DNA from: Paramacrobiotus metropolitanus
Taxonomy: Eukaryota > Tardigrada > Eutardigrada > Parachela > Macrobiotidae
DNA: 64,000 nucleotides
Assembly (NCBI RefSeq): GCF_019649055.1
Contig: NW_026570317.1
Location: 124,001-188,000 of the forward strand
Direction: 5' to 3'
In this document: positions 1-64,000 of the stretch, in pieces
Layout of the letters: each line of letters opens with the position of its first letter
Numbering within the stretch: the stretch's first letter is position 1
Translations under genes and position numbers: made by a program
The notes under the pieces: model-generated
Seen by the model: only the letters and a program-made list of their open reading frames with translations
Database searches by the model: none
What the model was told of the DNA's origin: nothing

Positions 1-419
1 CAAAGTTTTGCCTTGCGGGGCAAAACCAGAGCGGTTGTCAGTCCGGAGCGCGAGCTAGAAATACTGAAGTGCTTCGATGAAGGCCACAGTAGGAACCATA
101 TCATGGAGAAGTTCGGTCTGCCAGAGCGGTCCCTTAGAATTTTGATACATCAGAATGGGAAGACATTCGCGAAACGTTCCCAACAAAAATTCCAGCAGGT
201 CCGAACTGATGTTCTGAAGCTCCGTGCCGTAGGACTGTCAGTGAGTGCCATAGCAGAACAGGTTCAAGTGAGCAGAGGAACAGTCAAGAACACGCTGAAA
301 CAGGCCTGCCCAAAGTCGATCATACCGGAAGAACGACCGTTCAGCACCGTCGTGACTGCCCAGCAGTCTGGGATGGAGCTGCACAGTGGCGGAAGAGGGC
401 AGGTCGTTCAGACAACGGG
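1..419 (+). CDS. Multi-HTH DNA-binding gene, copy A, 5' piece of an exon (partial, enters from left)
   Basis: Reading is open from base 1 with no start codon in view, so the exon begins outside the window. The protein shows two helix-turn-helix-like units: one around the stretch ending HIMEKFGLPERSLRILIHQN and one around LSVSAIAEQVQVSRGTVKNTL. They match units 3 and 4 of the fuller copy at 62412-63462, with long shared DNA stretches such as GAAATACTGAAGTGCTTCGA. Such arrays occur in transposase DNA-binding regions and in proteins derived from them. The exon is interrupted at base 419 by a foldback transposon and resumes at 3986. With one copy of the 6-bp duplication AACGGG removed, the frame runs on without a stop. 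No catalytic domain is visible here, so the function beyond DNA binding is unknown. Confidence 0.6.
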
Positions 420-463
420 TGTAGCCGGCAGGAAGGTGGACGGGTGGATGGTGGATCTTCAAT

Positions 464-587
464 GAAGGTCATCCACCTTCTGCAAAGGTCATCCACCTTT
501 CTCATCCACCTTTCTGCAAAGGTCATCCACCTTTCTCGTCCACCTTTTTGTAAAGGTTATCCACCTTTCTGCCGAAGGTAACCCTCC
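464..587. repeat. Minisatellite, left arm of transposon A
   Basis: Degenerate ~21-bp tandem units of the form AAAGGTCATCCACCTTTCTGC. Each unit contains the octamer AAAGGTCA followed by an inverted ACCTTT, so neighbouring units make small palindromes. Confidence 0.8.
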
Positions 588-1180
588 TTTTATCGAACAT
601 GTTAACTTTCTGCTTTCTGATAATCTGTATAAAGGTTACTTATCACAATCGATTTTCCAGTCATTTCTATTCTTTCTGTTAAAAACTTGTAACTATCGTA
701 CCAATTTGATTTAATCTTTCTATCGATCGTATACACCTTTTCTGCCAAGCGGTTTATGGTATCCGCGGATGACTAATCCAACGTCGGCGTCATGTTGTGC
801 TTTTGGAGTCATTCATATGGTCTATGGATACCAATTCCTGCCATAATATGCTGGGAGCGACCGTAGCCATACTGTAGGCTCTGTCTTGTAGTAGAATTAT
901 ATTCTGTAAATTAGTGCTGTTGCACCTATCCAGAATATACCCCTAATTGTGCACTAGTAGAACGGAGCGCAGCTTCACGAGTTCAAGGCGAAAATATAGC
1001 AACGTCTTCGTTTTGGTTGCCGTGGTCGCGCTACTATTGCAGTTTGTCAGTAATAGTTTTGCAACTTTTGTACACTAGGATTAATTTTACTAGTATCAAG
1101 AACAGTGCAGTTCTGGAGTACGGACAGCAAGGCAAACTCATGTGCGGAAGTTGTACAACTTAAATCGAGCGTTGTTATGG

Positions 1181-1340
1181 TAGTCCACCTATCTTTAAAG
1201 TTCATCCACCTTTCTCCAAAGGTCATCCACCTTTCTGCAAAGGTCATCCACCTTTCTGTAAAGGTCATCCACCTTTATGTAAAGGTCATCAACCTTTCTG
1301 AAAGGTCATCCACCTTTCTGTGAAGGTAAACCTTTCTGTC
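1181..1340. repeat. Minisatellite, inner left arm of transposon A
   Basis: About seven 21-bp units of AAAGGTCATCCACCTTTCTGC type. It is the inverted partner of the array at 2809-2972; the flanking 90-110 bp on both sides are also inverted copies. Confidence 0.8.
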
Positions 1341-1700
1341 ATAAGTTATTTTTGTTCGATACAGCTGCATTTACTTTATACTTCGACCAGCAACCACTAA
1401 ATGCGCAGAAATGTGAGTGTTGCTGTCATCTAACGCTGTTGCGAGTCGATCACTTATTGATAAAATCTTTAAAAAGATACTGATTATTTTGAAAATTATT
1501 AGCTTCTTCACTGAATCAGACAGATTCGTTAAAATGTCGCCGAATTTTTTTATAAAAAATTGTTGAAGAAAAAGTGTTGGATACGGTTTAAGTAACGAAG
1601 CACAGCGAGATTACGTTACAGAGGTAACCGAAGGAATAGCAGGCAAAAAAAAACGAATTTGGCAGTCATCAGTTGTAGCCGGCAGGAAGGTGGACGGTGG

Positions 1701-1783
1701 ATCTTCAATGAAGGTCATCCACCTTTCTGCAAAGGTCATCCACCTTTCTCACCCACCTTTCGGGAAAGGTCATCCACATTTTC
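1701..1783. repeat. Short minisatellite next to an inner transposon terminus
   Basis: Three to four AAAGGTCATCCACC units follow a second TGTAGCCGGCAGGAAGG terminus at 1674. This repeats the layout of the left end at 420 and suggests a truncated nested relative. Confidence 0.65.
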
Positions 1784-1965
1784 GCAGTTGCTGTTCACTG
1801 TTACATTCAACAATTAATCATAATCAAAACATAATCGACAACAGATTAATTACATAAAATAACTAAGCTAAAGTTCTTAAAAACCCAAGAAAGCCAGTTT
1901 GGCGAATGTTTGGCGAATGGCTACAGCTGCATTGGTCGTTTTCAACATCCCATGTTATGCCAAAA

Positions 1966-2116
1966 ATCATCCACCTTCCTTCAAATCTCATCCAAGTTTT
2001 TTAAAGGACGTCCACCTTTTTCTAAATTCATCCACCTTTTTCAAAGGTTATCCACCTTCCTTCGAAGGTCATCCAACTTTCTTCAAAGGTCATCCACCTT
2101 TTTATAAAGGCCCTCA
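1966..2116. repeat. Degenerate minisatellite in the centre of transposon A
   Basis: Seven or so diverged units (TCATCCACCTTcct and similar), about 18-21 bp apart, with the octamer partly decayed. Confidence 0.65.
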
Positions 2117-2808
2117 GTTCTTCTGTGTTATGTTATTTACATTTACATATCTAATTGATCAGTTTTAGCTTCGACCATTAAACGGTAAATGCGGGGAAAT
2201 GCTTGTGTCGCAGTCGTGCAACGCTATTGCAAGCCATTCATTTACTGATGGAAGATGATACTGAATACTGATATTCGTTAATAACGGCGCCAAATATTTT
2301 GAAAGGTGTATGTATTTTGAAAGGTGTATATTTCTGTAAATTTTGCAAGGATGAAATGCTCTGTACAGGAAGTCCAGCAGGACAGCTACGTGGTAAAAAG
2401 CTACATGCAACCTTTGGAAAGCTGACAACAATGATATTTTCCGAGCTGATTTTGCTGTTCGAAATGACTGATGATTGGCAGATTCTTTTCGTTGGGCCTC
2501 CTATTCCTTCAATTACCTCCGCAACGTAATCATCGTTATAACTCATTACTTAAACTGTATCCAACACTTTTTCTTAAGCGATTTTGTAGAAAAAAATTTC
2601 GGTGCCATTTTAACGAAGATGCGTTATTCCGTGCAGAAGTTAAAAATTTTCAAAGATTATCAGTATTCTGTCTCATCAGTAACCGAACGACTGCGTTAGA
2701 TGTCTGCATTCTGCACACCCCCATTTCTGCGCGTTTACCGTTTGATGGTCGAAGGGAAAAGTGAATCCCGTCGTATCTAACAAAAAAACCTAAGACGAAA
2801 ACTGTTGC

Positions 2809-2972
2809 AGAAAGGTGGATGACCTTTGCAGAAAGGTGGATGACCTTTGCAGAAAGGTGGATGACCTTTGCAGAAAGGTGGATGACCTTTGCAGAAAGGT
2901 GGATGACCTTTGCGGAAAGGTGGATAACCTTTAGAGCAAGGTGGATGACCTTTTGAGAAAGGTGGACTATCA
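2809..2972. repeat. Near-perfect 21-bp minisatellite, inner right arm
   Basis: Unit AAAGGTGGATGACCTTTGCAG, repeated about seven times with very little divergence. Each unit holds AAAGGT-GGA-TGACCTTT, a spaced inverted pair. It mirrors the array at 1181-1340. Confidence 0.85.
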
Positions 2973-3860
2973 TAATAACACTCGGTTTAAGTTCTACAAC
3001 GTCCGCACATGAGTTTACCCTGCTGTAGGTGCTCCAGAACTGCACTGTTCGTGATACTAGTAGATTCTGCCGAACCTACCCGTCAGCGTTGATTGATCTG
3101 ACATAGGCGTTATTGAGTGCATTGAGGTCCTTTGTGAGATCAACGTATGCTTGCACTGCTCCGGCAGGAAGGTGGATGCAGGCACTCAGATATTTCAAGC
3201 CCTCTGTCTGAACATGTCGTCCCACTCGTTTTTCTTCTCCGAAGTGAATTTGCTTATTTCTAAAATTGAAACTAAACCCTAAAGGTAAACAAGGAGCACG
3301 GTAGTCACGTCCTCAATCAGCTAGTCAGCTGGCTGTCTCCGCTGACGCAAAAGTGAAGATCAAACCCTTTCCTCTCGTTCAGTTTTGGATAGATCTACCC
3401 AGTTAACATTCCAAAAGGTATGAAAAACGTTTAAAAAGTTATTTGATTTACTGTCTGTGGCGAATAACGGAAAAGTTGGTGCGACAAACTTCTGAAAGTT
3501 TTCTTATGTTCTCACGAACCTTTGGAAAGTTGATTGGATGGATACACCCAGAACTGAACGGAAGGAATTATCGTCTGCCGAGATAACCAGCTAATTGGCT
3601 GATTGACGAGGAGCACGGTGCTTTTCGTCTGGCTCTAGATTTGAATCAAAGTTCGAAAACAAAAACAATTCTCTCCGGAGGACCAGAACGAGTAGGATGG
3701 CATGTTCAGACAGAGTAACAGAATATCTGGGTGAGTCACTCCGAATGACTGCAACCACCTTTCTGCCGGAGCAGTGCAAACATACATGGATCTCACAATG
3801 GGCCTGAATGCACTCAATGACGGCTTTGTCAGATCAATCGACGCCGACGGGTTGGTTCGG

Positions 3861-3945
3861 CAGAAAGGTGGATGACCTTTACGAAAAGGTGGATGAGGAA
3901 GGTGGATGACCTTTGTAGAAAGGTGGATGACCTTCATTGACGATC
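3861..3945. repeat. Minisatellite at right end of transposon A
   Basis: Three AAAGGTGGATGACCTTT-type units run into the right terminal inverted repeat, as the mirror image of 464-587. Confidence 0.75.
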
Positions 3946-3985
3946 CACCATCCACCCGTCCACCTTCCTGCCGGCTACAAACGGG

Positions 3986-4227
3986 AACTGATGAGATCGA
4001 CGGCAGCGACATAATCCGTGGGTGTTGGGACTCGGCTTCTTCTAGGGCGCTGAAACAAGATGATCCCAATGGTGGTGGTTGTGAGTATTCCTGTGTGCAA
4101 GACCGCAGTGAAAGAAATACAGCAATCACTGAATTATCGTCGGGTAGCATCGAAGTTGCAGAAGTTTCGAAGAACATCTCTGAAGCAGCCAGGAACCTGG
4201 AGCCGGGGATATACAGATACCAAGCTG
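3986..4227 (+). CDS. Multi-HTH gene copy A, same exon after the transposon
   Basis: This is the continuation of the exon broken at 419. Its protein matches the end of copy B's first exon: GGGCEYSCVQDRSERNTAITE here against DAGCEHLAMHDHSGTPTAITE there, and EVAEVSKNISEAARN against ESFADVSKDISEATRD. The exon ends at a donor GTATGT (4228). Copy B has GTACGT at the equivalent codon and phase, which confirms homologous exon structure. The region is Ser/Asp-rich, looks like a linker, and has no recognised domain. Confidence 0.6.
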
Positions 4228-4602
4228 GTATGTAAAATAACGACACACTTCATTTTGTCCGTAACTAGCCGCCCGATGTGGCTAATTCCATGCGTTTTGA
4301 TTTAATACCGTGTGTGCAATGGTTCAATAGCAACGGTAACGTATCAACCGAAGAGCCAAATCAAAATATTTCATAAATGTAAAGTTTTTCGGCACTTGAG
4401 AAACCCATCTTACTGTTCTGTTGCGCTTTGAAACCCCGACGCCTTTCAAACATTTAACGCTTAATTAAATTTATTTAGTAGCCGAACTAAATTTTAAGAC
4501 TTAGCGATAAATTAAATTTGAATTAAACTTACTTCGGTTTGGAAAATAAAAAATGGGTGCTTTCCCACGTCTGTTTCGCACATGCCAGTAACTTAGGCGC
4601 AG
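4228..4602 (+). other. Probable intron of copy A
   Basis: AT-rich stretch between the GTATGT donor at 4228 and an acceptor-like CAG just before 4603. No gene, repeat or RNA is seen in it. The exact acceptor is uncertain because the obvious CAG does not keep phase with the donor. Confidence 0.4.
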
Positions 4603-5270
4603 CATGCAACTGTTTACCCTCGAATTTTGGGACGCGATTTCAGAAGCCGACGACCAGGATTTTGTTGCAGTCAGTCACCCTCGCGAACAGCAGCTCGATT
4701 TCTATGATGAGTTTTTCGGTAAACCGTACCACCTAGTTGATATGGCCAAGAAAGGGAACCTCACGACGGAACGTGCTCGCAGTATCCTCAGATCCGGGCC
4801 ACGATATCCGCTGTGTAGAATTCCGGAATCAACCAGTGCTTCCCTGTCCCAGCCAGCCATAGCCGCTAGACATCAGCGCTATCTACCATTCACACGCAAA
4901 CGTGCAGTCACGGTGGCAAGTCACGAAAACATCCCTCCGCTGATTGACGCCGCGTCCTGCCTTACATGGGAAAAGGTCAAGGAAGGTCGGGTTGTCCAGT
5001 CACCGGGCGCTAATGCGGACGGCAGTACTGAGCAACTACATGATTGTCGAAGATCGACTCGCTTGATGGCCAGGCAACGTGATGGTCCAAGCAAAAAACG
5101 GATCCGCGGATCCTATCCGCGTGATCTCGGCGATAAAACACCTGCCCATTACCTGGAAGAAGGATTTGACATGACTGCGAACGACATCTGCGAAGCTCCA
5201 AAAATAATAAAGAGGTCCACATCCAAGCCAACCAAGAACTCGAAACTCCTGCCACTGAAGCATCCACGCG
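4603..5270 (+). CDS. Copy A, second readable exon, 5' piece
   Basis: Open frame of about 220 codons (LFTLEFWDAISEADDQDF onward) with a basic, nuclear-looking segment (RRSTRLMARQRDGPSKKRIR). No domain is recognised. The frame is cut at the 6-bp duplication CACGCG (5265-5270) by the second foldback transposon and resumes at 7592. Removing one duplicate restores a continuous reading with no stop. It lies just downstream of the HTH exon on the same strand, so it is probably the same gene, although this exon is not visible for copy B within the window. Confidence 0.5.
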
Positions 5271-5309
5271 TTTAGCCGGCAGGAAGGTTGACGGGTTGAT
5301 GGTTGACGT

Positions 5310-5460
5310 TCAATGAAGGTCATCAACCTTTCCATCAACCTTTCTCTAAAGGTCATCAACCTTTCTGCCAGAGCTCGTCAACCTTTCCCTAAAGGTCATC
5401 AACCTTTCTGCCAGAGCTCGTCAACCTTTCTCTAACGGTCATCACCCTTTCTCTTTGGGT
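5310..5460. repeat. Minisatellite, left arm of transposon B
   Basis: Alternating 21- and 22-bp units (TCATCAACCTTTCTctaaagg and TCGTCAACCTTTCTGCCAGAGC). It is the inverted partner of 7341-7548. Every unit has the GGTTGA form rather than the GGTGGA form of transposon A. Confidence 0.8.
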
Positions 5461-6126
5461 TACCATCCTTTCTGTCAAGTTGATCCACTTTTCCATCCAC
5501 CAGAGGTAATCCACATTCCCGCCGAGAATTATCCACATATTTGGAAAGGCTGTTTACTTTCGCCAGAGACCATCTACCTTACTGGGTAGGACATCCAGTA
5601 ATCTGCCAAAGGGCATCCATCTTACTGGAAGGGACATCCATATTTCTGCCAGAAGTTATCCACGAATCTGTCGACGGCATCCATTACTTCGAGAACCGAC
5701 GCCAATGCACCCATTGTAGTTCATTTTGCTTATCATTCCTCTCGCTCGTTGAAAAAGAAATTAATGGTTTTCATAAACACTTGGCCTGGATGTTGAATTT
5801 GCAACCGAAGTGATTCACTGAAGCCGCCTTGAACCGACGATAACAGTGACTTACAATGAGCACAATTGGCACTAACAGAATGATATGACAAGTGCCCACT
5901 GCCCACTCATCGACGCATCCATCTTTCTGCAGAACAAATGACGGCATCCTTTGATCGAAGAACTGCACTACTGATCACTGTTAGCATTAGTTTGGTCATC
6001 GCATCAGAAAAACCATTCTGCATGCTTAATCAAACATACAGGCAGCAGTGCCCGAAGCAGTCATACTCACAATGGAATAAAAAATGAGTGGAATGGTCTC
6101 ATACTTATCAATGGATGCCGCCAGCA

Positions 6127-6260
6127 TATTAGTGGATGACCTTTAAAAAAGGTTGATGACCTTTCAGAAAGGTTGATGCTCTTTACAAAATGGTTGATGC
6201 CCTTTACGGAAAGGTTGATGACCTTTGCGGAATGGTTGATGGCCTTTGAAGAAGGGTAGA
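6127..6260. repeat. Diverged minisatellite inside transposon B
   Basis: Five to six units around GGTTGATGACCTTT at 21-27-bp spacing. Confidence 0.65.
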
Positions 6261-6529
6261 TTACCTTTACTGAACGTCCGTAACCGGCAGCAGCGATAGT
6301 GGACGAACAATCATATCGCATCCACCAATCTGCCGGAGAGCGTCTATCTGTGTGCCGTATTATTGTCGGCTTCGACTGATCCAACAATGATGCTATTGTG
6401 TGCATTCAGGCTCATTGTGAGATCAGTGCATTCCGTCAGTCACTGCTCCGGCAAAGAGGTGGACGCAGGTATGTCTATTGTCATACCTAGCTGTACAGTT
6501 TCTAAACCATCTTAGCCGTTTTCTATACT

Positions 6530-6800
6530 TGTATCTCAATTGAATTGTTTATTTCGGGAATTTAAATTGAAAGTTAACCGTTTTCTATATCTCAATTGAA
6601 TTGTTTATTTCGGGAATTTAAATTGAAAGTTAACCATTGCGATGCGCGAGAAAAAAAATATTTACTGAAAGCAAATTAGTCAGCTGAATAGCTGACTGGC
6701 AAGCGTAAATAATTTGTTTCTAGAAAATAATTTGCTCCTCGCACATCTAAAATGGTTAACGTTCTGTTTAAATTCCCGAAATAAATAATTCATTCGGGAT
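6530..6800. repeat. Small foldback with a tandem duplication
   Basis: A ~49-bp unit (TCTCAATTGAATTGTTTATT and following) is duplicated in tandem near 6535-6632. Inverted relatives lie around 6755-6800, centred on GTCAGCTGAATAGCTGAC. It resembles a MITE. Confidence 0.6.
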
Positions 6801-7340
6801 ATGGGAAAACGACTAGGTACGACTCGTATATAAATTGTACAGGCAGAGCGATAGATTGACATGTCTGCGTCTGCTTTTCTGCCGAAGAAGTGGCGGCAAG
6901 CCTTACAATGGGCCAGAATGCACTAAATGGCGTCGTTGCTGGATCAGTTGAAACCAACAATGATTTGGCAGAAATGGTGAACGCGCTCGGGCTGATTCGT
7001 GGATGGGTCGTCCACCATTCTGCCTGGCTTCAGCAGGGAGGTGGATGCAATTGTACGCCCACCATTCTCCAGTCTACCTTCCTCTCGGTTACAAAAGTCA
7101 ACCATCGACCCGTCCACCTTCCTGCCGGCTACCGGTGCGCCCCGTAATCAGCTAAGACGCCAGGTTAATACTTTGTAGCCTTACCTTTATATCTATTTTG
7201 CGTATCAAGAAAACAAAACAACAGTTTGTCGAAATGAAATACCGAAATAATATTTTTTTTAATAATGCAATAACGATAAACGTTTAGCCAAAACAAGCTA
7301 CGTTTTTAGCAAAACATTGTGCTGCTTCCGTTAAAAGATA

Positions 7341-7548
7341 AGCCTTCAGCAGAAAAGTTGATGACCTTTAGAGAAAGGTTGACGAGCTCTGGCAGAAAGG
7401 TTGATGACCTTTAGAGAAAGGTTGACGAGCTCTGGCAGAAAGGTTGATGACCTTTACAGAAAGGTTGACGAGCTCTGGCAGAAAGGTTGATGACCTTTAC
7501 AGAAAGGTTGACGAGCTCTGGCAGAAAGGTTGATGACCTTCATTGAAC
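7341..7548. repeat. 43-bp higher-order minisatellite, right arm of transposon B
   Basis: About five copies of a 43-bp unit made of AAAGGTTGATGACCTTT plus a short spacer and AAAGGTTGACGAGCTCTGG. It mirrors 5310-5460. Confidence 0.85.
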
Positions 7549-7591
7549 GTCAACCATCAACCCGTCAACCTTCCTGCCGGCTACACACGCG

Positions 7592-7738
7592 CAGCGACGT
7601 TAGCAAATGACAACACATTCGTGGACAAATTAAGCCATCGCCCGGTAGTGACTTTACGTTCATCAGTGTGTCGCGGCGAAACCGCCCAGAAATCGGAACC
7701 TCAGGAGATTATTTTGGACAATATGGATAACCTGAACG
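7592..7738 (+). CDS. Copy A, second readable exon, 3' piece
   Basis: In-frame continuation of the exon broken at 5270 (AATLANDNTFVDKLSHRPVV onward). It ends at a GTATGC donor (7739). No domain is recognised. Confidence 0.5.
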
Positions 7739-7925
7739 GTATGCATTTCCTTTACCTTTTCTGTAATATACGTAGCCGCCAAGGTGCGAGTAACCATGAT
7801 TCCCTAGAAATCGCTAAAGGATACGAGTACAGTCGCTAACACTGGCTTGAACGAGTACGACATTTTTGCCCTGTCTGACCTGATTATTATAAAATCTAGC
7901 TGTTCAAAAAGAGGGTTCAGTGCAG
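7739..7925 (+). other. Probable intron of copy A
   Basis: It starts with the donor GTATGC and ends with an acceptor-like GTGCAG just before 7926. Nothing else is seen. Confidence 0.4.
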
Positions 7926-8403
7926 CATGGACGTTTTGCCCAACCGCGCAACCACCGCATTACAAGTGCCGCGGATTCCCAGCGGTAGCTTTCGCCGGAA
8001 AACAAATCCCATGGCACCACAACAGCATCTCATCCAGACGGAACAAATAGTACATCGCCTTTTATCCCGATTACTGCCGCACCCGTCGCCTTGCCGAACC
8101 TTATTATGCAGGAACGGGATATCGACCGGAACAGCCACTTGTACCGCAAAATACATTCCGTCGTTTTGAACCTGCGCGAACAGGGATGTTCGAATCGGGC
8201 AATAATGCAGCACATTGATGCTTGCTTACTGTCTCACACGAAGCTGTTGCTCAACGCCTGTCTAGATGCCGCGGGAAGGAATAATAGCCACAAAGAGGCA
8301 CCCTCGATAGCAAAGCAGCAAAGTGTAATTCGTTGTCCCAGCTGTGTTTTTACGCCTGGTCTCAGTCTGGACACTGCGTGGGAAATCAATGTAAGCCAAG
8401 AGT
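7926..8403 (+). pseudogene. Copy A, degenerate exon region
   Basis: No single frame stays open across this stretch from the expected splice phase. The frame ending at 8403 carries a convincing HTH-like segment, KIHSVVLNLREQGCSNRAIM, which echoes the LRAEGLSLHAIAQRV unit of copy B. The upstream part is open in a different frame. The simplest reading is a decayed exon with at least one shift. An unrecognised small intron is the alternative. Confidence 0.35.
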
Positions 8404-8686
8404 AACATTACAGAAACGGTTAACAACTGCATCGCTCGCGTTTGCACGAAAGCATATGTATAACAATCGTCCAAACCCAAAGCTCTTTGAGTACACGCTC
8501 TTTGTGCGCTCTTTGTGCAATAATTCTAGAGTAGGTTAGATTGTGGGTGAAATGATCGCGATGCATTTTGTTCCAACAGATCCATTTTAACTGAGAAACT
8601 GTAATCAGATAAGAACCGGTCGACTAATCCGAAAGATTTTGCCGTTAACGTGTTCCAAAAATCCCTAAAGAAACGCGTTTTTGCAG
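8404..8686 (+). other. Probable intron or gap in copy A
   Basis: No coding signal is seen. It ends with a good polypyrimidine acceptor, TTTTTGCAG, directly before 8687. Confidence 0.35.
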
Positions 8687-9323
8687 CCTCCCGACCAGCT
8701 GCATTCTCGCATGCTGACTGAAGAGTACCACATGGAGCGTGCTCAACAACATATGCGAGCAGCTCACGCTATCCACGAACTCCATCGGCAAGCCATCAAC
8801 TGCTTTGATGTCTCTTCACCAGTGTGCACCCAGCCGAAGATCACCATCAGCGACGACAGCGGTGATGACCAAGTGGTCTGGAAGCGTAGGCCGAATCGCA
8901 CGCCCCAGTCTGCACCGCGGCCATTAGACCGACTGCTATGCGCTCCAGCCTCGATTTCGCCGCAACAGATCGTGGCTGCAAGTGCAGATAAGCAGCATCA
9001 AGTGCCACCCGTACTGCCACCAACATTTCACTCTGAATTTTCGTGGGGTGGCATGTCCGATGCCGCACCGGCCGTCAACATTCTGCAGGATTTGGATAAT
9101 TCGCTGCCAACATTCCGGGGTCACACCGCCATCCCACGAGTTCCTCGCTGAACCACTACTACCACCGCAGGCTTTCTACTCCGAGCCTGCAAGGGAATTA
9201 GCAAATCTGGACGAGCTGTTGACCGGTTTGCCGCATGCCAACACAGATAATTCTGTAGGCGCTTTTGACCAAGAACTGTTGTTGCTGTCCGAAGATGATT
9301 TACATTCGATATTTGCGCAATAG
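8687..9323 (+). pseudogene. Copy A, last exon with acidic C-terminus, frameshifted
   Basis: After the TTTTTGCAG acceptor the protein reads PPDQLHSRMLTEEYHMERAQ and on through an acidic patch (ISDDSGDDQVVWKRR). Near 9100-9120 the coding sense moves by +1 to the frame ending LLLLSEDDLHSIFAQ at the TAG of 9321-9323. That tail (LDELLTGLPHANTDNSVGAF and following) alternates acidic and bulky hydrophobic residues, as transcription activation domains do. An N-terminal HTH array and a C-terminal acidic tail would suit a transcription regulator, but this is inference. With two transposon insertions and a frame change, copy A is probably dead. Confidence 0.45.
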
Positions 9324-9441
9324 ACTACTTGTGTGATATCCTAACAACTCCCAGGATCCCGTAATCAGCAACGGTCCATTCATGTGCCTGTCAGACTGAT
9401 TATAATGATGTTACGTGTGATGTATGCAAAGTGTAAGACTA

Positions 9442-9463
9442 CCAGCTTGTTACAACAAGCTGG
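9442..9463. other. Perfect 10-bp hairpin downstream of copy A
   Basis: CCAGCTTGTT-AC-AACAAGCTGG, a flawless inverted repeat 118 bp after the stop codon. It could be a 3'-end RNA structure or a small palindrome; nothing else supports a role. Confidence 0.5.
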
Positions 9464-9786
9464 ACTGTACAAAGAGCACGTAGGAGTGAACACCTACCGC
9501 GAAATTATAAATCGATCCACATCTTTTCTAATCAATTGAAAATAATAAGTGCATCTTCTTGAACTGCGCAAAAAACGGTCCATCCAAAACTTCGTTTGTG
9601 GATCAGCCACAAATAATTGGTTCGTCCAAACATGGGTTTATCATGTCGACAGTAAATACTCCTAGTACTAATAAAAATACTATTTCATGATTGGTCCAAA
9701 AGCAGTTCAATAGATGCATTCATAATTTTCAGATCTTACTACACGATAGCTGCTACTTCAGTCCGTCAACGTTGTAATTCAAAATA
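9464..9786. other. Non-coding, nothing recognised
   Basis: AT-rich sequence with no ORF, repeat or RNA gene seen. Confidence 0.4.
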
Positions 9787-10555
9787 TCAATAAACATGTT
9801 GCGGCAAGTGGGAATTGAATAGGTATAGTTTCTGAAGGTCAGGTTTTCCGCCGGAAAATGTTCTAAGATTTCCCAGTCGGCATTCCGCCAGCACGGTGTC
9901 GCCGTTATTGGTTGTGTTCTCATTATTCCCCGTGGGTTTGTGTGATTCGACCACCTGTTTGAGAATGTCCTTCAAATGGTCGCGGCAGTTGTGCGCACTG
10001 TCCGCGACTCCGCGCTGTACTCCATGTTCATCCCATTACCGACATTGAACGGACGCGATTCCTCCGTCTAAAGCATGGTACTTCCGTCGGCACACCGGAA
10101 GCGGATGGGTGGAGCTCCCGCATACTGTTGGTCGCGGTTAGTCGAACTGACCTTCATCCCCGAGCGTTTTTGGGGCTCCGGCTGGTAGTGGAAAGTCTAC
10201 TACTCTTCCAGGGTCTCCAAAAACCTATGTAAATAGCGCGAGAACACCAGGCTGTATTCGCTGATGAAGACCAGGCGACTGGCTTGAGCGTACACCAGAT
10301 TGCTATTGCTGATGCTTGTCCACCCCATGCCGGCAGTTCAATCAGGACCACTACGTCTTCCTCGGCTTCCAGGCTGTCCATGGAAATGAAGCTCTCCCCT
10401 GACTTCGCCAACGCCCGAATATGGACGCCGTGCATGATACTGCGACAGTTTAACGATGTGTCGGCTTCGAGGGTCACTGCAATGGTCTCATATTGGTCCT
10501 TGTCGGTCAACTTGGCTATTTTGTCTCGTTTGCACTTAGTGTAGATCACTGCCAC
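9787..10555 (-). pseudogene. Relic of a large protein gene, possibly VPS13-like
   Basis: The minus strand gives broken but protein-like segments: KIAKLTDKDQYETIAVTLEA, SFISMDSLEAEEDVVVLIEL, then in another frame LVFISEYSLVFSRYLHRFLE, and finally NADWEILEHF- and SHLPQHVY-like pieces. Stops and at least one frame change separate them. The order (beta-rich segment, then a pattern like VYLHKFLxxLLxFL) recalls the extended chorein repeats of VPS13 lipid-transfer proteins. This is recognition by eye only and could be wrong. No flanking exons are seen. Confidence 0.3.
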
Positions 10556-12324
10556 CGGTAAAGGTGGATTTAGTTTTATTAAGGGATATCAGTATCAACA
10601 AGACCATCTTCGCCATTATTTTTATTAACTGCAAACCGGTTGTTACTAATGTTATTCTTATTAACCGCCTATCCGCTCTAAGGTCAGTGTGCAAAATAGT
10701 GTAACTTGCAACCGTTAATACGTGGTTGTGGCGAGGAAGCTTGAGCTTTGTTCAAATCGCAGCATGCAACAGAATTCTCAAAACAATGAGACAGGAACGC
10801 AGATATCTGGGAAGTGGTGAGCTACTTTTGTTATCTTTTGCTAATACAACAAGCAGTCTAATTTTTTCGGATACTGTTATAAACTCCGATCTAATCCGAA
10901 CTTAGAATTCTAAAACCTCACTGTTATCTTAATTCGAACTCGTTCGAATTTTTATTCGAGAATCCGATCCGAACTTCGGAGCAGATTGGATCGGATATCC
11001 CGATCCCATGCCCATTCCTTGTTTCTGGTCTGACATGTTAGCAGGTCACTGCGGTGACAATGAGGTCGGTCGCTGAATAGAAGTTGACCGGCTTTGTATT
11101 CGGCTTGGACTGTCTATAGTGACCAGTGGCTGACCAAATCTGGCAAGTGCAAGAAATACGGATACATAACACACTAACAGCGCTAACCCTTCGAAACAAT
11201 AAAAATCCGCAAGAGTTGAGCCTGTTGCGCAAATGCCATGATAAGAACGGGAGCGCTCATTACATCGTGAAATTCAACCGTCGCACGATCAGTATCAGGT
11301 GAAAAGCTAAATTCTTTTGCATATCGGTTAACCATTAAAAAGCCAAATTGAAATTATAATTTCCATCGGCTGCTTCTGGAAGGGCTAATTTATCTAAACA
11401 GTAGAGTACAGTTAGTTTTTCTTGAATTTATGTTGTATAGTTAGTCATCTACGCATTTTACAATGTAAAAGTGCATTGAATCCTTATTATTCCCGAATTT
11501 TTATGGGCGAAAAACGGAGTGCTATAATAATTACAGCATGTGACTACAATTTATGGACCGTCCGCTGCGATAGGGATTACAACTGCAAGAAACTGACGCG
11601 GTAATAGTGGAACATCAATTGATTATCAATGGTAAACGATTACGTAGCACTGGTTTCCAGCCAGTGTTTGTACATAATTTGTTTTTATTTGTAGTCCCGT
11701 AGCATGCAAGCAGGGAGAAATTGTTTACCTGCTTGCGCTTTAGTGCAAGCAAAACTCGTCGTTTTATATACTCTGATTTATCCCGGCCATTTTAAGTTTA
11801 CAGTTTTGCGTTTCGATCACCGTACACTTGAGTTTACCAGCATGTACCCATATGAAAAATAAATTTTAATCATTAAAAACCTTTATTCTAGAATCCAATA
11901 CAACCAGAAACAACAACCAAATTTAACACAAAAATTATTCTGAAATCATAGTATAGTACAGAAAAATTAGTCTGAAATCATCTATACCAATTTCTGCAAA
12001 AAAATTAGAATTGATCACCAGTTAGCAATCACCTACTAATAAAAATCAGAAATTTCTTATTTTAGTACTGTTAATTCACTAGGAATTTTCACCGTAAAGA
12101 TTAACGTGTGCGTCACACGTCTCCGTCACACGTGAAAGACGATCGTCCTTTTTTTAAATGCTCGATTTCTGTGACAGGCGGCGTTTTTGTTAGCTGACTT
12201 CTCTTCCAGTGCGTCCAAAAACGCACTATATAAAAGTACTTTTTATCTTTATTATAAAAGTACTTTAATTCGGAGTTTTAAATATCGAAATGGCTACGCG
12301 CGAGAGTATCGCGCGCGTAGACCT
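10556..12324. other. AT-rich non-coding sequence, probably old transposon debris
   Basis: No ORF with coding character is seen. CCATTTTAAGTTTACAGTTT (near 11788) has an inverted relative near 61590. A GC palindrome (CTACGCGCG...CGCGCGCGTAG) lies near 12293-12320. Confidence 0.4.
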
Positions 12325-12430
12325 GACCTTTAAATATAGAAATGGCTGTGCGCCACGACAAACCGGGCGCACAGAATTTGGCTATGCGCACCGTATTTCC
12401 GACATACGAATTTTAGGCAATTTTACACCT
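12325..12430. repeat. Left arm of a relict inverted-repeat element
   Basis: About 105 bp (core GACAAACCGGGCGCA) matches the inverse of 61372-61485 (core TGCGCCCGGTTTATC) with scattered changes. The arms bracket the giant LTR element, so they are probably parts of an older transposon into which it inserted. Outer ends and TSD were not found. Confidence 0.55.
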
Positions 12431-12534
12431 GCCCAAGAGTATTGTACATTTTATTGATTGAAGTACAAGTGGCAGCCAACCTTATCTATAGATATGGACG
12501 ACTTCGTACACGTTAAATTTTTCAATGCATGTTT

Positions 12535-12800
12535 TTTTGCTTGTACCCACAGTATCCTGCCGTATCCCACAGTATCCTTTACGTATCCTTGATGTATCCT
12601 GCTGAATGCAGGTTAAAGGATCACCAGCAATAGTAGTATCCCAACGTATCCTTGCTGTATCCGTCGAGTATCCGGATAACACTTACATTTGGGATTCACA
12701 TAAGGATACTGCAGAGATACGGTGGGATACTGCAGTAACTAAAACAAAGTAGAAAAATTTGAGGGATACATGTGGAATAGGGTGGGATACTGTGGATACA
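12535..12800. repeat. GTATCC/GGATAC-rich inverted repeat cluster
   Basis: GTATCC recurs every 10-20 bp on the left half (GTATCCTGC, GTATCCCAC and similar). Its complement GGATAC recurs on the right half, with the switch near 12670-12690. The whole can fold into a long imperfect hairpin. It lies between the relict arm and the LTR. Confidence 0.65.
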
Positions 12801-12853
12801 ACTAAAAACACATGCCAGAAAAAATTTAAAGTGTACTAACTGTGCCATAGGTG

Positions 12854-13181
12854 TATAAGACGGGAACCTGAGAAGGTTCACGTCGCAGAATCGGAATTGA
12901 CGTAATTCCGTCTGCCAAACAGATCTGGCAATGCTAAACGTCTAACGCTATGGAAAAGCGAAAAAAAAAGACGTGACTGCGAGAACTTTTTAATCAAGAC
13001 TAATTTCGATAGAAATTCAACATGTGCAACTCTGCATTGCCGACTACGGCAAGCGGACGTAGCTGCCACACCATGCGGTGGCGCTGAGAACACTACGGTG
13101 CTGCCTCGCGTAGGCGGGCGCACAACCAAAACACAACAAACAGCCAAGCGAGGGTGTACGCTGAGTACGCCTGCGCTCACA
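12854..13181 (-). repeat. 3' LTR of the giant element
   Basis: 328 bp. Its sense start is TGTGAGCGCAGG and its sense end is GTCTTATA, so it lacks the usual CA end. It is the same as 60534-60861 by eye. Confidence 0.92.
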
Positions 13182-13201
13182 TGCCTCTGGGAGGGATGCC
13201 G
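13182..13201 (-). other. Conserved tract at the 3' LTR junction (plus-strand primer position)
   Basis: The sense sequence CGGCATCCCTCCCAGAGGCA abuts the LTR. The 17.9-kb relative has CGGCATCCCCCCAGAGGCA in the same place. The position is that of a polypurine tract, but only AGAGG is purine-rich. Confidence 0.55.
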
Positions 13202-14399
13202 AGCTCCGTTCGAGGCTCCACTTTCAATTCCTTGGGATCCTTGACGGCTTGTCTGTGTGATTAAAAAAACATCGAGATTCATTCTCCTTTTAACATCACA
13301 AAATTCCATCTCACATGTGAATAAAGAGATCTCGTAACAAAAGTAAACAGTAAAAAATATCAACAGAAATCTTAATCAAGAAGACTAGGATCCTCCGACT
13401 CGTAAAGGTCACTGGGTCCTGTCAACCGTAATCCGCTTTGGCCCATTCCGCTCTGTGAGCAATCGTTTCATCACAATGAGATCCGCTTTAGGAATATGGT
13501 GCGTATCAATCGTACGACTTTCGAATACTGCTTCTTCATCTTTGGATTCTTTGCGTATCAAACGTACGTCTTTCGTAATACTGAAATTCCGTAAAGGTCA
13601 TGGAGGGACGTCTTGAAGACAAGCTTGATTGCTTCCTCCCTGGTAAGGACATTCTCTTTTTCTCGATGACTCTTTTGAGCGATGAAGTTCTAAAAGGTCA
13701 TCCATTCTCTTCTGATGTGCGACTCATTTGGGCAGTGACGATCCCAAAAGGTCATCCTTCTTTCATAATGAAATCAGCGTTAAAGGTCATGGAGGGACAT
13801 AGCCGATGTTATTGGCTTTCAAGCACTTCTGCTTGCCTCCCTTGAAAGGTCATCCATCTTTGTTTCTTCAGTCGCACATCCTTTTCTTTTAGTGCAGAAG
13901 ATGGCCGGTGTGACGCCGTTGCCTTCTTCCAATGACGCGCACTTTTCTTTCTTCTTCCTCACCAGGTCAGAGGGCCGGTTATCTTCCGTAACTCCTCTCT
14001 TGAGGCCGACATATTTTTCGCCGTAACCTCGTTATCTGACAAGTTATTTCTATTTTTCTTGAACTCTTTCTCTTTTTCACCCTTGTGGCTTCTGTCATTC
14101 CGCCAGAGTGTGCCGACTCAGCAGGCCGCAACTACACCCTTAAGTGACGTTAAGTTGAAATGAAGAAGGCCGGTTGTCGCCGTTACTCTTCTTCTTTTGA
14201 GGGCCGGTAGACCACCGTAACTCCCCAGGTGTAAGATCACATTGATCCTCTGAAACAAAACTCTGCAAACAATAAGACACGAACGATATGACAGTTTAAT
14301 AAGATGCGTCCTTCCGCCCTGATACGTTACCTTAAGTACCATTCTCTGTGCTGCCGACTGATGGCCGTAACTAGCACATCAGCGATGCCCTAAAGGTCA
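13202..14399 (-). other. 3' non-coding region of the giant element
   Basis: No ORF is seen. It holds five or six units in which CGTAAC or CGTTAC faces GGCCGG (13900-14250 and 14365), a duplicated block near 13500-13590 (GCGTATCAATCGTACG type), and several AAAGGTCA octamers (for example 13598, 13690, 13750 and 14393). The 17.9-kb relative keeps the same types of unit at 42690-43560. Confidence 0.6.
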
Positions 14400-17138
14400 T
14401 CACTGATCACTTGAACCATTATCACGGTTCCGATCGAAACGTCGTCTTTCTTTTTCGTTTTGATCAGACGTTCGATCTCGAGGTTCCCTTTCCCTCTCTT
14501 GCAGCGGGTCTCCTTCGCTCCGGCTGCTAGCGCTGCTGTTTCGGTTACGATTGCGCCGACGCTGTATGCGTATCAAATGTTCCCGAAGGTCAATCGTTTG
14601 CGCTTTCAACTTCTCATCATGTGGATTGTTAGCCAGCCTCTGACAAAGGTCAACATAATCCATGTGCAGCTGTTGATTCCGCCGTCCGCGTTTTCCCATA
14701 TCGTTGTTCTGGGGTCGCTTTTCGAGTTCTGGACGGTGACTACTCTTGTTGACGCTGATCTCTTGGATGAAATCATAGACGAAATCGGACGGCTGGATGA
14801 ACTTCGTCCCCATTGTGCGTCTTATCCGTTCTGCGCACCGATGAGCATGGAGCTGTGCCTGGCGTTTCAGCTGTTCGTCGTTAGCCATCGCTTTTTGATA
14901 ATCCTTAAGCTGCCTCTTCACCGTCTCAGAGGAGTTGAAGTTTGCGATGGGCATTCCTAACTTAATGACCTGCGCGGTTAATGCCAGCGGAATCTCGTTT
15001 CCTCTCTGAGCGCTCTTTCTCAATTGGTGATGCGTCTCGTAATGGCACAACCTTGCTGCGAAGATCTTTTGGATGGTGACCTTATGGTCCGGCGGGGAAT
15101 CCGGTTGAACTGACAATCCTAACGCAGCCCTTCCTGCGAGGAGTCGCAATGCCGGATTCACATGACGTAACACGAACTGCGCTACGTGAAGTCTTCTTTC
15201 TTTAATGTCCCTGTAACAGAACTGCGTCATCCCTGTCGGGTCAGGCGTGTCAAGTGCAGTTTCCAAGAGACTCAGGTCAATCAGGCTGACGAGTCCGCTT
15301 TCTCTCGTTGGGAAGTAATTCAAATTTGCCGACTCTTGCGTGATGATCAGATCTTCCCATTGACCGTATTCATACTCCTTTGCGTATCCGCAATCCACCA
15401 TCACTTGGCGCAAATTCATAAGGAGCCAATAGACTTTATCGGTCTCTTCCTTGTCTTCCGGCTCGATGCCCACTGAACGACAGATCTCTTTAGTCTGTTC
15501 CGCAATATCGTTCATTTCGAACACCAGTTCAATCGTACGAAGAGGCTGTCTCTGCGAGATCCGAGTCTGGGCTTGACCTTTCGGATGACCTTTCTCTACT
15601 TCTGATTCTGGCGGTGCGTTACTCGCCGTTTCTGCGCTTGTTAACTGACGGTCAATATCGAAAATGATGTTCCGTCTTGACGGTGGCATATCCTCATCCA
15701 CATGGACTTCAATGACATTTGAGGATGATGGGCTACATTCCATTTGCTCGTCTGGCTGTTTCGCTGAGTCTCTTGGCTTCTCAGCTGACTTGAATGTCGA
15801 ACAGACAGAGTGGACTATCGACTTCATTCGCGGGCTCTTGGGTGTGCGATGACTTTCGGAACTGGATGACCTTTTGCTATTATATCTGCTGTCTCCAAAT
15901 TCCCATTCACCGGAATGCAACGTATCCCGCATCCATTCATCATCATACGGGCCTTTTGATGAAGTTGATTTGCCCGAGCCTTCGCTTCGCCCTTCTCTGC
16001 TCTGATTCGTTTCGCTACTTTGCGCTTCTTTCGCAGCCTGTTCTTGCTGCCGATTACAGGTTTCGTTGATCTTCCTGTATTCTTCTGCCAACCGCTTATC
16101 TTCGGCTTCATCACGGCGACGCTTTTCTCTTTGCTCTCTTTCGCGTCGAATGCGCTCTTCATCCCTTCTCTTCTGCTCAGAAGTACGCGTGTCTTTCGCG
16201 TATCCATCGTATCTGCCGTATCGGTCAAAGTCCCGTGACCTTTCTCGTGACCTTTCTCGTGACCTTTCCTCTCGAGGACGGTTGGATGACCTTTCGTATC
16301 CACGATTTCTGTCATCTCTTTGAGGCGATCGTGGGCGTTTAAACTCGTCTTTCTTGAAATTCTGAAGCGCCTGAATAACGTCCTTTTCTTGCTTCCGGAA
16401 TTTGCGCATTTTATCAATGCGTTCCTCGACTGCGATCTTGATGACCTGAGACGGTCGGGCTCCTTTCAGCAAGTTGACCTTTTCGTTGAGGAAGATCGTA
16501 TATTCATCTTTCGTTACAGCAAGCGGATCTTGCAAGATGACATCAATCTGCTGTATCAGCGCTTGTCTGATCACCGTCGCTTCTTCTTCGTCAGGTCTCT
16601 TTAGTATCGCGAGCGGGACTGGTATTCCAAGTCCACCGTGACCTTTAGCTGCTTCGGCTAAGCCCTTCTCTGCCGCAGCTTTCTGTTTCTCTTCCAAGCG
16701 CTTTCTGTCTTGCTCGCGCTTTTCTTGAACCATTTTCGCAGTATCTTCCTCGAATTTCTTTCTGTACGCATCTGCTTCCGCGTCTTTAGGAGGTTCTAGG
16801 GTAATATCCCAGCCATTTCTACGTCCTACCCACATGCGGTATTTATCTTCGAGTATCATCCGATCTTCTGGTGATAATTTCTTCCAGGTGTGTCCCGTGA
16901 CCAGATGTCGAAACACGTCGATGTTGCCCCGCTTCGCTTCTTCGGGCACGACGAATGCCTGATTCGGTACGGCACACACACATTCCCAGCAGGGGTATCG
17001 TTCGTTTGCCAAGATGTTGTTGCGCTTGCAATCTGGGCAGGTTTCGTTAAAGTTCGTTGTCGGATCCCCCGTCACCTTTTTCAACGGAGGTCTTTGACCT
17101 TTCTTCGCCGTTTGGCTTGGTTGGCTCCGTTCAGCCAT
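14400..17138 (-). CDS. ORF4 of the giant element: Cys-motif and RS-rich protein, 912 aa
   Basis: An intact frame begins MAERSQPSQTAKKG. Residues 34-55 hold C-x2-C and C-x2-C-x-C (TCPDCKRNN...YPCWECVC), which look like a zinc-binding ribbon. About residues 270-360 are charged and rich in ER, RS and RD pairs (RERSRERSRERSRDFDRYGR), as in SR-type RNA-binding and splicing proteins, and are followed by a helical, highly charged stretch. The C-terminus is again Arg-rich (RIQRRRNRNRNSSASSRS). The middle (about 540-820) is helical with no recognised fold. No membrane span is seen, so it is not an envelope. Several ERS repeats come from GAAAGGTCA, the element-wide octamer. An RNA-binding role in packaging or splicing is inference. 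Confidence 0.65.
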   Translation of the reverse strand: MAERSQPSQTAKKGQRPPLKKVTGDPTTNFNETCPDCKRNNILANERYPCWECVCAVPNQAFVVPEEAKRGNIDVFRHLVTGHTWKKLSPEDRMILEDKYRMWVGRRNGWDITLEPPKDAEADAYRKKFEEDTAKMVQEKREQDRKRLEEKQKAAAEKGLAEAAKGHGGLGIPVPLAILKRPDEEEATVIRQALIQQIDVILQDPLAVTKDEYTIFLNEKVNLLKGARPSQVIKIAVEERIDKMRKFRKQEKDVIQALQNFKKDEFKRPRSPQRDDRNRGYERSSNRPREERSRERSRERSRDFDRYGRYDGYAKDTRTSEQKRRDEERIRREREQREKRRRDEAEDKRLAEEYRKINETCNRQQEQAAKEAQSSETNQSREGRSEGSGKSTSSKGPYDDEWMRDTLHSGEWEFGDSRYNSKRSSSSESHRTPKSPRMKSIVHSVCSTFKSAEKPRDSAKQPDEQMECSPSSSNVIEVHVDEDMPPSRRNIIFDIDRQLTSAETASNAPPESEVEKGHPKGQAQTRISQRQPLRTIELVFEMNDIAEQTKEICRSVGIEPEDKEETDKVYWLLMNLRQVMVDCGYAKEYEYGQWEDLIITQESANLNYFPTRESGLVSLIDLSLLETALDTPDPTGMTQFCYRDIKERRLHVAQFVLRHVNPALRLLAGRAALGLSVQPDSPPDHKVTIQKIFAARLCHYETHHQLRKSAQRGNEIPLALTAQVIKLGMPIANFNSSETVKRQLKDYQKAMANDEQLKRQAQLHAHRCAERIRRTMGTKFIQPSDFVYDFIQEISVNKSSHRPELEKRPQNNDMGKRGRRNQQLHMDYVDLCQRLANNPHDEKLKAQTIDLREHLIRIQRRRNRNRNSSASSRSEGDPLQEREREPRDRTSDQNEKERRRFDRNRDNGSSDQ

Positions 17139-17451
17139 TTCCGAAGTTCAATCTGCAATCTCAAACACTGTAAGTCCTATGACCTTTACTGAGTAACCAT
17201 TCTCAACGCCTATTTTACGCCTATAGTAATTAGGCTATTCTGGTGCTGAGCTGAGACTTTTTCGTTGCCCTTCTAATGACCTTTCTCATTACTGTGGGTG
17301 ACCTTTCCCATTTTAGCCCATTCGCTAATTCTACTCTTCTTGCAGAGTGTGGTTCGAAAGTAACGCAGAATTACGCTCTGCTTGTTTTCTTTTCTTTCTA
17401 ACTGCTTTCTCTCTCGTGTGGTGGACCTTCCTCCCACACTGTTCTTTCTCT
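17139..17451 (-). promoter_or_regulatory. Intergenic spacer between ORF3 and ORF4 with octamers and a hairpin
   Basis: Non-coding. It holds three or more TGACCTTT octamers (17179-17310) and, at 17342-17381, a non-coding copy of the GCAGAG-arm hairpin that elsewhere lies inside ORFs. It probably contains signals for making or translating the ORF4 message, but none can be assigned. Confidence 0.45.
17342..17381 (-). repeat. Non-coding copy of the dispersed GCAGAG hairpin
   Basis: Arms GCAGAGTGTGGTTC and GAATTACGCTCTGC enclose a ~12-nt loop. The same module lies inside reading frames at 23064, 46314, 48022, 50496 and 51945, and in the relative at 34761, 34842, 40483, 40711 and 40818. Confidence 0.7.
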
Positions 17452-20400
17452 TTAAGCTTTCGCGATCCAGTCATAACGATCGACACCGTTTCTCTTTTCG
17501 ATTCTGATCGTCTTTTCTTTGACCAGGCTATCCAGTGCATTCCCAATCCTGATCCGATCGCCTATCATGTTTTCCAGGCCCGAATCATATTGAACGGCCA
17601 TGTAGTTGGCGATATCTTCGATCGTGACCCCGTTTGTTCCTCCGATGTTTTGCAAGGCATCGTTAACCAGGACGTCTTTCCATGCCTGGCCATTTGGCTT
17701 CACTCTTTGTTTCCGCTGTTCCTCCGCGAGAGGGATGTAATGAACCGGTACGTTCATATTGGTGTAACGTACTCCAATTCGTCCTTCTTTGTACGCCCTT
17801 TTCATAATCTTGTTGACCTGGCCTCTGCTGATCCCAGCATCGCTGACGGCCTTCGTGATCTCAGCTTTATTCATTTCCCTTGTTGGGGCCGCACCGATTG
17901 CGGCGTAAATCGTCATCCATGCCTCGTTGCTTTCATTCAGCTCGTCAACTGTCATATACGCCGGCTTGCCCTCAATCATCTCTTCTTCCAAGAGTTCAAA
18001 AGGTGGCTCTTTTTCTTCCTTCTGAGGGGGTGGCATTAACTTTGCCGGGTCCGCTGCACTTGAACTTGAGGTAGCTGGCGCCTTTTCTTGACTCGAGCTC
18101 GGGTGACCTTCCTCCCCGGCTGAGCTTTCCGCTACACTCGGATGACCTTTAGCCGCTTCTGCAGCGCGTTGATCTTTCAAGCTTTGCACTAATCTTTCAT
18201 GTGCGGTTTTCAGCGGCACCAACGCTGATGTCGTCTTATGGATAATCTGGACATCCTTTGCTGTTGGCAACATCTTTTCGGCGCTACCTCCTTCGGTGAC
18301 CTTTTTATTTCGCACGAGAGCAAGTGCTTCTTGGACTGAAGACGTCTTCGGTCCCACCATTGCGATAGCTTCCGCTGCCGATTTCGGGGCGTTCGATTTC
18401 GACTCGTCTTCGTTAGCCACCTCAACAACGACTTCTTCTATTGCCACTTCCTCTGTCTTCTTTTCCTCCTTCTTTGACGAGGTTGGCTTTTGTTCACTCA
18501 TAAGGTGAATCTGGCTGAGGATAGGACTTGCCGCATCGATCCTTGGATCCACGATGATGGTCATGTCTTCGCTGGTTTCTTCTTTCGGATACTTCCTTAA
18601 TTCTTCCATTACCGCATTGACTGAGCTGTATCTGATGGGCACTCCTTTGTGGGGATTCGTAGTATGGAGTATCCCTTCCTTGACCATCTGTGTTAGTGGC
18701 GCTTCGAGTGACCTTTCAATTTCTGAAGCATTTCCCTTCTCTTTGCTCCAGACACCGTTGATGAACTGAGCCATCCGGTGCTTTGTAGTGCCATTTGGGC
18801 TGCACATTCCGGTAATGGCACGATCAATCCGTTCTCTTATGTCTGCGTTTGCAGTGGCCAGCTTTCGTTCGTTGTTGTTGCCCATGATGAACAACTTTGC
18901 TTTGACTCCATATCCTGGATGCTTTTGCAGGATTTTCCCCGTGCTTCTTGCGTATTCCAGGAGGACGTCGTACTTCTTCCTTGTGAGTCGTATTTCGTTT
19001 TCATTGCAATATGATCTAAGGTCACTCCTGAACATTGACGTCACAGATTGTTTCGTTTTGCCCCATTCGGCAGTAGCGCCCAGCACTATCTCGTCAACTT
19101 CTTCGATCGTCAACTTCTCATAATCATCTTCGAGGAAGAAATTTTCGTCATCTGAGTATTCCAGGTCACTCTCTCCTCCCGGCGGTTGCCAATCAACAAT
19201 GTCAGCCGGATCGACCCTTCCGATAAGGCTGTTCCTCTTCGTGACCTTTGGTTTCTTTTGTGCATCCATATATTCGGCCAAGCTTGGATCTGCTTTAGGC
19301 GTGACCTTCTGTTGACCTTTCTTTTGCATCTCTTTCTTCGGCTTCGGGGATGGTGCTGACACTGCACTCGCCTCAGATTTGGCCGATTCAACCGAAGTAT
19401 CCCTTTTCTTCTTCTCTTTATCACTCTTCTTTTTCCGTTCTTTCATCGTTGATGCATATATCGGCTGCATCGTCATCGCTTCTTCCATCACGTTACGCGA
19501 TTGACCTTTCTCTTTTTCGTCGCCGCTATCTTGCTGTGATGAGCCCGGCTGTGCGTCAATGACCATCTTCTCAGGTTCTGAGTCGGAATCCGGTTTTGGC
19601 CTTTTTGATGCCATAACTCCCGAAAGCTTCGATTGTTTATCAACGGCTCCACCTTTTCGTGCCGGAGGCTTAGGAGTTTTCACTGGTTTCTTTTTCTTCT
19701 CTGATTCTTCTTCTTCCTTTTCAAAGACTTCTTTTTCTTTACAGCATCGTTCGCATCCTGGTTCATTACATGAGTGCGGTGTCACTTCACCTTCGAGGAT
19801 CTGCTTAACGCGTTCAGCGCTACGTCTCGGGGTCAACTCTTTCGAAGGTTGACCTTTCGCGTCTCCTTGCGTTTCAGTTGTGATTTGATGACCTTTCGGT
19901 ACTTCTTCGGTTTTCACCTGGTGACCTTTCACTTCTTCTGTCACCTCTTTCTTTATGGCATGACCTTTCGGTTCTACTTTTGCTATCTCCCGCTCACCCT
20001 TCTCTGCGGTTTTCTTGTTCTTCTTTGCCGACGCCAAGTTACTGAGCGCTTCGCCCTTCGAAGTATAAAGCTGTTTATACACTTCTCCGTGAATCGGGTC
20101 AACATGAGTCAAGCGCATATATGCTTGATCCCTCCTTGCTCTTGGCATCATGACGTTAACCAATATTTCCGTCAAAGTTTCGAATTCATCTCGCTCTTCT
20201 TCATCCGAGAGGGTTTGTATGACTTCTTCAATTTCCTGGAGAAGTTTCGCCGTTTCATGATCTTCTTGTTCTTGCGTGAGACCTTCGTTCGGCATCGTTT
20301 TTCCAGTTGCCGGATCTACCACTTCGATCTTCAGCACCCCTTCTCGTCCATCTTCTGTCATAAATTTATAATCCAGCCTTCTACAAGGCGATTCTCGCTC

Positions 20401-22704
20401 TTGTACTTCTTCTTCGTCCGTAGCTTCTGTTGGAGGCTGATTATACAACACGGCGTGACCTTCCTCCGCCGGATGAACCTGATATTGCTGCGGGAAGTTA
20501 AGTCCTTGACCTTTCGAGTTAAATAACGATTTGAACTTCCCTTGATCATCTTTCATCAGCACCAAAATGTTGGCCTTGTCTTCTTCAGCTCTTTGCCGCA
20601 GGCTGCTTAATACGCATCTGACATTCTCAGCCACATCGTTCCTTTGTTCTTCTGGTATGAGACTGAGCATCTTTTGCAGATCCGTATACGCTTTCTGCGT
20701 CTGCCATTCGATTTCTTCAGGCGAAGCATTCGTCCCTGCCGTCGGAATCGGCATCATCGTGACTGGATCGACTACATATCCAAAGACGTATCCTTCTTCG
20801 CCATTCGCCAAATAATACCGCACTTTCAGAGTCCTACAGATCGTTTCTCTGAAAGGTTGAGTTTCTTCTTGACCTTCATCTTCTGAGCCGTTTTCCTCTT
20901 CGTCTGCCTCGTGCCCCTTCGCACCTGATGCAGGATATGCGCTGTGTGATCGCATATCGATCTTTGTTCCGTGAGGATCATAGAGTTGTTTCTCAACTTT
21001 TCCATCGAAGTCAATCGTCACCATAATGTATGCCCTTTCGTAAAATGCGGTGTCCCTCAATAATTCCATGAGAATCCGTCCGATCGTATGTGGATTGTTT
21101 CGTTCTGAAGGGAATAGCTCCGCCATTTTCTCTTCCACTTGTTCGTTCGCCTTCTTGTACATCTCGACGAGTCCTTCTTGTTGGATTCCTTCTGACAACG
21201 ATGGGATCGGTTCATTCGTGTCCATTTGGACCAAAAAGGCGCTGACCACTCCTTCGAATTTGTTCTTTACGCGAAAGACTCTGGTGTACGATCGGCATTT
21301 TGCGGCCCTAGCTACGCCCCTTCGCGTGCTTCCACCAGGATGACCTTTCGTCTTAACTTGCTGACCGGTGTGACCTTCCCCCACCGTCGCATGACCTTTC
21401 TGCTTTGGCTGACTTTCTCTCGCCGGGCTTGCGCGAGACGATCCAGATTGAACCGCCGACGTCGCTCGTGACCTTATATTCATTAACTCTCTGTCGAGTT
21501 TGGCCCTTTCTCTTAACAGCTCTCTTTCTCTTGCTGTCAATGGGTCACTAGGAGGTTCGAAAGGCTCGTTCTTCGTTTTCTTGACCTTTCGCTCTTCAGC
21601 GGTGGGACTTTCCTCCGCCGGAGTTTTAACTCCTCTTTCTTCTTCCTCTTCTTGTTTTCCTTGAATAAGGTTTAGGAAGACTAGTATCGTTTCGACCGCG
21701 CTTGGCCATTCTTTGTCTTTCAATACAGGCGTGACGGATTTCAATGTTCGGATTTCCACGCCCAACTCTTTCCTCAATTCTTCAGCTTTATGTTTGGTCA
21801 GCTTCAGTTCCAGGTGCACTCCTCTGTCGAGCTTGTGACTCTTTCTTGCAGTCCTGTACTGGAACTGGTTTTCGTTGATTTCATTATGGGTCTCAACGAA
21901 TTCGCGGCATTTCGCGTTGAATTCCGCGATGGACCTTTTTTCTTCTTCCGTCAGAGTGACCTTTGGGTCAACGATAATGTTGTATTGTGGGGCCGTTTCC
22001 GTTACTGGATCTTGAAATCTCGGCGCGTTAATCACCGCCCATGGGATACTGCCAGTAGAGTGTGGCGACTGGATTCTGACCGGCGTTAATGACGGAATTT
22101 CCATTCTTGGTCTGTGACCACTTGTCGATGCCTGAGGAGTGAACGGCTGACCGCCCATTCGCGGTGTGTTTTGCCTGTTCCACGGGTTCCTTTGACCTCG
22201 AGGTGTGAAAGCTTCCCCCGAATTTCCTCGTCCCCTTCTCGGAGCCTGCGGTGTCATTCCCCCCGCATTTGGCGTCCTAAACTGCCCTTGACCTTGCATC
22301 TGATTCGGAAATGGGGCCATTCCTCCATAGCCGAACTGACCTTGCATCGGTTGACCCTGGTTCATCATCGGCATATTTTGACCGTACATATTCTGGGGAA
22401 ATTGGTGAAACGGGAAGTTTTGACCCATCATCCCTTGGTTTGGCATCATCTGGTTAGGCATCATCTGATTCGGCATCATTTGTCCTTGGGGCCCGGCTTG
22501 TGAGCCGTAAGTCCCCCATGTGTTCGATCCCAATCCTGAGTCTGATTGTTGATACGTGTAATTCGGGTCGTATCCCCCTTCATAGCCATATCCGCCTTCC
22601 GTATTCATGGAGTCATCATACATGTCCGGGTCTTGTATCGTTCCGCTCGTCGATGACGGCGTTCCCGGATTCCAATATGACGCGTTGGGATCCTGTCCTT
22701 CCAT
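17452..22704 (-). CDS. ORF3 of the giant element: 1750-aa protein with a triplicated domain and winged-helix-like C-terminus
   Basis: The start ATG (22704) lies 8 nt after the pol stop. The N-terminus is low-complexity (Gly, Gln, Met, Pro; MMPNQ repeats). Three tandem ~115-residue units follow at about 470-585, 622-740 and 774-890. Each begins CR plus an aromatic beta-like strand (CRSYTRVFRV, CRTLKVRYYL, CRRLDYKFMT) and ends in a KQLY- or KSLF-type strand (EKQLYDPHG, FKSLFNSKG, YKQLYTSKG). A long acidic and lysine-rich linker follows. The last ~450 residues contain at least three helix-rich units of winged-helix or linker-histone (H15) type, near 1293-1365, 1590-1655 and 1680-1750, the last ending RIEKRNGVDRYDW. 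DNA or chromatin binding is inferred. It has no membrane span and no known retroviral counterpart. Confidence 0.7.
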   Translation of the reverse strand: MEGQDPNASYWNPGTPSSTSGTIQDPDMYDDSMNTEGGYGYEGGYDPNYTYQQSDSGLGSNTWGTYGSQAGPQGQMMPNQMMPNQMMPNQGMMGQNFPFHQFPQNMYGQNMPMMNQGQPMQGQFGYGGMAPFPNQMQGQGQFRTPNAGGMTPQAPRRGRGNSGEAFTPRGQRNPWNRQNTPRMGGQPFTPQASTSGHRPRMEIPSLTPVRIQSPHSTGSIPWAVINAPRFQDPVTETAPQYNIIVDPKVTLTEEEKRSIAEFNAKCREFVETHNEINENQFQYRTARKSHKLDRGVHLELKLTKHKAEELRKELGVEIRTLKSVTPVLKDKEWPSAVETILVFLNLIQGKQEEEEERGVKTPAEESPTAEERKVKKTKNEPFEPPSDPLTARERELLRERAKLDRELMNIRSRATSAVQSGSSRASPARESQPKQKGHATVGEGHTGQQVKTKGHPGGSTRRGVARAAKCRSYTRVFRVKNKFEGVVSAFLVQMDTNEPIPSLSEGIQQEGLVEMYKKANEQVEEKMAELFPSERNNPHTIGRILMELLRDTAFYERAYIMVTIDFDGKVEKQLYDPHGTKIDMRSHSAYPASGAKGHEADEEENGSEDEGQEETQPFRETICRTLKVRYYLANGEEGYVFGYVVDPVTMMPIPTAGTNASPEEIEWQTQKAYTDLQKMLSLIPEEQRNDVAENVRCVLSSLRQRAEEDKANILVLMKDDQGKFKSLFNSKGQGLNFPQQYQVHPAEEGHAVLYNQPPTEATDEEEVQERESPCRRLDYKFMTEDGREGVLKIEVVDPATGKTMPNEGLTQEQEDHETAKLLQEIEEVIQTLSDEEERDEFETLTEILVNVMMPRARRDQAYMRLTHVDPIHGEVYKQLYTSKGEALSNLASAKKNKKTAEKGEREIAKVEPKGHAIKKEVTEEVKGHQVKTEEVPKGHQITTETQGDAKGQPSKELTPRRSAERVKQILEGEVTPHSCNEPGCERCCKEKEVFEKEEEESEKKKKPVKTPKPPARKGGAVDKQSKLSGVMASKRPKPDSDSEPEKMVIDAQPGSSQQDSGDEKEKGQSRNVMEEAMTMQPIYASTMKERKKKSDKEKKKRDTSVESAKSEASAVSAPSPKPKKEMQKKGQQKVTPKADPSLAEYMDAQKKPKVTKRNSLIGRVDPADIVDWQPPGGESDLEYSDDENFFLEDDYEKLTIEEVDEIVLGATAEWGKTKQSVTSMFRSDLRSYCNENEIRLTRKKYDVLLEYARSTGKILQKHPGYGVKAKLFIMGNNNERKLATANADIRERIDRAITGMCSPNGTTKHRMAQFINGVWSKEKGNASEIERSLEAPLTQMVKEGILHTTNPHKGVPIRYSSVNAVMEELRKYPKEETSEDMTIIVDPRIDAASPILSQIHLMSEQKPTSSKKEEKKTEEVAIEEVVVEVANEDESKSNAPKSAAEAIAMVGPKTSSVQEALALVRNKKVTEGGSAEKMLPTAKDVQIIHKTTSALVPLKTAHERLVQSLKDQRAAEAAKGHPSVAESSAGEEGHPSSSQEKAPATSSSSAADPAKLMPPPQKEEKEPPFELLEEEMIEGKPAYMTVDELNESNEAWMTIYAAIGAAPTREMNKAEITKAVSDAGISRGQVNKIMKRAYKEGRIGVRYTNMNVPVHYIPLAEEQRKQRVKPNGQAWKDVLVNDALQNIGGTNGVTIEDIANYMAVQYDSGLENMIGDRIRIGNALDSLVKEKTIRIEKRNGVDRYDWIAKA

Positions 22705-22712
22705 CTTTCGTG

Positions 22713-23303
22713 CTATCGTTTATGAAACCTACTACGAGAACGAAAATAACTCCGATTAGCAGGCTTATTCCTGATGACCTTTATGCCATCCCAATCTCCC
22801 GTCATAATATCATAAACTCCTATGAGTCTGATTTTTGGGTTTATATTTTTCCGTCCTTTTGTTATCCGATCAAGTAATCCTTTGTCGGATTCCTCTTCTG
22901 TATCGATTTCGCCCCTCAGAATTTGTTCCGGGGTGGGCTTGGGATTCTTTTTAGGTTTCTTGACCTTTCGTTCTTCGATCGCTTTGGTGATATCTTGGCC
23001 AAGTCGGTCTGCCCTTTCCTTGACCACTTTAATTTGCTCCGTTCTTGAAAGGCCATCTTTTTTGGTAGCCGAGCGTGGTTCGAAAGTAAAGCGCGATCCT
23101 TGTTCTTCTTGAGAACTACGCTCTGCTACTTGGTCAGCAGGCTTTTCCAATTCTTCATTAATGGCCAAATTTCCGGCCTCTTGGTTCAGCTTCATAGTGA
23201 CCGGCGTCTCGAAATCTTTAATTTCTTTCTTTGGTCGTCCTCTCTTTTTCTTTTTCAGCTCTTCTGCCTCTTTTGGCGCTTCTGCCTCGTAACCTTTCTC
23301 GTT
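22713..23303 (-). CDS. C-terminal part of pol of the giant element, beyond the nested insertion
   Basis: Basic, lysine-rich tail of pol (EELKKKKRGRPKKEIKDFET, an AT-hook-like GRPKK, then FEPRSATKKDGLSRTEQIKV). The relative's pol tail at 40560-41085 has the same order, including DITKAIEERKVKKPKKNPKP against DIAKAINERKVKQKKKKPTP and the shared LLDRITKGR. It is separated from the rest of pol by the 23-kb transposon. The stop lies 8 nt before ORF3. Confidence 0.75.
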   Translation of the reverse strand, partial: NEKGYEAEAPKEAEELKKKKRGRPKKEIKDFETPVTMKLNQEAGNLAINEELEKPADQVAERSSQEEQGSRFTFEPRSATKKDGLSRTEQIKVVKERADRLGQDITKAIEERKVKKPKKNPKPTPEQILRGEIDTEEESDKGLLDRITKGRKNINPKIRLIGVYDIMTGDWDGIKVIRNKPANRSYFRSRSRFHKR

Positions 23304-23312
23304 CTCTGATGC

Positions 23313-23430
23313 GGCAGGGGATAAAAGGTGGCTGTGGCACCTGCCACTGGCAACTGCCACCGGCAACTGCCACCGGCAGTGACACTTTCCACTACGCGTT
23401 CTGGCAAGCGATAAAACGTGGCAACTTTTA
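23313..23430 (+). repeat. Left terminal inverted repeat of the 9-bp-TSD transposon
   Basis: Made of GGCAGGGG tip, TGCCACTGGCA-type short palindromes and GCGATAAAACGTGGCAAC. It matches 46201-46306 inverted. Confidence 0.88.
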
Positions 23431-23537
23431 AAAATTCAGAATCAGCTTGAGACAATGTTCCCAACTTCCCATCGAACGAAAAGTTCTAAGGAGAGCTTTT
23501 TCATATTTTCATGTCTATGGACATGTCTATGGACGCA

Positions 23538-23770
23538 TGTAGCCGGTAGATATATCAACCAGTTGATTGTAGATAATCCACATATTGGCCCGTCAGGGAA
23601 GTAGATTTGCGTCAATAGATCTGACGAACTGCATTAATAGGCCTGCCGACCCGAGCCTGTGCTTTGTCTATGGAAACGTCAATAGATCTACCGAACCCGC
23701 ACAACAGTGAAACTTGATATTCTTGCAGAGCATGCCGGCATCTACAGCTTGGCCGAGCCTGAACATATAC
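23538..23770 (+). repeat. Subterminal repeat with TGTAGCCGG start
   Basis: It begins TGTAGCCGGTAGATATATCA. Its next ~165 bp match the inverse of 44872-45028, and CGTCAATAGATCTGCCGAAC-type sequence recurs at 24715 and, inverted, at 26103. The tip resembles the TGTAGCCGGCAGG tip of transposons A and B. Confidence 0.6.
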
Positions 23771-24714
23771 AGTCTGTACTGGCGCTATGTACTGGCGCTA
23801 TGTATGAGCAGCTATGTACTGGCGCGGCGCTAGTCAAAAAATGGCATTCGCTATTCCTGTCGCGCCTTCACATTTCGAATCAGCACACCTGTAGTTGTTT
23901 GCAGTGAATACAGAGTGCAAACGTCTGACAATCAGCGCAAAATCGAAGTAATATTTTTCACTCAGTAATAAGAGTGGAGCACAAAGCTATAATTTTTAAA
24001 TGCATTACTTCCTGTCTCTGAAATCTCATAACCAGAAGTCCAGAATAATTTTGATTGTGTTCTAGCGGCATTATTCCGCTAATATCGCGTATCGGAACAT
24101 CTATCTGTCTTTCAACGTTGACGTGCAAACAACACGATTAAGGGGTATTCACTATTTACTGTTATTATAACCTTCTACGAACGTCCAAAATAAAATTATG
24201 TCAAAAACTGTTGAACGTTTAATGTAAAATTGTAGTACATTATTTTGATAACAGTGAAGTCTGAATACTCGTATTATAGAATTAAATGTACTCGTAAATC
24301 ATCCCAGCGTGAGACAGTCGCATTGTAAAACTCCCGAGTAGTTAAACCGAACTGCAAATTTAATCTAACTATTGGTCAGTAGCTGCGGTGGCACTGAAAG
24401 GGTGGGTTATTTTCTAAGACTCCACAATAAAAGTTTTGCAACGATACCTCAACGTACAATACGGGAAGCAACACTTATTTCCTGCCCAAATTATCGAGCA
24501 CAATTCAAGCAGTGACCGGACGCTGCTGTGCTAAACTACATAAACATAACCGTCAATCCAGTACATGCAACAAACGAATAAACTACTACTATATAAATTT
24601 AGAATACATAACACAATGTACACTTTGGACTAGACCGGCTTAATGACTATATTTGCTGTTGTGCTCAAAATGTCACCTTTTTGACATGAGGAAAAAATGA
24701 TTGGATGTCCGTTA

Positions 24715-26195
24715 ATAGGTTTGACGAACTGCATTGATAGACCTGCCGACCGGAGCCTATGCTTTGTCTATAGGAGCGTCAATAGATCTGCCGAACCGGC
24801 ATAACATTGAAACTGGATATCCTTACTGGTCTGAATGCCGGCATCAGCAGTTTGGCCGAGCTGTACCTTAAAGATGTCACCGCGTTGGCCCATTATATGG
24901 CGGTATGCAGACAAACGACCGTGCCATTTCTTCTCTTCTTTTTCCACTCAAAAAAGCGTTGTTCAAAGTTCAAAAATTTCCAAATATAATAAACGCTGAC
25001 GTCTGACAAATGTCATAGCCGCAAGTTTTGGCAACTTTATACTTGATTGTGTTTTTTACTACTTTTTATTTCTACTAATTTTAAGTATTTACCATTTAAC
25101 CCAATCGGTATTATTCAGCACATAGGCCAAGAATGAGAAAATTATTTCACTGCACAAATTCGTGTATCAGGCATCTGTATATACGTGTTTATACAGATAA
25201 AAACAGACCGTATATACAGATACAAATTCGTGTATCTGTATATACGGTTTTTAAGAAAAGTGGATGAAAATCATGAAATCACCACGAAGATATAGCGCCC
25301 GGCTCTGTTTGTCTAGCGCTGGTACAATATGCCAGTGCGGCTGTACCTTAAATGCTCCCGCTCGGCCGAACTGTTGACGCCGGCATTGAGTTTTCAAAGG
25401 TACGAGGAGGGGGTAAATACACGGGATAGACAGAAAAAACGGCAATAATAAGGGATAACCATTCACGTGTTGTGCAACACTGCCAGCCACCAAGTGAAGG
25501 CAGTTCGGTGACACAGTGAACAACAGCCGTTGAGACTACTGTCTCGAGCTGTTTCTCCGTAGACTTCTATGTTAAACTTAACCACCTTCGTCTTGCACAT
25601 TTCAGAACTAATCCGCGCAATCGATAGCTCAAAAGAACAGGAAAAAATTTACAAGATTTTTGATACCAAACTACTCGCCACTTATTAAAACTGAGGCAAG
25701 ATTGAGCCATTTGAGTTTCTCGTAGACTATTAAAGCATAGGAGTTGGATGGTTTGCTTCCACGGAGCTCCTATGCTTTGTCTATGGGAAACGTAATTTGG
25801 CTATAACTTGTCGTGTTTCTCATAGATCACGGCTTGCGTGGTATCGAAAATCTTGTTAATTATTTCTTGTTCTTTTAAGATATCAATTGCACGGTTTGAT
25901 TCTGAAATGTCCAAGACGCTGGTGTTTGAATATAACACAGGATTCTACGAAGGCTCGGGTCTCAAAGCCTGAATTTTGTGTAATGCCGCTGGACTGCCTG
26001 CCCTTGGTGGCTGGCCGCGCTGCTCAACACGAAAATGGTTATCCCTTATTATTGCCGTTTTTTCTGTCTATCCCGTGTATTTACCCCCTCCTCGTATCAA
26101 GTTTCATTGTTAAGCCGGTTTGGCAGATCTATTGACGTTTCCATAGACAAAGCATAGGGTAGTGCCGTCAAACCTATTGATGCATTTCGTCCGGT
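24715..26195. repeat. Large imperfect palindrome (foldback) left of the inner LTR element
   Basis: Outer arms 24715-24850 and 26103-26195, middle arms 25345-25500 and 25955-26100, and inner arms about 25545-25680 and 25800-25945 pair in order around a centre near 25740. The left arm has extra sequence (24880-25340), including a TATACAGATAC-rich hairpin. No coding capacity is seen. Confidence 0.6.
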
Positions 26196-26323
26196 CTGTG
26201 GTTTAATTATTTTAAGATAAAAAAACCGTGCTCGGCTTCTTAGTGCAACTTAGTTTTCTTAGTGTAAAACCGCTAAAATAAGAATGGTTTACATCTATTT
26301 GCCTCTGCACTTCCCGTTACCTA

Positions 26324-26669
26324 TGTGAGCGGGGGTTCACTAACGTTCACGTCCGCAACGCTACGCCACCGGATTACGTGTCTGTGTTGTGTCTCTTTTG
26401 ATTGGCTTGAGTTGTGTTAGTGGGCGCGGCATAGCACGTGCTGCACAGTGTTACACACTGTTGAATTGGCTCTCCGATTGATGTGTGTGCAGTTGTCAGT
26501 CAGTTGTGGGATTTCTGTTGTGCAGACTTTCAATATTATTAAAGTCAGCGATTACGGTGCGACGTTTTGTGTTTCCGCATAGTTCGCGATCCAGGTCGTA
26601 TCGCTCACTCCACAGGATAGATTCTGTTTCTGTCTCTGTCTCTAGATCCATTCTGGATCTAGCATTAGA
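26324..26669 (+). repeat. 5' LTR of the 17.9-kb element
   Basis: 346 bp, from TGTGAGCGGGGG to GCATTAGA. The first 8 bp (TGTGAGCG) are the same as in the giant element's LTR, but the rest is not alike. Confidence 0.93.
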
Positions 26670-26680
26670 TGGTAGCAGAG
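26670..26680 (+). other. Primer binding site, initiator-Met tRNA
   Basis: TGGTAGCAGAG directly follows the 5' LTR and is complementary to the conserved 3' end of animal initiator tRNA-Met (CTCTGCTACCA) over 11 nt. Confidence 0.8.
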
Positions 26681-28129
26681 CCGACAGCGGTTCTCTGATT
26701 TGATTTGTGTCAGGCAAAGTTGGCCTGTTATTGACGTGGAACCCGACCAGTAAAGCACAGGTCTATCCGACAGCAAAGCGCACACCACAAGCGGTGAACT
26801 GCCTCATCTGACGCGAATTTCCAGCTTCGGTTTTCGGTACGGTATCTTCAGCGAAGAACCGTGCTGTTGCCCCAGCTGTGCAAGAGTTCAAGAGTTCAGT
26901 CGTCGGTGTTCCTCGGTGTAGAGTCTTCAGCGAAGACCTACACTGGTGTCACCGATACTCGGCAAGGATTCAGCGAATCCTAAGCCGTGGGCCACAAGCG
27001 GCGAAGCGCTAAAAGGGGCGCACGGATTTGCCAGATCAGACTCCTCCAAACTGGAGTAGAGCATTACTGTTGCTACGGCACAGCCGGCACAGTAGCATAC
27101 TGATAGCGCGAGGCACGCTACGGAACAGCGGCGACGCGGGAGCGGAGTTGGAAGAAGAATCGGATCATCTGGATCATTCTCCCCGCGGAACGGACGGACG
27201 TAGAACGGACGGACGGTTAACAGGTAGAAAAACCGTTATTAATTACGGGATTGGCTAGCTGGTAAAATTCGCAATTTTATTGGTCCGCACTGAGCTGAGC
27301 GTAAAAATAGGCGGAGTTTTGCACACGGCACGCATGTCTGGCCGTTGACCGTGACGTCAGGCAGATATAAATTTTTAGAGGAGCAACGTGATTGGTCGGT
27401 TATCTGAGCTGTGATTGGTTGAAATTTGAACTGAATAATTTGAGCTAGCTGACCAATAGGAATGAAGTAAACAACCCCAATGGGGATTTTCCGTTGAACT
27501 TGAGTGATAAGGGGAAATTTGATTTGAGATGAGATAAGTGAGACGGAAAGTGACCTTTTGAGTTGAGACAAAGGAAAAGTGACCTTTGATCAAAATCGAG
27601 TTAGAAAGTGACCTTTGATAGTGCTGAGCGGGAAAGTGACCTTTTAACAGAAATTGAGTTGGAAAGTAATCTTTGGAGTTGAATTGAGTCGGAAAGTGAC
27701 CTTTGAGACCAGAACAGGACTTTTTGACCTGAAAAGTGACCTTTACCAAAAAGTTGGAATTGACCGGATTGACCTATTTAAGTGACCTTTATGATTCGAA
27801 ATTGACAAACGGTGACCTTTACTGAAGTGAATAGTAGTACAGCGACATCAGCAGCTGTAGGATTTCATTCGTTAACGTGTACTAACCGTAAAAACGGTTT
27901 CGAAAGTTTTGTCCAAAGAGTGACCTTTAGGGCAAACCTCTCGAACTTTTTAACGAAAAGGTGACCTTTAAACGGGACTTAATCGAAATTTTTCAACTGG
28001 AAAGTGACCTTTACAAAGGACTTAGAAAAATTTCTGAAGTACGAAGTGACCATTAGGACAACTAAATAAACCATACAATAACGTTTGTGTGAGAACAATT
28101 GGCAGGGGCGTCCAAGTTATCCGATCAAC
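26681..28129 (+). promoter_or_regulatory. Leader of the 17.9-kb element with octamer array
   Basis: Untranslated. The first part has hairpin-like units, such as TGCTAC and GTAGCA arms near 27070-27096, and ACAAGCGGCGAA. From about 27550 to 28050, AAAGTGACCTTT-type octamers recur every 30-60 bp. The last bases before gag (CGTCCAAGTTATCCGATCA) are shared with the giant element's leader. Confidence 0.65.
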
Positions 28130-31100
28130 ATGGACAAAGACCAAGAAGAACCGACATCCAACAGTAGTCAGGGAAGCAAAAGCTCCCGCAGCTCACAGCA
28201 AAGCGCACCAAATCCGTACAAAAAGGACTTGTACCCATACTCACGTCCAGTTGGACATGAGCGGAACACTCGAGCGCCTAAGGCATTCGAGAAGAAGGAT
28301 TCACGAGGCTCTGATAGCACTTATCAGAAGGCGCTCGAGGCGGTCGCCAATCAGGAAAGCTCCAGTGACGACCAGAAACACACTCCCGCGCCTACAGCGG
28401 GAAGTGATCCGATGAACCAGACAAAGGTCACCGGGGAGGACAAACCCACAGAAAGGGGAGCGGAACCAGTTGGAGCATCACAGCTGGATGCTACCACTAG
28501 CGGAACAAATGAACAGGATAAAAACGTAAACCTGGCTCAAGTGGAAGATGGAAACACAAAGGTCACCGAAGAGAACTTGGCCGAACTGGGACTGGATGAC
28601 CTTTCACTGAACGATAGGACTGCAGGCGACGACCTTTGGGCAACTCCAATGGTCTCCGATGAATCGAACGAGTCCTACTTCACGGATGATGAAGCGACGA
28701 TGAACATGTCCTTCCAAACCGCGATGAAGGAAGCCGACCGCGCTGAAGGTATGACACGATTTAAGGACATACCCGAGCACCTTATTGAAAGGACACAAAC
28801 TGGAAAGGTCATCAATGTTAGACCGCCATCACCGAACAGCCCCACGTCAACTCTCAAGAGACGCGTGAAGGAGTTGGAAGAAGAACTCGAAGCCAAGGAA
28901 GGCCTAGTGACGAAGAAGAAACAGGAATATCAAAATCGGATAGGATCTCTGGATGCTCGTATTTATGAGCTGGAACAACAACAGGTGGATTTGGAGAGTG
29001 CAGCGGACGAATGGAAGATCAAATACGAGCGTGAAAAAGAACTCGCTGAAGAGTACTTGAAAATGGTGGATGACAGAGAAATGGAAGGTCATCTTGCGGT
29101 CAGTGACCTCAACGAGAGCATGTCAGAGGAATCAGCCGAAAGGTCACGGCACTTAGCGGAATTGAAGGACGAATGTGACTCACTGAAACTTAAGGTCACC
29201 GAAGCGGAAGCCAAGCGAGACGAATACGCGGCCAAACTCGTCGACGTGACCCAACGATTGCTGACAAACACTAACGAAGTGTTTAAGTTGAGAAATGAAT
29301 TGAAGTTACGGGACGAGAACATTGGAACCCTTCAGAAAGAATCACAAGATCATCAGAAGAGAGCCGATGACGCTGTCAAAGTGGCTAAGGACCTGAGGGA
29401 GCTCACAGCCACTGAAGGTGTGAGGTTGAAGAATGAAATTAAGCAGGTGATGGAAGAGAACAAGTCGTTGAAAGAAGATGTTCAAAAGGTCACCGAAGAG
29501 AATACTGAGTTGAAAAAGACTGCTAAGACAATTGCCCAGCAAGGCATGAGGTGGGAACACGAGGCACACCTCCTGGATGAAAAGGTCACGGTACTTGAAT
29601 TGAAAGATAAGGAGTGGCAACAATCAGTCCACCAGAAGACGCAGGAGATTATCAAGCTCAACACGGAGCTGATTGATATGACCCAAACGGTGATGACAAG
29701 AGAAGATGAGGTCACCCAGACGAAAAACCAACTGAAAGCAGCAGTTGAGGAATACACGAAGCTGGAAAGGGATGTGACCCAGTTGGCGGAACACATTAAA
29801 AAGGTGGAGAATGACACTGAAAAGGTCATTCAGGAGAAGACTTTCCAACTCCACCAACATATGTTAAAGGTCAAGGAGGAGAATCAGAACTTGAAAACGG
29901 AGAAAGAGGAAGTCCAGTTGAAAGTCCGTCGCCTTGAGGATGAGAATAAGGCGCTTGTTATGTCTAACAAGCACAAAGATGAACAGCTTCTGCAATATGG
30001 AGTCAGGACTTCAACAGTGGAGTCGCCCCCGCCCAGTTACAGCAAGGCGCACGAAACGGGCACGGGCAAAAGTTTCCACTTCGAAATGCCACTACGAACC
30101 GGTACTGGCAAAGGAAGTGTCAAAAACGAAAGAAATGGCGAAAAGGTCACCGACGATAAGGAGCCGCCGTCGGAAAGTTACCCGCATATGAGTCGAGGCG
30201 ACCCTTCACAACTTCCCCCGCACATGGAAACAAATGTGTTCATTGATGAAGGACGACGGGACAGACCCCCCAGCCGGCAGGAGCGTCCAAGGAAATCCCG
30301 GTATGGAAAGGCGAAACGAAATCAAAGTGATGATGGAAGTAGCGAAGAAGATGACGACCAAAGAGCGGAAAATACAGCCGTGCAATTGACAAAAGCACTC
30401 AACTCGATGGCCAGGAAAACACCACTCATGACCTTTGACGGCAGTCGTGACACTGTCAGTGGCTGGACACGATTAGTGAAAGAAACCCAAAGGACTTACC
30501 AGCTCACGGACGATCAGATCATGATCGAGATAGCAAGTGCGGTGAAAGGTCCTGCAAAAACATGGTTTGAAGGGGAAAAGGATATCGCAGCCGAAGATGG
30601 AATTGAATACTCAATAACAGAGTGGATGGACAAATTCAAAGACGAATATGGTGATCGAGATGAAGAAGTCTTAGGCTTACGTGAGGCCTATGCAAGAAAA
30701 TTTGAACTCGGAAAAGAATCGCTGGACCAGTATTATCAGGCGATGATGCGATTCAAAGCAAAAAGAATCATCACGGAGAAACAAGCAGTCGGATTCTTAA
30801 TTGAAGGATGTAGAGGAGACAGTGAACTCTACAAGGCATTGCGTATACAGAAGTGCAAGACGCCAACGGATGTGAAAGACTTCTTCCGACATTGGGCCAC
30901 TGGCGAAGAGAAATATAAGGCGCCTAAAGGTCAACGTAATCAGGAATACGTGACCATCCGCCAAGGCCAAGTCGAAAATGTACCGCAACAGAGAATGGTA
31001 GCTGCACCACCCCAGCAACCAGTCGAATACCGCGCGGAGACTCCGGTCAGAGAGGTCACGGAAAAGGTGACCTTTATCGACAGTCAGACGGGGCAACCGA

Positions 31101-31900
31101 TAACATACGCGATGGTGGCAGCGATACAGGCGGCAGCTCAAGTAAGACCGGCACCTCAGAATGTGATTCCACCAGCACCACAGAACGTGGCCCCCATGAA
31201 TGTTGGGTTACCACAACAAGGTGGGGGTAACGGAAATTTCGGTGGAAATGGCAACGGGAATTGGAACGGAGGTCAAGGAAACTTCCAGAATCAGGGACGA
31301 GGTCAAGGTCAAGGAAACTTCAGAGGGAATCAACAGCAAAATCAAGGGTCACGAACCGAATTCAAGTTCCAGATGATTGATGGATGGGTGGCGAACAACG
31401 TGCAGATGTGCCAGTACTGTATGTACGGCAACCATCAGACACAGGGGTGCAAGTTCGCCAATACACCACCGGAACAGAACCCGAATCTGTTTGCCTTTAA
31501 CGAGTGGCAACGCCTCCGAGCTATAGGTGGCTGGCGCCCAGCGGTCGCAAACGGATATGACCTCATCACCCAATGGTACCAACATAAAGCGAACTTCCAA
31601 AACCAACAAGGCAATGGAAATGGTAATTACGGAAATGGAAATGGCGGTGGCCAGAATGGCGGCTTCGGCCGTGGTGGCTTCGGCCGCGGCGGCTTCAGAG
31701 GAAGGAACAGAGGCTATGGCCGCGGAAATTACAGAGGCGGCGGAAATGGAGGCGGAAACTACCAACAGGGTGGTGGCCAATACAACAACGGTGGCGGACA
31801 GAATCCTAACCCGGCAAATGATATCGGACAACAACAAGCAAATGTGCAAGGCGTACAACAAGGAGGGGCGCCAGTTCAGGGAAACGGGCAAGATCAGTAG
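28130..31900 (+). CDS. gag: Gag of the 17.9-kb element
   Basis: The start MDKDQEEPTSNSSQGS is chosen because it aligns with MDQDRDGNEPISTGSSQG of the giant element. Parts in order are a disordered N-terminus, a long coiled coil (about residues 240-620), and a capsid-like helical region (FDGSRDTVSGWTRLVKETQR through the DQYYQAMMRFKAK segment). A CCHC-type knuckle CQYCMYGNHQTQGC (C-x2-C-x4-H-x4-C) and a Gly/Asn/Arg-rich RGG-like tail follow. It forms the particle and binds RNA by family knowledge. The frame ends in a TAG inside the stem of the frameshift signal. The frame looks whole. Confidence 0.85.
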   Translation: MDKDQEEPTSNSSQGSKSSRSSQQSAPNPYKKDLYPYSRPVGHERNTRAPKAFEKKDSRGSDSTYQKALEAVANQESSSDDQKHTPAPTAGSDPMNQTKVTGEDKPTERGAEPVGASQLDATTSGTNEQDKNVNLAQVEDGNTKVTEENLAELGLDDLSLNDRTAGDDLWATPMVSDESNESYFTDDEATMNMSFQTAMKEADRAEGMTRFKDIPEHLIERTQTGKVINVRPPSPNSPTSTLKRRVKELEEELEAKEGLVTKKKQEYQNRIGSLDARIYELEQQQVDLESAADEWKIKYEREKELAEEYLKMVDDREMEGHLAVSDLNESMSEESAERSRHLAELKDECDSLKLKVTEAEAKRDEYAAKLVDVTQRLLTNTNEVFKLRNELKLRDENIGTLQKESQDHQKRADDAVKVAKDLRELTATEGVRLKNEIKQVMEENKSLKEDVQKVTEENTELKKTAKTIAQQGMRWEHEAHLLDEKVTVLELKDKEWQQSVHQKTQEIIKLNTELIDMTQTVMTREDEVTQTKNQLKAAVEEYTKLERDVTQLAEHIKKVENDTEKVIQEKTFQLHQHMLKVKEENQNLKTEKEEVQLKVRRLEDENKALVMSNKHKDEQLLQYGVRTSTVESPPPSYSKAHETGTGKSFHFEMPLRTGTGKGSVKNERNGEKVTDDKEPPSESYPHMSRGDPSQLPPHMETNVFIDEGRRDRPPSRQERPRKSRYGKAKRNQSDDGSSEEDDDQRAENTAVQLTKALNSMARKTPLMTFDGSRDTVSGWTRLVKETQRTYQLTDDQIMIEIASAVKGPAKTWFEGEKDIAAEDGIEYSITEWMDKFKDEYGDRDEEVLGLREAYARKFELGKESLDQYYQAMMRFKAKRIITEKQAVGFLIEGCRGDSELYKALRIQKCKTPTDVKDFFRHWATGEEKYKAPKGQRNQEYVTIRQGQVENVPQQRMVAAPPQQPVEYRAETPVREVTEKVTFIDSQTGQPITYAMVAAIQAAAQVRPAPQNVIPPAPQNVAPMNVGLPQQGGGNGNFGGNGNGNWNGGQGNFQNQGRGQGQGNFRGNQQQNQGSRTEFKFQMIDGWVANNVQMCQYCMYGNHQTQGCKFANTPPEQNPNLFAFNEWQRLRAIGGWRPAVANGYDLITQWYQHKANFQNQQGNGNGNYGNGNGGGQNGGFGRGGFGRGGFRGRNRGYGRGNYRGGGNGGGNYQQGGGQYNNGGGQNPNPANDIGQQQANVQGVQQGGAPVQGNGQDQ

Positions 31901-31921
31901 GCACCGGTGAGCCTACTGATC
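31879..31921 (+). other. -1 ribosomal frameshift signal at the gag end
   Basis: The slippery heptamer G GGA AAC (31879-31885) is in gag phase. A 6-nt spacer follows, then a perfect 11-bp stem GATCAGTAGGC/GCCTACTGATC (31892-31902 with 31911-31921) and an 8-nt loop. The gag TAG (31898-31900) lies in the stem. Pol continues in the -1 frame. The giant element has the same arrangement. Confidence 0.8.
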
Positions 31922-31961
31922 GACCCGACCCTAAACCACCGGATAAAAGGGAAAGGTCACC

Positions 31962-32350
31962 ACTGCAGAATGGTACTGCAGTGAATGTGACCACTGCAAC
32001 GGCTATATGGATGCCGTCAGCGAAAAAGCAAAGTGGACCGGCTATATGGATGCCGCAACCACAGGAAACGGCTAGATGGATGCCGCCACAGCAAAGAGAA
32101 ACGGCTATACGGATGCCGTCATCGCAAGAGGGAAATGGAACGGTCATAAGGATACCGTCACAGAATCAAAGGTCACCGCAGAATGGCACTGCGAGTGGAA
32201 ACATCCAAGTGGATAAAAGGTCACCGCAGAATGGCACTGCGAGTGGAAACGTCCAAGTGGATAAAAGGTCACCGCAGAATGGTACTGCGAGTGGAAACGT
32301 GCAACGGGACCAAAGGTCACCGCAGAATGGTACTGCGAGTGGGAATTGTC
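31962..32350 (+). repeat. Octamer plus CGCAG hairpin composite repeats
   Basis: AAAGGTCACCGCAGAATGG followed by TACTGCG recurs about five times. Each unit has CGCAG-N7-CTGCG arms. The first (31962-31984) reads CACTGCAG-N7-CTGCAGTG with both arms altered. A further copy is near 32570-32590. Confidence 0.7.
31998..32161 (+). repeat. Tandem array of five ACGGC hairpins in the pol N-terminus
   Basis: Five units of ACGGC-N9-GCCGT type spaced 30-40 bp. The last unit reads ACGGT-N9-ACCGT, with both arms changed so that pairing is kept. Confidence 0.75.
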
Positions 32351-34440
32351 GTGACGGTAGCGCGACACTGCAAGAAGTGCAGCAAAATGAAAGGTCACCG
32401 TATTGCAGCGAGAAAGTGTTAGCTGAACGTCGTGCATTACGTAATGCCAAGATTCGACAAGCGCTGTTAAACCAAAAGAAACCGCAAACTGATACCGCAG
32501 AAGAAGTGGAAATGCACCACGAATGGTTCCGGAAACAGATAAATGGCAAATCGAAAGACCAAAATTCACCACCGCAGAACGGTACTGCGCAAGAGGAAAA
32601 TGAGCAACACGCGAAATTCCGGAAATTTTTGGCAGAAAACGATAAGGCGAAAGAGCCAAGTTGCGATTGTTACGGGGAGCCAAAGCCAAAGTTTTGGAAT
32701 TGTTCAGAAGACGAAGAAGAGAAGCGAATAAGGCAAGAGTGGATTAAGCAGAATATCAACGTTATTAGTAAAGATGAAAGGCCACCTTCTGTTGGAAAAG
32801 TCCAAGTGAAAGGTCAAGGAGCGAGTGCGAATGCAAAAGGTCACGGCGACAGCGTCGTGTTAAAAGGTCAAGAAACAGACTTGACACTGCGAACAGCGCA
32901 GCAAAAGAGTGGCGAAATGGCACAGAACTCCGACGACTCACTTGTGGACGCAGTAACATTACAACAGAAGGAGAAGTGGCAAAAAGTGGCCTACAGACCG
33001 AATGGCAATCACGGGATGTGGATACCTGTGACGCCGAAAGCAAAGCAGAAAGCGAGAATGTCACAAGAGGACTACTGGGACATGCAACAGTTGCGAACGC
33101 AATGTGAAAGAAAGCGACTGGAAGAGTTGGTTACCGGGAAACCAGCGCAAGGGTCACCGAACCCAGTTCCAGTATTCAATCCAGAGGAATATAAGAAGAC
33201 ATCCGCTGACTGGAATCATTCACGCAATGCTCCACCACAGGATAAACCGCCGAATTATGGAGAAAAAGTCCCCATACAAAAGCTGACAGGTGGCGGATTT
33301 GTCATGAAGCGCAACGAAAGGTCACAGGACTTAGCGCAAAATGAACAAAAAGGACGGTCAAATGAGATAGCGCAAACGCAACAGAGTAGCGCAATTGAAA
33401 GGTCACGGGACTTATCGGAGGCACTGCAAAGGATGCCAATGACAAGTCACCAGCCCGAACAGACAGGATGTCTTCGCAAATTGATCAGACGAAAACGAAC
33501 AATGAAGTATCCGCGAAGGTGATCGAATGGATGACCGAAAAAGGATATGATATGATTACATACGAAAGGTCACCAGATGAGATGAAAGATAGCGAAGAAG
33601 ACGAACTGAAGCGAGCGGACCAAATAACAAGCGAAGTTATTGAGAAGTTGAGAGATAAACGAAATGAAAATCGCAAAGAGGAACTGATCCATCAAACGAT
33701 AAATGAAGTGACAAAAGGTCACACAGCTGGCACAAAAGCAAATGAGCAAGTGCAGAATGCTGAAAAGGTCACCGGCGATAAAATGGCTACAGAGAAGCGA
33801 ACAAATAAAGAAAAGCCGCGGAAATATTACGATGTTCGGACTAACGTTCCACATAGGATTGATAAGTTGAGCGAGATATTGAAAGGTCATAGCACTCCAG
33901 TAAAAGGACAAGTGCTTCCCGATATGGATCCAGGACCAGTATCGCTCATTCCTGTGAAATGTAAGATTCATACACTGAAGATTCAAAACGGAAAATTGCC
34001 CAAGAGAATTGAAGCATACACACATGAAGTGAAAGTGGGAGACATAAAGGTCAGCGCAATGTTGGACACCGGCGCTGAGACGTCGCTGATCAGCAAACCG
34101 TTTTGCGAGAAGAATGGACTTCATATGCTCCCATTGCCACCAGATAGATTGGTGAAGATTAACGGAATTAGCGGAACGTCAGGATTCCTGGTGACGCATT
34201 ACTGTGTAGCACCAGTGACCTTACGGAAGAAGACAAGCGAACATTCTTTCTACGTCCGACCGAAGTGTGACGACGTACAAGTCTTACTGGGATTTGACTT
34301 CTTGGAAAAGAAATTTGTACTAATGGATAACGAAGGTGAAGAAGAGAAGGAAGATGACCCCAAACCAGTTGCCAAAGTACAAGTCGGAAAGGTCACCGAA
34401 CTTGCAAAACAGGAAAAGGCTCAAACCGTTAATAAAGCGC

Positions 34441-35020
34441 TAATCCCAGTACCAGAGGCACCGGGAAACGAAAAGAAAAAGATAACGCGAAAAGAATTGT
34501 CACCATTTGAGCAGTTGCAAGTAATCCAGCAGGAGATCGAAAAGACATTAAATCTGACCTTGCTGACACAGAAGGGAAGAGAAAAGGTCATCCCAGTACC
34601 AGAGGCACCGGGAGTGACAAAGGTACAGCAGGAAGAAATTATCCCAGTACCAGAGGCACTGGAAACGAAAAATGAAAATGGAAAAGTTGGAAAAGTTATC
34701 CCAGTACCAGAGGCACTGGGAAAGGAAGACAAAAGGTCACCAGCAACTGAGAACTTGGAACGAGAGCGTAATTCGAACCTTTTCGAACCACGCTCTGCCA
34801 CCCAAAATGAAAGGCTACCAGATAAAGCCAAAGAGGAAGTAACAGAACGTGACTCTCAAAAGGAACCCTTTTTCGAACCACGACCTGCTACCGAAAGGTC
34901 ACCAACGCTTGAAGAGATAATTGCCACACAGAAAGAAGCGGCAGTTGCAGCGAAACAATCGCTTGTGCCAGACATGGAGTGGGCAAAGCCTATCCCAGTA
35001 CCAGAGGCACTGGGAATAAA
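34441..35020 (+). repeat. IPVPEALG module repeated with hairpin potential
   Basis: CCCAGTACCAGAGGCACTGG-type segments occur five times (34444, 34591, 34640, 34697 and 34992). Each folds as CCCAGT-N9-ACTGGG, or one base off. The giant element has the same modules at 52100-52370. Confidence 0.65.
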
Positions 35021-38000
35021 GACGGCTAAAGTGGGGAAAGATAAAAAGAGTGAAAGGTTACGAGTTCTGAAACGAATAGTTGAAGAGGAGCAGATGTTTA
35101 CAAGCGAAATCCGCGACAAGGCACTCGAACAATTGAAAGGTCACCGAACAGAAAGAGAACCAGAGGTCATTGAAATATCCTCTGAGGATAAAAGCGTGAC
35201 TCCAATCGAATGTGAGGAAGATACCACAGTACAGGAACAAGTTAAACCTGAAGCGAGTCAGAGGACATTAACTCCAGAAGAACGAGCCGGGAGTTGTCAC
35301 CACGGTTACTTTGAGGATCCGTGCAGGGTGCAACCACAATGGGAATGCGCGGAATGTTGCGAAAATGCCTCCCAAGATGACCCTTCAGAATGGCCAAGAT
35401 GTAATGCCGCATTAGCAGACCTTAAAGGTTACGCCCAAAAGAAAGCGAAAAGCATCATGCGGACAAACGAAATGTGGAAACCACACATCGAGCGATATCA
35501 TTGGAATAGATATCGAACGTGGTTGTCATGCGTGGAAAGTTTTATAATTGGAAGAGGCAGATGGCTAAATCATTGGTTGCAACGTGTCGAGAAAGGAATC
35601 CAAGATCCTCTCGATCCGGTAGCAACAGAAAGGAGATTTGAACGAGAGATAGAAGAAATGACTGAGGAAGGAGAAATGTGGGAAGAAGCGAGAGTTGACC
35701 TTTTCTGGGACTTTCGCGTAAACCACATGTACAAAGGTGAAGGGAGAACGATCATTTTCCCGGCAGGACTTGGAACACCTGTCTACGAATCACTTGAAGT
35801 ATACTACAACGCGTTAAAAGAGGGAAACGAAAAAGTATTCGAGAAATACTGGGATAAATTTGAAAGAGAAATTCCCACATTTGATGTCAAAGACATGAGA
35901 GAATTACAAGTAACCCGGAGAAGAAGGTCACCGGGACTGATGCAAAAGAAAAAGGTGACCTTTGCACCAGATCCAGATGGAGTGGATTACCCAGAACGAG
36001 GTGGTGATACATGGTGCATGTATGAAACGATTCCGAATGATGAATGGGTCACCGAAGAATTGATGGCAAATTGCATCTTCGTTGGCCCTAAACGACCTAA
36101 AGGTTACGAAACAGTTCAACAGGATGATGCCAATAAAGGGACTGTCAAAGAAGCAGAGAAAGAGGAACCAGTTCAAGAGATAGCTGAAGGACAATCGAAT
36201 GAAACAGAAGAAAGTTCAAAGTCGGCTTTCGATATTGCACAGATGTTAACGGACAGAGGTGAAATGTGGAAGAGGTTTAAAGAGGAAGTTGAAAGGATAT
36301 CAAACGAACAACAAAACCCAGTAACTGAGGCAAAAAACGGGGAAAGGTCACTCGATAACGGTGAGGAATGTCCGCCGGTCGAGTTGACCGAAAAGCCATT
36401 AACGAGCCCCGAAGAAATAAATGAACTGGAAGAGTTAAAATCGGACGAAGAAAGGTCAAACTCCGATCAATCAGAAAGGTCATCAACGAGAATTCGGGTA
36501 GCGAGGAGTCACCCGAGAGTAGCCGCACGAAATGGGCGAAAGGCAAAAGAAGGAGACAAACCCCTGCTCAAAAAATCGAAAGCAAAAAAACTTAGCGATT
36601 CGCGAGAAAACGAAAGTGACCTTTCATCGGAAGACGAAGGAGTTGATGAACGCCCACTTGAAAAGGTTGACAAAGGTCAAGCTACTGCACAAGAATACGA
36701 GAGCAGTAACTCCGACTCCGAGTGGACGAGTTCAAGTGATAACTCGACAACTTCGGAAGATTCAGGTGTAAGTGACCTTTCGGAGCAAGAGGATTTAATG
36801 GACTTGGATGAGGATGACGAAGTAGATGAAGAGAAAGAAAAGGATATTAAAGTCAGAAGATTGAAAGTGGAAAAAGCTAGAATGTCGAAGGACGTGATCA
36901 AAGTTTACAGCGATCAGCGAATCAAATTGAAACCGTCAAACTGCACACGTGTAAAGGTCAAGATGGGAAAATATGCACCGGCTCAAAACAAGCTGATGTT
37001 TACACCGGTCCCACAAGTGGAAACTGAAGTGCAACCGTTGGCAGGGTGACGGACCACAGGGAAAATACTTCGAAATCGTCATCGCAAATCACAGTAGCAA
37101 ATACCGAATCGTGAAGAAAAATCAGCTTCTCGGCTACGTTGAGCCGTATGAACATATGGAGAATGTAAAGGTCAACGCAGGGACAGTAAAGAACGTACTC
37201 GAAGACCCTGAGGTGGATGAGACAACGAAAGCTGAACTTAAAAAGATAATCGAAAACCTGAAATTGGGACCTGACCTTACGCAAGAGCAGAAAAACGACG
37301 TGTACAACGCGTTTTGGGAATTCTGGAAAGTCTTACCCACATCAAAGAAACCGTATGGAGATGTGAAAGGGGTCACCCACGTAATCGATACGGGAGATGC
37401 GAAACCAGTAAAATGTAACCCGGCCAGAACGAGTTGGACAGGCCGCGAGTTTATAACGAAGCATATCGAAGAAATGTTGGCACAAGATGTAATTGAGCCG
37501 TCAGACGCCGAATGGAGTTTCCCAGTCGTGCTGGCAGTAAAGAAAAACGGTGATGGAACAATGGGAACAAGATTTTGCGTCAACTATATCATGCTTAACA
37601 AGTTAACAAGAAAGAACAATTATCCGCTACCGAACCCAGATGAATTGCTTGACGCGTGTGCAGGCAACAAATATTACGGAAAAATGGATCTACAAAGTGG
37701 ATTCTGGCAGATCCCAATGGATCCGGCGTCTATCAACAAGACGACCTTTGTAACGCAAGATGGAATGTACCGGTTTAAACGAATGCCATTCGGAGTGTGC
37801 AACGGACCAGCAACATTTCAATTGTGTATGGATAAAGTACTGTCGAAAGCGAAAAGAAAGGGTTGTGTTTTCGGGTACATTGATGACGTTATCTTTGCCG
37901 GAAAAACTTGGGAAATTTTTATGCAGAATTTGAGAAATGTCTTAATGAGCCTAGTTGAAGCGGGGTTTACGATTAAGCCAACGAAATGCGAATTTGGAAT

Positions 38001-40482
38001 GAGACAAATGGGATTTCTGGGTCACATACTCAGCGAAGATGGAATCAGAATGGATCCGGAAAAGGTCACCGCGGTCTCGGAATTCAAACGGCCTCAAACT
38101 GAAAGGCAATTAAGGTCATTCCTCGGATTGGCAAACTACTATCGCAAATTCATAATGGGATATGCCCAGAAGACGAGCCATTTGTATGAACTGTTGAGAC
38201 AAGATAAACATGTCAAAAAAGACTGGACAGCAGTACATGAAGAAGAGTTCAACAGTCTAAAACAACTGTTATGTGAAGGTCCGGTATTGGCAAAGTTTGA
38301 CCCTGCAAAACCGACCGTAATCGAATGCGACGCAAGTAAAGAAGGAATTGGAGCTGTGTTGTCACAAGATGGACATCCAATTGCGTATGCGAGTCGCGTC
38401 CTACATGGAGCGGAGAAGAATTACGGTGTAACAGAATGGGAATGTCTGGCAGTAGTGTTCGCTGTCAGGAAATTCAAGCCGTACATCGATTATGCCGAGT
38501 TCACCGTAAGGACGGACCATCAGGCGCTGACCAACTTGCTAAGGTCAGAAACGAATAAAGTTGGAATGAATCCACGCTTAACAAGATGGGCAATGGCACT
38601 ACAAGGCCACCAATTTAAAATCGAATACAAACCGGGAAAATATTGTGACAACGCGGACGCGTTATCAAGAGCGCCAATTGAAGGCCCGACGTGTCACGAA
38701 GAAGAATTTGATGAGATTCCGAATTTCGAAGATTACAAGAAGGAGTTTGATACGAAGGAACCGGCAATTGAAGTTGGACAGCTGTTCCTGCAGATGGTGG
38801 AACAGAGGGAGAAACGATTAAAGGTCACTTCAGCTACGGCGAACGAGTCGGCTGAAAACGAAGCAAAAGTGAACCGAGTGAGAAGCTGGTTGCCCGCCGT
38901 TAGTGACTTAAAGGTCACCGGACTTGACGCGGAATCTCAAATGCAGAATGGAAAGGTCACGGGACTTGATGATAGAGCGGAGAATAGAGATGACCTTTGG
39001 GAAACGGACAAAGTGGCACAAGCGTTGAACGAATGCCCAATCAAATTGCTGAGATTCCCAAAACAGGCGAAAAAGCGGTATAAACCGTTACCACGATGCA
39101 AGGTCATCAAGGATTGGAATGAACTCAGTACAGCGACAGTTCGCATTGTCAACCTGCAAGGTGACGAAGAAGAGGTTGATGACTCAAACTTGCAATTGCG
39201 GAATAAACAGTTGAAAGATCCCCATCTGGCAATGATCATAGACGAATTGGAACACCTACCAGACGCGGAAACGAGATCGAAATTTGAAGTGCATTACCAG
39301 TTATGGAATGGTATATTATACCGAGTAAAGGATAAAAATGGAAAACTTGAAAGGTCATATGTTGTTCCGTTGTCAATGTGAAGAGCAATAATCCATGCAT
39401 TGCACGACGAGAAAGCAGCGGGACATCTGGGATTTGAGAAAACATTGTCAGCAATAAGACTCCGATATTACTGGGACAGGATGAGTACAGACGTGAAGAA
39501 TTACATACTCGCCTGTCAAGGATGTCAGTTCCGTAAAACACCGAGGAAATGTCCACCTGGAAAACTGCAAGAGATTAAAGTGGGACATCCGTTCTTCCGA
39601 GTATATGCTGACTTGAAAGGACCTTTGTTACCGACCAAGAAACGGGGATATAAGTACATAGCGGTGTTTATTGATCAACTGACGAAATATGTGATTGCGG
39701 TACCAATGAAAACGGCAACGGCCAAAGAATTTGCTAAAGTGTTCGTGAAGCACGTGATATTGGTACACGGAGCACCGCACATCCTGCATACGGATCGCGG
39801 ACGACACTTTACAGCTGAAGTATTGGCAAAGGTCACCAATGTGTTTAAAATTAAACACACATTTGGAACGGCGTATCATCCGGAAGGTCAAGGCCAAGTT
39901 GAAAGACAGATGCAAACGATTGCGGATGGCCTGGCACAGTACCTGAAAGCGGGAAACGAAAGAAAGTTCAATAAGTACCTTCCATATGTTATTTCGGCAA
40001 TGAACAGAGTCGTGCACGCCACAACTGGATATTCAGCATACTATATGCTACACGGCAGAGAAATGACAATGCCGGAAGATGTGGTCACAAAAACGAATAT
40101 CCCAGACGACTATGGGACTCCAGACGAATGGGTGGAGACCATGAAAAAGAACTTGACCTTTGCCGAAGAAGTGGCGAGATGTAACATCAAAGACGCTTAT
40201 GAGAAGAATGCGGAAATTTACAATAAGAAGAAATCGGAGCCGAATTTCAAAGTGGGCGACCTCGTACTGATACGATTACCGAAGGACACGAAACAAGGGA
40301 AGAAAGAAAACCAGTCTGACTTTAAGTCGAAATACGATAAAGTGTGGAAGATTCTCAGCTTCCCGCGAGCAAACGAAGCGGAGGTCATTGAGCAGAACCC
40401 GAAGAAAGAAGCAGACTTAAAGGTCGTTTCGATCGATCGGCTGAAACCATGGCACCCGCCCTTACCAGACGAGAAAGAGCAG

Positions 40483-40534
40483 GTAGCAGAGCATACCCTT
40501 CAAAAAGAGTCCTTTTTCGAACCACCTCTGCTAC
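40483..40534 (+). repeat. GCAGAG hairpin copy with perfect 9-bp ends
   Basis: GTAGCAGAG (40483-40491) pairs perfectly with CTCTGCTAC (40526-40534). The right half includes TTTCGAACCAC, the invariant part of the family. CTCTGCTAC is complementary to the element's own primer site. Confidence 0.7.
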
Positions 40535-41088
40535 ATGAAGTTAATGAAGAGACCAAAGGTCACCAAGACGGAGAGAAACCAAATAAGAAGAGAGGAAGAA
40601 AAAGGAAAGAAGATAAGGACTTCGAGAAGGCAGTTACAATTAAGCTGAACGCAGAAGCTGGAAATTTGGCAGAAAGGTCACTGGAACAAGATAACGAACC
40701 GACCTCTAAAGTACCAGAGCTTACCTCCAAAAAGGACTTGCAACAATCCTTTTTCGAACCACGCACTGCTACCGGAGATAAGGATGACCTTTCGAAACGG
40801 CGAACTGGCGCTGAGATATCAGAGCGTGACCCGAATTTTTTCGAACCACGCACTGGTACCGGTAATGAGGACGACCTCATAAAGAGGAGAAAAGAGGAGA
40901 TAGAGACGGTCAAATCAAAAGCTGAACAATTGGGCCGTGATATAGCGAAAGCAATTAACGAGCGGAAAGTCAAACAGAAGAAAAAGAAACCGACCCCTAC
41001 GGACTTATTGACCCAAAAAGGCGAACCTGAGGATGCAGCCGAGAAGGAACTTCTTGATCGGATAACTAAAGGACGCGAGAACAAATAA

Positions 41089-43886
41089 CCCACATAAATA
41101 TGAATAAGGGGTTCAATTCGCTAAAAATAGAAGTTCAAAAGGTGTAAAATTCATACGAAGTACACCAGCCAATCGTTTTCGTTGATAGTGGAAAGGTCAC
41201 CAAACTCTGACGAAAAGTCATCAAAAATGTTAAAAGGTCAAAAGGTCATCGAAACGGACACCAGAAAGGTCATCATAGATGAAAAGTCAACAGGAAGGTC
41301 CTCCAGTCGAAAGGTCATCGGACTCGGACTGAATTATACGAAAGTAGCGAAAGGTTATCGAAAGGTCAAGATACTCCGACCGAAATCCAAATGGAACAAC
41401 GAAAAGGACACGAAAGTCCGGAATCTTCAGAAATTGTCGTCCAGTCGAAAGGTCATCGGACTCTGACTGAAGTACAAAATGAAGTGCAAACAAACGTCGA
41501 TCGAAGTAAAAGCGGAAGAAGTGAAAGGTCAATCGAAAGGGTAAGAGACTCCGGCGGAAATCCAAATGGAACAGCCAAAAGGTCACGAAAGATCTGGATC
41601 AGCAAAAATGAAAGGTCATCAGACGAGGTTGTGAAGCCGGATCACCGAAAACCATAAGGTCAAGCGACTCACTTACCAATAGTTAAGCGCAAATGAACTT
41701 AAAGGTCAAATGTCAAATGAACCAAGTGTCAAGTGAAAGGTCAAGTGACAGACCGACTGAAGGTCACGGGACTTTCACAGAAAAAGACGAACAGTTTAAA
41801 GGTCAAGAGACGTCTGGAACCGTGGAGAAGGAAGCGCAACCTAAAGGTCAAGAGTGTTCCGTGTCTACGGAACAATCGAAAGGTCACGGGACTTTGAAAG
41901 AAGGTGGGAAAGAAAAGGTCATGCTCCCCATAGAAAAAGCGGCAGTAGATGCAGAAGCGGACTCCGCGCGACAGGTGGTTTAAAAAAGTCGTTGTTTACA
42001 CTGTTGAAAGATGGTTCAGCGACGGAGAAACCGAAAGGTCAAAAGATTCTACTGACGACCGAGAAATCAAAAGGTCACGAGAATTAGCCGCAAAAAGAGA
42101 AGACTGACGAACCGAAATTGACTCAGTCTTCGTTCGGATCATTGGCGAGATAGACAATCGATGAGAAACAGAGTCAGGAAACCGAACCAACGGACTCGGC
42201 ATTCCCCCAGAAACCGGATACGTGCGGTACATCAGCGAAATGAAAAATGCTGCCAGAGCACAACAAAATGCGTGGAGAACGGTCATAACTCATGCGACAT
42301 TGCATAGAATATGTCGAACAAATGGAACGACATGACCCTTTGAGTTACAAGGCTGTGAACTTCGAACTGGAAGAATTTTGTAATCGAATAATGGCGAACA
42401 GATCAGAAACAGTTGAATGTTAATTAGTTATCGCCGGAGAGCTTGTGTAAACGTCAAAAACGTGAAAGGTCACCATTTGAGAATGAGTTTAATAATGCAA
42501 CGTGAAAGGTCATCACGTTAAGGTACTGAAAAGGTCATCAGAAGTGACTATGAGGGTTAAGTATAAAGGTCACGTAACATATCATTGAAACTGTATTCGT
42601 GTATTTGTTGTTTGCAGCGTTTATAGCACCGAATCAGAAAGGATAAAGAAATCATGTGGAATACTATTGGGGTTGAAATTGATTCGGTCCATAAAGCCGG
42701 CCCCAAGGGAGTAGTTACGGCAGTTAGCCGGCTCTCCTCTCTAAGCGACTCAGTGTTATAAATGCACAAGAGAAACTACGGTAATCAAGCCGGATCTCTT
42801 GAATACGAAACGGGGCCACAAGCGGCGAAAAAGAGAAAGACAACAGGTGGAATATTGATGAGGTTAATTTAATGCGGCAACCAGCCGGCCTCATTAGAGT
42901 TGTTACGGTAAACTGTGCCGGCACTCTTTTTAGGCGATTCAGTGTTAGAATTAAAACGAGAAAAACTACGGCAACCAAGCCGGATTTCTCGTAATAACGT
43001 AAACCACAAGCGGCGAACAAGAGTAAAAGATTTAAGGTGGAAATTTCATGGGGTAAACTCAATGCGGTAACTAGCCGGCCCCATCAGAGATGCTACGGTA
43101 ACCTTGCCGGCACTCTGGCCGCTCGAGGCATATTGAAGTTGGATGTGCGACGGAAAGGTCAAATCAAGTCTTTACCAGGGAGGCAAGCAAAGAAGTGCTT
43201 GAAGCCGCAGAAAATCGGCTAAGTTCCTCCATGACCTTTAACAGAAGTTTTGACGAGTGGGATGACCTTTGGGATCATCAATTGCCCAACAGAGTCACCG
43301 TATCGGAATTCAAGTCGCATGACCTTTGGGACCATTAACCCAAAACGAGTCGCACATCTCAACGGATCATCTCAACAAAGGATGACCTTTACTAGGGAGG
43401 AAGCGAACTACGCTTGTCTTCATTGACGTCCCTCCATGACCTTTATTGGATCTCATTTTGAAGTCGTACGAATGATACGCACCATATTCCAAAGATTGAA
43501 GCAGTATTCCTAAGTCGTACTTGATACGCACCTGATTCTCAAGCGGATTGTGATGAAAAGTCGCATTATGGATGCGCAGGATTGCTCAACAGAGCGGAAT
43601 GGGCCAATGTGCGGCAAACGGTGGACAGGACCTGTGACCTTTGCGAGTCAGAAATGGAGGATCCTAGTCTACAATTTGATTAATACTTTTGTTGATCTGT
43701 TCCTAATGATTTGATAGTATTTTTATAATTGGATCTCTTTATTTCACATTGTATTAAACGGAATTGTGCCTTTACGGAATTGATGTGATAAAATGGATTA
43801 AGAGAATTTGATGTTCTTGAGCACGCACAGACACCGGCGACCGTCGTTTTCGTGGATTCGGGAGTGTGTCCAGCCTCACAGGAGCT
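41089..43886 (+). other. Long octamer-rich non-coding tail of the 17.9-kb element
   Basis: No long frame. From 41190 to 42560 about 23 AAAGGTCA octamers were counted by eye. From 42690 to 43130, three or more units pair TTACGG or CTACGG with GCCGG and are separated by CCACAAGCGGCGAA. A block near 43460-43535 matches the giant element's tail. The stretch lies where the giant element has ORF3 and ORF4. Confidence 0.6.
42197..42211 (+). repeat. Internal copy of the 3' junction tract
   Basis: CGGCATTCCCCCAGA resembles the LTR-abutting CGGCATCCCCCCAGAGGCA 1.7 kb downstream. Confidence 0.5.
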
Positions 43887-43905
43887 CGGCATCCCCCCAG
43901 AGGCA
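43887..43905 (+). other. Conserved tract at the 3' LTR junction
   Basis: CGGCATCCCCCCAGAGGCA abuts the 3' LTR, as in the giant element. It is the likely plus-strand primer region but is unusually pyrimidine-rich. Confidence 0.55.
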
Positions 43906-44251
43906 TGTGAGCGGGGGTTCACTAACGTTCACGTCCGCAACGCTACGCCACCGGATTACGTGTCTGTGTTGTGTCTCTTTTGATTGGCTTGAGTTGTGTT
44001 AGTGGGCGCGGCATAGCACGTGCTGCACAGTGTTACACACTGTTGAATTGGCTCTCCGATTGATGTGTGTGCAGTTGTCAGTCAGTTGTGGGATTTCTGT
44101 TGTGCAGACTTTCAATATTATTAAAGTCAGCGATTACGGTGCGACGTTTTGTGTTTCCGCATAGTTCGCGATCCAGGTCGTATCGCTCACTCCACAGGAT
44201 AGATTCTGTTTCTGTCTCTGTCTCTAGATCCATTCTGGATCTAGCATTAGA
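43906..44251 (+). repeat. 3' LTR of the 17.9-kb element
   Basis: 346 bp, reads the same as 26324-26669 by eye, and is followed by the TSD copy CCTA. Confidence 0.93.
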
Positions 44252-44255
44252 CCTA

Positions 44256-46200
44256 GAATAAATTAAATGTGTGTGTGCATATTACAGTGCGTCCGTTAGT
44301 TAATGATTTATCTACGTCATAAAGAGATAATATTAGTTCTCGTACACCTTTATAATCTGGAAAGTGTATTTCTTGTTGCGATTTCAAAATGCAAAGTGGG
44401 TGCTTGTGTTTGCTTAACATAAGAATAAGGACATTAACAGGTATAAGACTCCGCCAGCAGTGCTGTCGTTGCTGTCTTCCTCAATGAAAATGTTAAGTAA
44501 ATGCGCAGTCGCCAGTCTGCGGCTTGCAGGTATTATCATTCTTTAAATTCAAATCACTCAGTTAATTGTTCAACACTTGACATATGCGCTGTCTACTAAG
44601 TATTGAATAATAAGCAATGTATTGCAGTTGACATTGTCATTATACGCTATGTAATATGTAAGTACTGCAATTAAGCAAAAATTCTGCGCGTTGAATTAGA
44701 CACAGTTTCAATAAAAATACTGATTAAATTATAATTGCGATGGTTGCTGCCAGAAGCCTGCATCCGCCAGTATTACCGTATTTGAACCGAAAGTGATACG
44801 TAAAGCAGGTATAATCTGAGGCCGCCAAGCGCTCATTAAGCTCAAGGATATCACATTTCAAAGTTGTGCGGGTTCGGCAGATCTATTGACGCTCCCATAG
44901 ACAAAGCATAGGCTCGGGTCGTCAGGCCTGTTTATGCAGTTCGTCAGATCTATTGACGAAAATCTACTTCCCTGACGGGCTAACATGTAGATTATCTATA
45001 ATCAACTGATTGATATATCTGCCGGCTAGATATTGATAGCTGAGTCTTGTGTCCGCGCCTTCCAATGCAGTATTAAATGGGTGCTGCAACTCTGTTTAGT
45101 AGACGAAACTGTCACAGATTACACTCAGAATCAGTGCCGCTCACGATCGAAGCGCGGTAATGCGACGGTATTGTAAAAGCGTTCCATTCCTGCATAATGG
45201 CTGCATTCAGCTAAGAGCTGGCAATCTGCAGAAATCGTTTGATTTCTGATGACACAAATGTCATGACACACACTGAAAAGCTAAACTAACTATTCTGTCA
45301 CTCTTGATAAGCGCGGCGTAAAACAAGCATGTTTGACGAAGGTCCGGTATGTGTCATAAAAACAACGAAAATACAAAAATTCGTTGTGTATCGTTCAGGT
45401 TTTCTCTTCAGTTGCGACTAATGCAAAAAACTGATGTGGCAAAAGTGTTTAAAGCTGTTGGGCAACAGGCCTGCGGCCGTAGGGCTGAGTCAGCCTCTGA
45501 CTACTAAAGTCAGAGACAGATTATCAAAATTCGGGTCTTTTTCATTTTTATCGTTGTGTTAGGGTCTTTTTAATTTTAGATTCTTAGTTTCTTGGATTTC
45601 TTAGGCTTTCTAAAAATAAACAAATCACCCTAAGAATTCCAAGGAACGCAAAAAGCGCAAGAAACCTAAAAAAGATTAATAAGTCTTAAATGGCTAAAAA
45701 AATGTTTTGTCTGTACGAGTCAGGCTGCAATGCCACGGGGGGCGCATTGTCCACTGACGAATGTGGCGCATGTAACGGTGACCGCATAATGTGCCAAACA
45801 CCGGCTTAAAGTCCTCAAAGGTTTCAATTACGCCCAATAGACTGTAAGACAACGAAAAAGTAAAAAAACCTGCGCTTGATTCTGGCAAACAAAGAGCGCT
45901 TCTGGTTATAATTTTTTATGTATCTGTGCTGTAGATACTGCAGATGTAATCGGTGTGCAATATTTTTTATTCTGTTGTTTTCGTTTTTTATCTTTTTTGA
46001 CAAACCCTGAGCGAACAATCGGTACGCACTTGGTTCGGTATCCCTCGTACTAAGACGCGTTAAGAATGCTTTTTTTTTATAATCAGGGTTCATCATACCT
46101 GACGTGGACCATGCACATGCACGCCTTCAAGAGTTTAAGGTTTTTTGAGTTGTTAATAACGAGAAAAGTGGCTTCCTTCATAATTTTGATTTTTTAATTT
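44256..46200. other. Right interior of the 9-bp-TSD transposon, no gene
   Basis: It contains the inverted subterminal repeat 44872-45028. A 90-codon minus-strand frame (45824-46096, KR-rich, starting MMNPDYKKKAFLTRL) has no recognised domain and may be chance or a relic. Confidence 0.45.
44872..45028 (-). repeat. Inverted subterminal repeat, right copy
   Basis: Inverse of 23538-23700, ending CTGCCGGCTA. The core CAGATCTATTGACG occurs twice. Confidence 0.65.
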
Positions 46201-46306
46201 TTAACAGTTGCCCCGTTTTATCGCTTGCCAGAACGCGTAGTGGCAAGTGCCACTGCCGGTGGCAGTTGCCAGTGGCAGGTGCCACTGCCACCTTTTATCC
46301 CCTGCC
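46201..46306 (-). repeat. Right terminal inverted repeat of the 9-bp-TSD transposon
   Basis: Inverse of 23313-23430. It ends CCTTTTATCCCCTGCC and is followed by the TSD CTCTGATGC. Confidence 0.88.
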
Positions 46307-49300
46307 CTCTGATGCTGAGCGTGGTTCGAAAGTATGAGAATTGCGCTCTGCTACTTCTTTAGTAGCTTGTGACCTTTCATTTTCGACCGCTGCTCTTTCC
46401 GAGTGACCTTTCTCATCTTCTTGATCTGGCAACGGTGGGTGCCAGCGCTTTAATCGGTCGACTGAGACGACTCTTACATCTGGTTCTTTCGTTGCTTCCT
46501 TCCTTTCCGAGACCGAATGAAGTTGAAGTTCAATAACTTCAACTTCATTTGGCCTCGGGAAGCTAAGGATTTTCCAGACTTTGTCATACTTTTTCTTAAA
46601 GTCTGCTTGATTTTCTTTCTTTCCTTGCTTCGTGTCTTTTGGAAGTCTGATCAAGACGCGGTCGCCGACTTTGAATTCCGGTTCCGACTTCTTTTTATTG
46701 TATATTTCAGCATGCCTTTCATAGGCGTCCTTGATATTGCACCTCGCAACTTCCTCTGAAAAGGTCAAGTTCTTTTTCATGGTCTCCACCCATTCGTCTG
46801 GAGTACCGTAATCGTCGGGAACGTTCGTCTTTGTGACGACATCTTCCGGCATGGTCATTTCTCTGCCGTGCAGCATGAAGTATGCTGAATATCCCGTCGT
46901 CGCATGTACAACGCGATTCATTCCCGATACGACGTATGGAAGATATTTATTGAACTTCCTCTCATTCCCGGCTTTCATATATTGAGACAGTCCATCGCTG
47001 ATGGTTTGCATCTGTCTTTCGACTTGTCCTTGACCTTCGGGATGATACGCCGTTCCAAACGTGTGTTTGATTTTGAACACGTTGGTGACCTTTTTCAAGA
47101 CTTCAGCTGTGAAGTGTCTTCCGCGATCCGTATGGAGTATATGTGGCGCTCCATGTACCAAAATTACGTGCTTCACAAAGACCTTTGCAAATTCTTTTGC
47201 CGTAGCCGTTTTCATTGGCTCCGCTATCACGTACTTCGTCAGCTGGTCGATGAAGACCGCAATGTACTTATATCCTTTCTTCTTTGTTGGAAGTAGAGGT
47301 CCTTTTAGATCCGCATAAACTCTGAAGAATGGATGTCCGACTTTAATTTCTTGGAGCTTTCCAGGCGGACATTTTCTCGGTGTCTTTCGAAATTGACATC
47401 CTTGGCATGCGAGGATGTAGTTCTTTACATCCGTGCTCATTCGGTCCCAGTAATATCTGAGCCTGATTGCGGCCAAAGTCTTTTCAAAGCCGAGATGACC
47501 TGCTGCCTTTTCATCAGGCAGTGCATGAATGATAGCCCTTCTCATTGGCAGCGGTACAACATACGTCCTTTCAAGTCTGCCGTTCTTATCTTTGACGCGA
47601 TACAGTATGCCGTTCCATAACTGGTAATGCGTCTCGAACTTTGACCTTTTATCTGCGTCTTGCAGATGCTCCAATTCATCAATGATCATCGCTAGATGCG
47701 GATCTTTCAGCTGTTTATTCCGAAGTTGCAAATTTGAGTCATGCTCTTCTTCTTCGTCTCCTTGAAGATTGACGATGCGAACTGTCGCAGTACTGAGTTC
47801 ATTCCAATCTGTGATGACCTTGCATCTTGGAAGAGGCTTGTGACCTTTCTCAATCGTCTTCGGAAATCTTAGCAGTCGTATTGGACACTCGTCCGGTATG
47901 TACTCGGCGAGGACTTTTGCTTCAGAAAGGTCATTCTGGTCTGTCATTCTCTGACCGAGTTTCGTGACCTTTGCATCTTTTTGCTTTAGCGTCTCTTTCC
48001 TCACTCTGTTGACCTTTATCTTGGTAGCAGAGCGGGGTTCGAAAGTAACCTTTGAATTACGCTCTGCGGCTTCCTTAGCGAGCTGAGGATTCTTTCTCTC
48101 CGACATTGCCCTTCTCATGTCGGCTTTGAGCCTTTCTTCTCTATCTTCTGCTAATTGCACGAAGAGTTGCCAAACTTCAATCGGAGGCTCTTCTCTGTTC
48201 AGCTCATTCTTGTAATCTTCGAAGTTCGGGATTTCGTCATACTCTTCTTCATTGCAAGTGGGACCTTCAATCGGCGTTCTTGACAGTGCATCTGCGTTGT
48301 CGCAGTACTTGCCTGGCTTATACTCGATCTTGAATCGGTGACCTTGTAACGCCAATGCCCATCTTGTTAATCTTGGGTTCATTCCCGACTTGTTCGTTTC
48401 CGACCTTAGGAGATTCGTCAATGCTTGATGATCTGTCCTTACGGTGAATTCGGAGTAGTCGATGTACGACTTGAACTTTCTGACAGCGAAGACTACTGCC
48501 AGGCATTCCCATTCGGTAACTCCGTAATTCTTTTCAGCTCCATGCAAAACGCGGCTTGCGTATGCGATGGGATGTCCATCTTGGGACAAGACTGCACCAA
48601 GCCCTTCCTTTGATGCGTCACACTCGATCACTGTCGGCTTTGACGGATCGAATTTCCTCAGCACTGGATCCTTGCACAATGCTTCTTTAAGGTCATTGAA
48701 TTCTTGGTCGTGGACTTCTGACCAGTCTCTCTTGATATTCTTGTCGTGTCTTAGCAGTTCATAAAGATGTGCTGTCTTTTGCGCGTATCCAAGGATAAAC
48801 TTCCGGTAGTAATTCGCTAATCCGAGGAATGACCTCAACTGCCGTTCAGTTGTCGGTTTCTTCTGATCATAAACTGCCATGACCTTTTCAGGATCCATTC
48901 TGATGCCATTCTCACTAAGGATATGCCCCAAGAAACCCATTTCGCGCATGCCGAATTCGCACTTCGTTGGCTTGATTGTGAAGCCTGCGTCGACTAAACT
49001 TTGAAGGACGTTCCTCATATTCTGCATGAAGATCTCCCAGGTCTTTCCTGCGAAGATAACGTCGTCGATGTAGCCGAAAACGCATCCCATTCTCTTAGCG
49101 TTCGACAAAACTTTATCCATGCACAGCTGAAACGTTGCTGGGCCATTGCATACTCCAAAGGGCATTCTTTTAAATCTGAACATCCCATCTTGGGTGACAA
49201 AGGTCGTCTTGTCTTTTGAGGCTGGATCCATTGGGATCTGCCAGAAGCCACTTTGCAAATCCATCTTGCCGTAATACTTGTTGCCTGCGCATGCGTCGAG

Positions 49301-52300
49301 CAGTTCATCTGGATTCGGCAGTGGGTAGTTGTTCTTCTTCGTAAGCTTGTTCAGCTGAATGTAATTGACACAGAACCTTGTTCCCATGGTACCGTCACCA
49401 TTTTTCTTTGCGGCCAGTACGACCGGGAAACTCCAATCTGCATCAGACGGTTCAATGACATCTTGCTGCAACATCTCTTCGATGTGCTTCGTGATGAATT
49501 CGCGACCTTTCCAGCTAGTTCGTGCTGGGTTGCATTTTACTGGCCTTGCGTCGGCTGTGTCAATAGTGTGCGTTACCCCTTTGACATCGCCGTACGGTTT
49601 CTTTGATGTTGGCAAGACCTTCCAGAACTCCCAGAATGCATTTCGTACATCATTCTTTTGTTCTTCAGTTAGGTCTGGTCCTAACTTGAGTCTTTCGATG
49701 ATATCGTTCAGTTCTTCTTTCGTCTTTGCGTCGACATTCGGATCATTAAGTACATCGGCGATTACCGCCGCGTTGACCTTTACACTCTCCATGTGTTCAT
49801 ACGGTTCAACGTAACCGAGGAATTGGCCCTTCCTAATTCCCATTCTCTTTTTACTTCGGTTAGCGACGACGATTTCAAATCGATTCCCTTTATGATCCGT
49901 CACTCCCGTATACGGTTGGACGTCTACATCCTTCTGTAGTGTCGCTGTGAACATCAGCTTTTGAGTTCTTGGGGCGTATTCCGCCATCTTAGTCTTGACG
50001 CGGGTGCAGACATTCGGTCTGATCTTGATTCTTTGATCGCTATAGACCTTGATTGCCCCTTGAGGGATTCTTGCTCTCTGCACTTTTATTCTTCTGACGA
50101 CGATTTCTTTTTCTTTTTCGTCATCCTTATCATCGTCTTCGTCAAGATCCATCAAATCTTCTTGTTCGGAAAGGTCATCCACTCCTGAGTCTTCTGAAGT
50201 GGTTGAATCGCCACTCGTACTTGACCAGTCCGAGTCAGATTCACTGCTACCGTTCTCTTGCAGCATCTGACCTTTACTTCGATCCTCTTTCGGTTGGTCC
50301 ATCACGCCTTCATCTTCACTTGACGTTGAAAGGTCATCGCTTTCATCCTTGGAAGCGCTAAGTTTTTTCGTTTTCGATTTCTCGGGCAGAGGTTTGCCCG
50401 TTTCCTTGGACTTTCGTCCGTTTCGTGCTGCTATCCTTGGATGAGCTCGCGTTGCGCGGATTCTTGCTCGTGACCTTTCCTTCTTTTCGTCTGAGGCAGA
50501 TCGTGGTTCGAAAGTATTGTGAGAGCCACGGTCTGCGTGGTCTGACCTTTCGTCGATTTTATGAACTGACCTTTCTGGCTCTTTTTCTTGCAGCAACTCT
50601 TTGAGTGACCTTTCATTCTCGATTGGTGGACATTCCTCACCATCATCGAGTGACCTTTTGAGTGACGCTACTAGCGCTGCTGCTTTCTTCTCGTTTGGCG
50701 ACATTTTAGCCTCAGTTGCTTCTGTTACTGGGATTCGTGCTTCTTGATCCCGAAACGCTTGGTTCAGTTCCTTAATCATCTGGGACAATTCGTATGCCGA
50801 CGGTGACCTTTCTCTGTCATCGTCATCTTGGACGTCTTCTTGAACGGCGTTTATGCCGATATCTTCTTTTTCTTGTTCTTCTTCGGCGCTTGTACTGTTA
50901 TCCTGCTCTTTTGCTTTTTCTTCGGCGCTTGTGCCGTTTTCTTGAACGGCGCTTGTGCCGTGACCTTTAGGTCTTTTACCGCCGACGAAGACGCAATTTG
51001 CCATCAACTCTTCAGTGACCCAGTCGTCGCTTGGTTTTGTCTCGTACATGCACCATGTATCGCCGCCTCGTTCGGGATACTCGACTCCATCTGGGTCCGG
51101 TGCAAAGGTCACCTTCTTCTTTCCAGGATAACCGAATGGTCCTGGTGGGCGTCTTTTCCTTGTGACCCTTAGTTCTGGCACTTCGCCGACGATCGTCGGA
51201 ACTTCTTGCATAATCTTTGTCCATTGTTTGTTGAAGGGTTTCAGGCTTCCATTCTTCAGGCATTCCTGGTAAAGGCCAAACAGCTCGTACACCGGTGTGC
51301 CGAGTCCGATTGGGAAAATCACGACTCGTCCTTGACCTTTCCATAGATAATTCGTTCGGAATTGCCAGAATAATTCAATTCTTTCCGCTTCCCATAATTC
51401 GTTTTCTTCCATAGCTCGTCGCCGTTCCTGATCGAGCTTGGATACAGGTTCAGTGTAATAAGGATCGCTTTCGTCCACTTGACCTGGGATGTGATTATCA
51501 ATTTCCTGCTGCCAATGATGGAGCCATTTTCCTCTGGAGATGATGTAGTTTTTCACTAGAGACAACCATTCTCGATATCTTTGCCAGAGGTAAGCTGCTT
51601 TTGGCAACTGCTCCATTGGAAGCGTCCTCATGATTGACTTCGTTTCAATCCAGTCGCCTCTCTTGAGACTTGCAATTGCGGCGTTGCATTTCGGCCATTC
51701 CGAAAGGTCATCCTGCCTTGCTTCTTGTAAGCACTGGATGCACTTCTCCTGCGGCTGTACTTTCGAAAGGTCATCTTTCCAATCATGATCACATGCCGTT
51801 GCTCTTTCTTCAGCTGTCCATTCAATTGGTTTCGGTTGGACGCTAAGGTCACCCTCGTCTTCGGTATCCGTCCAGTCGCGGTCACACTCCATTTGGATGG
51901 CGCTGTGGTCCGATGACAACTCGATGACTTCTATTTCTTCATCCGCAGAGCGTGGTTCGAAAGTAGCTTTTGAACTACGCTCTGGTTTATCTTTTCGGGA
52001 GCGTGAATCTTTCAACTGCTCTATAGCTTTCTCCCGTAAATCGTTGAATAGCGCTCTTTCGTCACTATTCATCAGTCCCGTTTCTTTCCTGGGCTCTACC
52101 TTTTTCGTGCCCGGTGCCTCTGGTACTGGGATTAGCTTCGACCACTCCAGTCCAGGGACTAATGCGTCTCTCTTCGCAATCAGTGCTTCAGCTTGCATGA
52201 TCTTTATTTGTTCCATAGTCGGGGACCTTTTATTGCCTTTCATCTTCGGTGACCTTTCACTTCTTTTTGACTTTTCTTTGCCCAGTGCCTCTGGTACTGG

Positions 52301-54799
52301 GATTAGCGTATCACCAGTGTCTTTTTGCTGTTGACCTTTCGATCCCTGTGCCTCTGGTACTGGGATAGCCGTTTGCCCCGCTTCATTTCTTGGCTGAAGT
52401 TCGGTGACCTTTCCTGCGTTAACTTTCGCAGTGGATTTCGGCTCATCATCTTTTTCCTTATCTTCATCTTCATCGGCGTCTTCGTCATCCGTTTCATCTC
52501 CGTCTATTAAGACGAACTTCTTTGCAAGGAAATCAAATCCAAGCAAAACCTGGACGTCATCTGACGCTGGTCTGACGTAGAAAGAGTGTTGAGTTGTTTT
52601 CCTTCGTAAGGTCACCGGCGCTACGCAATAGTGCGTTACTTGAAAACCTGAAGTTCCGCTTATTCCTTTGATCATCACCGTCCTCTTTGGCGGTAGCGGT
52701 ACAGTCTGGAGGCCATTCCTCTCGCAGAACTGTTGGCAGATCAGAGACGTCTCTGCGCCTGTATCAAGCATTGCCATGACCTTTACGTTCCCCACTTTGA
52801 CTTCATGAGTCAGCGCTTCGATTCGCTTGGGCGTGTTTCCATCTTGAAGTTTCAACACTCTGATTCTGCAGTGGACTTGAATTGGGTCACTCGATCTTGG
52901 GTTCATACTCTTTATCGGTGACAACTTGTCGATCCTCTTTGGAACATCCGGTCGGACGTCATAAAATTCTCGGATCCTCTTTCCGGATGGTACGTCACGC
53001 GCTTGCCCCTTCGCAGCGTTATTATCTTCCGTGACCTTTGGAACTTCGCGCACTTGCCCCTTCGCTTGCGCGTTTTGGTTGATGTCTTTTGAACTCAACC
53101 GGTCAAACCTCTTCGGAACGTTAGTTCTAGCATCGTAAAATTCCCGAATTTGTCTTTCAGGTTGCAAGTCACACGCCTGCCCCTTCGCAGCGTTATTTGT
53201 GACCTTTGATGCTTCGCACATTTTCTCCTTCGCTTGTGCGATTTCGTGACCTTTCGTCACTTCTTTTATGACTTCGTATCTTGACCTTTCATCTTTGGAC
53301 GGTTTTTCTCGCAACTTCTCGATTATCTCTTGCGTAATGCGATCCGCGAGGGTCATCTCATCGTCTTTGTCTTCCAGTTCTTCTGGTGACCTTTCGTAGA
53401 CGATCATCTTGTGATCGTTTTCGTTCATCCATTCTCTGAATTTCTTGTTTATTTCTTCGGTTGGATCGACTTGTGATGATAATCCGTCAGTTGTGGGCGG
53501 TGACCTTTCTTTGTTATTCCGGAGTGCTTGCGCAAAGTCGTATGACCTTTCCTTTTGTGGAATTTTCGCTAAGTCCGGTGACCTTTCTCGTCGAGACATG
53601 AAAAATCCGCCATTTGGTGACCTTTGTAAAGGCACTTTCTCGCCGTATTGCGGCGGTAATTCACCCTTTTCCATCCTTTCTTGAAACTGACGGTTTTCTT
53701 CGTCCATTTTCTCTTTTGCTTCTCGATATTCCTTGACCTTTGGTTGAGAGGCTTTTACGAGTTCCTCGAGATGCTTTCTCGCTCGCCAATCTTGTTTCTC
53801 TCTTTCTTCCCAGTAAGCTTCTCTGGAAATTCTCGCATCTTGCGGTGACCTTTGTGGCAGAGGAACTTGTTTCCACATGCCATGTCGTCTGTAGGTGACC
53901 TTTTGCCACTCCATCTTTTGCTGCAACTTATTTGCTGATTCAAGAGAGTCGTCTGAGACTTGCTGTGCCCCTTCTCCAACTTTCACTGCTTGCTGCGCCA
54001 TTCGCAGAGTCAAGTTACTTTCTTGACCTTTTGGTTCAACGGCGACTTCACCGTGACCTTTCTCTTTCAGTGACTGTTGAGTCTCTTGCACTGGCTGTCT
54101 CTCGTGACCTTTCACTTCTTCTCTCTCTTGAGGTGACCTTTCGGTCTCTTGCGCTCCTTGCGCTGTCACACCCTTTTCGTGACCTTTCTCAGCAGCTTTT
54201 TTCTTCTGGAGTGTTTCTTTCATATGCTCGAAGAATTTCGGTTTATCTGGGCCGTCTTCGTGCGTGCGTCGCACTGTCATAGTTATTCCGTCTTCTTCAA
54301 ACTTCTTTTCGACGAACTTCCGGAATTTCTCGTGATGTGCTTCATCATCCTCTTCTTCCGAATCTGCGGCTTTAACCCTTGCTACTGTCTTTGCGAAGTA
54401 TTTCTTCCTCTTCGTCGTCTCGCTCTCTGTTTGAGGCGGTGACCTTTCGGTCTGCTGTTCTTGCAGCGGCGTCACGTTACTTTCATGACCTTTCCTCGCA
54501 GTTACTTCCTGCGATGACCTTTGGGTCTGTTGTCCTTGCGGCGTCGCGTTACTTTCGTGACCTTTCCTCGCAGTCACTTCCTGCGATGACCTTTGGGTCT
54601 GCTGTCCTTGCAGCGTCACGTTACTTTCGTGACCTTTCGTTGCAGTTTCTTTCTGCTGATCCGGATGCAGAGTTGAGGCCCTTCCGTCAACCCTGTTGCC
54701 CGCAGTTGCTTTCTGCGGTGACCTTTCGGTCAGCCCCGGCTGCGCCAAGTTACTTTCTTGACGTTCCGCAGTTACTTTCTGCGGTGACCTTTCGGCCAA
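46307..54799 (-). CDS. pol: Pol of the giant element, main part
   Basis: About 2830 codons. The same frame is already open from the gag end, where the -1 frameshift delivers ribosomes. Domains by residue from 54799 are: a module-repeat N-terminus (1-650), protease AMLDTGAETSL (~676), an acidic Ser-rich region with IPVPEA repeats, reverse transcriptase with FGYIDDVIF (~1909), RNase H IECDASKEGLG and RTDHQALTNLL (~2053-2160), integrase HHCC (~2426-2465) and the D,D35E core (ADLKGP, HTDRGRHF, GQGQVERQ; ~2486-2640). The frame looks whole up to the nested transposon that interrupts its tail. By family knowledge it matures the particle, copies RNA to DNA and inserts it. The octamer is read as KGH, ERS and KVT throughout. 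Confidence 0.9.
48022..48067 (-). repeat. GCAGAG hairpin copy with a primer-tRNA-like end
   Basis: The sense strand ends CCCCGCTCTGCTACCA, like the acceptor end of initiator tRNA-Met. The + strand reads TGGTAGCAGAG, identical to the 17.9-kb element's primer site. It is translated as part of FEPRSATK. Confidence 0.7.
54496..54784 (-). repeat. Four CGCAG-N7-CTGCG hairpins near the start of pol
   Basis: TCGCAG-N7-CTGCGA occurs at 54496-54514 and 54568-54586, and CCGCAG-N7-CTGCGG at 54700-54718 and 54766-54784. The outer pair switches T-A to C-G together. Each is next to a TGACCTTT octamer. Confidence 0.75.
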
Positions 54800-55002
54800 A
54801 TTCTTCCGTCCTTGCGGTAATCTTTTGATAGCCTTGCCATCACCTTTCAGAGCCCCTTCGCTCGCTTTCGAGTTACTTTCTCGAAGCTTCGGATTTCTTT
54901 TCCGTATCTTTGGTGACCTTTCACCATTCTCTTTCTGCGCCGTGGTCCTTCCCTGCGGCGGAGCACCTTGCTCTCCTATGTCCGGTGGTTTCGGTTCTGG
55001 GC

Positions 55003-55045
55003 GATCAGTAGGCTCACCGGCGCCTACTGACCTTGAACGTTTCCC
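55003..55045 (-). other. -1 ribosomal frameshift signal at the gag end, giant element
   Basis: Sense order: G GGA AAC (55045-55039), 6-nt spacer (55038-55033), stem GGTCAGTAGGC/GCCTACTGATC (55032-55022 with 55013-55003; one G-U pair) and an 8-nt loop. The gag TAG (55026-55024) is in the stem. The heptamer, spacer length and stem are the same as at 31879-31921. Confidence 0.8.
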
Positions 55046-58000
55046 TGATTCATGCCCTGCTGCGGCGCACCTTGCGCCTGGCCGGCACCATTCGCCGGGG
55101 CGAAGTTAAATCCTCCGCCTTGACCACCGAAGTTTCCTTGGCCACCTTGACCACCACCGTTCCACTGACCACCTTGACCAGCGAAGTTTCCTTGGCCGCC
55201 TTGACCACCACCGTTCCACTGGCCACCTTGACCAGCGAAGTTTCCTTGGCCGCCTTGACCACCACCGTTCCACTGGCCACCTTGACCACCGTAATTACCC
55301 TGGCCACCTTGACCTCCGTAATTACCGTTACCGCCTCCTTGGCCCGGGCCGGCATAGCCGTAACCACGGTTACCTCCGCGGCCGAAGCCTCTGCCCCTTC
55401 CTCTGAAGCCTCCGCGAGCCGGGCCATACTGGCCGTATCCTCCGCCTTGGCCACCTTGACCGGCGAAGTTACCTTGGCCACCACCTTGATTTCCGTAATT
55501 GCCCTGGTCACCTTGACCGGCAAAGTTCCCTTGGCCACCTTGACCTCCATTATTCCATTGGCCACCTTGACCTGCATATCGCCCACCTTGTCGTGCTTGT
55601 GGGACGTAACCATTCGCCATCGCTTGCCGCCAACCACCTTGGTTGCGCAGCTGCAGCCATTCCTCATACACAATTCGGTTCGGGTTTTGGTTCCATGGTG
55701 TGCCCGCGAATGAGCATCCTTGCGTGTGGTGGTTGCCGTACATGCAGTTCTGGCATGTCAGCGCGTTATTTGCCACCCATCCATCGATCATCGTGAAGAG
55801 TCTTTCCATTCGCGACGCATATCGGGTAACCTGGTTCCCTTGCTGTCCGCGATTGCCTCTTCCGCCACCGTTGAATCCTTGGCCAGCGAAGCCAGGATTT
55901 GCTTGTGCCATTCCTTGACCCGCGAACCCTCCATTCAGGGCATTTCCTTGCGTATTTCCTTGCACATTCTGTGCTGGTCTAGCCACTTGCTGGGCTGCCG
56001 CTTGGATGGCCGCAATAGTTGGCCTGGTCACTTCTTGGACCGCTTGAACCGCTGCTGCGATTGTTGGTCGGGTGACCTCTTGCACTGCTGTCTGTATCGC
56101 CGCGATCGTCGCGTACGATATCTGACCTTCATTCCGTTCGTTCCGTTCATTGCTAAAGGTCACCTCTTGGTTGTTCATTGCCGGGAATTCCGCATCATAC
56201 CGTGGTGCTTGTGGTGGCGGGGGTTGGTTTTGTCGCCCATTCGCGACTTCTGCCACCTGACCTGACCGAATAACAACATAGTCATCTCGGTTCCGATTGC
56301 CTCGCGTGACCTTATATTTGTCTTCTCCCGCCGACCATGTGTGGAAAAATTCTTTGATGTCCGCCGGAGTCTCGAATGTTCGAGCTCTCATTGCTTTGTA
56401 AAGGTCACTGTCGCTCTTGCATCCGTCGATCAAGAAAGCGATCGCCTGCTTTTCCGTGATCGTTTTCTTTGATTTGAAGCGCATCATCGCTTGATAGAAC
56501 TGATCCAGCGATTCTTCACCAACTTTGAACTTCCTAGCCATTGCTTCGCGTAAGGCGAGGACCCCTTCGTCTCGATCGCCGAACTCTTCCTTGAATTTGG
56601 TCATCCATTCGTCGACCGTCATCTCATCATTCTCTTCTCCGAGGATTTCTCGTTCCCCATCGAACCAGACTTTTGCATCCCCTTTAACCACGTTGGCGAC
56701 TTCGAGTATGACCTCTTCGTCACTCATCCGGAATGCCCTTTTCGTTTCCTTGACTTGGCGGATCCAACCGAGAAGACTGTCTCGGTTGCCGTTGTAGTCC
56801 ACCAGATTTGATTTTCTACCCATCTGCTTCACTATTCCACGGAACTCATATTGTTCTCGTCTTAGACGTTCTTGTTCGGCTCGGAGTTGCGCGCGTTCAT
56901 CCCTTTCTCGTCGTTCTCCGTGTTGTGCGAAACCGTCCTGCTCTGGTTGTTGATCACGGTGACCTTCCGTGTTTTCCGGTTCTCGGTGGACGGTGGTTTC
57001 TTCAAATTGTCGTGGATCATCGCTGTAACTTGGCCCTGTCTGGTGTGATGATCCGCCAAAGAATGGTCCCGGGTACCCCTTCGTACGTTCGGTTGACCTT
57101 TTCTCGGATTCCCTTTTAGGAGGTTCAGTGCCTCTTCCGTTCCCCATTCCTGTCTTTTCGGGCATCTGGAAGGTTGCGCTGAACTCGTGAGTATGAATTT
57201 CGGTAGCGTCGCCGTACTTCGGTGGAGGAGTTGGTGACCTTCCCTGCTTTTGCGGTTCATATTTGCTGAGTTGCTCATCTTTATGTTTCAATGATATTAG
57301 AAGAGCGTTATTCTGATCTTCTAGCTTCTTGACCTTTCCAGAAAGGTCATCTCTTTCCTTCTTAAGGCTGACATTCTCTGCCTTAATGTGCTCCACCTTT
57401 TTCATCTCGCCATGGATTGAGAGGGTTCGGTCATTCTCGCCCTCCTCGTAGGCTTCTTTATCTTCTTTCAACTTCTGCATCGCTTTTTCAAGCTTCTCAT
57501 GCTGCCTTCCAGCTGAGATTAGCTGCTCTTTCACCGTAGCCAATTCATCGTCTCTTGTCATCACCAGAGTCGTCATACCCAAAAGGTCACTCCCAAGCTT
57601 GGCGATGTCTTGCTTCTGCTTGCTGTTGAGAACTTGCCCTTCTCTGTTCTCAACTTCAAGCACCGTGACCCGTTCGTCGAGCAGTTGTGCTTGCGTCTTC
57701 CATCTCTGAGATTCCTTTTTGTGACCTTGAACTTCGTCACTCAACCGCTTGACTTCCGCTTTCGTTTTCTCGCTGAGTTCCTGGAGTTTTTGCGCGGCTC
57801 GATCTCTCTGTTTTTCTGTCTCTCCTTGTTTCTTCTTCCTTTCATTCAATTCCATCTGTAGCTTTTGATTGTTTTCTTCGTATGTCTTGAGATCTTTCAT
57901 TAGCTCCGTAATGTCTGCTGTCAGGCTAGCTACCCTTCCCGTGACCTTTGTTGCGTTTGACAGACATTCATCGCGCTGAGTTTCAACTTCCATGACCTTT

Positions 58001-59112
58001 GACTTCAAAAGGTCACACTGTTCTTTCAATTCCGCTATCTCCCGTGACCTTTCGGCTGACTCTTCGGACAGGCTGTTGTTGAGGTCTTCGACGGCGAGTA
58101 TGCCTTCCAAATCCTTATCGTCAACCATTTTCTTCAGTTCTTCTGCCATTTGCTTCTGCACTTCATATCTGACTTTCCACTGCTGCATTTCATCTTCCAG
58201 CGTGACCTTTTCTTGTTCTAATACGAACACTCTTGGTTCCATTTCGATGGTTTTGTTCCTTTGCTCCCGTACTGCGGCGAATGCTTGCTCATCTTTGTTC
58301 TCGAGTTGTAATTCTAACTCTCGAACTCGTCGCTTCGAATCTGTTGATGCGGGAGTTTTAGGGGTCGGTGACCTTTCGTTGTCAGCCTTTCCTGACGCCG
58401 TTCCCATAAAGGTTTCTTCCGACTTTTCGTTAAAGGTCATCTGCAGGATTTCGTCAGCTTGTTCAGCTTCTTTCATTGCAGTGTGAAATGACATCTGCAT
58501 TGTCTCGTCTTCATCGTCCGTAAAGTATCTTTCATCGTTTGATGCTGGGCTGGTTCCCTTCTCTTCCAGCCTCTTAAAGGTCATCGAGTCATCCGAAAGG
58601 TCATCCGGCTTGACCTTTTCTGCGTCTAACAGCTGATTGCTGTTGACCTCGTCACCCCGTTCGGTGACCTTTTGACTGACTTCGTTCACGCCCTTCTTTG
58701 ACTGATCTGCGTTTTCTTCCTTGACCTTTTCGGCCGACCGTGACATTCCTCCGGTCTCGACCGTCAGGTCTGCTTGAATCTGTCCATTAGCTACCGTTCT
58801 CCCGTCGGTGACCTTTGACTGGTCCACCGTATTATCTCCGTTTTGACGTCCGGAGTTTCCCTTCTCATCGCTCGAGCTCTCAACATTCTGCGTTTCTTTC
58901 AGAGCCTTCTGGTAAGTGGCTTCTGATCCTTTAGAGTCCTTCCTCTCAAAGGCTTTCGGAGCTCGAGTCGTTCGATCGTGTTCCACTGGCCGTGTAAACG
59001 GCTTCAATTTCCTTTTGTAAGGATCACTCGCACCTTGCGAGGAATTCTGAGACCCTTTTCCTTGTGAACTGCCGGTGGAGATCGGTTCATTACCGTCTCT
59101 ATCTTGATCCAT
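55024..59112 (-). CDS. gag: Gag of the giant element, 1362 aa
   Basis: Start MDQDRDGNEPIST. Parts in order are a disordered, Ser-rich N-terminus; a long coiled coil (about 270-640); a helical capsid-like region (about 770-935, DYNGNRDSLLGWIRQVKETK through FHTWSAGEDKYK); a Gln/Ala/Pro linker; the knuckle CQNCMYGNHHTQGC (~1119-1132); and a GGQGNF/RGG-rich tail to the stop. It is unusually long for a Gypsy gag, mainly from the coiled coil and Gly-rich tail. The frame is whole. By family knowledge it forms the particle and binds genomic RNA. The Gly-rich tail may add RNA affinity or phase separation (inference). Confidence 0.88.
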   Translation of the reverse strand: MDQDRDGNEPISTGSSQGKGSQNSSQGASDPYKRKLKPFTRPVEHDRTTRAPKAFERKDSKGSEATYQKALKETQNVESSSDEKGNSGRQNGDNTVDQSKVTDGRTVANGQIQADLTVETGGMSRSAEKVKEENADQSKKGVNEVSQKVTERGDEVNSNQLLDAEKVKPDDLSDDSMTFKRLEEKGTSPASNDERYFTDDEDETMQMSFHTAMKEAEQADEILQMTFNEKSEETFMGTASGKADNERSPTPKTPASTDSKRRVRELELQLENKDEQAFAAVREQRNKTIEMEPRVFVLEQEKVTLEDEMQQWKVRYEVQKQMAEELKKMVDDKDLEGILAVEDLNNSLSEESAERSREIAELKEQCDLLKSKVMEVETQRDECLSNATKVTGRVASLTADITELMKDLKTYEENNQKLQMELNERKKKQGETEKQRDRAAQKLQELSEKTKAEVKRLSDEVQGHKKESQRWKTQAQLLDERVTVLEVENREGQVLNSKQKQDIAKLGSDLLGMTTLVMTRDDELATVKEQLISAGRQHEKLEKAMQKLKEDKEAYEEGENDRTLSIHGEMKKVEHIKAENVSLKKERDDLSGKVKKLEDQNNALLISLKHKDEQLSKYEPQKQGRSPTPPPKYGDATEIHTHEFSATFQMPEKTGMGNGRGTEPPKRESEKRSTERTKGYPGPFFGGSSHQTGPSYSDDPRQFEETTVHREPENTEGHRDQQPEQDGFAQHGERRERDERAQLRAEQERLRREQYEFRGIVKQMGRKSNLVDYNGNRDSLLGWIRQVKETKRAFRMSDEEVILEVANVVKGDAKVWFDGEREILGEENDEMTVDEWMTKFKEEFGDRDEGVLALREAMARKFKVGEESLDQFYQAMMRFKSKKTITEKQAIAFLIDGCKSDSDLYKAMRARTFETPADIKEFFHTWSAGEDKYKVTRGNRNRDDYVVIRSGQVAEVANGRQNQPPPPQAPRYDAEFPAMNNQEVTFSNERNERNEGQISYATIAAIQTAVQEVTRPTIAAAVQAVQEVTRPTIAAIQAAAQQVARPAQNVQGNTQGNALNGGFAGQGMAQANPGFAGQGFNGGGRGNRGQQGNQVTRYASRMERLFTMIDGWVANNALTCQNCMYGNHHTQGCSFAGTPWNQNPNRIVYEEWLQLRNQGGWRQAMANGYVPQARQGGRYAGQGGQWNNGGQGGQGNFAGQGDQGNYGNQGGGQGNFAGQGGQGGGYGQYGPARGGFRGRGRGFGRGGNRGYGYAGPGQGGGNGNYGGQGGQGNYGGQGGQWNGGGQGGQGNFAGQGGQWNGGGQGGQGNFAGQGGQWNGGGQGGQGNFGGQGGGFNFAPANGAGQAQGAPQQGMNQGNVQGQ

Positions 59113-60521
59113 CTTTAGTTTGGTGATCGGATAACTTGGACGATGCTGTCAAGGTTTCTCACACGTGTGTTAGATTATGTTTATGTGACTTTTTACACGT
59201 GAACAGAAACAAGCACTGTCCTAAAGGTCACTTCGTTTTATACGAGCTCAGTTGCTAAAGGTCACTCTGCCTTTAAAAGATCTAAGTCCTTTCTAAAGGT
59301 CACTTTCTACTTCAGAAATTTGACGAAGTTCTCGTAAAGGTCACTTCCTTCAGCAAAACTTAACTCGTAAAGGTCATCAGCTGTTTCAGCTTAACGCTTA
59401 CTCCGAATAGGTAAAGGTCACTTTTTGATTTTAGGAACTTTTTCTGGTAAAGGTCACCAAAACTTTTATCAAAACTGCAAACTTCGAGATATTTTTGGAT
59501 TTTATTTAGGAATTAACAGAACTCAACTTCAAACTTGCGTCAAATCATCAACTATCCAATTTTGGTAGAGGTCATCATTCTCGTCAAAATTTTTCGTAAA
59601 GGTCACAATCTCATCGATCGACTCAGAAAAAAATTTTCAGCTGGCTACGTCACGTTCTTATGTGCCGTGCGCAAATTCTCCGCCTCGTCTCAAAATCTCA
59701 GCTTCTCATTGGCTGATTACAATGCTAACTTTAGCTCATCTGCTGCGCCAATCACAGCGTTAATAACCGACCAATCAGAAACGTTGTTTTTCTATTTTAA
59801 GGCAGAGTGACGTCACGAGGAAAAGTGAAAATTTTCACTAGCGCGCCGTGCGCAAAAGTACCGCCTACTTTCTCGCTCAGCTCATCACCGACCAATCAAA
59901 ATTGTAATTTCTACCTTTGCGCCAATGGCGTAATTAATAACCGAAATTCTGACCTGATCGTCTCCGTGATCCAGAAATCGATCTTGCGCGTCCTTTCCGC
60001 GATTCCTCCAATTCCTCCAGCGATTTAGCTGACTTCTCCTGGGCCAGCCACTAACCCCTTCCGTTTCGTATCAACGGGACGCAGCGGTGCGTCGACCAAA
60101 TGACGTGCTGGCTGCGGGTCTTCTGCTGAGCCGTGGCGTTAGCTGCAGCAGGGGCGCTCGACCACCCTTTTGGGGGAGCGCGTATGATGTGTGCGCCCTA
60201 CTGCCGTAGGGTAGCACCTGAAACTCCACACCCGACAGACCAAAAAGTGGCTTGCCCACTCGTGCCCCCCTTCGGGCTTCTGCCTCTTGTGGCAATCTTT
60301 TTCGGCGCTTGTGCCCCTCCGAGCAGAACTACTGCCGTAGCCCCACTCGCGTCAGATCAGCTTCAGTGCACTCTACTGCCGTAGAGATGCACCTCGTCAG
60401 ATCTGCTGTCGAGATCCAAGCTCCTTCTCCGACTGCTTCGTCAGCGAGCCCTTCCTCGCACACTCCACACACTCCGTCAGCTGGACGGGGAAAAACTTCA
60501 GATTATCCTGGAGAAACACGT
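59113..60521 (-). promoter_or_regulatory. Leader of the giant element
   Basis: Untranslated, between primer site and gag. From 59221 to 59605 eight exact AAAGGTCA octamers (+ strand) lie 30-70 bp apart. From 60190 to 60390 there are three hairpins with the same TGCC loop. The last ~45 bases before gag share CGTCCAAGTTATCCGATCA with the relative. Confidence 0.65.
60196..60386 (-). repeat. Three leader hairpins with covarying stems
   Basis: CCCTAC-TGCC-GTAGGG (60196-60211), CTAC-TGCC-GTAG (60329-60340) and CTCTAC-TGCC-GTAGAG (60371-60386), on the + strand. The second pair from the base changes on both arms. They may be packaging or dimerisation structures. Confidence 0.65.
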
Positions 60522-60533
60522 CTCTTGCTACCA
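60522..60533 (-). other. Primer binding site of the giant element
   Basis: Sense TGGTAGCAAGAG directly after the 5' LTR. The first 8 nt match initiator tRNA-Met, and one extra A separates GAG from the fuller match seen in the relative. Confidence 0.65.
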
Positions 60534-60861
60534 TATAAGACGGGAACCTGAGAAGGTTCACGTCGCAGAATCGGAATTGACGTAATTCCGTCTGCCAAAC
60601 AGATCTGGCAATGCTAAACGTCTAACGCTATGGAAAAGCGAAAAAAAAAGACGTGACTGCGAGAACTTTTTAATCAAGACTAATTTCGATAGAAATTCAA
60701 CATGTGCAACTCTGCATTGCCGACTACGGCAAGCGGACGTAGCTGCCACACCATGCGGTGGCGCTGAGAACACTACGGTGCTGCCTCGCGTAGGCGGGCG
60801 CACAACCAAAACACAACAAACAGCCAAGCGAGGGTGTACGCTGAGTACGCCTGCGCTCACA
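60534..60861 (-). repeat. 5' LTR of the giant element
   Basis: 328 bp, reads the same as 12854-13181 by eye. The outer TSD is GGTG at 60862-60865. Confidence 0.92.
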
Positions 60862-60865
60862 GGTG

Positions 60866-62411
60866 TAATGCCAACCTGGCTGACTTTTGATAAAATAAAA
60901 GTACAAAATCCGCGGATAATCTGTGTCCGCTTAAAGTGCAAACTGCAAGCATTAATTGTTAGCTGGTCAGAAAAGCCAACCCGGCTCGCTTTTATAAATT
61001 GAGTGCTCCGGGTTTACTTTATGGACAATACTCAGTGCAAAGGCCCATCAATAAACGGCGCTAAAGCCTATTTCGGAATAGGGGGCACAATGATTGTGAT
61101 GTCATCAGTGGCCTCACAATGTCCAGATTTGCAGCAATATCCATGGGCTCGGCTTCCAGCCCAAGAATCGTAAAGTTGTATTGTCTTCGACACTGGGTCG
61201 ACCTTGTTGGTTACCGAATGGTAACGAAATGATCACGCATATTGTATCCCGCTTGGACAATAGTTTTTCCGATGTCGTAAGCACTACGTACCTGTTTGGT
61301 GTGAATTCGCTGAATATTTTGGAAAGTTTAGTCTGTCAAACCGATAATGTAAATATACCTGGGCCGGTGTAAAGCTGCCCAAAATTAGTACGCATGTCGA
61401 ATATTCGTGGCGCTCTAAAAATTCCCAAAGTTTATGCGCCCGGTTTATCGAAGCGCATAGCAATCACCTTTAAATATTTAACACGTTTCGGTAAACAAAC
61501 TCAGTGATGTGTGCAGCCACTAGTCACGTAGCTGCATGCTACTGGGGCTACGAATGCAATCCGGCGCCGGAACGCGAAACTGTAAACTTAAAATGGCAAG
61601 GATGGTAATTTGAAGTATTGGTGGGTAAATTAAGAATAAACACAGGGATCACTCTTTCAAGTTACTGAATGATTTTTATTGATTTCGATCAATTGATTTT
61701 CAAATATTACGGACTACAGAGTATATATAGGTGATTATAAATGCTGAAATCGTTGTCAAAAGGAAGCTTGTCTGGTTGTCAGTATCTGTAGAATCCTGCT
61801 TCTGCAACAAATGGGGTGAAGCATTTAGCCGTTGTATTGCGCGAAACCCAGGTCAGCTAACTCGTACCAGGTGTGCTGCGTATATGCTGTGAACTAATAT
61901 TACATAGATACTGTAGATATTCTATTTCTTTATCATCACGAACAAAATAAATTGCATAAAGCTATGCTGGTACCCCAGAAAGAAAGCACAAATGGAAAAA
62001 ATTATGTTTGGAAAGCCCGTGTTGTAAAACGTCGGCGAACAGTGTCGATTTTTAGAATCACATGTGTTAGAGCGATCAGACGTAACACATCCATGAAATT
62101 TCAACTATCAAGCAGTATCCCAGCGCTCGCAGTTTCTGTATTTGGGTGGCTATTGCCAATAATTTCTACGCTTCCCTGTAATTTATATAAAATCACTTTT
62201 CCGTTTTCTTAACTGGTCTACACCCAGGTAGGACGCTACTAAGTAAAGTAAGAAAGATTTCGATCATTTATGCAACCGATCCGTTAACTAAAATATAAGA
62301 AAAATTGAAGTATAATTGTTAGTTTTTTGTTATTGATCTCATGAAGGAAAAATTGCTTACGTCAACTTTGCAGCTGCAATAATTTGAAAAATTTAGTGAA
62401 AGAAAGAAGAA
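60866..62411. other. Non-coding: relict transposon arm, then upstream region of copy B
   Basis: 61372-61485 is the inverted partner of 12325-12430. A TATA-like GTATATATAGG lies near 61720, too far from the ATG at 62412 to be assigned as its promoter. No ORF of note is seen. Confidence 0.4.
61372..61485. repeat. Right arm of the relict inverted-repeat element
   Basis: Inverse of 12325-12430, core TGCGCCCGGTTTATC. Confidence 0.55.
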
Positions 62412-63462
62412 ATGGATGGAAAAACGAAACAGTCGAATTGCACACCGAAAAATGCTGATTGCACCCGACAGAAACCCGCCCAGCGTGAGGATACTGATAG
62501 AGGGAGCGGTTGTTTTCAAAGAAAGCTATTTTCTCGAGGAAAGCGGAAACTGACTGAAGAGCAGAAAAAGGAGATAGAAAGGCTCGTACGCCAAAGAGTC
62601 CCTGCACCGCAAATTGCAAAGCAGTTAAACATTAGCCAGGAGGCCGTGTATCAACAGCGGCGAATGATTACCCTTACTGATGAGCAAAGGCGAAAGATCC
62701 TCCAGTTGTTCTATCGCGGCTTTTCCAAATCGGATATTATGCGCGAAATGGACGTAGAAGGCGATGCCGTCACGGCTGCGATTCAAAACTTCGGGAAAAG
62801 TTTCGCCGCGCGGGATAAAATTAAGACTTCTCTCAGCGCGGAGCAAGAATCAGAAATACTGAAGTGCTTCGATGAAGGCCGCAGTAGGGATTACATCGTG
62901 GAGAAGTTTGGGCTGTCTGTCGCATCCCTTCGAATGTGGCTGGAACAGAATGGAAAAGCCTTCAAGGAACGTTCCAGGAAAGATTCCCAGCAGATACGAA
63001 CGGATATTCTGAAGCTTCGTGCTGAAGGATTGTCTTTGCACGCCATTGCGCAACGGGTAAATGCGTCTCCAAGTACGGCAGAAAGGTTGTTAAAAAAATT
63101 GGACGGCACTGTAAGGGTAGCGGAACGGCCGAAACAGCCACCGCCAAGCACGGTTGCAGGGCAGTCAGGAAAGGAGTTATATGGTGTAAAAGGGCAGCAT
63201 TCGGTGCAGACAGCAGAAAACGATGGGAAGGATGGCACTGACGCTGTCCTGGCATGCCCAAACTCGACCTGCTCTATAGCTCGGCAACGAGAGAATCCAC
63301 ACGATGCTGGTTGTGAGCATTTAGCTATGCACGACCACAGCGGAACACCTACAGCAATTACTGAAATATCGACGTGTAACGTCGAGAAAGAATCATTTGC
63401 CGACGTTTCAAAGGACATCTCTGAAGCTACCAGGGACCCGTGGTCGGTGAAAAACCAAACGG
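62412..63462 (+). CDS. Multi-HTH DNA-binding gene, copy B, first exon (gene continues past window)
   Basis: The ATG (62412) follows a purine-rich stretch and starts the longest open frame. Four helix-turn-helix-like units follow in tandem: about residues 45-85 (LTEEQKKEIERLVRQRVPAP), 86-130 (LTDEQRRKILQLFYRGFSKS), 140-185 (LSAEQESEILKCFDEGRSRD) and 195-235 (IRTDILKLRAEGLSLHAIAQ). The units share a TxEQxxxILxLxxxGxS pattern, so they arose by duplication. A Ser/Thr/Asp-rich linker runs to the donor GTACGTAA at 63463, in the same phase as copy A. Arrays like this are known from transposase N-termini and domesticated relatives. Whether this is a host regulator or part of a DNA transposon cannot be decided here. 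The exon has no break. Confidence 0.7.
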
Positions 63463-64000
63463 GTACGTAAGAACGAATTATTGCGATTTTGTATAAAACC
63501 AGCCGTCCCATGTAGTGCGGTATATCCCCATAGTTCCTAAAAATTCTTTTCGGTAATTGGTAAAACCAGCAGGGTATAAATAATGTTAGATGCATCTGCC
63601 ACAACAACTGCCACTCGCGCTGGCAGCTTAGAGGCAAGTAGTAAAACATGACAGTTGCCAGTGGCATGTTTTATCGCGTGCTACCATACCGGAATTCGTT
63701 TTGGTGGTTCTGGTCTCGTCCAATCATTTCGGCAATCACATTAAGGTCACATGCGGGCGTTTGCATCAACGCAGAAATCGGCCAGTGCTCATGTCGGCCA
63801 GTGCGTTCGCATAACACGTTTGTGCAGCTATTTTTACCTATTAAAATACTTAACGCGTGCAATTATCGAGTGAATGACCTTTAATAGTATCGGACATCGG
63901 ATACCAAAAAGGAAATAATGATTATAACAGAAACACTTCCTCTATGCTATCCCGATCGGGGATCGTACTCATTACACAAATCGCGTTTACCCGTTGTATT
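63463..64000 (+). other. Start of the next intron of copy B
   Basis: Opens with GTACGTAA. It contains a small palindromic fragment (63588-63690) and one isolated TGACCTTT (63876-63883). No exon is seen before the window ends. Confidence 0.45.
63588..63690. repeat. Fragment related to the 9-bp-TSD transposon ends
   Basis: ACAGTTGCC...TGTTTTATCGCGTGCTACC resembles ACAGTTGCCCCGTTTTATCG of the TIR at 46201, with GGCAAGTAGTAAAACATG inverted beside it. It is probably a MITE relic of that family. Confidence 0.45.

Follow-up and report, generated by a model that had tools for sequence, protein, structure and literature searches.

An NR4A-type octamer apparently kept by nucleotide-level selection throughout a giant Ty3/gypsy lineage of a tardigrade

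The window analysed here, 64,000 nucleotides of Paramacrobiotus metropolitanus (a tardigrade), contains a nest of mobile elements, in which a giant LTR retrotransposon (E2) is interrupted by a DNA transposon (D) that itself hosts a second giant LTR retrotransposon (E1), and also two foldback elements. These features are given below with their exact copies of the octamer AAAGGTCA, counted as sense or antisense to the element.

420..7590 (about 420-3990 and 5266-7590), unstranded: two foldback elements; 18 and 9 octamers
12855..60861, minus: E2, giant LTR retrotransposon of the Ty3/gypsy class, about 25 kb once nested D and E1 are subtracted; 120 octamers
12855..13181, minus: E2 3' LTR; 0 octamers
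13182..14399, minus: E2 3' non-coding region; 7 octamers, antisense only
14400..17138, minus: E2 extra ORF, 912 aa; 10 sense, 1 antisense
17452..22704, minus: E2 extra ORF, 1750 aa; 15 sense
23313..46306, unstranded: D, DNA transposon in E2 and host of E1; own DNA about 5 kb
26324..44250, plus: E1, giant Ty3/gypsy LTR retrotransposon inside D, 17.9 kb; 95 octamers (68 sense, 27 antisense)
26324..26668, plus: E1 5' LTR; 0 octamers
26670..28129, plus: E1 leader; 11 octamers, all antisense
28130..31900, plus: E1 gag-like ORF (by eye, a coiled coil and a zinc knuckle); 10 sense, 3 antisense
31981..33522, plus: E1 ORF, 513 aa; 10 sense
33468..37049, plus: E1 aspartyl protease ORF; 15 sense, 4 antisense
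37111..39381, plus: E1 reverse transcriptase/RNase H ORF; 6 sense, 1 antisense
39400..41088, plus: E1 integrase ORF; 3 sense, 2 antisense
41089..42620, plus: E1 non-coding stretch with 18-27 stops in each frame; 22 octamers, sense only
42621..43904, plus: E1 3' non-coding region; 1 sense, 6 antisense
46295..54799, minus: E2 pol ORF (protease, RT, RNase H, integrase), holding most of the next feature; 47 sense, 7 antisense
53221..54960, minus: stretch singled out in the earlier note; 24 octamers
55024..59112, minus: E2 gag-like ORF; 11 sense, 8 antisense
59113..60533, minus: E2 leader; 8 octamers, all antisense

Both retrotransposons carry identical terminal repeats (100% identity across 347 bp in E1 and 328 bp in E2) and 5-bp target-site duplications, read by eye as ACCTA at 26319-26323 and 44251-44255 for E1 and GGTGT at 12850-12854 and 60862-60866 for E2; together with the gene order protease-RT-RNase H-integrase, these place them in the Ty3/gypsy class. 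At the start of the E1 leader, TGGTAGCAGAGCC adjoins the 5' LTR and is primer-binding-site-like, presumably resembling the end of the initiator tRNA-Met. D ends in inverted repeats, flanked by the 9-bp duplication CTCTGATGC at 23304-23312 and 46307-46315 (by eye), and interrupts the E2 pol frame close to its end; another copy of the lineage, A, has about 130 bp in place of the 5.1 kb of E2 in this region. The earlier note described the octamer-bearing mobile elements as unrelated, but E1 and E2 belong to one lineage, their alignment of 5,117 columns being 72.7% identical at the nucleotide level (off-diagonal and overlapping HSPs were discarded).

The octamer is the most frequent 8-mer of the window, with 245 exact copies (3.8 per kb), 215 of them in E2 (120, counted over 12854-23341 plus 46291-60861) and E1 (95). 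Background density averaged 0.13 per kb in 18 of 20 sampled 10-kb blocks. The blocks were hand-chosen, not random, and spaced fairly evenly along seven contigs; L009 and L013, both octamer-rich, were excluded from this mean and counted apart. Genome-wide, the octamer is both in excess of its reversed control word (21,195 + 21,367 copies versus 7,593 + 7,929) and clustered, with 776 + 774 triple clusters versus 0 + 0 for the control. The enrichment is real and stronger than first described. The 24 copies reported for 53221-54960 were recovered exactly, all as TGACCTTT on the plus strand and hence AAAGGTCA in E2 sense, and the chance expectation given for that stretch, about 0.05, is correct (2 x 1740/65536); the eight in 59221-59605 also agree, while the roughly 23 given for 41190-42560 came to 21 on recount. 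Both orientations do occur, as had been stated, but with a strong local strand bias. No octamer was found in the 5,020 bp of D's own DNA that were counted (23342-26322 and 44252-46290), nor in the four LTRs of the window and 1,261 bp of LTR-like sequence from other copies. LTRs are the usual place of transcription factor recruitment, and their freedom from octamers sits awkwardly with a receptor array.

Across five copies of the lineage (E1, E2, A, B and C), octamer density ranges from 4.35 to 5.49 per kb. By comparison, 11 other Ty3 loci, hand-picked from 150 scored RNase H matches (1,056 candidates) and possibly overlapping in lineage, hold 2 octamers in 12.1 kb, and the locus among them with 58% identity to E2 pol holds none; the array is therefore not general among Ty3 elements. 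An unrelated Ty3 element elsewhere in the genome, L045, carries 7 octamers in 3 kb (five in the leader and two in gag, all sense, and thus opposite to the leader orientation of E1 and E2) and none in a further 2 kb; it was chosen, with L046, from the triple-cluster list, which biases its density upward, and a genome search for other copies of its leader found the exact flank at one place only. In the foldbacks, the octamer does lie within the 21-bp minisatellite unit, which includes AAAGGTCA, but it is no commoner than the other words of the unit. As it is neither commoner nor clearly better conserved than the rest of the unit, the foldbacks were set aside as independent support. The earlier proposal that two unrelated transposon classes recruited one factor is not supported in that form, E1 and E2 being kin and the foldback octamer nothing special within its unit. 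L045 makes a better case than the foldbacks for independent use of the octamer, despite its selection from the triple-cluster list.

The identity of the octamer with the NR4A binding site (NBRE), recognised in the earlier note, agrees with the available excerpts of the literature, where the NBRE is AAAGGTCA, bound by NR4A monomers (PMC4777543), and the JASPAR NR4A2 consensus is AAGGTCAC (PMC9067626), which the base following the octamer in the elements also matches; both sources elsewhere print the NBRE as AAACCGTA, presumably a slip. The NBRE and the octamers of E1 and E2 have in common the word itself, a favoured C in the next position and an occurrence as single sites rather than dimers, but the NBRE is known from host enhancers and promoters, whereas E1 and E2 carry about 5 putative sites per kb across 18-25 kb. 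Among 568 AGGTCA half-sites in the five copies, 449 are preceded by AA, while TCAAGGTCA, which we take to be an ERR/NR5A type site, occurs 8 times and TAGGTCA twice. The host genome encodes NR4A-like, NR5A-like and ERR-like DNA-binding domains, and three NR4A-like exon matches were found on contig C45 at 296815-298439 (83%, 76% and 67% identity to an approximate query sequence). These observations suggest an NR4A-type receptor as the candidate bound protein and a putative function of the octamer as its site. The same word may also be read by other host proteins.

A protein encoded by the element itself (Gag, integrase or an accessory ORF product) is an unlikely reader, although the lineage could in this way mark its own DNA. 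The array is dense in the E1/E2 lineage and absent at the 11 other Ty3 loci sampled (2 octamers in 12.1 kb), and a precedent exists in Arabidopsis, where VANC binds a 9-bp motif that occurs densely in the VANDAL elements encoding it (excerpt of PMC5735166). As described there, a dense 9-bp motif marks one mobile family, density seems key and the arrays run in one orientation; E1 and E2 likewise show a motif that is dense in one lineage and rare elsewhere (4.35-5.49 per kb versus 2 in 12.1 kb), L045 aside. However, the motifs of VANC are found chiefly within tandem repeats that are non-coding, whereas 153 of the 215 octamers of E1 and E2 lie in ORFs; many E1/E2 sites, unlike VANC motifs, differ between copies by single substitutions; and the VANDAL reader is encoded by the element (same excerpt), while no convincing counterpart was found in E1 or E2. 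A weak linker-histone (winged-helix) match, under the Pfam cut-off, at the C terminus of the 1750-aa ORF of E2 was considered as a reader and set aside: it has no PDB match, and the region is all but missing from copy A, where about 80 bp replaces the 4.6 kb of E2 with this ORF, yet octamers persist at 4.35 per kb. No ORF like it is listed for E1, and none of the ORFs scanned with Pfam showed a domain specific for 8-9 bp. The coincidence of the octamer with a known host-receptor site and its presence in the unrelated L045 also count against a reader carried by the element.

The arrangement of the sites bears on whether they act in DNA or RNA. ORF octamers comprise 127 sense and 26 antisense copies, and as codon usage alone predicts 92% sense, there is no extra sense preference in ORFs. 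Leader octamers are all antisense in E1 (11), E2 (8) and C (the first 14), the leader of copy A has two sense and then five antisense, and 3' sites are antisense across the five copies except for one in E1. Such uniformity in the leaders and 3' regions is not predicted by an orientation-blind site unless a few founders were inherited. The base at +1 in the five copies is C162 T70 A80 G9 at sense sites and C61 T58 A9 G0 at antisense sites, and within the window's ORFs a +1 G is scarce at every codon position (4 of 127 in sense, 0 of 26 in antisense), whereas the base at -1 differs between sense and antisense sites. Avoidance of G in both orientations and at all codon positions makes the unit resemble a duplex-DNA site, AAAGGTCA(C>T,A; not G). 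Neighbouring octamers lie 16 bp or less apart in only 1 of 94 and 6 of 119 pairs, suggesting single rather than dimer sites, and dimer response elements were rejected because close pairs are too few.

An RNA function, whether in the packaging, export or stability of a very long transcript or through AAAGGUCA/UGACCUUU pairing within one RNA, would fit the strong strand blocks (leader and 3' region mostly antisense, body mostly sense) and the placement of sites in the transcribed body with none in the LTRs. It is nevertheless improbable, as codon usage accounts for the sense bias of the ORFs, and the orientation-blind exclusion of G at +1 is predicted by neither a single-strand reader nor pairing. 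L045, with 7 sense and 0 antisense octamers in 3 kb, offers no pairing partners and has the opposite leader orientation. A sense-strand RNA motif, favoured early on the strength of the strand bias, was dropped on the first two of these grounds, which likewise disfavour the RNA-binding factor that the earlier note had offered as an alternative.

Conservation of the octamer exceeds what the encoded proteins explain. In the pol ORF part of the singled-out stretch (53221-54799) there are 23 octamers, compared with a mean of 4.8 (maximum 10) in 200 synonymous-codon shuffles and 0.36 (maximum 3) when whole codons are shuffled, and the whole of E2 pol has 54 versus at most 14 in synonymous shuffles; codon-preserving shuffles thus fail to reproduce the counts. 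Peptide positions able to spell the octamer do so in 153 of 186 cases (10.2 expected), and single-mismatch variants are rare (68 sense octamers in E1 versus a mean of 1.5 per variant; 89 in E2 including nested D versus 1.75). Where residues are unchanged between copies, octamers remained intact far more often than other 8-mers: 16/16 versus 20.8% for E1-E2, 18/18 versus 35.1% for E1-B, 33/34 versus 54.6% for E1-C, 12/14 versus 18.6% for E1-A, 28/32 versus 41.5% for E2-A, 14/14 versus 20.3% for E2-E1, 9/10 versus 20.0% for E2-B and 9/9 versus 20.5% for E2-C, these comparisons overlapping and being mutually non-independent. Where residues changed, many octamers were lost (E2-E1, for example, keeps 10 of 48). 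The same holds outside genes, with intact octamers versus other 8-mers at 9/11 versus 38% in the E1 leader (copy C), 17/22 versus 43% (copy C) and 11/14 aligned versus 16% (copy B) in the stop-ridden stretch of E1, and, in copy A, 5/7 aligned versus 20% in the E2 leader and 5/7 versus 31% in the E2 3' non-coding region. Shuffles, same-residue comparison, use of permitted positions and non-coding conservation agree in favouring selection on the nucleotides rather than the protein, as the earlier note had argued.

Many host repressors are generally known to bind short motifs, and a host silencing factor might read the word while the elements merely fail to lose it; this is very improbable, since octamers are better conserved than other 8-mers and fill most of the positions open to them, which suggests a benefit to the elements. 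That mutation or gene conversion writes the copies without selective upkeep is less probable still: some units of the leader and coding DNA were amplified by tandem duplication, and an indel lies behind 26 of 81 changed sites (nine overlapping comparisons), but the commonest change is a single substitution (37 of 81), indicating that sites are not simply pasted in, while octamers stay intact between copies of 73% nucleotide identity (17/20 versus 10.5%) and at unchanged residues, and the flanking bases vary freely. Selection on the peptides (KGH, ERS, KVT, DL, TF) with the DNA word as a by-product can be discarded on the synonymous shuffles, same-residue comparison and non-coding conservation: codon composition raises the odds of the sense word somewhat above random, but the shuffles reach only 14 versus 54 in whole E2 pol, five unrelated peptides spell the same DNA, and the non-coding leaders and stop-ridden stretch of E1 are equally or more octamer-dense.

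The exact word, its conservation beyond the protein and its orientation-blind extension support a repeated unit that would be a 9-bp double-stranded DNA recognition site, AAAGGTCA followed by C, T or A and hardly ever G, kept by nucleotide-level selection throughout the bodies of one giant Ty3/gypsy lineage. From the NBRE match and the NR4A-like exons, its likeliest reader would be an NR4A/HR38-type nuclear receptor of the host, binding as a monomer, and this reading as a whole is given a probability of about 0.45. About a hundred sites per element, on average one per 170-200 bp, would coat an integrated copy of 18-25 kb with receptor; in the least certain steps, the coating may keep chromatin open or insulated from silencing in receptor-expressing cells and so let very long transcripts be made. 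Sites would be gained and lost by point substitution, insertion or deletion and, locally, tandem duplication, and the array could therefore grow wherever the protein tolerates it. The trait is restricted, with 2 octamers in 12.1 kb at the 11 other Ty3 loci.

In the gypsy element of Drosophila, about a dozen Su(Hw) sites at one place in the leader form an insulator. E1 and E2 resemble it as Ty3/gypsy elements with a leader cluster for a putative host DNA-binding protein, but differ in having about a hundred sites through the whole body and another motif; a search of the insulator literature returned nothing. To our knowledge, elements that recruit host factors are known only with small numbers of sites, located in LTRs, leaders or repeats. 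In E1 and E2, a single 9-bp site appears to be maintained at roughly a hundred positions in each copy, dictating codon choice in gag and pol (153 of 186 positions). Burro and Ogre, as described in an excerpt of PMC6431247, are likewise giant elements of gypsy-like type that carry additional ORFs, Burro being longer than 30 kb, but the LTRs of E1 and E2 are short, at about 330-345 bp, and saturation with a word is not mentioned for Burro or Ogre in that excerpt.

Tentatively, this retrotransposon lineage may have made its whole body, genes included, into a host nuclear receptor array, tying its activity to a stress- or hormone-responsive factor and holding a long unit open throughout. If so, its coding sequence would be under two codes simultaneously, and if the reader is NR4A, the receptor domain would be expected to prefer AAAGGTCAC over AAAGGTCAG. 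E1 and E2 would offer a natural quantitative system for dense transcription-factor arrays versus chromatin, for the strength of selection per site and for a DNA-level code that constrains proteins, and, were the receptor NR4A, the activity of giant elements in a tardigrade would be tied to a receptor of the immediate-early type.

The octamer, the exact 8-bp word under study, occurs 245 times in the window, and its density per segment tracks the boundaries of the mobile elements:

~420-3990 and 5266-7590, two foldback elements: 18 and 9 octamers
between the foldbacks: 1 octamer in 1.3 kb
7591-12853, left flank: 1 octamer in 5.3 kb
12855-60861, minus strand, E2, a giant Ty3/gypsy element with 100% identical LTRs of ~327 bp and ~25 kb of its own DNA, in two parts: 82 and 38 octamers (5.6 and 3.6/kb)
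23313-46306, D, a DNA transposon inside E2 and holding E1, bounded by terminal inverted repeats (GGCAGGGGATAAAAGG...) and flanked by a 9-bp duplication, both by eye: 0 octamers in 5.0 kb
26324-44250, plus strand, E1, a second giant Ty3/gypsy element inside D, 17.9 kb, with identical LTRs of ~345 bp: 95 octamers (5.3/kb)
right flank: 1 octamer in 3.1 kb

The E2/D/E1 nesting is legible from octamer density by itself. Both E1 and E2 encode PR, RT, RNase H and IN domains, and the four LTRs of the two elements hold no octamer. The two proteins closest to the E2 pol ORF (84% and 83% identity) are both annotated as Paramacrobiotus metropolitanus. The earlier note had counted 24 octamers in 53221-54960, mostly E2 pol, and eight in the E2 leader (59221-59605), and we obtained the same numbers; the non-coding copies that it placed in 41190-42560 are also present, but number 21 rather than ~23. 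Elsewhere in E2, a 1750-aa ORF (17452-22704, minus strand) has a weak C-terminal linker-histone match just below the Pfam cut-off (E 0.00025) and perhaps two further winged-helix-like stretches, by eye. A 352-aa ORF (62412-63470, plus strand) has several helix-turn-helix matches, with related sequence at 2-263 and 4030-4197.

In the searched genome, which comprises 533 contigs and 169.8 Mb and includes the window as C97:124001-188000, the octamer occurred 42,562 times versus 15,522 for the reversed word, and formed 1,550 triple clusters versus 0. Background was 0.13/kb (23 octamers in 180 kb) in 18 of 20 sampled 10-kb blocks; the other two blocks, with 43 and 41 octamers, were later placed in relatives of E1 and E2. 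Three such relatives were compared with E1 and E2, namely the partial elements A (C1:200-220k) and B (C58:769.5-780k), and C (C1:2196-2213k). The octamer was the top-ranked 8-mer in each of these five copies (4.35-5.49 per kb). Copy A (C1:200001-220000) has ~80 bp in place of the region of the 1750-aa ORF, and ~0.8 kb of its leader region matches E2 reversed relative to the remaining copy, a local inversion.

The claim that selection acts on the nucleotides was borne out by codon-preserving shuffles: in 9/9 ORFs the octamer count was higher than in any of 200 synonymous shuffles. For example, whole E2 pol holds 54 octamers (shuffle mean 6.2, maximum 14) and the E1 integrase ORF holds 5 (maximum 2). 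The pol part of the stretch in the earlier note (53221-54799) likewise holds more than its shuffles, 23 versus a maximum of 10. Octamers were also kept between copies more often than other 8-mers.

Conservation of octamers between element copies (octamers intact; other 8-mers intact)
E1-C: 78/93; 42.6%
E1-B: 13/20; 28.2%
C-B: 23/28; 25.1%
E2-A: 57/91; 21.7%
E1-E2: 17/20; 10.5%
C-E2: 14/17; 10.8%
B-E2: 21/23; 12.3%
B-A: 10/14; 10.8%
C-A: 9/17; 11.2%

Across these nine overlapping comparisons, 81 sites had changed; a single substitution accounts for 37 of them and an indel for 26. Where all residues at a site were unchanged, octamers were intact at 16/16 sites in E1-E2 (versus 20.8% of other 8-mers), 33/34 in E1-C, 18/18 in E1-B, 12/14 in E1-A, 28/32 in E2-A, 14/14 in E2-E1, 9/10 in E2-B and 9/9 in E2-C. 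Sites were kept less often where residues differed (e.g. 11/29 in E1-E2 and 10/48 in E2-E1), showing that the array turns over. Conservation extends to E1 41089-42620, a region with 18-27 stops per frame, where copy C keeps 17/22 octamers, versus 43% of other 8-mers, and copy B keeps 11/14, versus 16%. Positions whose residues permit an octamer were used in 153 of 186 cases, whereas the codon usage of each ORF would predict 10.2; the denominator is partly shaped by the octamer itself, and the telling figure is that only 33 positions are unused. We know of no precedent for one binding site in so large a share of permitted coding positions. At 11 other Ty3 loci, 2/8 permitted positions were used and 12.1 kb held 2 octamers; ten of these loci are 38-43% identical to E2 pol and one is 58% identical. 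The latter (L042, C37:485101-486200), with 0 octamers in 1.1 kb, is the nearest octamer-free relative found and is useful for dating the gain of the array.

The foldback minisatellites do contain the octamer, as the earlier note stated, but its 27 copies are no commoner than other words of the unit (AAGGTGGA 35, ACCTTTCT 34, AAGGTCAT 33), and agreement with the unit consensus over 41 aligned units is 83-95% at its eight positions, similar to the 85-100% at ten of the thirteen other positions; its presence there may therefore be chance. A locus at C1:2893501-2896500 (L045) was classed as Ty3-like on the basis of a zinc knuckle in its gag and of an RNase H match lying 4 kb downstream; over the 5 kb compared, no similarity to either E1 or E2 could be detected. 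It carries 7 sense octamers in 3 kb, a density biased by its choice from the triple-cluster list, and the adjoining 2 kb (L052) carries 0. Other occurrences include five octamers in 800 bp at C1:331601-332400 (L046), possibly a regulatory region of the host or a further element; eight copies of AAAGGTCAG ~91 bp apart at C1:2537724-2538368, a satellite-like array in which G follows the octamer, the +1 base avoided in the elements; and a coding-like repeat at C1:2087584-2087663 with the octamer in KGHHGH units by eye, probably a peptide coincidence.

The orientation of the octamers bears on whether the word acts in DNA or RNA. ORF octamers are 127 sense and 26 antisense relative to the element's coding strand, and codon usage outside the sites predicts 92% sense, so there is no sense preference beyond coding constraint; the antisense word introduces a stop codon in one reading frame, and in the remaining frames it encodes hydrophobic residues. 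In the five copies, the base after the octamer is C more often than T or A, and G follows only 9/321 sense and 0/128 antisense sites. This scarcity holds at all three codon positions of the window ORFs, even the first (2/47), where G would otherwise be the most frequent base. The +1 pattern fits the prediction for a 9-bp duplex site; the base before the octamer is unlike between sense and antisense sites. Orientation blocks count against a plain duplex-site reading, however: octamers are antisense throughout the leaders (antisense:sense 11:0 in E1, 8:0 in E2) and, with one exception, at the 3' ends (6:1 and 7:0), the first 14 in C are antisense, A has two sense then five antisense, and the last 5-6 in A, B and C are antisense. 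As the leader units resemble old tandem duplicates, few founders may explain these blocks. The five leader octamers of the unrelated L045 lie in the opposite orientation to those of E1 and E2.

Among the 568 AGGTCA half-sites in the five copies, 449 have AA directly before them, 8 are in TCAAGGTCA and 2 in TAGGTCA; within the octamer, substitutions are tolerated most at position 1 (17-26 copies per variant versus 1.5-2.5 expected). ERR and NR5A receptors prefer TCAAGGTCA, and ROR/REV-ERB prefer other extensions. Among the 63 zf-C4 matches in the genome, PDB comparison marks a domain on C22 as ERR-like and one on C15 as NR5A-like, and three exons at C45 form an NR4A-like set; no zf-C4 match was found in the window ORFs scanned. 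The half-site pattern is that of the NBRE of the NR4A group, as the earlier note read it: AAAGGTCA, described as bound by NR4A monomers in a passage of PMC4777543; the JASPAR NR4A2 consensus is quoted as AAGGTCAC in one of PMC9067626. Other passages of both papers print the NBRE as AAACCGTA, presumably a slip.

Titles and abstract openings on the octamer with retrotransposons or transposable elements, on P. metropolitanus transposable elements and on tardigrade Gypsy elements yielded no description of such an array; Paramacrobiotus is not named in the retrieved portion of PMC11071193. The nearest system is VANC of Arabidopsis, which differs in that, according to the passages retrieved, the motif lies mostly outside coding sequence and is read by a TE-encoded protein (PMC5735166). 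Sequence comparison here supports a 9-bp word that is exact and blind to orientation, is conserved at the DNA level along the transcribed body of one lineage of Ty3 elements, and is absent from those of its LTRs that were seen. This absence suggests that octamers are not simple promoter elements, or that binding in the LTR would impair its function. A host NR4A-type receptor would bind the octamers and, less certainly, the resulting coat might hold the 18-25 kb unit accessible or insulated.
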